Assembly: GCA_017455665.1 (NCBI GenBank) | Contig: JAFSZN010000168.1 | Coordinates: 1-47,041 of the forward strand | Direction: 5' to 3' | Length of the DNA stretch: 47,041 nucleotides | DNA from: Lentisphaeria bacterium | Lineage (GTDB): Bacteria; Verrucomicrobiota; Lentisphaeria; Victivallales; UBA1829 | Shown here: positions 1-47,041 of the stretch, piece after piece | Position numbering within the stretch: position 1 is the first letter of the stretch | Layout: each line of letters opens with the position of its first letter | Program-made: the position numbers and the translations under genes | Notes under the pieces: generated by a model | Told to the model about the DNA's origin: nothing | The model's input: the letters and a program-made list of their open reading frames with translations, nothing else | The model's database searches: none

Positions 1-966
1 CACCCACGGCTGCTTCGGATCTTTGAACTTTTCGCGCCAGCCCTCGATGAGCATTTTGTGGAGCGCGTAGTAATCCTTGTTGCCGGTGTTGGATTCGCCC
101 TGGTAGAAGAGGACGCCGCCGACGGTGTATTTGGTCCAGGGAGCGACCATGGCGCCCCACCTCGTGCCGGGGAATTTCTCGCTGGAGAACTGGCCGCCGC
201 GGACCTGTCCGTTTTCCGGATTCGCCGCGCCGGCGAGCAGCGCGTCTTCGATCTGCTTGGCTTCATTGCGGTTGTGCTTCGCGAATTCGCTGTCCGGGAT
301 GAAGGTCTCGATATTGACGCCGCCCCAGGCGGTCATGATGAGCCCGACCGGGATGTCGAGGTCCTTCTGGAGCTGACGGGCGAAGAAATAGCCGGCCGCG
401 GAGAAGTTCGGGACGGTCTGCGGGCTGCATTCCATCCAGATGCCGGTGTTTCTTCCGGCGCCGACGACTTCCTCGAACTCGGTGCCCGGAGCCTTGGTCT
501 TCGGCACTTCGAACAGGCGGATGCGCGGATAGTTGGCGGCCGCGGCTTCCTGCTGGTGGTTCTTGATCTGGATCATGGTGTTGCCGGTGGAGACGGGCAG
601 TTCCATGTTGGACTGGCCGGCGCAGATCCAGACTTCGCCGACGAGCACGTTGTCGAACGTGATCGTGTCGGCGCCGTCGGTCACTTTCACCTTGTACGGG
701 CCGCCCGCCTCGAGAGCGTCGAGCTTGGCTTCCCATTCGCCCTTGGCGTCGGCCTTGGCGGTCGCGGGCTTCGCCTGCGAACCTTCGATCGTGACCGTCA
801 CGGTCTTGCCGGGATCGGCCTTGCCGGAGATCTTGATCGGGGCGCGCCGCTGGAGGCACATGTTGTTCTGGAAGATGTTGTGGCAGGAGAGCTTTTCCGC
901 ATACGCGCTGGGGAGCGCGAGCAGAGCGGCGACCGCTGCCGTGAGGAGAAGAGTCATCTTTTTCAT
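1..966 (-). CDS. Sialate O-acetylesterase, secreted (C-terminus cut off by window edge)
   Basis: The gene reads leftward from ATG at 966 and stays open to base 1, giving 322 residues of a family usually about 480-650 long, so the C-terminus lies outside. The start has an AGGAAGA ribosome site 5' of it and a signal peptide (MKK, hydrophobic run, cleavage near residue 23, PSAYA). The family block GEVWICAGQSNME near residue 110 carries the SGNH-type catalytic Ser (Q-S-N-M), and a second conserved block FYQGESN lies near residue 297. Known members remove O-acetyl groups from sialic acids or from acetylated plant and host glycans in the periplasm. The YhcH-family gene at 9469 is another sugar-acid-linked gene, but not adjacent. 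Family assignment is firm; the natural substrate is inferred. Confidence 0.92.
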   Translation of the reverse strand, partial: MKKMTLLLTAAVAALLALPSAYAEKLSCHNIFQNNMCLQRRAPIKISGKADPGKTVTVTIEGSQAKPATAKADAKGEWEAKLDALEAGGPYKVKVTDGADTITFDNVLVGEVWICAGQSNMELPVSTGNTMIQIKNHQQEAAAANYPRIRLFEVPKTKAPGTEFEEVVGAGRNTGIWMECSPQTVPNFSAAGYFFARQLQKDLDIPVGLIMTAWGGVNIETFIPDSEFAKHNRNEAKQIEDALLAGAANPENGQVRGGQFSSEKFPGTRWGAMVAPWTKYTVGGVLFYQGESNTGNKDYYALHKMLIEGWREKFKDPKQPWV

Positions 967-1075
967 AAGAGTTCTTCCTGTCTGGTTGGTTTGACTGGTT
1001 ATGATGGATGGTTTTGGGAACGTTTTCCGGGCGTTTTGAGGCGGATTCCCCTCATCGCGCCGTTATGTTTCTGTC

Positions 1076-1104
1076 AATATATATCTACACGCGGGAAAAT
1101 ACAA
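1076..1104 (-). promoter_or_regulatory. Sigma-70-type promoter for the acetylesterase
   Basis: On the minus strand TTGTAT (1104-1099) and TATATT (1081-1076) are separated by 17 bp. They lie about 110 bp upstream of the acetylesterase start. The rest of 967-1245 is AT-rich and holds no further gene that I can support. Confidence 0.5.
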
Positions 1105-1245
1105 GACGGTTCTTTCACTTTTAACGCTTTTTCGCCTATTTTTCCAATTTGGAATGTGCGTTCGAATGTTTAGCGGAAGGAATCCCAGATAATCAGAAAA
1201 TTAAGTTGAACAGAAAAAATGCATCTCCTTTTCTTTTTCCGGCAC

Positions 1246-1274
1246 TTGACTTTCGCAACCGGATATGTTATATT
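1246..1274 (+). promoter_or_regulatory. Promoter of the antitoxin gene
   Basis: TTGACT (1246-1251) and TATATT (1269-1274) are spaced by 17 bp, 30 bp before the antitoxin ATG. This is a near-consensus housekeeping promoter. Confidence 0.75.
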
Positions 1275-1304
1275 TGATGCAAAACAGAACACAGGAGGTT
1301 TATT

Positions 1305-1592
1305 ATGCCGACATCAACATTCAGCGTCCGCATGGACGAACAACTCAAGACGGAACTCGATGATCTTTGCGCCCAGTTCGGGATGAACACGTCCACCGCG
1401 ATCAACCTTTTCGCACGTGCAGTGGTCCGCGAACGCCGGATCCCGTTTGAAATCACCGCCGCTCCGGCCGATACGGGTCTGAGGGCTTTTCAAAGCCTGC
1501 GCCGCCAGGCGAAGGCGAACGGTCTGCAGGAAATGTCCCTGGCTGAGATTAACGCGGAAATCACCAAAACAAGGAACCGCAGGGGCAAATGA
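1305..1592 (+). CDS. RelB/DinJ-family antitoxin
   Basis: This 95-residue protein has the N-terminal ribbon-helix-helix of RelB/DinJ antitoxins: a beta strand with FSVRMDEQLK, then LDDLCAQFGMNTSTAINLFARAVV, then the IPFEI strand. Such antitoxins bind their operator as dimers and neutralise a ribonuclease toxin through the C-terminal tail. The start follows an ACAGGAGG ribosome site. Its stop overlaps the start of the next frame (ATGA), the usual toxin-antitoxin layout. That partner is only a remnant (see 1589-1732), so the antitoxin appears orphaned. RelB-type antitoxins usually pair with RelE/YafQ but also occur with PIN toxins. Confidence 0.88.
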   Translation: MPTSTFSVRMDEQLKTELDDLCAQFGMNTSTAINLFARAVVRERRIPFEITAAPADTGLRAFQSLRRQAKANGLQEMSLAEINAEITKTRNRRGK

Positions 1593-1732
1593 AGTTTTAT
1601 GCCGTGACTTTGGCGCACGGAAACGACAGGACCTGGCTCGTCACGGGAAACCTGAAACATTTTCCCGGAAAGCCGTTCATCGTCACCCCGGCACAGTTTC
1701 TTGAGAAGATCAGACAGTCCGAAAAACAGTGA
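1589..1732 (+). pseudogene. PIN-domain toxin remnant with internal deletion
   Basis: A 47-codon frame begins at an ATGA overlap with the antitoxin. It opens with MKFYAV, which resembles the first strand of PIN_3-type toxins (normally continuing into D-T-N-V-L-V-S-A). It then jumps to WLVTGNLKHFPGKPFIVTP and an AQFLEKI helix, which resemble the last strand and C-terminal helix of the same family. Full-length relatives are about 130-145 residues, so roughly 90 internal residues including the first catalytic Asp and the central acidic residues are missing. The frame across the junction is intact. I infer an inactive product; an alternative is a short protein kept as a regulator. Confidence 0.7.
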
Positions 1733-1744
1733 AAGGACCCGACC

Positions 1745-2596
1745 ATGTCGAACACGAAAACGAGGCAAATGATCGGCAGGACAGAGCGTTTTTGCGTTGT
1801 TCTGCTTCTCTCGCTCCTCGTTTCGGCGTGCCGTTCCGTTCGATCCGAAGCGGGCGAACAGGAAGGAGGAAAACAGCAAAGCGAACCGGAGCAGACCGGT
1901 CAGAACGCGGAAACGGGTTCCGGGGGCGATCCGAAGAGGCGGACTGTCCTGATCGACGCGGATTCCTTCTCGCCGGGTGCTTATCTGCCGTTCAATGCGA
2001 GCGGGTTCGACTGTTTTCTTTTCCCGACGTATGATGTGAACGGCGTCTACCTCAATTTCGCGCCGGCATCCCTGATTGCGGACATCCGGGGCGATCCCAT
2101 GTGCGAGATCACACAGGTCAATGGCATTCACTGTTTTCTCGTGTCGCCCCGACTCCACCGGACGAACGGACTGTTTCTCGGCGGTGCGGCCCGGCCGAAG
2201 ACCTTTGTTTGCGGCGTTTCCTTGATCGGCGCCGGGACCAGCGATTTCCCTTTCAGCGTGAATCTTATACGGCACGACGGTGTTTCGTTTTCGCTCTTCG
2301 GCGCGCCATTGGAGTGCAACGGCGTTTCGTTTTCGCTCCTCGGTGCGCCGGTCAGAAGCAACGGCGTTTCCTTTTCTCTGCTGGGTATCTGCCGGAGACA
2401 GGAGCAGGGCGTTTACTGTTCCCTGTTCAACTGCTCCTATGCGGCGGACTGGACCGAAGAGGACGATCCGCAGTCCGTGGTCCAGCTCGGGGTGGTCAAT
2501 TCATGCCGTTCCGGCGTTCAGATCGGGCTGCTGAACTTCAATGAAACCGGGTTTCTCCCGGTGTTTCCGCTGTTCAATTTCAGCACAAAAGAATGA
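1745..2596 (+). CDS. Lipoprotein with LA_2272-type surface repeats
   Basis: This 283-residue protein has a signal peptide ending in the lipobox LVSAC (lipidation at Cys29), then a Gln/Glu/Gly-rich linker to about residue 65. The body contains tandem short beta-type repeats: GVSFSLFGAPLECN, GVSFSLLGAPVRSN and GVSFSLLGICRR, followed by GVQIGLLNFNETGF and a terminal FPLFNF. Repeats of the form G-V-x-x-G/S-L-x-N occur in the LA_2272 'surface repeat' family of Leptospira and PVC bacteria; their function is unknown. The start has an AAAGGA site 7 bp upstream. It follows the toxin remnant by 12 bp and may share the antitoxin promoter. Outer-membrane location is inferred. Confidence 0.72.
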   Translation: MSNTKTRQMIGRTERFCVVLLLSLLVSACRSVRSEAGEQEGGKQQSEPEQTGQNAETGSGGDPKRRTVLIDADSFSPGAYLPFNASGFDCFLFPTYDVNGVYLNFAPASLIADIRGDPMCEITQVNGIHCFLVSPRLHRTNGLFLGGAARPKTFVCGVSLIGAGTSDFPFSVNLIRHDGVSFSLFGAPLECNGVSFSLLGAPVRSNGVSFSLLGICRRQEQGVYCSLFNCSYAADWTEEDDPQSVVQLGVVNSCRSGVQIGLLNFNETGFLPVFPLFNFSTKE

Positions 2597-2704
2597 ACCG
2601 CGGATCCCGGTCACGAACCCGGATCAAAACGCCGCACGGAATCCATGCTTCCCCGTTATTTTCGAAAAAAACGGATTTTTCCTCGAAAAACCTTGTTTTT
2701 TCGC

Positions 2705-2733
2705 TTGATTTTACGCACAATCCGGGGTAAAAT
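2705..2733 (+). promoter_or_regulatory. Promoter of the polyprenyl synthase operon
   Basis: TTGATT (2705-2710) and TAAAAT (2728-2733) are separated by 17 bp. A-tracts at about 2664-2690 may act as an UP element. The rest of 2597-2828 holds no gene; an imperfect hairpin (GATCC/GGATC) near 2602-2624 has no T-run. Confidence 0.75.
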
Positions 2734-2828
2734 ATAGAGATATTTTAAACGCGGACGCGTCAAACGTGATCTCACGCGCCCGTTTCACCTCATTTCACAG
2801 CCGGCGCGCCGCCGGTCCCGGAGACAGC

Positions 2829-3905
2829 ATGAACGAATTCAAAGACGAGCTTCGCCGCGTGGGCGAAGAGATCGGAAGCTTCCTCAAGGAGGACGCGTTT
2901 CCGCAAACCATCCGGCCCGGCATCCTCGGCGACGCGGTGCGCGACTACCCCGGACGCGGCGGAAAGCGCATCCGTCCGGCGCTCGTGCTGTGGGCGTGCG
3001 AACTCTTCGGCGGCGACCGCGAACAGGCGATCCCGGCGGCGGCCGCGGTCGAAATCTATCACAACTGGACGCTCGTGCACGACGACATTATTGACCGCGA
3101 TGAACTCCGCCGCGGTCTGCCGTCCACACACGTCACGCTCCGCGACCACGCCGCGACCAAACTCGGCGCCGCCCCGGAACAGGCGCAGGCGTTCGGCGAA
3201 TCGTTCGCGATCCTCGCGGGCGACATCCAGCAGGGATGGGCGGTCGAACGCCTCGCGTCCGTCGCCGACCGGGGCGTCGATCCGGCGCTCGCCCTCATGC
3301 TCGTGCGCGCCATGCAGACGAAGCTGAACCGCGAGCTGATCTCCGGCGAGGCGCTGGACGTGGAATTCGAGCTGCTCGACCCGGCGACCGTCTCCGAGGT
3401 GGACGTGATGGGCATGATCAACGGCAAGACCGGCGCGATCATGGAGTTCGCGCTCCACTGCGGCGCGGCGATCGCGAAGGGCGCATACGAACCGGGATCG
3501 CCCGATTTCCGCGCGCTCACCCGGTACGCCGTGAACCTCGCGGCGGCGTTCCAGCTTCAGGACGACATGCTCGGCGTCTTCGGCGACGAGAAAGTCTTCG
3601 GCAAGCCGCTCTGCTCCGATTTCCAGGAGGCGAAACCCACGATGCTCTATCTCGAGGCGGTCCGCCATCTGCCCGCCGGACGCCGCTCCGAACTCGACGC
3701 GTTTCTCCGCCTGCCGCATTACTCCGAATCCGACATCGCCGCGATCCGCGCGCTCCTCACCGGCTGCGGAGCCGCCGGAGCCGTCCGCGACAGCATCGCC
3801 GCGCTCTCCGACTGCGCGAAGAAATCGCTGCAGCCGCTCCCGGACAACCGCTGGCGCGGCATGCTCGCCACCCTCGTCGAACAAATGTTAGTCCGTTCCG
3901 TATAA
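2829..3905 (+). CDS. Polyprenyl (geranylgeranyl/farnesyl-type) diphosphate synthase
   Basis: This 358-residue trans-isoprenyl diphosphate synthase extends allylic diphosphates with isopentenyl diphosphate to supply isoprenoid lipids or carriers. The IPP-binding GKRIRP is at residues 45-50. The first Asp-rich motif is HDDIIDRDELRRG (Asp85, 86, 89). The second is QDDMLGVFGD (Asp245, 246, 253), the DDxLGxxGD form common in bacterial and archaeal GGPP/FPP synthases rather than strict DDxxD. I chose ATG 2829, behind GGAGA, over an in-frame ATG at 2766 whose extra residues do not resemble the family. Product chain length cannot be read from the sequence. It is first in a likely operon with the two following genes. 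Confidence 0.9.
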   Translation: MNEFKDELRRVGEEIGSFLKEDAFPQTIRPGILGDAVRDYPGRGGKRIRPALVLWACELFGGDREQAIPAAAAVEIYHNWTLVHDDIIDRDELRRGLPSTHVTLRDHAATKLGAAPEQAQAFGESFAILAGDIQQGWAVERLASVADRGVDPALALMLVRAMQTKLNRELISGEALDVEFELLDPATVSEVDVMGMINGKTGAIMEFALHCGAAIAKGAYEPGSPDFRALTRYAVNLAAAFQLQDDMLGVFGDEKVFGKPLCSDFQEAKPTMLYLEAVRHLPAGRRSELDAFLRLPHYSESDIAAIRALLTGCGAAGAVRDSIAALSDCAKKSLQPLPDNRWRGMLATLVEQMLVRSV

Positions 3906-3941
3906 CAACCCCCAAAAAACACGCAAAGGAGTTTCTTTCGT

Positions 3942-5066
3942 ATGAAGATGAAAAAGATCACGTTCCAGGGATGGAAAAACTGCATCGAGCTCACCAACGG
4001 CGAATTCCGCATCGTCGTCACCACGGAGATCGGGCCGCGCATCGTCGGCGCGTTCCTCGGCCCGAAGGGAGCCAACCTCCTTTACCTCGACAAGAAGCTC
4101 CTCGGCACCTCGAACCAGAAGGTCTGGACGAACTACGGCGGGCACCGCATCTGGCACGCCCCAGAAGACAGCGTGCGTTCCTACTGCCCGGACAGCCGCA
4201 AGGTCGTCATGGCAGAGCTCCGCGACGGCGGCGTCGCGTTCATGGCGCCCCGCGAAGAGCTCACCGGCATCGTGAAGACCATCAACGTCTATCCCGAAGG
4301 CAACAACTCCTTCCGCATCGAACACCAGATCCGCAACGAGGGCCTCTGGGACATCGAAGCCGCCGCGTGGGGCATCACCCAGCTCATGCCCGGCGGGACC
4401 GCCATCCTGCCGCAGAACCGCGGCCCCGAAGGGCTCGTCCCGAACCGCTCCGTCAACTTCTGGCCCTATGCCAACCCCGCCGATTCCCGTTTCGTCTTCG
4501 GCGACCGCTTCGTGCTCGTGAAGCAGACCGCGAAGGGCGCGCCCACCAAGATCGGCCTCAACTCCGGCGAAGGCTGGTGCGCGTACATCAACAAGAACAC
4601 CGCGTTCATCAAGCAGTTCGAATACTTCGACGAAAACGAGTACCCGGACCTCGGCAGCTCCATCGAAGTCTACACCGAGGGCGGCTACCTCGAACTCGAA
4701 ACGCTCGGACCGCTCGCCATCCTCGAACCCGGCGACGAGGTCACGCACTCCGAATACTGGACCGCCGCCGAAGTCGAGCAAATCCCGCTCAACAACGACC
4801 AGGACGTGATCGAGATGCTCGGCATCGTGGACGACGACGAATGCTGCGACGACGAATGCTGCTGCCACGACCACGAGGAGGAAAAGAAGGCCGCGAAGAA
4901 GGCCGCGAAGTCCTCCAAGAAGGATGCGAAGGCGGCGAAGAAGTCGGATTCCAAGGCGGTCGCGAAGGCGGACGGCGCGAAGAAGGCCGCCGAAAAGAAG
5001 GCTCCGGCAAAGAAGGCCGCGGCAAAAAAGGCTCCGGCGAAGAAGGCCGCGAAGAAGGCCAAGTAA
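3942..5066 (+). CDS. DUF4380 (aldose-epimerase-like) protein with Cys/Asp/His cluster and H1-like Lys/Ala tail
   Basis: Residues 1-290 form a beta-rich galactose-mutarotase-like domain of the DUF4380 type (IELTNGEFRIVVTTEIGPRI near the start, GGHRIWHAPE at 66-75, RIEHQIRNEG near 125-134). Its sugar substrate is unknown. Residues 297-314 form an extraordinary cluster of acidic, Cys and His residues (DDDECCDDECCCHDHEEE) that looks metal-binding. Residues 315-374 are almost only Lys and Ala with Pro-Ala-Lys-Lys steps, as in histone H1 and bacterial H1-like tails. The frame runs unbroken from domain to tail. No signal peptide is seen, so it is probably cytoplasmic. The tail could bind nucleic acid, polyphosphate or acidic polymers; that is inference. 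The gene follows the polyprenyl synthase by 36 bp. Confidence 0.8.
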   Translation: MKMKKITFQGWKNCIELTNGEFRIVVTTEIGPRIVGAFLGPKGANLLYLDKKLLGTSNQKVWTNYGGHRIWHAPEDSVRSYCPDSRKVVMAELRDGGVAFMAPREELTGIVKTINVYPEGNNSFRIEHQIRNEGLWDIEAAAWGITQLMPGGTAILPQNRGPEGLVPNRSVNFWPYANPADSRFVFGDRFVLVKQTAKGAPTKIGLNSGEGWCAYINKNTAFIKQFEYFDENEYPDLGSSIEVYTEGGYLELETLGPLAILEPGDEVTHSEYWTAAEVEQIPLNNDQDVIEMLGIVDDDECCDDECCCHDHEEEKKAAKKAAKSSKKDAKAAKKSDSKAVAKADGAKKAAEKKAPAKKAAAKKAPAKKAAKKAK

Positions 5067-5068
5067 GA

Positions 5069-5114
5069 GGAGGCAATGCCTCCATTGATACTGTGCCTGG
5101 CTTCGCTCAGGCAC
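5069..5114 (+). repeat. Two consecutive intergenic hairpins after the DUF4380 gene
   Basis: GGAGGCA (5069-5075) can pair with TGCCTCC (5077-5083), which is a very tight palindrome. GTGCCTG (5093-5099) pairs with CAGGCAC (5108-5114) around the loop GCTTCGCT. A terminator-like third hairpin follows. The second element matches, with a different but compensating stem, the hairpin at 19587-19608. Confidence 0.6.
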
Positions 5115-5128
5115 GAAAATGAGATCCA

Positions 5129-5164
5129 TCCCCCTGCGGCAGGGCAACTCCGCAGGGGGATTTT
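5129..5164 (+). terminator. Hairpin terminator or attenuator between DUF4380 and thioesterase
   Basis: An 11-bp perfect stem (TCCCCCTGCGG at 5129-5139 with CCGCAGGGGGA at 5150-5160) is followed by TTTT. It lies only 20 bp before the thioesterase ATG, so it may reduce rather than stop read-through. Confidence 0.7.
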
Positions 5165-5183
5165 CAGAAAGGAACGACAGGAC

Positions 5184-5630
5184 ATGGCACGCGCACAAAT
5201 CTTTACAAGCCGCATCGACTGGAGCGACCTCGACCTGCTCGGACACGTGAACAACCTCGCGTTTTCGAGGTTCTTTCAGGCGGCGCGCGTCGAATACTGC
5301 GGACACATCGGGATGAAGGTCTATCAGGGCATGAAGACGGGCCCGATCCTGGCGGCGTCGCGCGTCCAGTTCACCGCCCAGCTCTTCTTCCCCGGCAATG
5401 TCCGCATCCTCACGCGCCTCAAAAAGGCGGGCGGCACGAGCATCGTGCTGGAGCACGCCCTGTTCGACGACGCGGGCACGATGTGCGCGTTTGCGGAGGA
5501 CGTGGTGGTGCGCTACGATTTCGAGGCGAAGACGAAGATCCCGCTCGGCGACGAAGTCCGCGCCATGATCGCCGAATACGAAGCCGCCTGCACCGGCGAA
5601 TTCCCCGCCCTGCCGGGACAGGCGAACTGA
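5184..5630 (+). CDS. Hot-dog acyl-CoA thioesterase, 4HBT family
   Basis: This 148-residue protein has the hot-dog signature DLDLLGHVNNLAFSRFFQAAR near residues 14-34; the Asp and HVNN region match the active-site segment of 4-hydroxybenzoyl-CoA/YbgC-like thioesterases. Length agrees with the family (about 130-150). The start is ATG 5184, behind AAAGGA at 5168-5173; a longer frame from 5076 would run through the terminator hairpin and is rejected. It hydrolyses an unidentified acyl-CoA in the cytoplasm. It is the last gene of the group starting at 2829 and converges with the kinase gene, with 42 bp between stop codons. A second member of the family is at 11859. Confidence 0.85.
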   Translation: MARAQIFTSRIDWSDLDLLGHVNNLAFSRFFQAARVEYCGHIGMKVYQGMKTGPILAASRVQFTAQLFFPGNVRILTRLKKAGGTSIVLEHALFDDAGTMCAFAEDVVVRYDFEAKTKIPLGDEVRAMIAEYEAACTGEFPALPGQAN

Positions 5631-5672
5631 CCCTTTCTCCGTGCGCGGCGATCATTCGCGAACGCAGAAAGG

Positions 5673-8009
5673 TCAGTCTTCCTCTTCGTCCTCGATCAGC
5701 GGCTTGCGGAAGAAGCCGGTAACTTTGCCCAGCTCTTCCAGCTTCGCCGCGGGCAGACCGGAGGCGCGCTCGAAACGGGTCTTGAGCATTTCGGGATCGA
5801 CGCCGAGGAACAGCGCCCGCACATACAGGTATTCGCGGAACTCCGCGGACAGCTTCGCCAGCTGGGGACTGTTGATCAGGGTCACGATGATCCGGTCCTC
5901 GCCCTCTTCCCGGCGGAGCTGGTTCCACGCCACGCGCTGGATGATGTTGGCTTTTCCATCCTGGACTTTCAGGCGGAACGTGGAACCGGAGATGTCATCC
6001 AGGACGCTGTCCGGGTAGGAGCGCGGGAAAGCTTTCATGCCGCGGAGCGCCTTCTGGTTTTCGTCGAGATACGGCAGCAGCGGCGCATTGTTCAGCACCA
6101 GGAACTTGCGGATGGCGGAACAGTTCTTCCTCGGGTTCTCGTCGGTGAATTCCTTGTCCGCCAGCAGGTCGTTCACGAGCCGGAGCGCCTCGGCGCACTT
6201 CTGTTCGTCGCGGATGGTGCCGGGAAGGTAGTCCAGCAGAAGCAGGTAGTTCATGAGCAGCTTGGAATCCAGCAGGGATTCGATGGCGTCCTCCGTCTCC
6301 GGATCCGTTTTCTCCGTTTCCGTGTTCGACGTCTGCGCGGACGCTCCCGGTTTCTGTTCCGTCCCTGCCGTTTCCGGCTTCGTGCCGGACGAAATGTCGC
6401 CGCCCAGGGACACGGCGAGCTGGAGATCGGAGAGTTTTTTCAGATAGGCGTCGACCGTCTTCCGGTGTTCCGGCAGGAAGACAGGCTCGGGTTGTCCGGC
6501 GTCGAGCTTCTTCAGCTCGGCGAGCTTGGACTGGGCGGCGCGCAGAAGCGCATCGACGGCGTCGAAATCAAGGTTCTTCGCCTGGTCCGGCTTGAACGCC
6601 GCAGCCAGATCCAGAAGTTCGTTCCGCAGGACCAGCGCGCGGCTCTGGCTTTCGGCGGCACGAAGCTCGGCAAGCGCCGCGACGGCTTCCGCAGGCGCTT
6701 TCGGTCCGGCGTCGGCGACGAATTTCTCGACCTGTTTCAGTTCCAGCCCGGAAAGCTTGGATTCCTCCTGGATCATGCGCCAGCGCGCCTGGTAAAACGC
6801 CTCGTCGCGAATGGAGGGCTGGTCGTTTTTGACTTCGGATGCGGTCGCGGGGCCGGACGGCTTGTTTTCATTCACAGGCGGGACGTCCCCGCCCGGTCCG
6901 GACTTTTTCGAGGCGATGCCGAATATGACCGCGCCGATTACGGCAACGATCGCGACAGCGGCAATCAAGAGAGCAAAAAGCGGGATGCCTTTTTTCTTCC
7001 GCTGCCGGCCGGGGATGCCGTCGCTTTCCGCATCCGTCTGCTTTTCCTGAGCAGACGCGGCATTGAGTTCCCGCTGGATGTCCTTGAGTTCGTCGACCAC
7101 GTCGCTCCAGGACGCCGGGCGGTTCGCGGGATCCTTCTCCATCAGGGCGTCGACCAGGTCGGACAACCGCCGGGGAATGTTCGGATTGAGTTCGGAAAGC
7201 GGCGTCTGGATGTCGGAAAGCTGCATGGCGCAAACCTTCACGGGGTCGGTCCCGACGAACGGCTCGTGTCCGATGAGGATATGGTAGGCGGTCGCGCCGA
7301 AGGAGTACATGTCGGACTTGAACCCGGGGACGTCCTTGTCGCCGTTGATGATCTCGGGCGGAGCGTAGGCTGGCGTGGCGCGGATGTCCTCTTCGGCAAG
7401 CTCGGGGTCTTTCGCGCGGCGCGCGAGCCCGAAATCGGCGAGTTTGACCTTCCCGTTCAGGCGCATGATGATGTTTTCGGGCTTGATGTCGCCGTGGCTG
7501 AGCTGGTTGCGAGTCCAGGCGTAGGAAAGAGCGTTCGCGACGGAGATGAAGACGTCCAGCGCCTGCGGGATGTTCAGCGGCCCGACGTTGTTCAGCACCA
7601 GTTCCAGGTTCTCCCCGGTGATCTTCTCCATCACGAAATAATAGATGCCGTCCTCGGTCACGCCCGCGTCGTACGCCTGCACCACGTTCGGGTGCGACAG
7701 GCTGGCCGCCGCCCGCGCCTCGCGGAAGAACCGTTCCACGTACACCTCGTCGCTGGCGCTGGCGTCCGACAGGATCTTGATCGCGACCTCGCGGTCGAGG
7801 TTGGTCTGACGCGCCTGGTACACGATCCCCATCGCGCCGCGTCCGAGCTCCTCCTCGATCTGGAATCCGGCCACGACTTCGCCCGGACGCAGGTCGCGAC
7901 GCAGGGGAATGGCGCCGCCGCACTTCTTGCAGACATACGTCACCGTGCCGTCGTCGTGTTTCTGCGGCGTGGTCGCTTCGAGCTGCTGGCATTTCGGACA
8001 GTATAGCAT
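5673..8009 (-). CDS. Membrane Ser/Thr protein kinase with N-terminal zinc ribbon
   Basis: The protein has 778 residues. A zinc ribbon comes first: CPKC at 4-7 and CKKC at 27-30. A PknB-like kinase domain covers about 48-312: Gly loop GRGAMG 56-61, Lys78 in VAIKIL, catalytic loop HGDIKPEN 172-179, DFG 192-194 and APPE 216-219. The Arg of the usual HRD is Gly, so it is a non-RD kinase likely not controlled by activation-loop phosphorylation. A transmembrane helix spans about 342-366. The outer 410 residues are helical, charged and unrecognised. Ser/Thr kinases of this layout are abundant in PVC bacteria. The start has AGGA about 9 bp upstream and a promoter at 8096-8124. Substrates are unknown. 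Confidence 0.9.
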   Translation of the reverse strand: MLYCPKCQQLEATTPQKHDDGTVTYVCKKCGGAIPLRRDLRPGEVVAGFQIEEELGRGAMGIVYQARQTNLDREVAIKILSDASASDEVYVERFFREARAAASLSHPNVVQAYDAGVTEDGIYYFVMEKITGENLELVLNNVGPLNIPQALDVFISVANALSYAWTRNQLSHGDIKPENIIMRLNGKVKLADFGLARRAKDPELAEEDIRATPAYAPPEIINGDKDVPGFKSDMYSFGATAYHILIGHEPFVGTDPVKVCAMQLSDIQTPLSELNPNIPRRLSDLVDALMEKDPANRPASWSDVVDELKDIQRELNAASAQEKQTDAESDGIPGRQRKKKGIPLFALLIAAVAIVAVIGAVIFGIASKKSGPGGDVPPVNENKPSGPATASEVKNDQPSIRDEAFYQARWRMIQEESKLSGLELKQVEKFVADAGPKAPAEAVAALAELRAAESQSRALVLRNELLDLAAAFKPDQAKNLDFDAVDALLRAAQSKLAELKKLDAGQPEPVFLPEHRKTVDAYLKKLSDLQLAVSLGGDISSGTKPETAGTEQKPGASAQTSNTETEKTDPETEDAIESLLDSKLLMNYLLLLDYLPGTIRDEQKCAEALRLVNDLLADKEFTDENPRKNCSAIRKFLVLNNAPLLPYLDENQKALRGMKAFPRSYPDSVLDDISGSTFRLKVQDGKANIIQRVAWNQLRREEGEDRIIVTLINSPQLAKLSAEFREYLYVRALFLGVDPEMLKTRFERASGLPAAKLEELGKVTGFFRKPLIEDEEED

Positions 8010-8095
8010 GGGTTCTTTTCCTGTTGCGCCATGACCGCGGGCGGTAAGAGGAGCGTATCCCGTCGGGGGGAACAGTCACGGCATGATATCTTTCT

Positions 8096-8124
8096 AATAT
8101 AAACCGCGCACGCGGAAACTTCAA
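8096..8124 (-). promoter_or_regulatory. Promoter of the Ser/Thr kinase
   Basis: On the minus strand TTGAAG (8124-8119) and TATATT (8101-8096) are spaced by 17 bp, 87 bp upstream of the kinase ATG. Confidence 0.7.
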
Positions 8125-8176
8125 CCGGAATTCGTTATTTTTTCCTCATTTCAGCCGCTTTTCGAGGTTCCGGCGC

Positions 8177-8205
8177 TTGTTTTTTCGAATTTCGCGGGCT
8201 ATATT
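8177..8205 (+). promoter_or_regulatory. Promoter of the glycosyltransferase
   Basis: TTGTTT (8177-8182) and TATATT (8200-8205) are spaced by 17 bp. Transcription would start near 8212, which rules out the longer frame opening at 8177. Confidence 0.7.
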
Positions 8206-8254
8206 ATGTTTTCGTTCACGAAACAACTCTCAAACCCGATTTTCTTTCTCGATC

Positions 8255-9433
8255 ATGTTTCAATTCGTACCGCCAAAACTGAACGCCCCGGCCCGCCCGG
8301 GATCACCCGCGTCAAAACTCAGAACGGCGGGGGAAAAGCCCGGTCCGGTCAGGCTGAATCCGAACCGGACGCACATTTTCGGCTCCACGCACATCGACGT
8401 CGGCGGCTGCTCCTACTATCGTATCCTCTTCATTTCCCAGCTGCTTTCCCAGATTTACAACAATGCGCTTTTCTGCGACGCCCGCCTGCTGTTCCACTAC
8501 GATTATATCCTTCCGATCCTCACGTCGTTCCGGCTCCAGCGCGCCTGCGGCATCCGCGACCTCCGGTGGTTCCGCGAATATCTCCTCCCCGCGAAGAATA
8601 AATTCAAGTTCCCCGTCATCTACGAGATCGACGACATCCTCGTTCAGGAGGACATCCCGGTCTACAACTGCTATCGCCATATCTTCAAGGAGGGCAAGGA
8701 CGCAATCCCGCATTTCATGAAGGGCAGCGACGCCGTCACGGTCACCTGCGCCACGCTCGCCGATTACTACAGCAAAAAATTCGGGCTCCCGCGCGATCAT
8801 TTCCGCGTGATCCCGAACTACCTGCCCCGCTATTTCTTCGATTTCTACGACGAAGCCGTCATCCTCGACCGTATCCGCTCGCAGAAGACGCGGAAACCGC
8901 GCATCTGCTTCTCCTGCAGCATGTCGCATTTCGACATGAACCGGACCGGGGCGGGCGACGATTTCTCCGGCATCATCGACTGGATCAGGGAAAACCGCAA
9001 AAAGTACGATTTCGTCTTCCACGGCGGATTCCCCCCTGCCCTCGAACCATACGCGGACGACTTCACGCGCATCCCCATCGGACCGTTCCTGGACTACCCG
9101 CGCGTGCGCCGTTCCATCCGCGCGGACCTCTTCATCCAGCCGCTGCGGCACTCCCTGTTCAACGAGTGCAAGAGTCCGATCAAGCTGCTGGAATCCTGGG
9201 CGGAAGGCACGCCATCCTTCGTGCAGGACCTCGGCTGCTACAAGCGGATCGCGCCGGACGCGTGTTTCGACACGGCGGACACGCTCGACCGCAAGGTCGA
9301 GGCGCTTTTCGCGGATCAGGACGCGCAGCTCCAGACCATCCGCGCCAACTACGCGCGCATGAAGGACTACTGGCTGGACGACCACCTGAACGACTGGCTG
9401 GAAGTCATGCTGTTCCCGAAGGGGCGAGGATAA
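8255..9433 (+). CDS. Glycosyltransferase, GT4/GT1-like GT-B fold
   Basis: This 392-residue protein resembles the glycosyltransferase family-1 domain. It has an N-terminal Rossmann-like half with VIYEIDDIL near residue 120, a DAVTVTCATLADYYSKKFG segment typical of the hinge region, and VIPNYLPRYFF. The C-terminal nucleotide-binding half contains SPIKLLESWAEGTPSFVQD near 310-330, equivalent to the E-x7-E region of GT4 enzymes. It has no signal or membrane segment, so it is cytosolic. Start ATG 8255 is chosen because the promoter's -10 box ends at 8205; no strong ribosome site precedes it. Donor and acceptor are unknown. It stands alone between opposing genes. Confidence 0.72.
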   Translation: MFQFVPPKLNAPARPGSPASKLRTAGEKPGPVRLNPNRTHIFGSTHIDVGGCSYYRILFISQLLSQIYNNALFCDARLLFHYDYILPILTSFRLQRACGIRDLRWFREYLLPAKNKFKFPVIYEIDDILVQEDIPVYNCYRHIFKEGKDAIPHFMKGSDAVTVTCATLADYYSKKFGLPRDHFRVIPNYLPRYFFDFYDEAVILDRIRSQKTRKPRICFSCSMSHFDMNRTGAGDDFSGIIDWIRENRKKYDFVFHGGFPPALEPYADDFTRIPIGPFLDYPRVRRSIRADLFIQPLRHSLFNECKSPIKLLESWAEGTPSFVQDLGCYKRIAPDACFDTADTLDRKVEALFADQDAQLQTIRANYARMKDYWLDDHLNDWLEVMLFPKGRG

Positions 9434-9468
9434 GAGGCTTTTTCACGTCGTTTCGACGGACGTGGAAG

Positions 9469-9927
9469 TTAGAAAAGGTCGGCGCGGAGCTTCACGACGG
9501 CCTTCTTGATGCGGCAGGGAACCTCCGCTGCGAACTTCGCGAAATGCTCGTCCGTGGGGAAGAGCAGCACGAACCGGCCGGGCGTCATGGCGCAGAGCGT
9601 CATCATTTTCTGAGCGTGATAGAACGCCACGTCCTTTTCGGCATCGTACGGCGTCTTGAGCGTGGATTCGTCCAGCGGTGCGACGGCGATGTATTCCGTA
9701 TTCGCGATGCAGTACTGGATGTCGATGTACTTCCGGTGCGCCTCAAGGATCGGCGACGGTTCCGCCTCGGTGTCGTAGGACTGCACCATCACGTACAGGT
9801 CGCGCCCGATGAGCTCATGCGTGGCGTCCGGCGAGTCCGGTGTGAGCGTCTTCAGAAACTCGAACGCCTTCATGGTCGCGGGGCTGAAACGGTATAGCCC
9901 GATGTTGTCGATGTGATCGTAAATCAT
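9469..9927 (-). CDS. YhcH/YjgK/YiaL (DUF386) family protein
   Basis: This 152-residue cupin-like protein matches the YhcH family (also called NanQ/EbgC-type). Typical segments are the N-terminal MIYDHIDN, ELIGRDLYVMVQSYDT near 40-56, EAHRKYIDIQYCIANTEYI near 62-80 and the final RFVLLFPTDEHF. Members studied act on sugar anomers, for example N-acetylneuraminate anomerase NanQ. ATG 9927 is chosen because GGAG lies 9 bp upstream; an ATG at 9954 would overlap the upstream stop and lacks a ribosome site. It follows the Ntn hydrolase gene by 23 bp on the same strand, so they are probably co-transcribed. A sialic-acid role is plausible but not shown. Confidence 0.88.
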   Translation of the reverse strand: MIYDHIDNIGLYRFSPATMKAFEFLKTLTPDSPDATHELIGRDLYVMVQSYDTEAEPSPILEAHRKYIDIQYCIANTEYIAVAPLDESTLKTPYDAEKDVAFYHAQKMMTLCAMTPGRFVLLFPTDEHFAKFAAEVPCRIKKAVVKLRADLF

Positions 9928-9950
9928 GTTGTTAGTCTCCAGATGCCGGT

Positions 9951-11186
9951 TCAATCGAAGAAAATGACGGGAGTGTCGGATACGAATTTGTTTTTTTTGT
10001 TGATCTCGCGCACAAATGGATCAACCAGCGCGGGATGGAGGAAAAGCCGGTGGCCGTGATCGAAATCCTCGCGGAAATAGAAGTCGGCCCACTGTTTTTC
10101 CGGTGCGTATACGATGCTCCACAGCGTCACGGCGTTGTCGCCGCCGGCCGCCTGCGGATACCAGAACTTTTTTTGCGACTGCGAAACGGGCGCCACCAGA
10201 GCCCTGACTTCCTGGAACGGCGGCCAGGCTATCTTGTAGTCCGGCCGGCCGCGCCAGCCGGCGAGGACGAAATCCGGTCCGATCCTGTTGTTCAGCAAGT
10301 CGAATCGCGCATGGGACTCCTCGTCCCCGACGCCCTTCTTCGGGCTGTCGGCGAGATAGTGGTTCGTGACGATGTTCGTTTCCGCAACGAGCATTTCGCC
10401 GTTCACATACTCCACGACCACGCTTTTCCCGGTCTTGTCCGCGATGGCGAAATGATGCGCCGCGCCGATGGACGAGTTCATGTCGTACTGTTTCAGGAGC
10501 TCAACCGCTTCGTCGACGTTCGCCGCGCGGTCCAGCAGCAGCCGGATGGCGGTCGTGGTTGTGAGGTCGGGCTTGTCCGTCTTCTGGTGCGTCTCCTCGT
10601 CGTCCCCGGCCATGAGGTCGGCGATGACCAGGCCCTTCTCGTTCATGCCGTCGAGCGGCACATAGATCGCCGCGAGCGTCTGGATGCGCTCCTGCATGGA
10701 GCCGTCGGGCGTGTAATCATCTCCGAATCCGAGGAAATCGAGGTCGCAGGTTGACAGCGATTCGTAGCCGTCCTCCGGCACGGTGTGGACGATCATGGCG
10801 CGGCCCTTCTTCCAGTCGAAATTCCGCCCGAAATACACGGCGCCGTTTTGATCTTTCACGCAGACCGTGGTACAGCCGAAGTCGCCGGGTTTGATCTCGT
10901 TGTCCGCCTTCCTGTAATACCCGCCGGACAGGAATCCGATCAGGTAATCCGCCACGGCGGAATCGCTGTCGGCTCCGCCCTGCGCGAGAAATTCGTCGAG
11001 CCCGTAGTCGCCGCGGTACTCCATGACGTACAGGCCGTCCTGGAGCTTGTGGATGCTCCGCGCCGCCACGACGAACGCGCCGAACTTATGCCATGCGCCG
11101 AGCGCAACGACGGCGAGGATTAGGACAAGCGCGACGGGAGTCAGGATCAGGACGTGTTTCAGGCGCTTTTTCGTTTTGTTCTGCAT
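9951..11186 (-). CDS. Membrane-anchored Ntn hydrolase, linear amide C-N hydrolase (choloylglycine hydrolase/C45-like)
   Basis: The protein has 411 residues. A basic N-terminus and a single hydrophobic helix at 12-32 anchor it, with the enzyme on the outer face. The Ntn-hydrolase core opens at GDFGCTTVCVKDQNGAVYFGRNFDW (residues 101-125, split here by description only): Cys105 is the candidate nucleophile and the GRNFDW block is the matching substrate-pocket strand. Later segments, NEKGLVIADLMAG near 195 and a NHYLAD segment near 285, also fit. In processed family members the Cys becomes the N-terminus; here it sits 100 residues in, so either propeptide cleavage occurs or the mechanism differs. 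Substrate is unknown; bile-salt specificity should not be assumed. The start has GAGG 6 bp upstream. Confidence 0.72.
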   Translation of the reverse strand: MQNKTKKRLKHVLILTPVALVLILAVVALGAWHKFGAFVVAARSIHKLQDGLYVMEYRGDYGLDEFLAQGGADSDSAVADYLIGFLSGGYYRKADNEIKPGDFGCTTVCVKDQNGAVYFGRNFDWKKGRAMIVHTVPEDGYESLSTCDLDFLGFGDDYTPDGSMQERIQTLAAIYVPLDGMNEKGLVIADLMAGDDEETHQKTDKPDLTTTTAIRLLLDRAANVDEAVELLKQYDMNSSIGAAHHFAIADKTGKSVVVEYVNGEMLVAETNIVTNHYLADSPKKGVGDEESHARFDLLNNRIGPDFVLAGWRGRPDYKIAWPPFQEVRALVAPVSQSQKKFWYPQAAGGDNAVTLWSIVYAPEKQWADFYFREDFDHGHRLFLHPALVDPFVREINKKNKFVSDTPVIFFD

Positions 11187-11225
11187 GAAAGACCTCGGAT
11201 TTGAGTGTGCGCGAAAAAGGGAAAG

Positions 11226-11263
11226 GACGTTCCGTCACAGGAAAAACCGTTTGGCGGAACGTC
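11226..11263 (-). terminator. Terminator of the his-cmk-ychJ operon
   Basis: A 9-bp perfect stem (GACGTTCCG at 11226-11234 with CGGAACGTC at 11255-11263) lies about 75 bp beyond the ychJ stop. T-rich DNA follows it on the minus strand. A TTTT on the plus side suggests it could work in both directions. Confidence 0.65.
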
Positions 11264-11336
11264 TTTTGTCAGTCTGATCCATTAACGCTTTCCGGGGCTG
11301 CTTTATTGCATCGTGCCGGGAAACGCGCCGAGGAAA

Positions 11337-11843
11337 TCACTTGCCGCAGCACTTCTTGTACTTCTTGCCGGAGCCGCAGGGGCACGGATCGTTCGGGCCG
11401 ACCTTCGGTGTGGTGCGGACGTAGGGCTTCGGACCGACGATCGCGCCGTCGTAGAAGAACCACTCGCCGCCGCTGCGGCGGAACTCGGAGATCTCGTGGT
11501 GCTCCATCTGCATGTTGCGGTTTTTGTAGCGCGCGACGAATTCGACGATGCCGTCGGAATCCTTCTCGCCGCCGCGTTCGGTGCGGAGGATATTGATGCC
11601 TTCCCACTCGGACTGTTCCGCCCAGTTCTTGACTTCCTGGCGGTCGCAGGTGGCGCGCTGTTCTGGGTGGGTGGAGTCGAGGATGAAATCGACGTGGCAG
11701 GTGGCGTAGGCGGAGTAGCGCGCACGCATGAGTTCTTCGGGGGTTTTCGCCTTGCGGGCGCCGAGGATGACGGGTTCGCAGCAGTCGGCGAAGTGTTCGC
11801 CGGAACCGCAGGGGCAGAGATCGGGGTTGGTGTTGTTGCTCAT
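11337..11843 (-). CDS. ychJ: YchJ-family protein with two SEC-C metal-binding motifs
   Basis: This 168-residue UPF0225/YchJ protein has an N-terminal SEC-C motif [13 protein letters not shown] (about 10-22) and a C-terminal one [13 protein letters not shown] (about 154-166). They flank an NTF2-like domain ([21 protein letters not shown] near 41-61). SEC-C motifs bind zinc and occur in SecA and many small proteins; the role of YchJ is not established. The start has AAAGGA 11 bp upstream. It is the last gene of the minus-strand operon beginning with hisD. Confidence 0.9.
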
Positions 11844-11858
11844 TTGAAATATAATCCT

Positions 11859-12275
11859 TTATGATTCAGGAGGGGTTGGTGCGGAATGGATGGCGTCGAG
11901 GAAGACTTTCGGGGGCTTCTGCGGGCGGCCGTCGCGGTTCATGAACGCGTGGACGGTCCAGCCTTCGGCGAGCAGTTCTTCGCCGCGTTTGACGGTGCAG
12001 GCGATCTTCACGCGGACGCCTTTCATCTCGGCGAGTGTGGCGGTAATGGTGAGGATGTCCTCGAACTTGGCGGGCTTCTTGTAGTGGCAGACCGCCTCGA
12101 GGACCGGGAGGGCGCAGCCGAGCTCTTCGAGCTTGCTGTAAGGCAGCCCGATGGCGCGCATGAGCTCCTCGCGCGCCATCTCGAAATAGATGAGGTAGTT
12201 CGCGTAGTAGACGAACGTCATTTGGTCGGTGTCGGCGTACGGCACGCGGTAGTCGAGGGACGCGGAGACGGTCAT
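11859..12275 (-). CDS. Acyl-CoA thioesterase, YbgC/FadM type
   Basis: This 138-residue hot-dog protein has the signature RVPYADTDQMTFVYYANYLIYFEMAREELMR, cited here in parts: the catalytic Asp in YADTDQM and the long helix beginning YANYLIYFE. ATG 12275 overlaps the cmk stop (ATGA) and has GGAGG 6 bp upstream inside cmk, which decides against the longer frame from 12299. YbgC homologues hydrolyse short or long acyl-CoAs and in proteobacteria sit beside tol-pal. Here the neighbours are cmk and ychJ. Translational coupling to cmk is likely. Confidence 0.88.
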   Translation of the reverse strand: MTVSASLDYRVPYADTDQMTFVYYANYLIYFEMAREELMRAIGLPYSKLEELGCALPVLEAVCHYKKPAKFEDILTITATLAEMKGVRVKIACTVKRGEELLAEGWTVHAFMNRDGRPQKPPKVFLDAIHSAPTPPES

Positions 12276-12952
12276 GCGTCGCCTCCGTCCCGGATGCACA
12301 GGACCATCGCGTCCAGCACGTCTTCGGCGGTCATGCCGCTGCTGTCGATGAACACCGCGTCGTCCGCCTGTTTGAGCGGGGCGACGGACCGGTTCATGTC
12401 CTGTTTGTCGCGTTCGGCGATCTCGGCCGCCACGGAGTCGACCGTGGCGTTGTCGGGCGTCTCGCCGCCCTGCGCCAGACGGCGGAGCGCCCGAACGTGC
12501 GGGGAAGCGGTGAGGAAGAATTTATACTTGGCGTCGGGGAAGACCGCGGTGCCGATGTCGCGTCCCTCCATCACGACGAGCTGGTTCTTCGCGGCGTCGC
12601 GCTGGATCTGGAGCGTGAAGGCGCGCACGAACGGGATGGCGGCAACGTTCGACGCTCCCTGCGCGATCTCCGGCGCGCGGAGCGCCTGGCCGGGGAAAAC
12701 GCCGTCTATCTCGATGTCCGGGTTGCCGCCGTCCGCGGGGACCGCGTACCGGATGACGGTGTCCGCGAGCATGGCGCGGAGCGCGGCCTCGTCGCGGGTG
12801 GAGATGCCCTTCTGCGCGGCTTTCCACGCGATGGCGCGGTAAAGGGAGCCGGTGTTGATGTACGGGATGCCGAGGCGGGCGGCGAGGTTCCGCGCGGCCG
12901 TGCTTTTGCCGGACGCGGCGGGACCGTCGATTGCGATCACTGTGCTTGCCAT
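12272..12952 (-). CDS. cmk: Cytidylate kinase
   Basis: This 226-residue protein phosphorylates CMP/dCMP using ATP in pyrimidine nucleotide recycling. The P-loop GPAASGKST is at residues 10-18. INTGSLYRAIAW follows near 31-42, VVMEGRDIGTAVFPDAKYKFFLTAS near 125-149 (described in parts), and the Arg-rich lid RRLAQGG near 157. Length matches bacterial Cmk (about 220-230). AGGAA lies 9 bp before the ATG. It overlaps the following thioesterase and is 31 bp after the upstream secreted-protein gene. Confidence 0.95.
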   Translation of the reverse strand: MASTVIAIDGPAASGKSTAARNLAARLGIPYINTGSLYRAIAWKAAQKGISTRDEAALRAMLADTVIRYAVPADGGNPDIEIDGVFPGQALRAPEIAQGASNVAAIPFVRAFTLQIQRDAAKNQLVVMEGRDIGTAVFPDAKYKFFLTASPHVRALRRLAQGGETPDNATVDSVAAEIAERDKQDMNRSVAPLKQADDAVFIDSSGMTAEDVLDAMVLCIRDGGDA

Positions 12953-12983
12953 ATCTGGGGCTTCCTGTTTGTTGTGAAAAGGG

Positions 12984-13766
12984 TTATTTGAGTTTGCGTG
13001 TGTAGAACGATACCTGCACGGAACCGGCGGCGTCGCGCACGATGCCGAGCAGCAGGAGCGCGTCCGGGTCCTTCTTCATGAAGACGTCGCCGGCGCCCTC
13101 GAAAAGGTCGGCGTGCTCCATGGTGGCAGGAGCCCAGCCCTTGCTTTTGATCTTCGCGACCAGGTCGTCCATGACGGGCGCGATCTCGGAGTCCGCGACC
13201 GCGTACGTGCCGAAATGCGAGCCCCGGTTCGGGAAATTCATGAGCGTGAAATCTTTCGCTCCGGCGGCGATCGGGAATTCCGCGGGCCAGAGCTCCAGGG
13301 GACATTCGCGGGGCATGTCCTTCGGCAGGACCGTCGTGAACTGGAGAAGCGGGTTCAGGCCGCGGAGCTGGAGCAGGAAAATGCGCTGGGAGCTTCCGTC
13401 GTCCAGCGGCCGCTTCATGAGCAGCGAGGATTCGTTGCCGGCGACCTGCGCGTTGGGGAAAAGCTTCAGCACGGACGCGCGCACGAGGGAAAGCGACTGG
13501 TCGGACATGGAGATCTTCATCGTCATGTTCCGTCCGTTGACCGTGACCTTCTCGGACCAGAACTGCGTGGCGTCAAGCAGCGTCGCCAGCGTGTCCTCAG
13601 CAGCTTCTGCGGACAAGTCGTCCGAAACGCCGTTCTTTCCCGCCGATCCGCCGCCGAACGGCCAGATGGAGAAGACATCCGCGCGCAGTCCGCACGGCGC
13701 GGCAAGCAGCGCCGCCGCGAGCGCGAAGAGACGGAACGTTTTCTTCGTGGCGGGAAGCGTGCTCAT
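12984..13766 (-). CDS. Secreted protein of unknown function
   Basis: This 260-residue protein starts inside the end of hisC (ATGA overlap), with GGAG 7 bp upstream. The signal peptide (KKTFRLFALAAALLAAPCG, cleavage near LRA-D at residue 30) implies export. The mature part has no motif I recognise. It contains an N-terminal GGG-rich segment and an alpha/beta pattern with LTLMNF and SFYTRKLK-like strands, two of which could form a duplicated fold. It sits between hisC and cmk in a tight operon, which is positional only and does not imply a role in histidine synthesis. Confidence 0.7.
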   Translation of the reverse strand: MSTLPATKKTFRLFALAAALLAAPCGLRADVFSIWPFGGGSAGKNGVSDDLSAEAAEDTLATLLDATQFWSEKVTVNGRNMTMKISMSDQSLSLVRASVLKLFPNAQVAGNESSLLMKRPLDDGSSQRIFLLQLRGLNPLLQFTTVLPKDMPRECPLELWPAEFPIAAGAKDFTLMNFPNRGSHFGTYAVADSEIAPVMDDLVAKIKSKGWAPATMEHADLFEGAGDVFMKKDPDALLLLGIVRDAAGSVQVSFYTRKLK

Positions 13767-14839
13767 GACTTGGCTCCGTAGATCTGGGACAGGACCGACC
13801 AGACTTTCACGACCTGGACGGACGTGCCGATGGAGATGCGCACATAGCGTTTCGTGCGCGGATACGGGAAGTAGCGCACGAGGATGTTGCGGGCGCGGAG
13901 CTCGCGGAAACAGCGTTCGCCGTCGCCGTCGGGCGGCGCGGCAAAGAGGAAGTTCGTCTCGGAGGGGACGACCTCGAACCCGAGACCGAGCAGGCCGGTG
14001 CGGAGCATTTCGCGCGCCAGGCGGATCTTTTCGACGCAGTCCGTGAAATACTGTTTGTCCTGAAGCGCGGCGATGGCGAGCATCTGCGTGAGGTAGGAGA
14101 CGTTGTACGAGTCCTTCATCTTCATCATGCCGGCGATCGTGCGCGGATGCGCCAGGGCGAACCCGAACCGGAGTCCGGCGAGCGAACGCGATTTCGAGAA
14201 CGTGCGCGAAACGATCACGTTCGGGAAGCGGTTCACGAAGTCCGCGCAGTTGTCGGACGCGAAGTCGGCGTACGCCTCGTCGATCAGGACCATGCCCTTG
14301 TACTCGGCGCAGATGCGCTCCATCGTGGCGCGCGGGAAGCTGTTGCCGGTCGGGGCGTTCGGGCGCGCGATGAGAAAGAGGTTGGTGCCTTCGAGCTGTT
14401 TCAGGATGTCGTCCGGCAGGCCGAAATCGTCCGCGAGGTCAATGTAGCGCACCGGCGCACCGTGGAGTGCCGCCAGCGTGGGGTAGAGCGTGTAGGACGG
14501 GCGCAGGCAGGCGATCGGCAGGTCCGCCGAGGAGAAGCACCGCACCGTGATGCTCAGCGTGTCGTCCGAACCGTTGCACGCGATCACGTTGTCGCGCGTC
14601 AGGCCGAACATCTTCGCGATCTCGTCGCGGACGGGATCCGAGGTCGGATTCGGGTACAGGCGGAGGCGTTCCGGGTCGATGGAGGACAGCGCCTGAAACA
14701 CGCCGGGGCACGGCGGGAACGGGTTTTCGTTGGTGTTGAGCTTGATGAGCTCGGGGATATTGAGCTGTTCGCCGGGGGCGTAGCCGTCCATCCGGTCGAT
14801 GTCCTTACGGAAATAGGAGATGTATTTGTCGGGTGTCAT
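13763..14839 (-). CDS. hisC: Histidinol-phosphate aminotransferase
   Basis: This 358-residue fold-type I PLP enzyme converts imidazole-acetol phosphate plus glutamate to histidinol phosphate. Motifs are LNTNENPFPP near 34-43, ACNGSDD at 87-93, RPNAPTGN at 159-166, the PLP-ring Asp in LIDEAYADF (Asp187), and the Schiff-base Lys216 in SRTFSKSRSLAGLR. The C-terminal RYVRISIGT is present. AAAGG precedes the ATG. It follows hisD by 18 bp. HisC-like enzymes can also act on aromatic amino acids, but the hisD neighbour supports the histidine assignment. Confidence 0.93.
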   Translation of the reverse strand: MTPDKYISYFRKDIDRMDGYAPGEQLNIPELIKLNTNENPFPPCPGVFQALSSIDPERLRLYPNPTSDPVRDEIAKMFGLTRDNVIACNGSDDTLSITVRCFSSADLPIACLRPSYTLYPTLAALHGAPVRYIDLADDFGLPDDILKQLEGTNLFLIARPNAPTGNSFPRATMERICAEYKGMVLIDEAYADFASDNCADFVNRFPNVIVSRTFSKSRSLAGLRFGFALAHPRTIAGMMKMKDSYNVSYLTQMLAIAALQDKQYFTDCVEKIRLAREMLRTGLLGLGFEVVPSETNFLFAAPPDGDGERCFRELRARNILVRYFPYPRTKRYVRISIGTSVQVVKVWSVLSQIYGAKS

Positions 14840-14857
14840 TGCCGGGTGCCTTTCGCG

Positions 14858-16156
14858 TTAGTTCCGTCCGGTCCTGCGGATGGATGCGCTGCGCCCGTGG
14901 GCGTCCAGCCCCTCGATCTCGGCGAAGTGTTCGATCGCGTCCACCTCGCGCATCAGCGCGTTCTCCGTGAACGACAGGATGCTGCTGCGGCAGAAGAAAT
15001 CGCCCGCGGTGATGCCGTGGAAGAACCGGGCGGTCCCGGCGGTCGGCAGCACGTGGCTCGGGCCGGCGGTGAAATCGCCTGCGGGTTCCGGGGTCCACGG
15101 ACCGAGGAAGATCGCGCCCGCGGCGTGGATGCGCTTCGCGAATTTCGCGGGGGCGGCGCAGTGGAGCTCGAGGTGTTCCGGCGCGAACTTTCCGGCGATC
15201 TCCGCCGCCTCGTCCATGGAGGCGCAGCGGATCAGGAAGATGCCGTTCGCGAGCACCTTCTGAAGCGGCCCCTGGCGCGTGAGCGTTTTGGACTGCTCGA
15301 GGATCTGCTCCTGCACGGCTTTGAGCACTTTCTTGGAATCCGTGACCAGGACCGCCTGTTCGAGGCCGGAGCCGTGTTCCGCCTGCGACAGGATGTCGGC
15401 GGCGGTCCAGGCGGGGTTCACGCTGCCGTCGGCGACCACCATGACCTCGGATGGCCCGGCGACCATGTCGATGGCGACGCGCCCGTACACATAGCGTTTG
15501 GCGGCCGCGACGTAGGCGTTGCCCGGTCCGACGATCTTCTCGACGGCGGGGACCGTCTCCGTGCCGTAGGCGAGCGCGGCGATCGCCGTGGCGCCGCCCA
15601 TCTTGTAGACTGCCGTGGCGCCCGCGGCGACCAGCGCGTACAGCGTGGCGGGGTTGATGCTGCCGTCCTTGCGCGGAGGCGTGGCGGCGATGATCTCGCG
15701 GACTCCGGCGGCCTTCGCGATGGCGACCGTGTGGAGCGCGCTGGAGACCAGCGGAGCCGTGCCGCCCGGCACGTAGCACGCCACGCGGTCCATCGGCTTG
15801 AACTGTTCGCCGAGCGTGACGCCGGGACGCGGATGCGAGGTCCACGAACGCGGTATCTGCATCTTCGCGAACGCGGTGATGTTGTCGAACGCGAGCTTGA
15901 TCGCGGCTTTGGTCTTGCGGGAAACGGCTTTCTTCGCGGCGGCGATCTCCTCGTCGGAGACCTTGAGCTCGGGCGAGGTCAGGATCACGCGGTCGAACTT
16001 CGCGATCTGCGACAGGACCGCAGCGTCGCCGTGCGCACGGACCTCGTCCACGATCGCCTGTGCCCGCTCCTCGATCTCGGGGGGGCACGCCGGCCGGGTA
16101 TAAAGCGATTGAAGCGTCTGCTTGTAGTCGGCATCGGTGCAGTCAATGATTTTCAT
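14858..16156 (-). CDS. hisD: Histidinol dehydrogenase
   Basis: This 432-residue NAD- and zinc-dependent enzyme performs the last two oxidations of histidine synthesis. It shows YVPGGTAPLVSS near 128, GPGNAYVAAAKR near 205, IDMVAGPSE near 226, LSQAEHGSG near 256 (zinc-ligand His), and GPSHVLPTAG near 365 (the second metal-binding block). Length fits the family (about 430). ATG 16156, behind AAAGGA, is chosen over an in-frame ATG at 16243 whose 29 extra residues are not family-like. It is the first gene of the operon; the other his genes are not in the window. No convincing promoter was found upstream. Confidence 0.95.
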   Translation of the reverse strand: MKIIDCTDADYKQTLQSLYTRPACPPEIEERAQAIVDEVRAHGDAAVLSQIAKFDRVILTSPELKVSDEEIAAAKKAVSRKTKAAIKLAFDNITAFAKMQIPRSWTSHPRPGVTLGEQFKPMDRVACYVPGGTAPLVSSALHTVAIAKAAGVREIIAATPPRKDGSINPATLYALVAAGATAVYKMGGATAIAALAYGTETVPAVEKIVGPGNAYVAAAKRYVYGRVAIDMVAGPSEVMVVADGSVNPAWTAADILSQAEHGSGLEQAVLVTDSKKVLKAVQEQILEQSKTLTRQGPLQKVLANGIFLIRCASMDEAAEIAGKFAPEHLELHCAAPAKFAKRIHAAGAIFLGPWTPEPAGDFTAGPSHVLPTAGTARFFHGITAGDFFCRSSILSFTENALMREVDAIEHFAEIEGLDAHGRSASIRRTGRN

Positions 16157-16331
16157 GGAATCGGTCCTTTCTGGTTCGGGGGCGCAAACATTAATCCATA
16201 TAAGATAGCTCAAAAAACGCATTTTTCCAGTCGAAACGCCCAAAAAAACGATTTTTTCAGCTCCGGCCGCGGCATGGCGGGCGTGCCGTGGAAAAGAATC
16301 GGCTTTTTTTGAAAAAAACGCATCGCGACAC

Positions 16332-16359
16332 TTGCATTTTCGGAAAACCCGTCTAAATT
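16332..16359 (+). promoter_or_regulatory. Promoter of the candidate small RNA
   Basis: TTGCAT (16332-16337) and TAAATT (16354-16359) are spaced by 16 bp. The predicted first base, about 16366, coincides with the start of the RNA's closing stem. Confidence 0.6.
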
Positions 16360-16365
16360 AAACAT

Positions 16366-16480
16366 CAGGAAGCAGCGGTTCATTCCTCTGAACAAAGAAT
16401 ATATCGGGGCCGCAAGGCCTTATTGCACCTACTGTTAAGTTGGAGCGGTATATGAAACCCTGCTTCTGTTTTGTTTTTTC
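16366..16480 (+). ncRNA. Candidate structured small RNA, family not recognised
   Basis: This is a roughly 115-nt stretch with no open frame, its own promoter, and T-runs at the 3' end. The 5' end GAAGCAG (16369-16375) pairs with CTGCTTC (16460-16466). The stem extends with GGTT/AACC and CAT/ATG, giving about 14 bp with single-base bulges. Inside are a GTTCA/TGAAC hairpin (16378-16393, which competes with the outer stem) and a GGCC-GCAA-GGCC tetraloop hairpin (16408-16419). Paired ends with an internal bulge recall 6S or SRP-type RNAs, but I could not match either: the SRP domain IV core is absent. Its place between hisD and the TolQ-like operon suggests an independent gene. Confidence 0.55.
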
Positions 16481-16482
16481 CG

Positions 16483-16515
16483 GCGGATTGCGGTTTTTCC
16501 GAATCCGCTTTTTTT
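16483..16515 (+). terminator. Rho-independent terminator of the small RNA
   Basis: GCGGATT (16483-16489) pairs with AATCCGC (16502-16508), with an inner CGG/CCG helix, followed by seven T residues (16509-16515). Confidence 0.8.
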
Positions 16516-16525
16516 GTTTTAAAAC

Positions 16526-16554
16526 TTGATTTTTCCTGAAAACAGTATTATCTT
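16526..16554 (+). promoter_or_regulatory. Promoter of the TolQ-like/coiled-coil operon
   Basis: TTGATT (16526-16531) and TATCTT (16549-16554) are spaced by 17 bp, 75 bp before the GTG start at 16630. Confidence 0.65.
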
Positions 16555-16629
16555 AATAGGTAAACAAATCGGACCGTACACCCATCAGAGATTTATCATC
16601 AAAAATATTCGCAAACCAGGAGGAAAACC

Positions 16630-17223
16630 GTGAATCAAACACCTCAGAAAACCGGATCCGGCGCCGGACATTCCGCCCTCATTTACAATATCATCATCAT
16701 CGCACTCGCGATCATCATCGTGCTCATCCTCTCGTTCCTCTACAGAAAGAACGATTTCTTCCGTTCGCTTTTCGAGGGGAACGTGACCGCGCCGACGCAG
16801 ATGGCGAGCGAGAACGACATCCGCGAGGCGGCAAAGAACGTCGAGCAGATCAACAGGACGGCCACGCATCTTTCGTTCTTCATCCTCATGTTCATCCTGG
16901 TCCTTCAGGCGACCGCGTTCATGATGGCGGCGAAGGTCTTCTCCGCGCTGAAACGCAGCACGGAAGCCGTCGCGATCCGCCTGAAAAAGCTTGAGAACGC
17001 CGATCTCTTCCTCGACCTGCCGTTGTACTTCGGCCTGCTCGGCACCGTCTCCAGCTTCATCGTGATGTCGTTCAACCCGAACATCAGCCGCCTGATCGCA
17101 TACTCCTCCACGCTCGTCGGCATCATCTTCAGCGTGATCCTGCGCCTGGTCTTCCAGTACCCGCTCAAGCAGGCGCTCATCACCGCCGCCGATGAACCCA
17201 ACGGAAAGGAAGCCAAACAGTGA
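16630..17223 (+). CDS. MotA/TolQ/ExbB-like integral membrane protein
   Basis: This 197-residue protein starts with GTG, behind a strong AGGAGG. It has four predicted membrane helices, at about 17-37, 81-103, 128-148 and 152-176. The segment YFGLLGTVSSFIVMSF (133-148) closely resembles the GLLGTV...F stretch of TolQ/ExbB/MotA proton-channel subunits. An amphipathic stretch at 50-80 and a basic segment at 104-125 would face outside and inside. It is smaller than typical TolQ (about 230). The next gene overlaps its stop and encodes a protein with a single membrane helix containing Asp, as expected of an ExbD/TolR/MotB partner. Channel activity is inferred, not shown. Confidence 0.6.
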   Translation: MNQTPQKTGSGAGHSALIYNIIIIALAIIIVLILSFLYRKNDFFRSLFEGNVTAPTQMASENDIREAAKNVEQINRTATHLSFFILMFILVLQATAFMMAAKVFSALKRSTEAVAIRLKKLENADLFLDLPLYFGLLGTVSSFIVMSFNPNISRLIAYSSTLVGIIFSVILRLVFQYPLKQALITAADEPNGKEAKQ

Positions 17224-19034
17224 ACCGGTCCATTCTCATTGTCACATGCGACTTCCTGGTCCTGGCGGCAATGTCCCTGTCGATCGGGATGAACGAGGTC
17301 GGCGACCCCGCCGGAGCCGCGAAGATCTCGTCGCCCGCGACCCGTCTGGTCGAGATGATCGACGAGGAACTGGCGCGCCACGAGGAAGTGAAGCAGCAGA
17401 AAGACGAGCTGGCACAGCGCCTTGAGGAATTCCGCGCGCTCGCGCTGAAGGACGAAAAGCAGCTTTCCTCCAAAGACGAGGAGATCAAGCAGGCGCAGGC
17501 GAAACTCGCCGAAACGCTCGCCGCCCTCACGAAGTCCAAAGACGAGCTCGCCTCCGAAAAGACAAAGTCCGAACAGGAACAGGCGAAGAGCGCCGCCGAA
17601 CTCGCGAAGAGCGCCGCCGAGCTTGCGAAGACCAAAAAGGAACTCGACGAACGCGAAGCCGCGCTGAAACGTTCCGCCGCCGTCATCGAACAGAAGGAAA
17701 GCGAGCTGAAAATCTCCGCGCAGGAGCTCGTCGAACGCGACAAGGTCATCCGCGACAGCGAAAACCTCCTCGAGACGAGCGAACGCTCCCTGGCGCGCGT
17801 CACGCAGGAAAAGGCCGCCGCGACCGAAAAGCTCCAGCAGAGCGAAAAGACCTTGTCCCGGACGTCCGGCCAGCTCGAAGCGACGAAGCTCGAACTCGAA
17901 GCGCTCCGCGAACAGGCGCGCCTCGACCGCGCACGCGCCGAGGAGGCGCTCGCGAAATTCCACGCCTCCGAACTCGAACTCGCGGAAACGAAATCCAAGC
18001 TGAACTCCACGGAAACCCAGCTGAACGGCATGGTGCGCGTGCTGGCGGACGTCAATTCCGACCTCGTCAAGACGAAAAACGAGCTTGACAAGTCCGAGCA
18101 GTCGCTCGCCATCTCGAAGGAGACGATCGCCCAGAACGAACGCCTCATGAGCGAGAAGGACCGGACGATCGCGCAGACCGAAACGATCCTGACCCAGAAG
18201 GACAAGGTGATCGAGGACAAGGACCGCGATCTGACCGAGACCAAAAAGAAAGCCGACGAACTGGAAAAGATGCTCAACAACGACGTCCTCACCAGCTACA
18301 ACGCCTCCGCGCTCGAGCTCTCCTTCCACCTCGTCAATGACCGCCTCTTCAACAACATCGTCATCGACAAGTCGTTCTACCTCCCCGCCGTCACGCTTGG
18401 CGGCAAGGCATGGATCGTCTCCGCGTTCCGCGACACGACCGGCCTGAATCTGCACTCCGGCTACACCAAGGTCACCGAGCTGGAGTACAAAGTGCGCCGT
18501 CCGCAGAGCAAGGACAAATGGTCCGCCGTCAACGGCCCCGCCCTCTGCCTCGCCGAAGACGCCCGCGTGTGCCTCTTCCCCGTCGCTGCGGACAAAGCCG
18601 CGGAACCGGTTCGCGTAATCACGTTCGGCGCGCTCCGCGAACGCGGCCTCGACAACCTCACGCTCTTCAAGTCCGCGACGTTCTCGAAGGATTCCGCCGA
18701 CATCACGGGCCGCTGCTCCGTGAGCATGGAACAGGGCGACAATTATCTGTATATCCGCAACCCGAACCGTTCCTCCAGCGAGCTGAAGGCGGAAGTCGGC
18801 GACATCGTGCTGTCGAAGGAAGGCTTCTTCGTCGGCGTGGTCGTGAAAGTCTCCTCGGCCGACCTCGGGCAGACCTCCACGGCGCAGTGCTTCGTCTTCA
18901 CCGGCGAGCCCGCGCTTGCGAAAGCGACGCAGCTCCGCCTCACGAAGGAGCCGTCCCAGACGCTCTACTACGATTTCGTGGACAAGCACGAATCCCTGCG
19001 GATAATCACCGAACAGCTTGACAGAAAGAAATAA
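17220..19034 (+). CDS. Membrane-anchored long coiled-coil protein, partner of the TolQ-like protein
   Basis: The protein has 604 residues and a GTG start overlapping the upstream stop (GTGA). Residues 4-24 form a membrane helix carrying a buried Asp11 (ILIVTCDFLVLAAM), like the proton-relay Asp of ExbD, TolR and MotB. Residues about 45-355 are an almost uninterrupted coiled coil rich in Glu, Lys and Ala, with imperfect repeats such as AKSAAELAKSAAELAKT. From about 360 a globular domain of unknown type follows, with many beta strands and GDIVLSKEGFFVGVVVKV near 545, which looks trypsin-like or PDZ-like but is not assignable. It would project about 45 nm from the inner membrane. Function unknown; it probably forms a complex with the preceding protein. 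Confidence 0.6.
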   Translation: MNRSILIVTCDFLVLAAMSLSIGMNEVGDPAGAAKISSPATRLVEMIDEELARHEEVKQQKDELAQRLEEFRALALKDEKQLSSKDEEIKQAQAKLAETLAALTKSKDELASEKTKSEQEQAKSAAELAKSAAELAKTKKELDEREAALKRSAAVIEQKESELKISAQELVERDKVIRDSENLLETSERSLARVTQEKAAATEKLQQSEKTLSRTSGQLEATKLELEALREQARLDRARAEEALAKFHASELELAETKSKLNSTETQLNGMVRVLADVNSDLVKTKNELDKSEQSLAISKETIAQNERLMSEKDRTIAQTETILTQKDKVIEDKDRDLTETKKKADELEKMLNNDVLTSYNASALELSFHLVNDRLFNNIVIDKSFYLPAVTLGGKAWIVSAFRDTTGLNLHSGYTKVTELEYKVRRPQSKDKWSAVNGPALCLAEDARVCLFPVAADKAAEPVRVITFGALRERGLDNLTLFKSATFSKDSADITGRCSVSMEQGDNYLYIRNPNRSSSELKAEVGDIVLSKEGFFVGVVVKVSSADLGQTSTAQCFVFTGEPALAKATQLRLTKEPSQTLYYDFVDKHESLRIITEQLDRKK

Positions 19035-19192
19035 CCGCGCGAAACACGAATTTCCCCACCTCAAAAACACCAGGCGGCGCACACCGGACACCAACCGTTG
19101 CGCCGCCGATTCTTATTCCGATCTCGGGAGCAAAACCGTAAAACCGCCGGGCATCACACCCCGCCGCCCGGCTTCCTCAGGACCGCATCACC

Positions 19193-19564
19193 ATGCAGAA
19201 AATCATCGAAACCATCGTCTCCATCCCCGCCATCTATCGCACGATCTTCCTCCTCGTCTGCTCGAACTGCTTCATGACGTTCGCCTGGTACGGACACCTG
19301 AAGAATATGGCGAGCAAGCCGTGGTGGATGGCCGCCATCGTCAGCTGGGGCATAGCCTTGTTCGAATATCTGCTGCAGGTGCCCGCGAACCGCATCGGCT
19401 ACACCACGCTCACGCTCGCCCAGCTCAAGATCATGCAGGAAGTCATCACGCTCTCCGTCTTCGTGCCGTTCTCCGTGTTCTTCATGGGCGAAAAATTCCG
19501 CCTCGACTTCATCTGGGCGGCGCTCTGCCTCTGCGGCGCCGTCTTCTTCATCTTCAGGAAATAG
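19193..19564 (+). CDS. DMT-family (DUF486) membrane protein
   Basis: This 123-residue protein has four predicted helices and matches the DUF486 'DMT family protein' group. Features include NCFMTFAWYGHLK near 23-35, PWWMAAIVSWGIALFEYLLQVPANRIGY in the middle (described in part), and QEVITLSVFVPFSVFF before the last helix. Members are thought to be half-size drug/metabolite transporter relatives, with no known substrate. AGGA lies about 9 bp before the ATG. It is 158 bp beyond the coiled-coil gene and may be transcribed with it. A hairpin-rich spacer follows. Confidence 0.85.
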   Translation: MQKIIETIVSIPAIYRTIFLLVCSNCFMTFAWYGHLKNMASKPWWMAAIVSWGIALFEYLLQVPANRIGYTTLTLAQLKIMQEVITLSVFVPFSVFFMGEKFRLDFIWAALCLCGAVFFIFRK

Positions 19565-19636
19565 CACACACGGAGTGTGCCGGGCAGTGGGCGGCTGCGC
19601 TCGCCCACAGGGAGGGGTACCGGGCAGTGCGCGGCT
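19564..19636 (+). repeat. Hairpins and a 17-bp imperfect direct repeat between convergent genes
   Basis: GCACAC (19564-19569) pairs with GTGTGC (19575-19580). GTGGGCG (19587-19593) pairs with CGCCCAC (19602-19608) around the loop GCTGCGCT. CCGGGCAGTGSGCGGCT occurs at 19580-19596 and again at 19620-19636. The element lies between the stops of the DUF486 and LRR genes and may end both transcripts. Confidence 0.6.
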
Positions 19637-19645
19637 ACACCCGGG

Positions 19646-21292
19646 TCACGGACGGCGGGGCGTGATGCCCGTCTTGTAGAACGCGTTTCCCCCGATCGTC
19701 TTCACGGACGCAGGGATCTCAATGTTTTTTAAGCTGGAGCAGCCGTAGAACGCGTTTTTGCCGATCGACGTCATGCCGTCCGGGAGGTTGATCTTCTCCA
19801 GCCCGGTGCAGCCGGAAAACGCCGCGTCGCGGATCCGTTTCACGGAGTCCGGCAGTTCGATGCGTTTCAGCCCGGTGCAGCCGGAAAAAGTTTCGGCGCA
19901 AATCTCCTCCAGTCCGTCCGGCAGACGGATATCCTTCAGGCCGGCGCATTTGGCAAACGCGCCCGCCGCGATCCTCCGCACGTCCGGGGAAACGACGACG
20001 CGGCCGCCGTCCGGCATCGTCACGCAGGAAAGGAGCGTCAGCCCGTCCTCCTCCACGGCATAGAGAAAACCTTCCTCGAACCGGAACCGCGGCTGGTCGT
20101 CCGGGATGACGAGCCTGCAGCCGGTCCCTGTGAACGCGCTGCCGCCGATGCGTTCGATCTGCGTTCCGACCGTAAAGGGCGGCAGGCTGCGGCAGCCCAG
20201 GAACGCCTGTTCGCCGATCTCCTTCACGCTGTCCGGGATATTGATGTCGGCGAGCATGGCGCAGCCGGAGAACGCCTTGTCCCGGATCGCGCGGATGCCG
20301 TCCGGGATTACGACTTTTTTCAGGTTGGCGCAGTCCAGGAACATCGAGTCGCCGATGGTCCCGCGGGAGGGGAAATAACCGGGCTTTCCGGGCGATTCGG
20401 GGAGGAGCAGGTCTTCCGCCTTCGCATTCGCCGGAACGCGTCCCATCGCGGAGGGCAGCCGGATCTCCTCCAGGGCGGCACAGCCGGAAAACGCGCCGTA
20501 GTCGATGAACTCCACGGTGTCGGGGAGCTCCACCTCGCGCAACGCCCTGCAGTTTTGAAACACGCCGTTGCCGATCTCCTTCACGCTGTCCGGGATCCGG
20601 ATCTTTTCCAGATGCTCGCACGAGAGGAACGCGCCGTTTTCGATCCGCTCCACGCTGTCCGGGATGGCGACATGCTTCAGGGAGTAACAAATACAGAATG
20701 TGCCGCTCCGAACGGATTTCACGCCGTCCGGGATGCGGATGCTTACCAGGGCGGCGCACATGTCGAACGCACCGTCGCCGATCCACGTGACGCTGTCCGG
20801 CAGCAGGACGATTTTCATGTTTTTGCACAGGTGAAAAGCGAACGGCCCGATCTTCGTGACGCTGTCCGGGATGGTGACGCTGCGGATGCCGGAGTACCCG
20901 CCGAACGCGCTCTCGCCGATCTCCGTCACGCCGTCGGGGATGACATAGTGCCGGTAGTCCAGATACGACTCGATCCACGGGTATTTCTTGACCAGGCTTG
21001 ACTTGGCGATGTACTCGCCGAGGGGCGAACGCCGCACGAGCGAGGACCGGTCGACCGTGACCGTCCCGCCGCTCGAAGCGCACGCCGCCATCGGGATGCT
21101 GTAATGGTACATGTACGAATCGAAGGCATAGATCAGCCCCGCCGGGACGGCGATCAGCAGAAAGATCAGAACTGTCGACCTCAGGCGGCGGAGAAACGGC
21201 TCGCGCGGCATGTCGTCCTCCGGGCGTTCCGCCCGCGGACTGCCCGGCATCCTTTCATCCGCCGTTTTTCCGGTTCTTTTTCCCATGGTCAC
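19646..21292 (-). CDS. BspA-type leucine-rich-repeat membrane protein
   Basis: This 548-residue protein starts at GTG 21292, behind GAGGAA; an ATG at 21286 is equally possible. The basic N-terminus is followed by a membrane helix at about 38-56 that anchors or exports it. From about residue 115 it is built of some 14 LRR_5/BspA repeats of about 23 residues with the pattern (L/I)-P-D-x-V-x-x-I-G-x-x-A-F-x-x-C-x-x-L. The array is interrupted near 285-310 and 395-425 by non-repeat segments. BspA repeats occur in adhesins and surface proteins of oral and gut microbes and trichomonads. A shorter relative is at 41991. Surface binding is inferred. Confidence 0.9.
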   Translation of the reverse strand: MTMGKRTGKTADERMPGSPRAERPEDDMPREPFLRRLRSTVLIFLLIAVPAGLIYAFDSYMYHYSIPMAACASSGGTVTVDRSSLVRRSPLGEYIAKSSLVKKYPWIESYLDYRHYVIPDGVTEIGESAFGGYSGIRSVTIPDSVTKIGPFAFHLCKNMKIVLLPDSVTWIGDGAFDMCAALVSIRIPDGVKSVRSGTFCICYSLKHVAIPDSVERIENGAFLSCEHLEKIRIPDSVKEIGNGVFQNCRALREVELPDTVEFIDYGAFSGCAALEEIRLPSAMGRVPANAKAEDLLLPESPGKPGYFPSRGTIGDSMFLDCANLKKVVIPDGIRAIRDKAFSGCAMLADINIPDSVKEIGEQAFLGCRSLPPFTVGTQIERIGGSAFTGTGCRLVIPDDQPRFRFEEGFLYAVEEDGLTLLSCVTMPDGGRVVVSPDVRRIAAGAFAKCAGLKDIRLPDGLEEICAETFSGCTGLKRIELPDSVKRIRDAAFSGCTGLEKINLPDGMTSIGKNAFYGCSSLKNIEIPASVKTIGGNAFYKTGITPRRP

Positions 21293-21418
21293 ACGCCTGC
21301 TTCCTCGTTTGTTCCGATCTCATTCAGAATATACAGCCTTTTCCCGATTTTACAAGTCCGCGTTTTCTCACGCGGTCATTCCACCGCGAGTTTTTTCGCA
21401 AAAAAAACGCTTCCGTGC

Positions 21419-21446
21419 TTGATTTTTTCCGAAAAGAGGATATAGT
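21419..21446 (+). promoter_or_regulatory. Promoter of tRNA-Cys
   Basis: TTGATT (21419-21424) and TATAGT (21441-21446) are spaced by 16 bp, 20 bp before the mature 5' end of the tRNA. Confidence 0.75.
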
Positions 21447-21466
21447 AAACACATCAAGTTTACTAT

Positions 21467-21542
21467 GGCGTGATGGTCGAGCGGCTAAGGCAACGGTTTG
21501 CAAAACCGGTTCTGGTGGGTTCAACTCCCACTCACGCCTCCA
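21467..21542 (+). tRNA. tRNA-Cys(GCA)
   Basis: The 76-nt gene has a GGCGTGA/TCACGCC acceptor stem, GTGGG/CCCAC T-stem with TTCAACT loop, and anticodon GCA at 21500-21502. CCA is encoded. U73 and the G15:G48 pair, both typical of bacterial tRNA-Cys, confirm identity. The first anticodon-stem pair (27-43) is A-G and pair 13-22 is G-A, so both stems have one mismatch. Confidence 0.95.
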
Positions 21543-21557
21543 ATTCGCCCCCTCCTT

Positions 21558-21603
21558 GAGGCGGCAGGGTTCCCCCTCATTTTCCCTGCCGCCTCTTTTT
21601 TGT
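21558..21603 (+). terminator. Terminator after tRNA-Cys
   Basis: A 12-bp perfect stem (GAGGCGGCAGGG at 21558-21569 with CCCTGCCGCCTC at 21584-21595) is followed by a T-run. Confidence 0.92.
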
Positions 21604-21681
21604 TTTTTGTGGACCTCGATCCACTAAGGCACGGCGGCTCCGGATCGTCCGGCTCAGTTCAGATTATAACCGAAAACACGG

Positions 21682-22221
21682 TCATTCCGCGGGATAGACA
21701 AACTCTTTTCGCGGGATGCGCGGCGAAAGCCCGATTTCGTGCAGGACCTTCGCACAGGTCAACGCGTCTTCCAGCGCGTTGTGATGCCGGAACCGGATGT
21801 CGAAATATGCCGCGACATGGTTCAGGGAATGCGAGGCGAGTTCCGGCAGGGCGCGGCGGCTGGCGGCAAGGCTGCACACATAAGGAAACCGCACCGGCGG
21901 CAGCCCGTAAAGCGCCAGGACCGCGCGCAGATGCCCCAGGTCGAACGGCGCGTTGTGGATGACCACGCAGTCCGCCGACAGCAGCAGGTCGCGCAGTTCC
22001 TGCCAGACCGCGGGAAACTCGTCCGCATCCTCCAGATCGCACGCGCCGATCCCGTGCACGCGGTAGCAGAACGACGCGATCCAGTTCATGCTCGGATGCG
22101 GCCGCACCAAGCGTTCGAACGTCTCGCCTTCCTCGCCGTCCTGGAGGACCCCGCATCCGACCGCGCAGATGCTCCCGGCGCAGCCGTTCGCCGTCTCAAA
22201 ATCAAGTCCCGCCAATCTCAT
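21682..22221 (-). CDS. DEDDh 3'-5' exonuclease, DnaQ/RNase T-like
   Basis: This 179-residue stand-alone exonuclease has motif Exo I GLDFETAN (Asp7, Glu9), Exo II HNAPFDLGHLR near 89-99, and Exo III HNALEDALTCAKV near 147-159 with the DEDDh His and final Asp. Members trim 3' ends of DNA or RNA using two metal ions, and include DNA polymerase III epsilon homologues and stand-alone repair nucleases. Length fits a catalytic domain alone. A promoter lies at 22272-22300; the ribosome site is weak. It is followed by the tRNA terminator region on the other strand. Confidence 0.85.
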   Translation of the reverse strand: MRLAGLDFETANGCAGSICAVGCGVLQDGEEGETFERLVRPHPSMNWIASFCYRVHGIGACDLEDADEFPAVWQELRDLLLSADCVVIHNAPFDLGHLRAVLALYGLPPVRFPYVCSLAASRRALPELASHSLNHVAAYFDIRFRHHNALEDALTCAKVLHEIGLSPRIPRKEFVYPAE

Positions 22222-22271
22222 TTTGCCCGATCATTCCGCCTTTCTTCGCCGGTTTGTTTTTTTGCATACAT

Positions 22272-22300
22272 ATCATACCATGTTCCGGGCGGGATGTCAA
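22272..22300 (-). promoter_or_regulatory. Promoter of the DEDDh exonuclease
   Basis: On the minus strand TTGACA (22300-22295) and TATGAT (22277-22272) are spaced by 17 bp, 50 bp before the exonuclease ATG. Confidence 0.8.
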
Positions 22301-22341
22301 ATCCGCCGCGCGGATTATTCTGTTTTTTTTCCAACAGGCGG

Positions 22342-22806
22342 TCATCCGGCACTGCCGAAGTGGATGGTTTGCCTCCGGTCTTCCGCAAGCGCGCCGCAGA
22401 GTTCCAGAAACGAGCGGAACACGGTCCATTGTTCCGGCGTGACGCCATGGATGCCGACCCGCTTCACGGGCTTTTCCCCGTCGAACAGCTCCAGCCTCCA
22501 TCCGGCTCCATCGGGTCCGGACGCCGGACCGGCGTCCCGCCACGCCTCGAATCCGCAGGCTTCGAGCTTCGCCCGCAGGACATCCAGCACGGGACGCGTG
22601 ATGCGGCGCCAGTTGACTTCGCCGCGCCCGGACCTTACCGTAAGTTCGCCGATCCCGCCGAAATCCACGGTCAGCACATTTTCGCGGAACACTTCGCTGC
22701 GTCCCGGACATGGTACGGGATCCTGCCCGTCCGAAGCCGGCGTCTCCGGCACGCCGCTCCCCGCATCGGCGACCGCCTCCCTGAATATGAGTTTGTCAAA
22801 CGTCAT
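22342..22806 (-). CDS. Small protein of unknown function
   Basis: This 154-residue protein has no motif I recognise. The N-terminal 40 residues are Pro/Gly/Asp-rich and probably disordered. The rest alternates short strands (VLTVDFGGIGELTVRSG, WRLELFDGEK, RVGIHGV) with helices (RPVLDVLRAKLEACGF, PEQWTVFRSFLELCGALAE), an alpha/beta pattern. The Cys and Trp content and an intact start behind AAAGGA (8 bp spacing) support a real gene. It lies 39 bp after the tiny membrane-protein gene on the same strand. Confidence 0.6.
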   Translation of the reverse strand: MTFDKLIFREAVADAGSGVPETPASDGQDPVPCPGRSEVFRENVLTVDFGGIGELTVRSGRGEVNWRRITRPVLDVLRAKLEACGFEAWRDAGPASGPDGAGWRLELFDGEKPVKRVGIHGVTPEQWTVFRSFLELCGALAEDRRQTIHFGSAG

Positions 22807-22845
22807 GCCGATGATCCTTTCGATTCAAAAACGTTCATCGGCAGT

Positions 22846-22965
22846 TCAAACGCAGGCGAGTTTGAGGATGACGGCGAGGGAGACGGCGCAGACGAGGACG
22901 AATCCGAGGTTTTCGGCGGCGAGGTCGAACAGGATGTGGATGGCGGCAGAGGTTTTTTCTTTCAT
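22846..22965 (-). CDS. 39-residue membrane protein
   Basis: A short frame starts at ATG 22965, with an excellent AAGGAG ribosome site 8 bp upstream. The product has a charged N-terminus (MKEKTSAA), then one hydrophobic helix covering about residues 15-37 with a near-terminal Lys-Leu-Ala-Cys-Val. Longer in-frame starts run into the WYL promoter and have no ribosome site. Such single-helix proteins can be regulators of membrane complexes or type I toxins; nothing here distinguishes them. It is divergent from the WYL regulator and upstream of the unknown gene at 22342. Confidence 0.6.
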   Translation of the reverse strand: MKEKTSAAIHILFDLAAENLGFVLVCAVSLAVILKLACV

Positions 22966-23022
22966 GGAGGATACTCCTTCTGTTTTTTTTGAGGGTTGAC
23001 GCGGACGATTCGTTTTTCGGGT

Positions 23023-23051
23023 TTGACTTTTTCCGCGTTTGCGAGTATAAT
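23023..23051 (+). promoter_or_regulatory. Strong promoter of the WYL regulator
   Basis: TTGACT (23023-23028) and TATAAT (23046-23051) are spaced by 17 bp. An inverted repeat ACACT-N7-AGTGT (23062-23078) covers the predicted start of transcription and is a candidate autoregulatory operator. Confidence 0.85.
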
Positions 23052-23105
23052 ATACCATCATACACTGTCATAGAGTGTCAGTCAAAAACGCCGGAGTCAG
23101 AAAAA

Positions 23106-24188
23106 ATGAAAAAAAATCCGCCTCAGAAAACCGTCCGCACCGGAAAAACAGGCTCCAAACCGAAAAAAAACACGCAAAAATCCATGCCGCCGCGCATGCA
23201 GATCCTCCGCATGGCGCGCATCGCCTCGCTCCTGAAGAAAAACAGCTGTCCGACGGCGGAAAAACTGCTCCGGGAATACGAGCGGCTTGAGCTGGAGGAC
23301 GGCAAGACGATCCGGGCGAAATACAGCCTGCGGACCGTATACCGCGACATCGACTCCCTGCGGAACGACTTCGACTGTCCGGTCAAGTACGACCGCATGA
23401 ACAAGACCTACTACCTCGACGACCACAACTGGGAGTTCAACTGCCCGGCGCAGCTCTCGGAATCCGCCATGCTCGCGCTTGTGATCGGCGGACGCATCGC
23501 CGAAGACGTGTTTCCCGAGCCCGTGCGCGGCAGGATCTCCCGCGCGGTGGACGAGATTCTGAAAGGCAACAGCCCGGAATTCCTGGAAACGGCGCTGATC
23601 CGGTCGTTGAAGGTCTTCGCGGAGGCGGGCGTCGTGGAGGAATCCCCGGTCTTTTCGGTCGTGTTCGAGGCGTGGCAGAAACACCGCCGCCTCCGCATCC
23701 TGTACGACGACCAGAGAGGCGGCATGCAGGAACGCGAGGTCGATCCGCACGTCCTTTTCCTGTATCTGCGCGAGTGGCGCATCAAGGCGTTCTGCCACCT
23801 GCGGAACGCGCCTCGCACGTTCGTGATCAACCGCATCCGGAACGCCCACATGATGCCGGAGACGTTCACGCCGGACCGAGCCATCATCGACTCCGTCACG
23901 CCGGACAACATCGTAAGCTACGCGAAGCTCCACGGCGTGAAGATCCGCCTGGCGGGAGACGCGCCGAAGTTCGCGAGGGCGAACCACATGCATTCGAAGC
24001 AGACGATCAGGAAAAACGGCGACGGGTCATGCCTGTTTTCGATCCCGGAAGTCCCCGCGGAAGTCATCGTGCCGTGGATCCTCTCGCAGAAAGGCGAGGC
24101 CGTCCCGCTCGAACCGCCGGAACTGGTCGACGCTGTGCGGAAGGGCGCCCGGGCAACGCTGGACAGCCTTCCGCCGGACACGATCTGA
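23106..24188 (+). CDS. WYL-domain transcriptional regulator
   Basis: This 360-residue DeoR-type regulator has a Lys-rich N-terminus (about 1-25), then a winged helix-turn-helix (about 30-105: ILRMARIASLLKKN, SLRTVYRDIDSLRND). A linker follows, then a WYL domain (about 185-290) with LFLYLREWRIKAFCHLRNAPRTF; the W-Y-L signature is loosely kept as REWRIKAF. A C-terminal WCX-like region completes it. Relatives sense oligonucleotides or other ligands and control defence, repair or metabolism. ATG 23106 is preferred because transcription begins near 23058 and GGAG lies 9 bp upstream. It faces the histidine kinase gene tail-to-tail (106 bp gap, nothing seen in it). Confidence 0.88.
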   Translation: MKKNPPQKTVRTGKTGSKPKKNTQKSMPPRMQILRMARIASLLKKNSCPTAEKLLREYERLELEDGKTIRAKYSLRTVYRDIDSLRNDFDCPVKYDRMNKTYYLDDHNWEFNCPAQLSESAMLALVIGGRIAEDVFPEPVRGRISRAVDEILKGNSPEFLETALIRSLKVFAEAGVVEESPVFSVVFEAWQKHRRLRILYDDQRGGMQEREVDPHVLFLYLREWRIKAFCHLRNAPRTFVINRIRNAHMMPETFTPDRAIIDSVTPDNIVSYAKLHGVKIRLAGDAPKFARANHMHSKQTIRKNGDGSCLFSIPEVPAEVIVPWILSQKGEAVPLEPPELVDAVRKGARATLDSLPPDTI

Positions 24189-24294
24189 AAACACCCGCGC
24201 CCTGCCCCGGCAGATCCGTCCGGGGAGCGCCTGGCCGCCAACGGAAGCCTTTGCGCCCGCCATCGGCGGCAGCCGGACAGGCCGGCAACAGGGC

Positions 24295-27200
24295 TTACGG
24301 TTTCGCGGAGATGATCTTCTGCAGGAGGTCGGCGACATTTTCCGTGCGGAGCGGCTTCAGCAGGATGCCGGTGAACGGCGCGGGATCAGTCTTCTTGCTC
24401 ATCTCGACGTCGGCGGTGAGGGCGTAGACGGGGAGATGGCGCCACGCCGGATTCCGGCGGATCTCCTCGGCGAGCTCCGGTCCGCTCATGCCGGGCATCC
24501 AGACGTCGGTGAGCACGGCGTCGAACCGTGTGTCGTTCATCCGTTTCAGCGCGTCCGCGCCCGATTCGGCGGTGCCGATGTTCTTCACGCCGAGCTTCCG
24601 GCAGAGCGCCTCCAGCACCTTCAGGTTCAGTTCGTTGTCGTCGACCAGCAGCAGCGAGGCATTGATCTCCGCGGGGAGCGCGCGCGAATCGCCCTGCGTT
24701 TCGAGCTCGGCGGGCGCTTCGGTCTGGTACTCGGTGCGCGGGAGTTCGACCGTGAACGAGCTGCCGACTCCGACCTCGCTGTCGATCCTGATCTTGCCGC
24801 CCATTTTCGCCGCCATGAGATTGCAGATGGAGAGACCGAGCCCGGTGCCGACGACATGCGTTTTCGTGCGGATGCGCACGAACGGCTGCATGAGGTCGGA
24901 GAAATGGCTCCTGTCAATGCCGATGCCGGTGTCCTGCACGGTGAAGGCGAGCAGTCCGGTCTTCTTCCCGCCGGCGGCCTGCGCGTCCGGCGCAAACCGG
25001 ATATGCAGGGTGACGCCGCCCTTTTCGGTGAACTTGACGGCGTTTCCGATGAGGTTGAAGAGGATCTGGCTGACGCGCTGGGAGTCGACCTTCACCCACG
25101 GGATCTCGCCGGGGGCGTCGAGCTTCAGGTAGAGCGCCTTGTTGTGCGCGGCGTCGCCGACGATGGTGAGGACGTTTTCGGCGAGGCGGCGGAAATCGCA
25201 CATGGCGGGGTAGAGCTTGAGCTTGCCGGCGTCGAGCGAGGCGAAGTCCAGCACGTCGTTGATGAGCTGCATCAGCGTGTTACCGCTGAAGATGATGTTG
25301 CCGAGGTATTCCGTGACCTTCTCCCGCGGGAGCCCGCCCTGCTGGAGCAGTTCGGAGAACCCGATGATGGAGTTCAGCGGCGTGCGGATGTCGTGGCTGA
25401 CGCAGCTGAAGAAGAAGCTCTTCGCCTTTTCGGCGGAGATCGCCTTGTCGCGCTCCGCCTTCAGATTTTGCGTGAGCTCGTATTTCAGGAGCAGCATGTT
25501 CGCTGTGTGCTGGAAATTGCCCAGCATCTCGTAGTCGTCCTGCGAGAACGTGCGCCACGGGTCCTTGAAATAAAGCGCGACGACGCCCCAGATGCGGTCG
25601 CGGTACGTGAGCTTGAAGGAACAGCGCGTGCCCATCCGGATGGCGTTGATGAAGCCGGACATAGTCGGGTCCGTGACCGGCATGTTCTGGAGGTCGTTTT
25701 CGAGCGTGAACTCGTGCCCGTCGAATCCGGCCATCCACTCGTTGTCGGTGCCGGTGAACGCCCGGCGGCGCGGCATATTGTTCATGAAGGACAGGTCGAC
25801 GTCCTCGAATCCCCAGGTGGCGAGCACCTCCGGCCCCTCCTTGCGGAAATGGATGAAGCTGCCGCCGTCGGCGGAGAAGTAGTTCGACACGACCCTGACG
25901 ACCTCGCGAACGGCGCGAATGTCCTCGTCGGCCTCGGAGAGGATGGCGGACATGCAGGCCGAGCTGGCCTCCTGTCTGCGGATCCTGCGGACGGATTCGG
26001 TCATATCCACGGCAAACATGAAGATGTACTGGAGCTTGTTTGCGGAGTCGAACACGCCGTGCGCGTCGATCTGCCAGTACACGCCGTTGATCTCGCGCTG
26101 GATCGAGGACGTGCGGGAACCGTTCAGGATCGACTGGAGCAGCAGCGGCTTCACCTCGCGTTCGAGCGTGGCGATCGACTCCTGGTACGGCTGGTTGCAG
26201 CGGAGCAGACGGCCGGAGCCGTCGAACATCGCCACGGGGATGATGGTGTTGTCGATGAGGAGCTGGTTTTCGCGTTCGCGGCGCTGAAGCTCGCGTTCCG
26301 CCTCGCCGCGTTCCACCGCCATGGTGAGCAGGGACGCGGCCGCCTGGACCAGCTGGAGGTCGGCGGCGCTGAACCTGGTGCGCGCGTTGACGTAATGGAC
26401 GGCGAGCCCGCCCCAGAAACGCCCGTTGACGTTCACGCGGGCGATGATGGCGGATCTGGCGCGGCACGCGACGTCCGGCTGATCCGCGTAAAGCGTCCCG
26501 ACGTCCTCGAACGCCAGCACGGGTTCCCCGGTATTTTCGCGGCACAGCTTCATGAGCGGGCAGTCCGGGTCGTGTTTGCCGATGTGTTCGACGCCGGGCC
26601 GCACCCATTCGTTCGTGCCGCGGAATCCGTTCGACGGGTTCTGCGGGAGCAGGAGGACGCGGTCGCTGTGCAGGATGTCGAGCATCTGCCCCGCCAAGTA
26701 GTCGCAGAACGCGCGGATGTCGTGGTTGTCGTTGAAGTAGGCGAGGATGTTCATCTTGAACTTCTCGATCCCGTGCAGCTTGCGTTCCTCGGTCACGTCG
26801 TGCGCGATGCCGATCAGCATCTTTCCGCCTATGTCGGTGCGGAACGGCAGGAGCCATTTCTCGAAGACGTGCCAGCCGATGCCGGGGACCACTTCCTCGA
26901 CGTCGGCGTGGATCAGCTCCTTCGACGCCATCGCGTCGGCATGCTCCCCGGTCAGCTTGTCCGCGATCACGGCGGGGAAGATGTCGTAATCGGTCTTCCC
27001 GACGACCTCCTCGCGGGCGCGGCCGATCATGCGGCAGAATTTCCGGTTGCACATGGTGTAGCGGAACTTGTCGCCGGCGTCCTTCACGAAGAAGGACATG
27101 GGCAGCGTGTCGATGATCTGTTCGAGCAGGCGCTTGGAGTCCGCCAGGTTCTGCTGTTCGCGGATGCGGTAGAGGATGGCGGCGAACGTGTCCACCATCA

Positions 27201-28413
27201 TGAGGCGCGGTTCGAGGTTGTAGGTCGGGAACGGCATGCGGCCCATGAACTGGATGAGCATCGTGCCGATATACTGTCTCTGGTTGAAGATCTCGAACGC
27301 AAGCTGGCAGGGCGGATAGCCGGGGCATTCCTCGCGGATCGACGCCAGCTCGGGCACATGGGCGATGTCCGGGATCGCGCAGGCGTGTTTTTCAAGCAGG
27401 ATCGGCCGCATGAATGCGACCATTTTCGCGCGCTGTTCCGGCGTGAGCTTCGGGATCCTGTCCGTCATGTCCGGACGGATGAAATCCATGACCTCGCCCA
27501 TATTCCGGTTCATCCAGACCATGCGGCAGCTGTCGAACTCGCGGAAGATGATCTCGGTGATGATCGACAGCACCTTCTTTATGTCGGTTTCCTGCTGCGT
27601 CTTCCGCAGGATCTCCGCGTTCGCAGCCTCGTATTTGTGGAAGAACGTTTCGGCGGTGACGTCCTCGACCGCGCCGAGGATCAGGCGACGTCCGGACGAA
27701 AAGACGTGCAGGTGCTCCATGACATGCACGAACTGCGGAAACCCCTTTTCGTCCAGCAGGAACAGCCGGAACGTCTGCGTGTTTTCGGGGTCCAGCACCG
27801 TTTTTTCGGAAAAGCCGCGCCACTGTTCGGCGACCGGAGCGGGAAGGAAATCGGCGGCGGTCTTGCCGCGCACGCCGACTTGGTCGACCCGGAACGTCTG
27901 CGCGAAGTAGCGGTTCGCACGCAGGAACCGGAAATCGTCGTCGACATCGCGCACGTACAATCCAAACGGGACATTGTTCGCGATGGTCTGCAGAAGATTC
28001 CCGTCGGCGGCCTTGTCCCAGTTGTCGGCGTCGGCGGACTGCGCGGCCTTGACCGTGAAGAAGAGGATGCCCGCCTCCGTGCCGTCGGACAGCACGGCGG
28101 GCTGCGCGACGGATTCGTGCCACGCGCCGGAGGATTCGGCGCAGACGTGGAACGCAAGCTCGAAACCGGGCACGGAAACGCGGCATTCTCCGTCGGCGGA
28201 TTTCACGGAGTCCGCCGGGATCACGTCGTCCAGCGCAAGTCCGGCAAGCTCGCCGGGACCTCGCCCGAACGCCTTTTCCGCGGCAGGATTCGCGTACAGG
28301 ATCACGCCGTCGCGCCCGCGGACGATCACACCGTCCGTCAGGTGGCGGTATACTGCGTCAAAAGCCTCGGCGGCGAGGCGGATTTGTCCGTTCTTCGTTC
28401 GTTTTTCAGGCAT
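24295..28413 (-). CDS. Soluble hybrid sensor histidine kinase with PAS/GAF array and receiver
   Basis: The protein has 1372 residues and no membrane helix. In order: PAS (about 15-125), PAS (140-255), GAF-like (275-420), PAS (425-545), GAF (555-700), PAS-like (715-805), GAF (815-980), a short helix, and the HisKA dimerisation domain with H-box SHDIRTPLNSIIGFSELL (phospho-His1007). Then come the ATPase with N-box NLIGNAVKFT (about 1120), DTGIGID at 1161 and GTGLGLSI at 1189, and a receiver domain (about 1252-1370) with Asp1258/1259, phospho-Asp1303 and Lys1353. Seven sensory modules in tandem point to integration of cytoplasmic cues. No response regulator with a DNA-binding domain is adjacent. 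It is divergent from the DUF2264 gene. AAGGA lies 9 bp upstream of the ATG. Confidence 0.92.
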   Translation of the reverse strand: MPEKRTKNGQIRLAAEAFDAVYRHLTDGVIVRGRDGVILYANPAAEKAFGRGPGELAGLALDDVIPADSVKSADGECRVSVPGFELAFHVCAESSGAWHESVAQPAVLSDGTEAGILFFTVKAAQSADADNWDKAADGNLLQTIANNVPFGLYVRDVDDDFRFLRANRYFAQTFRVDQVGVRGKTAADFLPAPVAEQWRGFSEKTVLDPENTQTFRLFLLDEKGFPQFVHVMEHLHVFSSGRRLILGAVEDVTAETFFHKYEAANAEILRKTQQETDIKKVLSIITEIIFREFDSCRMVWMNRNMGEVMDFIRPDMTDRIPKLTPEQRAKMVAFMRPILLEKHACAIPDIAHVPELASIREECPGYPPCQLAFEIFNQRQYIGTMLIQFMGRMPFPTYNLEPRLMMVDTFAAILYRIREQQNLADSKRLLEQIIDTLPMSFFVKDAGDKFRYTMCNRKFCRMIGRAREEVVGKTDYDIFPAVIADKLTGEHADAMASKELIHADVEEVVPGIGWHVFEKWLLPFRTDIGGKMLIGIAHDVTEERKLHGIEKFKMNILAYFNDNHDIRAFCDYLAGQMLDILHSDRVLLLPQNPSNGFRGTNEWVRPGVEHIGKHDPDCPLMKLCRENTGEPVLAFEDVGTLYADQPDVACRARSAIIARVNVNGRFWGGLAVHYVNARTRFSAADLQLVQAAASLLTMAVERGEAERELQRRERENQLLIDNTIIPVAMFDGSGRLLRCNQPYQESIATLEREVKPLLLQSILNGSRTSSIQREINGVYWQIDAHGVFDSANKLQYIFMFAVDMTESVRRIRRQEASSACMSAILSEADEDIRAVREVVRVVSNYFSADGGSFIHFRKEGPEVLATWGFEDVDLSFMNNMPRRRAFTGTDNEWMAGFDGHEFTLENDLQNMPVTDPTMSGFINAIRMGTRCSFKLTYRDRIWGVVALYFKDPWRTFSQDDYEMLGNFQHTANMLLLKYELTQNLKAERDKAISAEKAKSFFFSCVSHDIRTPLNSIIGFSELLQQGGLPREKVTEYLGNIIFSGNTLMQLINDVLDFASLDAGKLKLYPAMCDFRRLAENVLTIVGDAAHNKALYLKLDAPGEIPWVKVDSQRVSQILFNLIGNAVKFTEKGGVTLHIRFAPDAQAAGGKKTGLLAFTVQDTGIGIDRSHFSDLMQPFVRIRTKTHVVGTGLGLSICNLMAAKMGGKIRIDSEVGVGSSFTVELPRTEYQTEAPAELETQGDSRALPAEINASLLLVDDNELNLKVLEALCRKLGVKNIGTAESGADALKRMNDTRFDAVLTDVWMPGMSGPELAEEIRRNPAWRHLPVYALTADVEMSKKTDPAPFTGILLKPLRTENVADLLQKIISAKP

Positions 28414-28460
28414 GTTCGCGCGTCCTTCTTATCTAAAGACTAAATACAAAATAATTTTTT

Positions 28461-28489
28461 ACTTTATCACAGGTTCGCCAAAATGTCAA
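28461..28489 (-). promoter_or_regulatory. Promoter of the hybrid histidine kinase
   Basis: On the minus strand TTGACA (28489-28484) and TAAAGT (28466-28461) are spaced by 17 bp, 48 bp before the kinase ATG. Confidence 0.8.
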
Positions 28490-28610
28490 GTCAAAACAAC
28501 AATTCGGGACGGTAAAAGATGAAAGAAAAACAATGGTCCGGCACTTCCGCAAACCGGACCCGTCCCGCCTGCCGCCCGGCGCTTTTTTCCGTCTTTTTTC
28601 CCGCTTCCGG

Positions 28611-28638
28611 TTGATTTTTGTTTCATCGGCTGTATGTT
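28611..28638 (+). promoter_or_regulatory. Promoter of the DUF2264 lipoprotein
   Basis: TTGATT (28611-28616) and TATGTT (28633-28638) are spaced by 16 bp. Transcription would begin near 28645, after the in-frame ATG at 28634, so translation from that ATG is unlikely. Confidence 0.6.
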
Positions 28639-28702
28639 ATACAAAAAACTTCTCCGCTCGAACGACACCTCATCCGGCATCGCCGGGAAAGGATTCTGCC
28701 CC

Positions 28703-30619
28703 GTGAAACTGAGAACGCTCTCTCTCGGAATCGTCCTCGCGGCGACCGCCGCCCTGCCCGCCTGCACCTGCACGAAAAACGACGCGTCCGCCGCACAGGA
28801 AACCTCGATCCGTCACATCTACCGGGGCAACCCGCTCGTCACACGGTCGGACCTCCAGAAGGCCGCCGTCGACATTCTCCGTCCCCTGCTCCCGTATTAC
28901 TCGAAGGATGGCGCGCGTCTGCATCAGGGATTCACCGGCGCGAGCTACCCGGATAAAACCGCGGAGATGGAGGCGTTCTCCCGTCCGGTGTGGGCGCTCG
29001 GCCCGCTCTGGGCGGGCGGCGGCGACGATCCCGCGCTGCGCGACGTCTGCGTGCACGGCCTCATCTCGGGCACCGATCCGGCGAATCCCGAGTACTGGGG
29101 CAACGTCGGCGATTACGACCAGAAGATCGTCGAGATGGCGGCGATCGGGCTGGCGCTGGCGATCGCGCCGGACAAAGTCTGGGACCCGCTCACGCCGGTT
29201 CAGCAGGACAACCTCTACAACTGGCTGAACAACGCGAATCTCCGCAAAGCCTGGCCGTGCAACTGGGAGATGTTCCGCGTAGTCGTGAACCTCGGGTTCA
29301 AGCGCGTCGGGCGTCCCTATGACAAAAAATCGGTCGAGTCCGCGCTCAAATCCATGGAGCCGTGGTACCTCGGCAACGGCTGGTACACCGACGGCGAAAA
29401 CGCCCACGCCGACCACTACAATTCCTGGGGCATGCATTTCTACTGCCTGCTGTACGCCGCGCTCATGAAGGACGAGGACCCCGTCCGTGCCGAACTCTAC
29501 AAGGAGCGCGCCCGGATCTTTGCGCAGGACTACATGTATTATTTCGGCGGCGACGGCTCCGCGATCCCGTACGGACGCAGCCTCGCCTACCGGTTCGCCG
29601 AGGCGGCGTTCTGGGCGGCATACGCCTACGCGGACGCCGGCGGGATCGAACCCGGCGTCCTGAAGGGGCTCTTCCTGCGGAACATGCGGAAATGGCTCAG
29701 CCGTCCGATCTTCGACACGAGCGGCGTCCTGACGGTCGGCTACGCGTACCCGAACATGAGCATGGCGGAGAGCTACAACGGATTCGGCTCGGTCTACTGG
29801 GGCATGAAGTCGTTCCTCGTGCTCGCGCTCAGCGAAGACCATCCGTTCTGGGCCGCCGAAGAACTCCCGATGCCGGAGCTCCCCGCCTCGCGCCGCATGG
29901 ACGGTCCGCACTTCATCGCCCAGCGCGACGGCGCGCACTGCGTGTTCTTCGCCGCCGGACAGAAGCCGCGCATGCAGCATACGCACGGCCAGGCGAAATA
30001 CGAGAAGTTCGCCTACTCCAACCTGTACGGATTCGGCGTCCCGAAGGGTCCCTACGGACTCTCCCAGATCGTCCCGGACTCCATGCTCGCCGTCACCGAC
30101 GCCGGCAGCGACCGCTACGCAGTCAAACGCGACACGAAGGACTATGAAGTCACCGACGAATGGATCCGCACAGACTGGTCCCCGCTCATGGGCGTCACGA
30201 TCCGCACCTGGATCGTCCCCGCCCTCCCCTGGCATGTCCGCATCCACGAGATCACCTCCGACCGCCCGCTCCAGACCTTCGACGGCGGATTCGCCTTCCC
30301 CGCGGACGGCGTCTCCGCAAAGACCGACCGCAAGTCCGTCTTCGTCTCGCAGTCCGGCGGCATGTTCTGCGGAGCCGCGGACCTCTCCGGCGGACGCAGT
30401 CCGGTCAACCAGAACACGGAACCGAACACGAACCTGATCCTGCCGCGCGCGACCATCCCCGGGCTTCAGGGCAATGTCCCGAAAGGCACATCCACGCTCG
30501 TTTCCGCGTTCTACTGCGGAACCGGCGAGCGGGGAGAAACGCCATCCGTGACGACCTCGGACGACGCCTACACGGTCCGCATCGGCGGGCGCACCGTCGT
30601 CGTCCCGCGCAGGAAATAA
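28703..30619 (+). CDS. DUF2264-domain lipoprotein, probable glycoside hydrolase
   Basis: The 638-residue protein starts at GTG 28703, with AAAGGA 9 bp upstream. The signal peptide ends in lipobox ALPAC, lipidating about residue 21. The body matches DUF2264, an (alpha/alpha)-barrel family linked to glucuronosidase activity in some gut Bacteroides enzymes (CAZy GH154, from memory). Conserved blocks include FSRPVWALGPLWAG, NWEMFRVVVNLGF, a GWYTDGENAHADHYNSWGMHFY stretch described in parts, and DGSAIPYGRSLAYRF. A C-terminal beta domain follows from about 400. Location is the periplasm or outer membrane. It precedes the arabinofuranosidase and esterase genes on the same strand, consistent with plant-glycan breakdown. 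Exact substrate is unknown. Confidence 0.85.
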   Translation: MKLRTLSLGIVLAATAALPACTCTKNDASAAQETSIRHIYRGNPLVTRSDLQKAAVDILRPLLPYYSKDGARLHQGFTGASYPDKTAEMEAFSRPVWALGPLWAGGGDDPALRDVCVHGLISGTDPANPEYWGNVGDYDQKIVEMAAIGLALAIAPDKVWDPLTPVQQDNLYNWLNNANLRKAWPCNWEMFRVVVNLGFKRVGRPYDKKSVESALKSMEPWYLGNGWYTDGENAHADHYNSWGMHFYCLLYAALMKDEDPVRAELYKERARIFAQDYMYYFGGDGSAIPYGRSLAYRFAEAAFWAAYAYADAGGIEPGVLKGLFLRNMRKWLSRPIFDTSGVLTVGYAYPNMSMAESYNGFGSVYWGMKSFLVLALSEDHPFWAAEELPMPELPASRRMDGPHFIAQRDGAHCVFFAAGQKPRMQHTHGQAKYEKFAYSNLYGFGVPKGPYGLSQIVPDSMLAVTDAGSDRYAVKRDTKDYEVTDEWIRTDWSPLMGVTIRTWIVPALPWHVRIHEITSDRPLQTFDGGFAFPADGVSAKTDRKSVFVSQSGGMFCGAADLSGGRSPVNQNTEPNTNLILPRATIPGLQGNVPKGTSTLVSAFYCGTGERGETPSVTTSDDAYTVRIGGRTVVVPRRK

Positions 30620-30706
30620 TAATAATAAAACAGAAGGGTATCTCTATTTCATTCAGCCGGACCATAGAGGTGCCCTAAAAAAATTTAGATTTTTACGTTT
30701 TTCCGC

Positions 30707-30734
30707 TTGACACTTCTCTTTTTCCGTGTATATT
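30707..30734 (+). promoter_or_regulatory. Promoter of the GH51 gene
   Basis: TTGACA (30707-30712) and TATATT (30729-30734) are spaced by 16 bp, 63 bp before the ATG. Between the DUF2264 stop and this promoter only AT-rich DNA is seen. Confidence 0.8.
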
Positions 30735-30796
30735 TAGTTTTTAACACAATCAGCAACCCGAGTCAAGCTCAAATCTCAACCCCAAGGAACCACAAA

Positions 30797-32779
30797 ATGA
30801 ACCGCAAATCGACCGGAAGCATGCTCCTCGCCCTGATCGCCATGACCATCGGCGCGACCGCCTGCCAGTCCGCCCCTGTCCCGGAAGCCGATCCCGAAGC
30901 CTCCGTCAAGGGCGCCATGACCGTCAACATGAACGACAAGCTCAAGATCTCCGACACCATGTTCGGTATCTTCTTCGAGGATATCAACTACGGCGCGGAC
31001 GGCGGCCTCTATGCCGAGCTCGTCGCGAACCGCGACTTCGAGTGCACCCCGGCCGACGCGCGCGGCTGGAGCGCCAAGAAATTCTGGGCGGTCGACGGCG
31101 GCAGCATGAAGTTCGACATCGCCACGAACGATCCGATCCACGCGAACAATCCGCACTACGGCGTGATCTCCGTCGACACGGTCGGCGCGCGCCTCGTCAA
31201 CGAGGGTTTCGGCGGATTCCGCTACGAAAAGGGCGCGGGCTACGACTTCTCCATGTTCGCGCGCCAGCAGGGCGACAAGCCCGCGAAGATCGAAGTCGGC
31301 CTCCTCTCCGACACCGGCGCGGTCCTCGCCTCCAAGACGGTCACCGTCGACTCCAAAAAGTGGGACAAGGTCTCCGTCTCCCTCACCGCCTCCGCCGGCA
31401 ACTCCACCGCCGACGCCTGCGGCAAGTTCTACCTGAAGCCCCTCACCGCCGGCGCGGAAGCCGCCATCGACATGGTCTCCCTCTTCCCGCAGGACACCTT
31501 CAAGGGCCGTAAGAACGGCCTCCGCAAGGACCTCGCCCAGACGCTCGCCGACCTGAAGCCGCAGTTCGTCCGCTTCCCCGGCGGCTGCGTGGCGCACGGC
31601 AACAGCTGGCAGGACGACTGCTACTACTGGAAGGATTCCGTGGGCTCACTTGAGGAACGCAAGCCGATCAAGAACCGCTGGGGCTACCACCAGACCCGCG
31701 GCCTCGGCTACTTCGAATACTTCCAGTTCTGCGAAGACATCGGCGCGTACGCGCTCCCGATCATCACCGTCGGCGTCGACTGCCAGTTCGCCGGACGCCA
31801 GCAGGCGGTCCCGATGGACCAGATGGGCCGCATCGTGCAGGACGCCCTCGACCTCGTCGAGTTCGCCAACGGCTCCACCGACACCAAGTGGGGCGCCCTT
31901 CGCGCCAAAATGGGACATCCGAAGCCGTTCGGCCTGAAGTATATCGGCCTCGGCAACGAGGAACAGATCACCGACGCCTTCGAACAGCGCTTCAAAATGG
32001 TCAACGACGCACTCGTCGCCAAGTATCCCGACATCGTCGTGGTCGGCACGGTCGGACCCGGCGCGTCCGGCGGCGACTACGACCGCGGCTGGAAGTTCGC
32101 CCGCCAGGAGAAGCTCCCGATCGTCGACGAGCACTTCTACATGAATCCGAACTGGTTCGTGGACAGCGCCCAGCACCGCTATGACAACTACGACCGCACC
32201 GGCCCGAAAGTCTACGCCGGCGAATACGCCGCTCACGCGCAGGGCAATCCCCGTCCGAACACCATCGAGACCGCCCTCGACGAGGCGATCTTCCTGACCG
32301 GCGTCGAACGCAACGGCGACGTCGTCGTAATGTCCTCCTACGCGCCGCTCCTCGGCAAGCACGGCAACATGCAGTGGACCCCGAACATGATCTACTTCTC
32401 GAACACGAAGATCGACAAGACCACGACCTACGAGGTCCAGAAGCTCTTCGGCGCGAACGCGGGCACGAACTACCTCAAGAACAAGCTTGACTTCGGCAGC
32501 GCCCTCGACCGCCGCCAGACCCTCCGGGTCGCCGTCTCTGCCGTCGAGACCAAGGACGGTAACACCGTCCTGAAGTACGTCAACACCCTCGACCAGGCCG
32601 TCTCCATCACCGTCACGCTCGACAACGCCAAGGGCATCCCCGCCTCCGCGAAGCGCACCGTCCTCACCGGACCGACCTTCACAGGCAAGGAATACACGCT
32701 CACCGACAACTACGTCAAGCTTGGCAAGACGTTCACCGTGAACCTCCCCGCCCGCTCCATGACCGTCATCCGCTTCTGA
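30797..32779 (+). CDS. Alpha-L-arabinofuranosidase, GH51, lipoprotein
   Basis: The protein has 660 residues. A signal peptide with lipobox GATAC puts Cys23 at the N-terminus of the mature lipoprotein. A GH51 start block (MFGIFFEDINYGADGGLYAELV) near 55-76 is followed by a carbohydrate-binding-like insert (about 100-235), then the (beta/alpha)8 barrel from about 240 with FVRFPGGCVAHGN, acid/base Glu388 in GLGNEEQ and nucleophile Glu476 in YAGEYAAH. A C-terminal beta-sandwich completes the family layout. It releases terminal arabinofuranose from arabinan, arabinoxylan or arabinogalactan. ATG 30797 has AAGGAA 7 bp upstream; in-frame extension to 30707 overlaps the -35 box and is rejected. Confidence 0.94.
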   Translation: MNRKSTGSMLLALIAMTIGATACQSAPVPEADPEASVKGAMTVNMNDKLKISDTMFGIFFEDINYGADGGLYAELVANRDFECTPADARGWSAKKFWAVDGGSMKFDIATNDPIHANNPHYGVISVDTVGARLVNEGFGGFRYEKGAGYDFSMFARQQGDKPAKIEVGLLSDTGAVLASKTVTVDSKKWDKVSVSLTASAGNSTADACGKFYLKPLTAGAEAAIDMVSLFPQDTFKGRKNGLRKDLAQTLADLKPQFVRFPGGCVAHGNSWQDDCYYWKDSVGSLEERKPIKNRWGYHQTRGLGYFEYFQFCEDIGAYALPIITVGVDCQFAGRQQAVPMDQMGRIVQDALDLVEFANGSTDTKWGALRAKMGHPKPFGLKYIGLGNEEQITDAFEQRFKMVNDALVAKYPDIVVVGTVGPGASGGDYDRGWKFARQEKLPIVDEHFYMNPNWFVDSAQHRYDNYDRTGPKVYAGEYAAHAQGNPRPNTIETALDEAIFLTGVERNGDVVVMSSYAPLLGKHGNMQWTPNMIYFSNTKIDKTTTYEVQKLFGANAGTNYLKNKLDFGSALDRRQTLRVAVSAVETKDGNTVLKYVNTLDQAVSITVTLDNAKGIPASAKRTVLTGPTFTGKEYTLTDNYVKLGKTFTVNLPARSMTVIRF

Positions 32780-32788
32780 GCGAACGGC

Positions 32789-32812
32789 GGTTTGCCTGAG
32801 ACCGGGCAAACC
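32789..32812 (+). repeat. Hairpin just after the GH51 stop
   Basis: GGTTTGCC (32789-32796) pairs with GGCAAACC (32805-32812). It has no T-run and precedes the true terminator. Confidence 0.6.
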
Positions 32813-32820
32813 TGACAAGG

Positions 32821-32861
32821 AAGCCTGTTCCGTCCGCACATCGTTCGGGACAGGCTTTTTT
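32821..32861 (+). terminator. Terminator of the GH51 gene
   Basis: A 12-bp stem (AAGCCTGTTCCG at 32821-32832 with CGGGACAGGCTT at 32846-32857, one G-T pair) is followed by a T-run. Confidence 0.9.
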
Positions 32862-33073
32862 CGGCGGTCCTTCACCTCGGAACAGAGAAAAATCGAAAAA
32901 AAAGAAAAGATTTTATTCGGAAGACACAATATTTCGTATCATCGAAACGTTATTCGAATAGTGCAAGGGCGTTTCGGGCATCGCCCGCCCCCATGGATCC
33001 GGCGGAAAACAACGCCGGGAGCCCGGACGCCAACGATACTGCGACAGACAGACAAGAGAAAGGAACCACGGCT

Positions 33074-34894
33074 ATGAAGAAAAACTACTCGGCATTCATT
33101 CTCGCGGCATTGGTCATTCCCGCAACAGGGCTTCTCGCGCAGGGACGCGGCGGCGGTCGCGCAGGCGGCGGAGGACGTCCCGGCGGCGCTTCTGTTCAGC
33201 CCGGCGGCGCTCGTCCCGGCGGCGGAGCGTTCAATCCCGGTCAGCCCGGCGGCGCTCGTCCCGGCGGCGGAGCGTTCAATCCCGGTCAGCCCGGCGGCGC
33301 CCGTCCCGGCGGAGGCGCATTCAATCCCGGCGGTCCTGTCCCCGGCGAACGCCGTCTCGGCGGCGCTGTGGTCATCCCCGGCGGACGTCCCGGCGTGCGT
33401 CCGCTCGATCCGCCTCAGCCGCCCCCTCCCCCGACGGGCGGCCCGGTGGTCGTCACTCCCGAATTCTTCGATCCGCTTCTGCCCGGCTACGGCTCCTACG
33501 GCTACAGACACGGCCGCGTGATCGTGGTCCCGCCGTCCGTCATCGTCACGGAACCGGACGTGGTGCAGCAGGAAGTCGTCACGGAGACCGAAACGGTCAC
33601 GACTCCCGTCCCGGCGGTCGAGGTGAAGACCGAGGAAAAAACCGCCGTGGCGGCCGCTCCGGTGAAGGCGGGCGATTTCCAGCTCGTGCTTCTGGAGGAC
33701 GATTCGGAGGACGCCACGCCCGCGGTCTGCTACAAGGCGGGCGAGGAGATGAAGTTCACGTTCTCCGTGAACAAGCTCGCGCAGAATCCGGTCGAAGGCA
33801 AGCTCTTCCTGAAGTGGAAGCGGTCCGGCGACGACGGCAAGGTCGAACAGGGCCGCACGGAGATCTCCGCCGGCCAGGCTCTCACACTCGCCACGAGCAT
33901 CGACCGTCCCGGATTCGTCCGCATCGAGGCTTCGCTGGAGGACGAAGCGGGACACGACCTGAAGAGCAAGTTCGACGGCGGCGCTGGCGCGGAGATCGAG
34001 AAGCTCACGCAGGCGGTGCCAGAACCCGAAGACTTTGACGCGTACTGGACGAAACAGAAGGAACAGCTCGCCGCCGTCGCCGCCACGCCCGAACTCAAAA
34101 AGATCAAGGCGAAACAGGACGGTTTCGACGCCTACGAGGTCAAGATCCCGTGCGCCGGGCCGCGTCCCGTGACGGGCTATCTCGTCATCCCGAGCGGCGC
34201 GGAGGCGAAATCCCTGCCGGCGAAGGTGCATTTCCAGGCGTACGGTGTGCGCGATCAGGCGGTCCCGGACGGCGTGCCGGGCATGGTCTACTTCGACGTC
34301 AACGCGCACGGGATCGAGCTGAGCCGGCCGAAATCCTACTACGACGGCATCCGCGCCCAGCTCGGCCACTACGCCTACAACAACGAGGAAAACAAGACGC
34401 CCGACACCTCGTATTTCCGCTACATGGCGGCGCGCGTGATCCGCGCGTTCGACTTCGTCAAGACGGTGTCGGCGTGGAACGGCAAGGACCTCGGCGTGAT
34501 CGGCTACAGCCAGGGCGGGCTTCAGGCGGCATGGGCGGCCGGGCTCGTCCCGGAGATCACCCACGCGGAGATCGGCATGCCGTGGTGCTCCGACGTCGGC
34601 TGCGCCAAGGCGGGCCGCCAGCGCGGCACCTGCCCGGACTACCAGCCCGGCCTCGACTACTTCGATCCGGTGAACCACATCAAACGCGCCCCCGCGACGT
34701 GCCTGGTCGACATCGTGCGCGCGGGTCTCGGCGATTATGTCGCGCAGCCCTCCGGCGTCGCCGTGCTGTTCAACAACGCCCCCGGCAAAAAGCGCGTGAT
34801 CTACTACCAGAACTGTGCCCACGCCGAGCCGAACGCCCTCTCCACGCCGGTCGTCATGCGGACCGAGGACTGGCCGGAACCCGATGAAAAATAG
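33074..34894 (+). CDS. CE7/AXE1-type acetyl esterase with Gly/Pro repeat N-terminus
   Basis: The protein has 606 residues. A signal peptide (cleavage near LLAQG) is followed by a low-complexity region (about 24-125) of Gly/Pro/Ala with three 15-residue units of the form PGGARPGGGAFNPGQ, then a Pro-run. Next comes a beta domain (about 200-310), and from about 318 an alpha/beta-hydrolase of the acetylxylan-esterase/cephalosporin-C-deacetylase family. Its nucleophile is Ser479 in GYSQGG, with likely Asp554 in GLGDYVAQPS and His583 in NCAHAEP. It would remove acetyl groups from xylan or acetylated oligosaccharides. Its place after GH51 fits hemicellulose breakdown, though a terminator separates them. 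AAAGGA lies 10 bp before the ATG. The Gly/Pro region may be a flexible or surface-associating linker. Confidence 0.85.
   Translation: MKKNYSAFILAALVIPATGLLAQGRGGGRAGGGGRPGGASVQPGGARPGGGAFNPGQPGGARPGGGAFNPGQPGGARPGGGAFNPGGPVPGERRLGGAVVIPGGRPGVRPLDPPQPPPPPTGGPVVVTPEFFDPLLPGYGSYGYRHGRVIVVPPSVIVTEPDVVQQEVVTETETVTTPVPAVEVKTEEKTAVAAAPVKAGDFQLVLLEDDSEDATPAVCYKAGEEMKFTFSVNKLAQNPVEGKLFLKWKRSGDDGKVEQGRTEISAGQALTLATSIDRPGFVRIEASLEDEAGHDLKSKFDGGAGAEIEKLTQAVPEPEDFDAYWTKQKEQLAAVAATPELKKIKAKQDGFDAYEVKIPCAGPRPVTGYLVIPSGAEAKSLPAKVHFQAYGVRDQAVPDGVPGMVYFDVNAHGIELSRPKSYYDGIRAQLGHYAYNNEENKTPDTSYFRYMAARVIRAFDFVKTVSAWNGKDLGVIGYSQGGLQAAWAAGLVPEITHAEIGMPWCSDVGCAKAGRQRGTCPDYQPGLDYFDPVNHIKRAPATCLVDIVRAGLGDYVAQPSGVAVLFNNAPGKKRVIYYQNCAHAEPNALSTPVVMRTEDWPEPDEK
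33200..33334 (+). repeat. Three tandem 45-bp repeats inside the esterase gene
   Basis: Units at 33200-33244 and 33245-33289 are identical; the third, 33290-33334, has diverged. A partial unit lies at 33179-33199. The period is a multiple of three, so copy-number change would keep the frame. Confidence 0.9.
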
Positions 34895-34920
34895 ACGAAA
34901 CAGAAAACATGCTTAAAAGA

Positions 34921-34951
34921 AACGCCCCGGAATCATCGCCGGGGCGTTTTT
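34921..34951 (+). terminator. Terminator after the CE7 gene
   Basis: A 10-bp perfect stem (AACGCCCCGG at 34921-34930 with CCGGGGCGTT at 34939-34948) is followed by T residues. Confidence 0.9.
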
Positions 34952-34996
34952 CATACGGGAAAAAAACTGGAGAGGGACTTATGCCCGCGCACTATT

Positions 34997-35578
34997 TCAA
35001 CATGATTCGCTGCCGTGTTCGCGGAGGTAGAAGAATTTCCACAACGGCGTCAAATGCATTGCCTGCAGGAACTCGCCTTGCAGAAGCATCGCCGGAATCT
35101 CATCGACGGGAAAAAGTCTCACGTCGAAGACCTCTCCTTCGTCCAGGTGCGGTTCGCCGATCTTCTTCACGCCGCACGCCAGAAAACAATGCGTCAGGTT
35201 GTTTGTTGTGGAAGGATTGGCGCTGATCGTGTCCAGCAGGGACCATTCCCCGCCGCCGTATCCGGTTTCCTCCAGCAATTCGCGCCGCGCCCCCGCAAGC
35301 GGGGAGTCATCGGTCGGCTCCAGCACACCGCACGGGATCTCCCACGACGTGCGCCCGATTCCATGTCGGTACTGCCGCTCCAGGATCATGCGGCCATCCT
35401 CCGTGATGGCGATGACGTTCACCCAGTCGGGATACTCCATCACATAGTATTCGGGAACGGTTCCGCCGTTGGGCAGTTGCAGGGATTCTCTACGCACTGT
35501 CAGCCACGGCCTGCGAATGAGGTATTCCGATTCCAGCACCTTCCATGGCGCTGCGTCAGCTTGTTCCGGATTGCTCAT
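34997..35578 (-). CDS. NUDIX hydrolase, ADP-ribose-pyrophosphatase-like
   Basis: This 193-residue protein has a NUDIX box GVLEPTDDSPLAGARRELLEETGY near 89-112 (described in part). The metal-binding core RELLEETG is exact; the first Gly-to-Glu spacing is slightly unusual. WEIPCGV before it and the AYxSPG-like segment ANPSTTNNLTH after it suit ADP-sugar pyrophosphatases, with the SPG of ADP-ribose enzymes replaced by NPS. It probably hydrolyses a nucleoside-diphosphate-linked compound in the cytoplasm; substrate not decidable. It has its own promoter at 35665-35692. Confidence 0.88.
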   Translation of the reverse strand: MSNPEQADAAPWKVLESEYLIRRPWLTVRRESLQLPNGGTVPEYYVMEYPDWVNVIAITEDGRMILERQYRHGIGRTSWEIPCGVLEPTDDSPLAGARRELLEETGYGGGEWSLLDTISANPSTTNNLTHCFLACGVKKIGEPHLDEGEVFDVRLFPVDEIPAMLLQGEFLQAMHLTPLWKFFYLREHGSESC

Positions 35579-35664
35579 GATTCTTTTTCTCCATCTGTTT
35601 CCGGTTCATACCGCTTCTTGAAATCACGGTCGATTGACGCTCAAAAAAGACTTCTCAACGCCTA

Positions 35665-35692
35665 AATATACCCCCCCTGATTGTTTTTTCAA
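35665..35692 (-). promoter_or_regulatory. Promoter of the NUDIX hydrolase
   Basis: On the minus strand TTGAAA (35692-35687) and TATATT (35670-35665) are spaced by 16 bp, 86 bp before the ATG. Confidence 0.7.
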
Positions 35693-35732
35693 GCTTTTGT
35701 TCTCCAAAAAAAGCTAAAAAAACTCCTGCAGA

Positions 35733-37253
35733 TCATAGTTCAAGGAGACATGTCCACTGCTCCCCGACCGCAGTGTCCGCACCCGATGAAACAGCGGATT
35801 CGACATCGCAGGATTGAGGCGCACCGGAACACATCGCGGGCGGGATGAAGAGCGGAGGCGGTTTCACGCCGCCGGAAATACCGGCTTTCAGCGCGCGATA
35901 CGCTGCCATGGCGCCGTGCCGGAACCGGACTTCGACCGGTTTCAGCTGACCTTTGTACCGTGCGTCGTTGTAATAGATGTTGCGTTTCAGGATGCTTTCT
36001 GCCGCGTCCGCCAGCGCGGCAGGATCCGGCGGCGACCCGGAATCGTACAGGAAGACATAGCGGTCCAGCGTCCGCGCCGGGATCAGCATGGCAAAAGAGA
36101 ACAGCGAAAAACGTTGTTCCAGCTCGGCGATCAGGCGTTCCGCCTGCCCCGTGTGCAGTTTCTCGCCCCGGAGGTCGCACACGCCGCCGGACCGGTACAG
36201 AAAATCGAAACAGGGCGTCCGCGCGAGAAACCCGGTGCACCGCACGACGTCGTTCAGCGGGTAGAGTTCGCTCCCGTTTCCGGTCGAAAGGAAGACGGTG
36301 TAGACGCCGCCCTTCCGCACACGATCCAGCGGAATAAGCTCATCGCTTACAGAAGAATCTTCCGTCTCCGAATACGCCCGGAAATGCAGGGTATGGGACA
36401 GGCTCGCGGCGACATGCCGTCCGTCGTGCCAGGTCAGCGTCACGATCCCCTCCGTGGCGAGCAGCCCCTTCCCCTGGACGTCCACGCGCGGGAACATCGT
36501 CCGCAGCCGTGCGGCGTCGCCCGCGGCACGCGCCTGGTCCCAGCAGCTGATGACCCGCAGACGCCACCACAATGCCGCGAAATCGCGCCGTTCCAGCGCG
36601 GCGAGGACTTCCCCCGCCCTGCCCGGCATCGGCGCGTGCGTCCGCCCGTCGCCCCAGTCTCCGGTCTTCAGCGCCTCAGCGAGCTCGCCGGACCTCTCGA
36701 CGGCTCGGTCCAGCAGGATCAGCAGGTACGACGGATGCCACACGGAGACCAGCCCCAGATCCCGCTCGGAAAGCATGGCGAGGAGCGTGAGGAAGGCGTG
36801 TTTCTCCGGGTCGGCGATGCTCCCCGCGCCGTACGGGGCGCAGAAGACCGTCCGCGACACGCGTCGCTGGAGCGGAGAGAGATAGGACGCATCGTCCGTC
36901 GGGTCGGGCTTGAGCTTGATCCCGTCGGGAATCCGCAGCGCCGGGACCGGGCTGACGGACCAGTATTGTTTCTTCCGAAAGAGTCCGGGATGCCGCAGGA
37001 ACAGCAGCGCGATCCACGGGTTGATGCCCGCCAGGAACTCGCGTTTCAGCGCGGGCGTGAACGGGATCCATTTGGTCGGGCCGGTGGTGCCGCTGGTCGG
37101 CTCGTGGAACAGGATTTCGTCTGTGCCGGACGCCGTGCGCCTGCGGAGCGCGATCCTCTGCGCCGCACGCGGAAACGGCAGAAGCAGGACGAACAGCAGC
37201 AGGTCCGGCAGGGCGGACAGGAACCAGAGGAGATTTGCGAGGAAGAGCGGCAT
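35733..37253 (-). CDS. GH3-family (auxin-responsive GH3-like) acyl-adenylate-forming enzyme
   Basis: This 506-residue protein belongs to the GH3 branch of acyl-adenylating enzymes. It has the ATP-binding TSGTTGPTKWIPFTPA near 53-68, KLKPDPTDDASYLSP-like segment near 113-127, the central VQGKGLLATEGIVT near 258-271, and the C-terminal KPPPLFIP near 467. In plants GH3 proteins activate jasmonate, auxin or benzoates and join them to amino acids; bacterial members are uncharacterised. The first 25 residues are strongly hydrophobic, which suggests membrane association. A Ser/Ala-rich tail ends it. It abuts the GNAT-like gene directly and is the last gene of the radical SAM cluster, suggesting it joins the cluster's acid product to an amine. 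Confidence 0.85.
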   Translation of the reverse strand: MPLFLANLLWFLSALPDLLLFVLLLPFPRAAQRIALRRRTASGTDEILFHEPTSGTTGPTKWIPFTPALKREFLAGINPWIALLFLRHPGLFRKKQYWSVSPVPALRIPDGIKLKPDPTDDASYLSPLQRRVSRTVFCAPYGAGSIADPEKHAFLTLLAMLSERDLGLVSVWHPSYLLILLDRAVERSGELAEALKTGDWGDGRTHAPMPGRAGEVLAALERRDFAALWWRLRVISCWDQARAAGDAARLRTMFPRVDVQGKGLLATEGIVTLTWHDGRHVAASLSHTLHFRAYSETEDSSVSDELIPLDRVRKGGVYTVFLSTGNGSELYPLNDVVRCTGFLARTPCFDFLYRSGGVCDLRGEKLHTGQAERLIAELEQRFSLFSFAMLIPARTLDRYVFLYDSGSPPDPAALADAAESILKRNIYYNDARYKGQLKPVEVRFRHGAMAAYRALKAGISGGVKPPPLFIPPAMCSGAPQSCDVESAVSSGADTAVGEQWTCLLEL

Positions 37254-37949
37254 TTACGAAATGTCCCATTCCGGCTCAACGGCGCGGATGACGCGTTCGG
37301 CGCGTTCGTTCAGGTTCTCCGGCGAGACCGGCGCGAGGCAGCAGAGCTCGTCGCCGTCGGTCCAGCCGGGGTTCAGGCACCGGAACAGCACGGATTCCGG
37401 GTCGTTCCGCAGTTCGTCGGAGACCAGACGGTCCTTGCTGCCGGAGAAATGCAGGATGCCCTTTGACGCCACCCATTCGCGCGGGAAAAGATGCGCCGCC
37501 ACGGCGTCGCGGAGCCGGAGCAGACCGGGGTCGGATTCGTGCGAGGGGACGTAGACGCGGAAGAACGTCGGGAGGAACCGGTACGTCCGCGCGCCCTTGC
37601 TGATCAGGAACCAGTAGCGCGGATCGTCCGGGCAGTCCCGGATGAGGCGGAGCATGATGTGCCCGAACGCGCCCGCCAGCCCGAACTGCCTCCGGTCGGA
37701 CGCGTCCACCACGGTGTCCCCGCTGAACAAGATCCGCGCGCCGTCCGGCATCGCGATCAGTTTCTGCGTGGAGAACCCCGCGACGGAACCGTCGTTCAGC
37801 AGCAGGATCACGAGGTCCTTCTGCGACAGATCCCGCCGGAACGCGTCCGGCGTCGCGCCCGTGTAGTAGCGCCGGTACAGCGCCTCCATCTCTGCAACCG
37901 TCTCCGGGGAAAGGCGTTCCGGGGCGGTGATCCTGACACGCGTCGGCAT
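37254..37949 (-). CDS. GNAT-like acyltransferase, first of two
   Basis: This 231-residue protein has an N-terminal block like GNAT N-acyltransferases: PETVAEMEALYRRYYTG, LVILLLNDGSVAGFSTQKLIAM, and RILFSGDTVVDASDRRQFGLAGAFGHIML, which resembles the acyl-CoA-binding strand and helix. It continues with YWFLISKGARTYRFLPTFFRVYVP. The canonical R/Q-x-x-G-x-G/A loop is replaced by RRQFGLAGAFG. Its stop is separated by a single codon boundary from the GH3 start, and its own start lies 3 bp after the upstream stop. Co-translation with neighbours is likely. Family assignment is moderate; substrate unknown. Confidence 0.6.
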   Translation of the reverse strand: MPTRVRITAPERLSPETVAEMEALYRRYYTGATPDAFRRDLSQKDLVILLLNDGSVAGFSTQKLIAMPDGARILFSGDTVVDASDRRQFGLAGAFGHIMLRLIRDCPDDPRYWFLISKGARTYRFLPTFFRVYVPSHESDPGLLRLRDAVAAHLFPREWVASKGILHFSGSKDRLVSDELRNDPESVLFRCLNPGWTDGDELCCLAPVSPENLNERAERVIRAVEPEWDIS

Positions 37950-37952
37950 GGT

Positions 37953-39101
37953 TCAGACCTCCAGAAGCTCAAGATACGGGACGTTCGCGCAGTCGACCGC
38001 CGGACGGTCCCGCCACGACACCGTGTAAAGGTTGCTGTCGTATCCCCAGTGGGTGATCTGGCACAGCGACGGGAAAAACCGGCTGGTCTCGTGCGCGGCA
38101 AGCATCAGAATGGACCGGCGCGGGATGGCGTCCGCCGCCGCCCGGAGCAGCGCATGCAGCCGCACGCGCGGCGCGCCTTTCGGCGTATCCTTCCAGCGGA
38201 TCACATGCCCCCGTTTGCGAACCGGGAAGCGTTCGGGCCTGCCGTCCTCCGAAACGCACCAGTACGCCAGAATCCGGTGGTCCAGGTCCGACCCGGGACG
38301 CGGCATGCGCGGCCCCCGGACCAGCGCGAGCGCGGCATTGAGGACCGGACGGCACACGCGCAGCCAGGGCGCGTATCCGTCGACATGGATCTGGCGGTGT
38401 TTCCGGGGATCGGTCACCGCGCCGCACGCCGCGATCCGTCCGTTTTCGCGCACGACAATGAAATCCGAGGCGTTCAGCCCCGCCGGGAACCTGCCGTCCC
38501 CGAACACCGGAAAGAAATCAAGATGCCGCGCCGTATTTTTATAGAAATCAAATATCTCCGCCCGGTCGGATTCCGTGCCCCGGCTGACCGACAAATCGCG
38601 GCTCCTTTTCGCATCCAGGCGGATCGCGCCGGGCGTGAAGAGGAAGGTGCGGAACCTCTCCTGCGGATGGTACAACGGCAGTCCGCAGCGTCCGCCCTCC
38701 AGCACCCGGATCGCGGCGGCGTTGTCGCTGACGATCGTCGTGAAGCAGACGGGCGCGGGATGCGCCGCGTCGTATTCGCGCAGGAGCTCATAGCCGCGGA
38801 AGATCGCCCGGCTCCAGCGCTGTTCGGGCTTCAGGCGCAGGCTGCCGAGATACTCCGCCGTAACCGGCTGAGAGTTGAAGTAGACCGTCTTTTCGCACCG
38901 GAGTCCGCAGCCGGAGATCTCGCCCGTCGCGTCGTCCGTCCACAGGAAATGCTTCAGCTCGCGCCCCTTCAGCGCCTCCGCGGCGAAGAAATCGCCGTTA
39001 TGCGGAAACGACACGGAGACCGCGCCGCTCATCGGGATCCGGGTCAGGGCGAGCAGCGCCGCGCCGTCCTCCGGGGTCGCAAACCGGACGCCGCAGCTCA
39101 T
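37953..39101 (-). CDS. GNAT-like protein, second of two, two-domain
   Basis: This 382-residue protein begins with VRFATPEDGAALLALTRIPM, a typical GNAT first strand and helix, followed by HFLWTDDATGEISGCGLRC and YLGSLRLKPEQRWSRAIFRGYELL, the acetyl-CoA-binding region. A second, weaker repeat of the fold (about 190-380) contains DFIVVRENGRIAACGAV and LMLAAHETSRFFPSL. ATG 39101 overlaps the radical SAM stop (ATGA), with GGAGA close upstream. It sits between the radical SAM genes and the other GNAT-like gene. An amino- or fatty-acyl transfer role is inferred. Confidence 0.65.
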   Translation of the reverse strand: MSCGVRFATPEDGAALLALTRIPMSGAVSVSFPHNGDFFAAEALKGRELKHFLWTDDATGEISGCGLRCEKTVYFNSQPVTAEYLGSLRLKPEQRWSRAIFRGYELLREYDAAHPAPVCFTTIVSDNAAAIRVLEGGRCGLPLYHPQERFRTFLFTPGAIRLDAKRSRDLSVSRGTESDRAEIFDFYKNTARHLDFFPVFGDGRFPAGLNASDFIVVRENGRIAACGAVTDPRKHRQIHVDGYAPWLRVCRPVLNAALALVRGPRMPRPGSDLDHRILAYWCVSEDGRPERFPVRKRGHVIRWKDTPKGAPRVRLHALLRAAADAIPRRSILMLAAHETSRFFPSLCQITHWGYDSNLYTVSWRDRPAVDCANVPYLELLEV

Positions 39102-40426
39102 TTCTCCGGGTCTCCGAAGGGAAGCCCGCGCCGCCGTCCGACCTCCAGCCCCTGCGAGAAATTGGAGAGATAGAACAGCACGGTCTTGAAGAGCCCCCGG
39201 CAGTTCGCGCGCGGGTCCAGTCCGCGCCGCAGGATCGAGGAGAGGGAATAGAACTTCCGGCGGTACGCCTGGCAGTACGAGGCGAGCTCCTCCGGCGTGA
39301 AATGCGCCGGACGGAACACGACGTCGCCGAACTTGAACCGGTCGTCCTGCCACCAGTGTTCGTCGAGGAGCCGCCCCTCCTGCTTCAGGCGGTCGAAGAG
39401 CGAGGTGCCGGGGAACGGCACCAGGTGGTTGAAGGCGGCGAAGAAGAATTTGTTTTCGATGGCGAACCGGAGCGTCTTTTCGAAGGTCTCCGGCGTGTCG
39501 TCGTCGTAGCCGAAGACGAACGTGGCGTAGATGGAGATGCCGAACTCGCGCAGGTTGCGGATGCTGCGGACCATGTCCGCCTCCTCGTTGACCGACTTGC
39601 CCATCTGCCGCAGCGTCGTCTTCTGCAGCGACTCGAATCCGATCAGCACGCCCACACATCCGCTGTCGCGCATCAGGGCGAGCAGTTCGCGGTCCTGCGC
39701 CGTGTGGATGCTGAGCTGGGCGATCCAGCGTTTTTTCAGAGGCATGATCGCCCGGCAGAGCGCTTTCAGGCGCGGAACGTCCATGGCGAGGTTGTCGTCC
39801 ACGAAGAAGAGGTTTTTCTTTTTCAGCCCGCGCATCTCCTCCACCACATCCCCGATCGGGCGCGCCCGGTACGTCTGCCGGAAAAACTTCGTGATGGAGC
39901 AGAATTCGCAGTGGAAGCGGCAGCCGCGCGACGTCTCGACGAGCGACAGGATCCCGTAGTCGCGGTCGCCGAAGATGGAGCGGTCCGGGAACCGCCCCGC
40001 GAGGTCAACCGGCTGGTCGGAAAAGTAGCGTTTTTTGAGCGTGCCCGCCTTCAGGTCGGACAGGACCTCGGCCCAGACGTTTTCCGCCTGGCCGTCGATG
40101 ACCGCGTCCGCATGGAGCGCGACCTCCTCCGGCGCGAGCGAAGCCTGGAATCCGCCCATGATGACGGGACGGCCGCGCCGGTGGTATTCGGCGGCGATCT
40201 GGTAGGACCGTTTCGCCGTGTAGCACTCCACGCTGATGCAGACCGCGTCCGTCTCCGCGTCGAAGTCGATCTCGCCCAGGCGGTCGTCGAAGAACGTGCG
40301 GCCCCAGTCCGGCGGGGTCAGCCGGGAAAGCACCGCGATGGACAGAGGCTCCATGATCCAGGTCTTCGGATAGGTGGCGCCGCCGGGCTTGCGGCCGACC
40401 GCGGGCAGGATGAACGTCAGATGCAT
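39098..40426 (-). CDS. Radical SAM protein with B12-binding-like N-terminus (copy A)
   Basis: The protein has 442 residues. A Rossmann-like N-terminal domain of the B12-binding class covers 1-140 (RPVIMGGFQASLAPEEVALHADAVIDGQAE). The radical SAM core follows, with Cys169-x3-Cys173-x2-Cys176 (RGCRFHCEFCSI) for the 4Fe-4S cluster, ending near 350 with NHLVPFPGTSLFDRL. The cobalamin lower-ligand motif D-x-H-x-x-G is not seen, as in several methylases of this class. Relatives include hopanoid and bacteriochlorophyll enzymes that methylate or rearrange unreactive carbons. It overlaps the other radical SAM gene by 10 bp. Product unknown. Confidence 0.85.
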   Translation of the reverse strand: MHLTFILPAVGRKPGGATYPKTWIMEPLSIAVLSRLTPPDWGRTFFDDRLGEIDFDAETDAVCISVECYTAKRSYQIAAEYHRRGRPVIMGGFQASLAPEEVALHADAVIDGQAENVWAEVLSDLKAGTLKKRYFSDQPVDLAGRFPDRSIFGDRDYGILSLVETSRGCRFHCEFCSITKFFRQTYRARPIGDVVEEMRGLKKKNLFFVDDNLAMDVPRLKALCRAIMPLKKRWIAQLSIHTAQDRELLALMRDSGCVGVLIGFESLQKTTLRQMGKSVNEEADMVRSIRNLREFGISIYATFVFGYDDDTPETFEKTLRFAIENKFFFAAFNHLVPFPGTSLFDRLKQEGRLLDEHWWQDDRFKFGDVVFRPAHFTPEELASYCQAYRRKFYSLSSILRRGLDPRANCRGLFKTVLFYLSNFSQGLEVGRRRGLPFGDPEK

Positions 40427-41832
40427 AGCGCTTCCTTTTCCTCACCGGCGTTTCCGGCTGTTCCGGCGTCAGGCTGCGCGGGCGCGGCGTACCTCCGGGT
40501 GACGTCCAGCCCCTCCGGGAACCGGTCCTTGTCGCGCATGAGCTTGGGGAGATAGACCCGGTAGGCGAGGTTTCCGGCGAGCGCCACGGCGTACACCGAG
40601 CGTTTTGTGCTGAGGCGGTGCCGGATGGATTTCAGCGAGAACGTCTCGCGCCAGGCGAGCTTGAGCCCTTCGTCCAGCTCCAGCGGCGACATGTCGCGCG
40701 GCCGGATCACGACGTGCTGGGTGTCGTAGTACGACCAGTCGCGGTGCAGGATCCGGTTTTCGGCGTTCAGGCGGCGGTAGCACTCCGTGCCGGGGAACGG
40801 CGTGTAGGCGGCGTACCGGGGGATGTCGATGTGGAGCTCGTTCACGGCATCCACGGTGTCCTGGAAGATCGACATCGTCTCGCCTTCCAGCCCGAAGATG
40901 AAGCACCCCTGGATGATGATGCCGCGTTCGTGGAGGCGGCGGCACACCTCGAAATAGTTGTCCGGCGAATTGAAGCCCTTCCGCATGGAGTACAGCCCCT
41001 TCCGCATGACGGACTCGAAACCGAGGAGCATGTACGAGCAGCCGGACTCCTCGAGCGCGTTCATCAGCTCTTCGTCCGCCGTCGCCTTCGTGGTCATCAG
41101 GCCGCCCCATTTCTTCTTCAGCGGCTTCAGCGCATGGCAAAGCTCCAGCGCGTATTCGCGGTCCTCGCAGAGGCTCACGTCGTTGAACGCGAAGTGCTTC
41201 CCCGGCAGGGTGCGCACCTCGTCGATGACCTCCTGCACAGGGCGCGTGCTCCAGCCGAAATTCGCCCCGACGACCGCGCAGAAATCGCAGCGGTTCCTGC
41301 AGCCGCGCGTCGCGAAGACCGAGTTCGGCATCATGTAGCCGAATTTCTTCAGCAGGTCGCGCCGGGGAAACGGGATCCCGCTCAGGTCCTGCGGGCCCGG
41401 CGGCTGCGCGTAGCGCGGCTTCAACTGCCCGGCGACGAAATCGCGGCAGAGTTCCGGGAATGTCTTTTCCCCGAAACCCGTCGAGATCGTGTCCGCGTGG
41501 GCGGCGGCCTCGTCCGGCAGGAGCGTCGCGTGGACGCCGCCGATCGAGACTTTCGCGCCCTTCGAACGGAAATAGTCCGCCCAGTAATACCCACGGTTCG
41601 CCGTGCCCGTGATGATGCTGATGCAGACGATGTCGAACGGCTCCGAGGCGGGCACGCGCGACACGCTTTCGTCGCAGATGCGCACGTCGATCGGCAAGTC
41701 GGAGGGCACCAGCGCGGCGAGGTACGCCGCGGTCAGGGGCGCCTCGCGGAACGACGTCTTGATAAACGGGGGGATCTCCAGTTTGTGGATCTTGCCGTCG
41801 GGCAGCAGGATCAGCATTTTGTAACGTTTCAT
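40417..41832 (-). CDS. Radical SAM protein with B12-binding-like N-terminus (copy B)
   Basis: This 471-residue paralogue of the downstream protein has an N-terminal domain with VSIGGVHATLLPDEAAAHADTISTGFGE near 96-121, cluster Cys178-x3-Cys182-x2-Cys185 (RGCRNRCDFC), and TPFPGTECYRRL near 360. No D-x-H-x-x-G motif is seen. It is the promoter-proximal gene of the five-gene cluster. ATG 41832 is chosen, since an upstream in-frame ATG at 41916 adds Arg-rich sequence unlike the family; the ribosome site is weak (AAAGA). It probably acts on the same pathway as copy A. Enzymatic role unknown. Confidence 0.85.
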   Translation of the reverse strand: MKRYKMLILLPDGKIHKLEIPPFIKTSFREAPLTAAYLAALVPSDLPIDVRICDESVSRVPASEPFDIVCISIITGTANRGYYWADYFRSKGAKVSIGGVHATLLPDEAAAHADTISTGFGEKTFPELCRDFVAGQLKPRYAQPPGPQDLSGIPFPRRDLLKKFGYMMPNSVFATRGCRNRCDFCAVVGANFGWSTRPVQEVIDEVRTLPGKHFAFNDVSLCEDREYALELCHALKPLKKKWGGLMTTKATADEELMNALEESGCSYMLLGFESVMRKGLYSMRKGFNSPDNYFEVCRRLHERGIIIQGCFIFGLEGETMSIFQDTVDAVNELHIDIPRYAAYTPFPGTECYRRLNAENRILHRDWSYYDTQHVVIRPRDMSPLELDEGLKLAWRETFSLKSIRHRLSTKRSVYAVALAGNLAYRVYLPKLMRDKDRFPEGLDVTRRYAAPAQPDAGTAGNAGEEKEALCI

Positions 41833-41940
41833 CGGGGGGATCTTTCTTCGGGTGGTGCATTGCGCCGGGATACGGCGCGCTATTTCCGGGCGGAAAACGT
41901 TTTTTTGCGCGCGCATGCTCTCCCGTGCGTACAGTCAACT

Positions 41941-41969
41941 AATATACCTTGCGTGTTGCGGTTTGTCAA
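41941..41969 (-). promoter_or_regulatory. Promoter of the radical SAM/GNAT/GH3 cluster
   Basis: On the minus strand TTGACA (41969-41964) and TATATT (41946-41941) are spaced by 17 bp, about 110 bp before the first ATG. This is a near-perfect match. It lies 22 bp from the LRR gene stop, so that gene's transcript may read into it. Confidence 0.85.
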
Positions 41970-41990
41970 ACGGGAAATGAACTTGCGGGA

Positions 41991-42479
41991 TCATTCGTCC
42001 TCCTCGCCGTCTTCCCCGTCGTCCTCGGTCCCGGGCAATCCGCGCGACTCCATGGTCCGTCGCACGGCGCCCGCGCAGGGGCAATCAACGAACGCGACGG
42101 GCCGGATCTTTTTCACGCTCTCCGGGATCGCGATCGAGTCCAGCGAGCGGCATTGGTAGAACATCGCGTACGGGATCTCCGTCACGACGTCCGGGATCAC
42201 GAACTCGGTCACAGCCGCCGGGACGCGTTCCAGGCGCGCCGAGACCGGCGTGGATTTCCCCTCGGGATAAACATAAGTATAAGCGAAGCCGGGAATGCCG
42301 TCGCAAGTTTCCTCCGTATAGACGCTCCGTTCTTTCGGCGGCGTTTCGGCGGACGCCCCGCCGTTCTCCCTGTCCCGCGTCGCTTTGGCGATCCGCGCTG
42401 TGAAAACTGTGAAAAGCGCGGCGGAAACGACCAGCGCGGCGCAGCTCAGAACAGTGATCAGAAACAAACGGTGTTTCAT
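41991..42479 (-). CDS. Short BspA-type LRR protein with membrane anchor
   Basis: This 162-residue protein starts at ATG 42479, behind GGAG (7 bp spacing). A membrane helix or signal peptide lies at 4-29 (LFLITVLSCAALVVSAALFTVF). A Lys/Glu/Gly linker leads to about two LRR_5 repeats (about 88-135: VTEFVIPDVVTEIPYAMFYQC, RSLDSIAIPESVKKI, cited in parts). An acidic tail (EDDGEDGEEDE) ends it. It looks like a trimmed relative of the 548-residue protein at 19646. Function unknown; surface or periplasmic location inferred. Confidence 0.75.
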   Translation of the reverse strand: MKHRLFLITVLSCAALVVSAALFTVFTARIAKATRDRENGGASAETPPKERSVYTEETCDGIPGFAYTYVYPEGKSTPVSARLERVPAAVTEFVIPDVVTEIPYAMFYQCRSLDSIAIPESVKKIRPVAFVDCPCAGAVRRTMESRGLPGTEDDGEDGEEDE

Positions 42480-42587
42480 GAGGTTTCTCCTCGGTTTTCG
42501 TGTTGCATTTACCGGGCGGCGATGCCGATGCACAGTCCTTTTCGGTTCGGCCGGCACATCGGATTCGGATTCATTTTCTTTTGACAT

Positions 42588-42616
42588 AAAATAGCATGGT
42601 TTAGTAAAAAAGTCAA
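42588..42616 (-). promoter_or_regulatory. Promoter of the short LRR protein
   Basis: On the minus strand TTGACT (42616-42611) and TATTTT (42593-42588) are spaced by 17 bp, 109 bp before the ATG. Confidence 0.7.
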
Positions 42617-42732
42617 ACGGCGGCAAATTAAAGTTTAGTTTTTTTGCAAACGCATTTTTTCGATCTTTTTTCCGGACTTGAAAACGTCTTCCGCTAAGGA
42701 AAAAAAGCCGGGCGAAAAAAGCGTTTTCCGGC

Positions 42733-42760
42733 TTGACTTCCGGGCAAGGTCTGCTATAGT
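42733..42760 (+). promoter_or_regulatory. Promoter of the DNA-repair cassette
   Basis: TTGACT (42733-42738) and TATAGT (42755-42760) are spaced by 16 bp, 116 bp before the polymerase ATG. I found no recognisable LexA box in 42617-42875, which otherwise holds only AT-rich DNA. Confidence 0.75.
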
Positions 42761-42875
42761 ATCGTCCGGGATCTTCTCCCGCGCCACGCCGCGGACCGTT
42801 ACACATTTCCGGGCCGCCGGCGGCTTGCGAATCCGTCGCGAACGAATCCGCCGAACCCTGTTTCCTCACCGCTCC

Positions 42876-44384
42876 ATGAACACCCGCACCTGCATCGCCA
42901 TTGACCTGAAATCGTTCTACGCCTCGGTGGAGTGCGTCGACCGCGGGCTCAATCCGCTCACGACGAACCTCGTGGTGGCGGACGAAAGCCGCACGGAAAA
43001 GACGATCTGCCTCGCCGTTTCGCCGTCGCTGAAGGCGTACGGGATCCCCGGCCGCGCACGGCTGTTCGAGGTCGTACAGCGCGTCCGCGAGGTCAACGGG
43101 GAACGTCTCGACCGTGCGCCGGGGCACCGTTTCCGGGGGAAGTCCAGCAGCGCGCCCGAGCTCGCGAAGGATCCGTCGCTCGAGCTCGGCTGCATCGTCG
43201 CCGTACCGCGCATGGGCCGCTACATGGAGGTCAGCTCGCACATCTACAGCATCTACCTCAGATACATCGCGCCGGAGGACATCCACGTGTACTCCATCGA
43301 CGAGGTGTTCATCGAGGCGACCGCGTACCTGAAGCTGTACAGGCTCACGGCGCGCGAGTTCGCGATGAAGCTCGTCCGCGAGGTGCTGTCGGAGACCGGC
43401 ATCACCGCCACCGCCGGGATCGGGACCAACCTCTACCTCAGCAAGATCGCCATGGACATCGTCGCCAAGCACATCCCGGCGGACAGGGACGGCGTCCGCA
43501 TCGCCGAGCTGGACGAGCAGACCTACCGCGAAACGCTCTGGACGCACCGTCCGCTCACCGATTTCTGGCGCGTCGGGCACGGCTACGCCCGGCGCCTGGA
43601 GTCGCGCGGGATGCGCACGATGGGCGACGTGGCGCGGATGTCGGTGAAGAACGAGGACGTGCTGTACCGGCTCTTCGGGGTCAACGCCGAGCTGCTGATC
43701 GACCACGCGTGGGGCTGGGAGCCGGTCACGATTGCCGAGATCAAGGCGTACCGCCCGGAGAACAACAGCCTGAGCTCCGGCCAGGTGCTGAAGGAGCCGT
43801 ACGACTTCGAGAAGGCGAAGCTCGTGACGAAGGAGATGACCGACATGCTCGCGCTCAGCCTCGTCGAAAAGCACCTCGTGACCGACCAGCTGATCGTGAC
43901 AATCGGGTACGACGTCGCGAACCTGGCGACGCCGGAGCTCCGCCGCAAGTACAAGGGCGAGATCCACATCAACCACTACGGACGCGAAGTCCCGAAGAGC
44001 GCGCACGGAGCCGAAAACCTCGGCGGATATACCGCCTCGTCGCTGCGCATGGTCGAGGCGGCCGCGGCGATCTTCGACCGCGCGGTCGACCGGAATCTGC
44101 TGGTGCGACGCATCACCGTCGCCGCAAACCACATCGTGACCGAAAACGAGGCGCGCAAACAGCAGTCCGAGCCGGAACAGCTTGATCTTTTCACGGACAC
44201 CGCCGCGCTCAAGAAACAACAGGCCGCCGAGGAGGCCGAACGCGACCGCGAGAAACGCCTCCAGAACGCCATCCTGGACATCAAGCACAAGCTCGGCAAG
44301 AACGCCATTCTGAAGGGCATGAACCTGCTGGAGGGCGCGACCGCGAAGGAACGCAACGAGCAGGTCGGCGGGCACAAGGAGTGA
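42876..44384 (+). CDS. Y-family DNA polymerase (UmuC/DinB-like) with beta-clamp-binding motif
   Basis: This 502-residue translesion polymerase has the catalytic residues Asp10 in IAIDLKSFYASVEC and Asp142-Glu143 in YSIDEVFIEAT. Palm and thumb segments include TAGIGTNLYLSKIAMDIVAK near 179-198 and FWRVGHGYARRLESRGMRTMGD near 230-251 (helix-hairpin-helix). A little-finger domain follows. QLDLF at 435-439 is a good beta-clamp-binding motif, followed by a coiled helical tail. ATG 42876 is chosen where family similarity begins; no clear ribosome site precedes it. The order polymerase, YolD-like, Ogt with 8- and 16-bp gaps makes a repair operon. The UvrX/YolD pairing is typical of Firmicutes, hinting at transfer. 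Confidence 0.9.
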   Translation: MNTRTCIAIDLKSFYASVECVDRGLNPLTTNLVVADESRTEKTICLAVSPSLKAYGIPGRARLFEVVQRVREVNGERLDRAPGHRFRGKSSSAPELAKDPSLELGCIVAVPRMGRYMEVSSHIYSIYLRYIAPEDIHVYSIDEVFIEATAYLKLYRLTAREFAMKLVREVLSETGITATAGIGTNLYLSKIAMDIVAKHIPADRDGVRIAELDEQTYRETLWTHRPLTDFWRVGHGYARRLESRGMRTMGDVARMSVKNEDVLYRLFGVNAELLIDHAWGWEPVTIAEIKAYRPENNSLSSGQVLKEPYDFEKAKLVTKEMTDMLALSLVEKHLVTDQLIVTIGYDVANLATPELRRKYKGEIHINHYGREVPKSAHGAENLGGYTASSLRMVEAAAAIFDRAVDRNLLVRRITVAANHIVTENEARKQQSEPEQLDLFTDTAALKKQQAAEEAERDREKRLQNAILDIKHKLGKNAILKGMNLLEGATAKERNEQVGGHKE

Positions 44385-44392
44385 GGTGAACC

Positions 44393-44824
44393 ATGGAAAA
44401 ACAGCCTTATCCGTACGAGGACATTCTCCATCTGCCGCACCATGTTTCGAAGGAGCGTCCGCACATGTCCCTGCTCGACCGCGCCGCGCAGTTCTCGCCG
44501 TTCGCCGCGCTCGTCGGCTACGAGGACTTCATCGACGAGACGGCGCGCCTCACGACGCCGGAACGCGAGCTGGACGAGGCGGAAAAAGCCGAGCTGGACC
44601 GCCGCGTCGGCATCCTCGCCGCACACCTCGGGGAAAAACCGGTCGTCACGGTCGAGTATTTCGTCCCGGACACGCTCAAATCCGGCGGCGCGTACCGAAC
44701 ATGCACCGGGGCGCTCGTCCGGATCTCGCCCGTGAGAAAGACCCTGACCCTCGCCGACGGCACGTCGATCCGCTTCAAGGACGTCGTCGGGATCGAATCC
44801 GAGCTCTTCCGCGAAGAATTCTAG
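44393..44824 (+). CDS. YolD-like family protein
   Basis: This 143-residue protein matches the YolD-like family found beside Y-family polymerases in Firmicutes. It has MSLLDRAAQFSPFAALVGYEDFIDETARL near 25-53 (cited in part: DRAAQFSPFAALVGY), a helical central region, and an OB/SH3-like C-terminal part with VTVEYFVPDTLKSGGAYRT and LTLADGTSIRFKDVVGI. GAGG lies close to the ATG and it is 8 bp after the polymerase. YolD proteins are thought to assist or regulate the polymerase during SOS-like mutagenesis, by analogy with UmuD; not proven. Confidence 0.82.
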   Translation: MEKQPYPYEDILHLPHHVSKERPHMSLLDRAAQFSPFAALVGYEDFIDETARLTTPERELDEAEKAELDRRVGILAAHLGEKPVVTVEYFVPDTLKSGGAYRTCTGALVRISPVRKTLTLADGTSIRFKDVVGIESELFREEF

Positions 44825-44840
44825 CCCCCCTGCCCCCTCC

Positions 44841-45368
44841 ATGGATACACAAGTGGATTACGTTCATCGCTACCAGTCGCCGCTCGGCGGGATCACGATC
44901 GCTTCGGACGGAGCCGCGCTCGTCGGGCTGTGGTTCGACGATCAGCGGTTTTTCGCCGCTTCGCTTTCCCCTGAACAGGAAGAAAAGAATCTCCCCGTTT
45001 TTGAACAGGCGGACCGCTGGCTGGACCTTTATTTCGGCGGCAGGGATCCCGGATTCACGCCGCCGGTCAGGCTCCGCACCACGGAATTCCGGCAGGCAGT
45101 CTGCACCATCATGCTCACGATCCCGTACGGACGCACCATGACCTACGGAAAGATCGCGGAATTTTTCGCCCGGCAGAAAGGCGTCCGGCGCATGTCGGCG
45201 CAGGCGGTCGGAGGCGCGGTCGGACACAACCCCGTTTCCCTGATCGTGCCGTGCCACCGGGTCATCGGCGCGGGCGGCGCGCTGGTCGGATACGGAGGCG
45301 GGCTTGAACGAAAGGCGGCGCTGCTTGCCTTGGAGCACGCCGACCTCTCAGGCGGATTCAGCCCGTGA
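44841..45368 (+). CDS. ogt: Methylated-DNA--protein-cysteine methyltransferase
   Basis: This 175-residue protein transfers the methyl group from O6-methylguanine to its own Cys138, in IVPCHRVIGAGG. The helix-turn-helix region preceding it is EFRQAVCTIMLTIPYGRTMTYGKIA, cited in parts, with the QAVGGAVGHNP segment following. The N-terminal ribonuclease-like domain (SPLGGITIASDGAALVGLWF) is present. Length fits Ogt. It has no clear ribosome site and probably depends on coupling to the preceding gene (16 bp gap). It completes a damage-tolerance and alkylation-repair cassette. Confidence 0.93.
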   Translation: MDTQVDYVHRYQSPLGGITIASDGAALVGLWFDDQRFFAASLSPEQEEKNLPVFEQADRWLDLYFGGRDPGFTPPVRLRTTEFRQAVCTIMLTIPYGRTMTYGKIAEFFARQKGVRRMSAQAVGGAVGHNPVSLIVPCHRVIGAGGALVGYGGGLERKAALLALEHADLSGGFSP

Positions 45369-45395
45369 TCTGTACCGGAATATGACGGCGGAGAC

Positions 45396-45423
45396 TTGAA
45401 AAAAAGGGAAAGTGAAGTACATT
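45396..45423 (+). promoter_or_regulatory. Possible promoter of the membrane-protein gene
   Basis: TTGAAA (45396-45401) and TACATT (45418-45423) are spaced by 16 bp, 36 bp before the ATG. An alternative -10 is the following TATATA. Confidence 0.5.
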
Positions 45424-45459
45424 ATATAAAAAACAAGTCAAAAAAGAATTCCCACGATC

Positions 45460-46206
45460 ATGTCCATGCAGGAAAAACAGGTTCAGACGGCGGAATCGCC
45501 GGAAAAAACGGATCGCCCCGCGCCGGAAAACTGCGCGTCCGCACCTTCCTCCGCCCAGGAAGGCGATCCCGCGCCGGCAGGCACGGATCCCGGTCCCGCC
45601 GCGCCTCAGTCCCGGTTCAAAAAGATGCGGGCGGCGGTCAATGCGTTTCTGGACTCCCTGGACGAAGAAGAGCCGGAACCGCCTCCGCCCCCGGAAAAGC
45701 CGCTGAAGGAATCCGTTCGGGAGTTCGTCGAACGCTGCCGCGACCGCGAAAAACGCATCGCGATGCTGAAGGAGTTCGGCGAATGGTGCTGGACGATGTT
45801 CTTCCGCGGCACGGTGTTTTTCTTCCTGTTCGTGCTGACGATCTGGGCGACGATCTGGGCGCTGGATTTCAGCGAAAACCACCGCATCAAGTTCTATCCG
45901 CCGGACGAAGTCGTGGAGTATCTCACCGCCGAACACGAAACTATCGAGAAGGCGGCTTATGAGATGACGCCATTGGCCGGAAAGGACGACAATATCCCGT
46001 TCGACCGCCTCGACCCGAAGCTCATTGAGACCGTCAAGCCGGTCCGGATCTACAGCGACGAATACGGCATCTACCTTATGACCAGCAAGGGCTGGTACAA
46101 CGGCGAACACGGCATCTTCATCGCGAAGGACGAGGAGAACATGCCGCCGGACCTGAACTGGGGACTGATCGAGGGCCGTATCTACACCTACGCGATCTAC
46201 GACTGA
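45460..46206 (+). CDS. Membrane protein of unknown function
   Basis: This 248-residue protein has a disordered Pro/Ala/Glu-rich N-terminus (1-80, with [13 protein letters not shown]), a charged helical stretch (81-110), one membrane helix (about 112-135) and an outer C-terminal domain of about 110 residues ([33 protein letters not shown]). No family recognised. The start may be ATG 45460 or 45466; the ribosome site is weak. It is followed closely by the nucleotide-sugar dehydrogenase, and the shared direction suggests a surface-polysaccharide context, which is only a guess. Confidence 0.65.
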
Positions 46207-46243
46207 TCCCGCCGCGAAAATGAACAGAACCGAGGAAAAGACG

Positions 46244-47041
46244 ATGGACCTTTACGAACAACTTGTGAACCGGGAGACGAAGCTTTCCCTGACCGGTCTG
46301 GGCTATGTCGGCATGCCGATCGCGGTCGCGTTCGCGGAAAAAGTCGACGTCATCGGATTCGACCTCAACGCGGATAAGATTGCGCTCTATAAACGCGGCA
46401 TCGACCCGACGCGCGAGGCGGGCGACGACGTCATCCGGAAAACGACCGTGGATTTCACGTCCGACGCCGCACGTCTCCGCGAGGCAAAATTCCATATCGT
46501 CGCTGTCCCGACGCCCGTCAACCCCGACCACACGCCCGACCTGGAGCCGCTCAAAAGCGCCTCATGTCTGCTCGGACGCAACCTGACGCCCGGCTCGGTC
46601 GTGGTCTTCGAGTCCACGGTGTATCCGGGCGTGACGGAGGAGGTCTGCGCGCCCATCCTCGAACGGGAATCCGGGCTGGTCTGCGGACGGGATTTCAAGG
46701 TCGGCTACAGCCCGGAGCGCATCAATCCCGGCGACAAGGAACACCGTCTGGCGAAGATAAAGAAGGTCGTGTCCGGCATGGACGCGGAGACGCTCGACTG
46801 CGTGGCGCGCGTCTACGAACTGGTCGTGGAGGCGGGCGTTCACCGTGCGGAAAGCATCCGCGTCGCCGAGGCGGCGAAGGTCATTGAGAACTGCCAGCGC
46901 GACATCAACATCGCGTTCATGAACGAGCTTTCGATCATCTTCAACCGGATGGGCATCGACACGAAATCCGTCCTGGAAGCCGCCGGCACCAAGTGGAATT
47001 TCCTCAGATTTCAGCCCGGGCTCGTGGGCGGGCACTGCATC
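46244..47041 (+). CDS. Nucleotide-sugar 6-dehydrogenase, TviB/WbpA-like (3' end outside window)
   Basis: The visible part is 266 residues. The NAD-binding Rossmann loop [18 protein letters not shown] is at 16-33 and GFDLNADK follows. Later blocks are [38 protein letters not shown], and the terminal [18 protein letters not shown] with catalytic Cys265. This pattern is that of UDP-N-acetylgalactosamine/glucosamine 6-dehydrogenases used for Vi antigen, O-antigen or capsule uronic acids. ATG 46244 is preferred over 46220, since GAGG lies 8 bp upstream of it. The exact UDP-sugar cannot be fixed. It is probably the first visible gene of a polysaccharide locus extending beyond the window. Confidence 0.92.

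Follow-up and report, generated by a model that had tools for sequence, protein, structure and literature searches.

A recurrent GH3–GNAT–radical-SAM gene cluster of bacteria with an inferred role in the biosynthesis of an amide-linked, lipid-like molecule

Five genes of a Lentisphaeria bacterium (contig JAFSZN010000168.1 of assembly GCA_017455665.1; the 47,041-nt stretch analysed is referred to here as the window) lie packed on the minus strand at positions 35733-41832, and encode two radical SAM (rSAM) proteins, two GNAT-like proteins and a GH3-family ligase. Do these genes form a functional unit, and if so, what might they make? A first-pass annotation, made from the sequence alone, described the packing and a promoter, and suggested that a carbon skeleton is modified by radical chemistry and then amidated or acylated, giving an unusual lipid, hormone-like conjugate or signal. 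Its description of the locus is confirmed by our analysis, while its interpretation is supported only in part. The operon proves to be one member of a gene-cluster family that recurs, patchily and apparently as a mobile unit, in several bacterial phyla, and we found no paper that describes it in the open-access text that was searched, where no pathway combining GH3 and radical SAM enzymes appeared.

The operon and its predicted proteins

In the direction of transcription, the genes are rSAM-B (40417-41832), rSAM-A (39098-40426, overlapping rSAM-B by 10 bp), GNAT-2 (37953-39101, overlapping rSAM-A by 4 bp), GNAT-1 (37254-37949, after a 3-bp gap) and GH3 (35733-37253, with no gap). We place the start of rSAM-B at the ATG at 41832; an upstream ATG at 41916 is unlikely because the frame in a related locus, L002, is not open that far (L-numbers denote loci of relatives, and G-numbers genomes). 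Upstream of rSAM-B, at 41941-41969 on the minus strand, lies a sigma70-like promoter, TTGACA (41969-41964), 17 nt, TATATT (41946-41941), which agrees with the consensus at 11 of 12 positions and is the best such match in the region. However, two such sites were found in 7.3 kb against a mean of 0.9 in shuffled sequences, and so the promoter alone is weak evidence. L002 and the close relative L003 also have promoter-like sequence just upstream when read by eye, but not at the homologous position. All five genes are under purifying selection with respect to L003 (dN/dS 0.10-0.26).

Both radical SAM proteins have the CxxxCxxC motif (CRNRCDFC in rSAM-B, CRFHCEFC in rSAM-A) and neither has DxHxxG. 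The first-pass annotation offered the missing DxHxxG as notable, but its absence is usual in cobalamin-binding radical SAM enzymes. The window proteins score below the curated B12-binding cut-off (19.4 and 29.8 against 32.1 bits), while all 19 rSAM-A and all 17 rSAM-B relatives scanned match both Radical_SAM and B12-binding at E<=1e-3 (best 6e-12 and 2.7e-11). The nearest solved relatives are AprD4, a sugar dehydratase, which is the closest, and an unnamed rSAM (9ccb). The best-scoring named families for both proteins are HpnJ (TIGR03471) and BchE (TIGR02026), which have the same domain order, B12-binding then radical SAM, and the NCBIfam neighbours also include the ladderane-type lipid rSAM (TIGR04072). 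None of these curated cut-offs is reached: scores to HpnJ and BchE are 69-102 bits against cut-offs of 481-578, and the score to TIGR04072 is 80.7 bits against 360. A search with PADLOC gave nothing useful for the GNATs and only a weak hit to rSAM-A (27 bits), which we read as generic radical SAM similarity, and a defence role was therefore dropped.

The GNAT assignment of the first-pass annotation is right, but is visible only in structure predictions. Pfam and NCBIfam give no GNAT match for either protein, and profile searches of PDB by sequence found no relative for either. AlphaFold models built on alignments of 22 relatives are confident (pLDDT 94.6 for GNAT-1 and 88.7 for GNAT-2), and were compared with solved structures using Foldseek. 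GNAT-1 is predicted to be a single GNAT fold of an unnamed family, with 199 PDB matches at E<=1e-3, of which those listed are GNAT proteins (best E 5e-6; TM normalised to target about 0.4-0.6). It lacks the canonical (R/Q)xxGx(G/A) acetyl-CoA motif; the conserved stretch after the fourth strand reads LAGxFGH instead, and so it is a divergent GNAT. GNAT-2 is predicted to be a tandem GNAT, whose model matches the two-GNAT architecture over its full length, and whose closest solved folds are N-myristoyltransferases (NMTs; E 3e-13, TM 0.5-0.6). This match is at fold level only (10-13% identity), with no Pfam NMT hit and no NMT in the profile search of PDB sequences.

The GH3 protein belongs to the acyl-acid amido synthetase family by profile: its N-terminal and central domains score 36.1 and 35 bits against PF03321 (cut-off 23.6), although the C-terminal domain, at 16 bits, is below the cut-off, and a profile of its relatives finds plant GH3 structures at E 7.5e-32. 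It keeps the adenylation motifs, in a divergent form as in the bacterial GH3 enzyme OlsH: TSGTTGPTK (with S54), KGLLATEG, YPLND and a C-terminal lysine, K464. Across the family TSG..K, ATEG, YxxxD and the C-terminal K are invariant or nearly so. The protein also has a hydrophobic N-terminal segment, as do many other members.

Conservation across phyla

Loci were gathered by a search of bacterial genomes with rSAM-B, followed by searches with GNAT-1 in the phylum sample (20 of 388 genomes), in the phylum of L011 (Fibrobacterota by its label; 4 of 151) and in that of L012 (Spirochaetota; 4 of 198), together with plasmid records. The genomes sampled are a fraction of those available, and many are incomplete metagenome assemblies. 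An HMM census of these stretches shows GNAT-1, GNAT-2 and GH3 together in all 19 genomes of the phylum sample that carry a clear GNAT-1; the twentieth, G013, whose match has 24-27% identity, has no partner. The same triad occurs in Fibrobacterota and Spirochaetota genomes and in Citrobacter, Burkholderia and Acinetobacter records. For comparison, PF03321 was found at all in only 6 of 61 relatives, so this adjacency is not chance. The first-pass annotation had named lack of joint conservation in related genomes as grounds for rejecting its reading, and the census goes against that outcome.

The five families in the window's order occur in L002, L003, L005, L009, L010, L050-L054 and others, often with extra genes between rSAM-B and rSAM-A. 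The five genes are not the universal set, however. The invariant core is the triad, while the rSAM pair is common but dispensable, and is lacking in L057 and L062. Some stretches end at contig edges, so absences there prove nothing. A tree of 62 cobalamin-type rSAMs from these clusters places the window's two proteins in two separate, well-supported clades (27 rows, 100/97, and 32 rows, 100/99), normally with one of each per cluster, and with loci from the window's phylum, Lentisphaerota, Fibrobacterota and the Citrobacter plasmid in both. The pairing is therefore old. A tree of GH3 proteins groups those of the clusters apart from three other bacterial GH3s, with modest support and long branches.

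The genes that surround the core vary, and are identified here by annotation or Pfam hit. They include further radical SAMs, a hexapeptide-repeat protein, an amidohydrolase and SnoaL-like proteins, FA_desaturase with or without AurF (L060-L062), PAP2 (L010 and Citrobacter), a methyltransferase (L058), peptidase U32 (L011), a sulfotransferase (L071), and FA_desaturase plus a Rieske protein (Burkholderia). The Citrobacter portucalensis IncF plasmid NZ_CP134684 has GNAT-1, GH3, two rSAMs, GNAT-2, two rSAMs, PAP2, a SnoaL-like protein, another rSAM and a desaturase; E. coli genomes hold no near copy of this cluster. The A. baumannii record NZ_CP064203 has HlyD, MFS, GNAT-1, GH3, an outer-membrane efflux protein and GNAT-2, with no rSAM. 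In Azospirillum, a fatty-acyl-reductase-like gene lies beside a GNAT-1 relative.

Inferred chemistry and alternative readings

The explanation we favor, with moderate confidence, is that the operon is a compact version of a cross-phylum biosynthetic cluster for an amide-linked, probably fatty-acyl metabolite, of the aminolipid or N-acyl amino acid/amine type. The best anchor is OlsH of Singulisphaera acidiphila, a bacterial GH3 that joins free fatty acids to ornithine with ATP and without CoA or ACP (PMC12493201). OlsH needs the serine of motif I, and because the window protein keeps this serine, the equivalents of motifs II and III and a C-terminal lysine, amide formation is likely. In this view, inferred for GH3 from family chemistry and OlsH and for the GNATs from fold, GH3 would activate a carboxylic acid, most likely a fatty acid, as acyl-AMP and join it to an amine, and GNAT-1 and GNAT-2 would transfer acyl groups from CoA or ACP thioesters to amine or hydroxyl positions. 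The rSAM pair would remodel an unactivated carbon of the acyl chain or head group without oxygen, by ring formation, rearrangement, C-C bond formation or methylation. The known non-methylating cobalamin enzymes form rings or rearrange carbon (PMC13142503), but a methylating role is not excluded. In other members, fatty-acid desaturase, AurF-like or Rieske enzymes accompany or stand in for the rSAMs, as if different oxidative tailoring were plugged into the same core, although this idea of replacement is loose, since several clusters (L060, L061, L072, L078 and L084) carry both the rSAM pair and a desaturase.

That the acid is fatty is less sure than amide formation. It is favored by the hydrophobic GH3 N-terminus, the NMT-like predicted fold of GNAT-2, the desaturase, PAP2 and acyl-reductase neighbors, and the presence of HpnJ, BchE and the ladderane-type enzyme among the NCBIfam neighbors of the rSAMs. 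On the other hand, the cluster has no acyl carrier protein, ketosynthase or OlsI-type partner, the rSAM scores to lipid families are far below their cut-offs (102 bits against 578), the closest solved relative acts on sugars, NMTs acylate peptides, and some accessory enzymes (amidohydrolase, SnoaL, sulfotransferase) do not speak for lipids. What the analysis establishes is the operon, its conservation and co-inheritance, the predicted folds, the conservation of motifs and a differing genomic site within the genus; the substrates, the order of steps, the product and its role are inferred, as are ATP-dependent amide formation and cobalamin binding. Of the first-pass interpretation, the conserved unit is supported, and with OlsH as precedent the amidated, lipid-like product is the better-supported half of the guess, whereas neither radical chemistry preceding amidation nor a hormone or signal role is shown.

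Comparison with described systems gives partial matches. The OlsH/OlsI ornithine-lipid pathway shares a GH3-family ligase in a bacterial operon, with motif I and its essential serine, and amide formation from a free fatty acid is the expected chemistry. The partners of OlsH are an alpha/beta-hydrolase (OlsI) and an N-methyltransferase (OlsG), with no GNAT or radical SAM partner described in the sections consulted, and the window operon has neither OlsI nor OlsG, nor were they among the cluster genes annotated elsewhere, apart from the methyltransferase in L058. OlsB, of the OlsBA/OlsF aminolipid pathways, is a GNAT-type N-acyltransferase making N-acyl amino acids, but neither GNAT has an OlsB-type Pfam match. 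Eukaryotic N-myristoyltransferase and other tandem GNATs share the two-GNAT architecture with the GNAT-2 model, at 10-13% identity. HpnJ, BchE, OxsB and the proposed ladderane enzymes are non-methylating cobalamin-dependent radical SAM enzymes (PMC13142503), but the rSAMs here form two separate conserved lineages found with GNATs and GH3, with no hopanoid or chlorophyll genes seen in the clusters. Ladderane synthesis proper was rejected on the TIGR04072 score and because the operon has no fatty-acid synthase genes.

A possible but less likely alternative is a secreted small-molecule natural product (signal, surfactant, antibiotic or metal-binding compound) rather than a membrane lipid, in which GH3 and the GNATs would make a pseudo-peptide-like N-acyl conjugate and the rSAMs would tailor the amino-acid or amine part. 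The efflux set of the A. baumannii record agrees with this, and strong variation of tailoring genes, sporadic distribution and plasmid carriage are typical of specialised metabolites. In addition, the desaturase-like protein of L062 scores weakly to the free-arginine hydroxylase GntB, and a Streptomyces GH3 sits among PKS and aminotransferase genes, though that GH3 is outside the main group here. However, the window operon has no transporter or resistance gene, and the desaturase, PAP2 and NMT-like fold point to acyl chains. Envelope or macromolecule modification is unlikely. Here the GNATs and GH3 would acylate or amidate a cell-surface sugar, peptide or lipid carrier, with the rSAMs reshaping the sugar as HpnJ or AprD4 do. 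The closest named rSAM families act on sugar-bearing substrates (HpnJ forms the hopanoid cyclitol ether, PMC12583986; AprD4 is a diol dehydratase, PMC5461906), and some clusters have a PAP2 phosphatase, but no glycosyltransferase, flippase or polymerase is among the cluster genes annotated here. A chance or decaying neighborhood, for which only the sporadic presence in the genus could be cited, is contradicted by the cross-phylum conservation of the triad and rSAM pair, the purifying selection and the overlapping genes.

More tentatively, the triad may define a previously unrecognised class of bacterial biosynthetic gene cluster, in which acyl-amide lipids or metabolites are built without carrier-protein assembly lines and then carved by a dedicated pair of non-methylating cobalamin radical SAM enzymes, giving a new structural class (for example, ring-bearing N-acyl lipids) that moves between gut, soil and clinical bacteria. 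Only a handful of non-methylating cobalamin radical SAM enzymes are known (PMC13142503), and only one bacterial GH3 pathway turned up in the literature searched (PMC12493201). The cluster ties an orphan group of bacterial GH3 enzymes to two unnamed GNAT families and two unnamed cobalamin-type radical SAM lineages, across several phyla and on an enterobacterial plasmid, so that a product could be sought in tractable hosts, and the link of a conserved radical SAM pair to a likely amide ligase makes both questions directly testable.

Genomic setting within the genus

Only 3 of 13 sampled genomes of the genus carry rSAM-B at high score. In L003 (genome G005), the cluster is at the same place as in the window, between the NUDIX and Y-family polymerase genes. 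In G004, a sister species, these two genes are directly adjacent, 580 bp apart, while its own cluster lies on another contig, which fits insertion or relocation without proving the direction. Two flanking genes were considered as members and rejected: the downstream NUDIX gene (34997-35578), because it sits next to the polymerase in G004 without the cluster, and the upstream LRR-like gene (41991-42479), because it has no match beside the clusters of L002 and L003. The hexapeptide gene and the second radical SAM of the larger clusters have no close copy in the window's own genome (only 70% complete), G004 or G005, although one of these searches had no positive control, and so the window cluster looks like a genuinely reduced version.

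Flanks of the cluster in the genus

The position of the cluster differs between members of the genus, as seen from the two genes that flank it in the window, a NUDIX gene (34997-35578) and a Y-family polymerase-like gene (42678-44384). In G004, another genome of the genus, the counterparts of these two genes flank only about 580 bp (locus L087), an empty site, while the cluster of G004 is found on another contig. This arrangement is consistent with movement of the cluster within the genus. On the polymerase side of the window, Y-family polymerase-like, YolD-like and alkyltransferase (Ogt)-like genes are adjacent (42678-45368) and are conserved in order in the genus, although these names are based on reading of the sequence rather than on a family search.

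A further difference occurs immediately upstream of the cluster, where a leucine-rich-repeat-type (LRR) gene (41991-42479) lies between the cluster and an upstream promoter-like sequence. In L003, the corresponding locus of a close relative, sequence resembling that promoter lies directly before rSAM-B, which suggests that the LRR gene was either inserted or deleted. On the other side of the cluster, the window contains, at 33200-33400, an esterase-like gene with near-identical GGARPGGGAFNPGQP repeats near its N-terminus.

Relatives of the cluster in other bacteria

Outside the genus, a relative of the cluster is carried by an IncFIB/IncFII plasmid of Citrobacter portucalensis from a gull (L078; NZ_CP134684.1, 51417-63512), and includes five radical SAM genes, PAP2 and a desaturase. 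A search of the E. coli genome collection returned no near copy of this cluster. In Acinetobacter baumannii (L080; NZ_CP064203.1, locus 9132-16811), the genes are arranged as HlyD-MFS-GNAT1-GH3-OEP-GNAT2, so that the core triad occurs together with a tripartite exporter and without an rSAM.

Two further loci come from the Fibrobacterota sample and from Fibrobacteria. A small MAG drawn with the Fibrobacterota sample (G496, locus L073) has a cluster that is about 87% identical, based on rSAM-A, to one labelled Lentisphaerae (L009), which could reflect either recent transfer or a mis-binned contig. The Fibrobacteria cluster (L011) contains a peptidase U32 family gene (13820-15028), which is located beside extra B12-type rSAM genes.

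Lone GNAT-1-like proteins

Two Azospirillum loci (L079 and L081) each have a lone GNAT-1-like protein (about 25% identity), without a detected GH3 or GNAT-2. In L079, this protein is encoded near a fatty acyl reductase-like gene.
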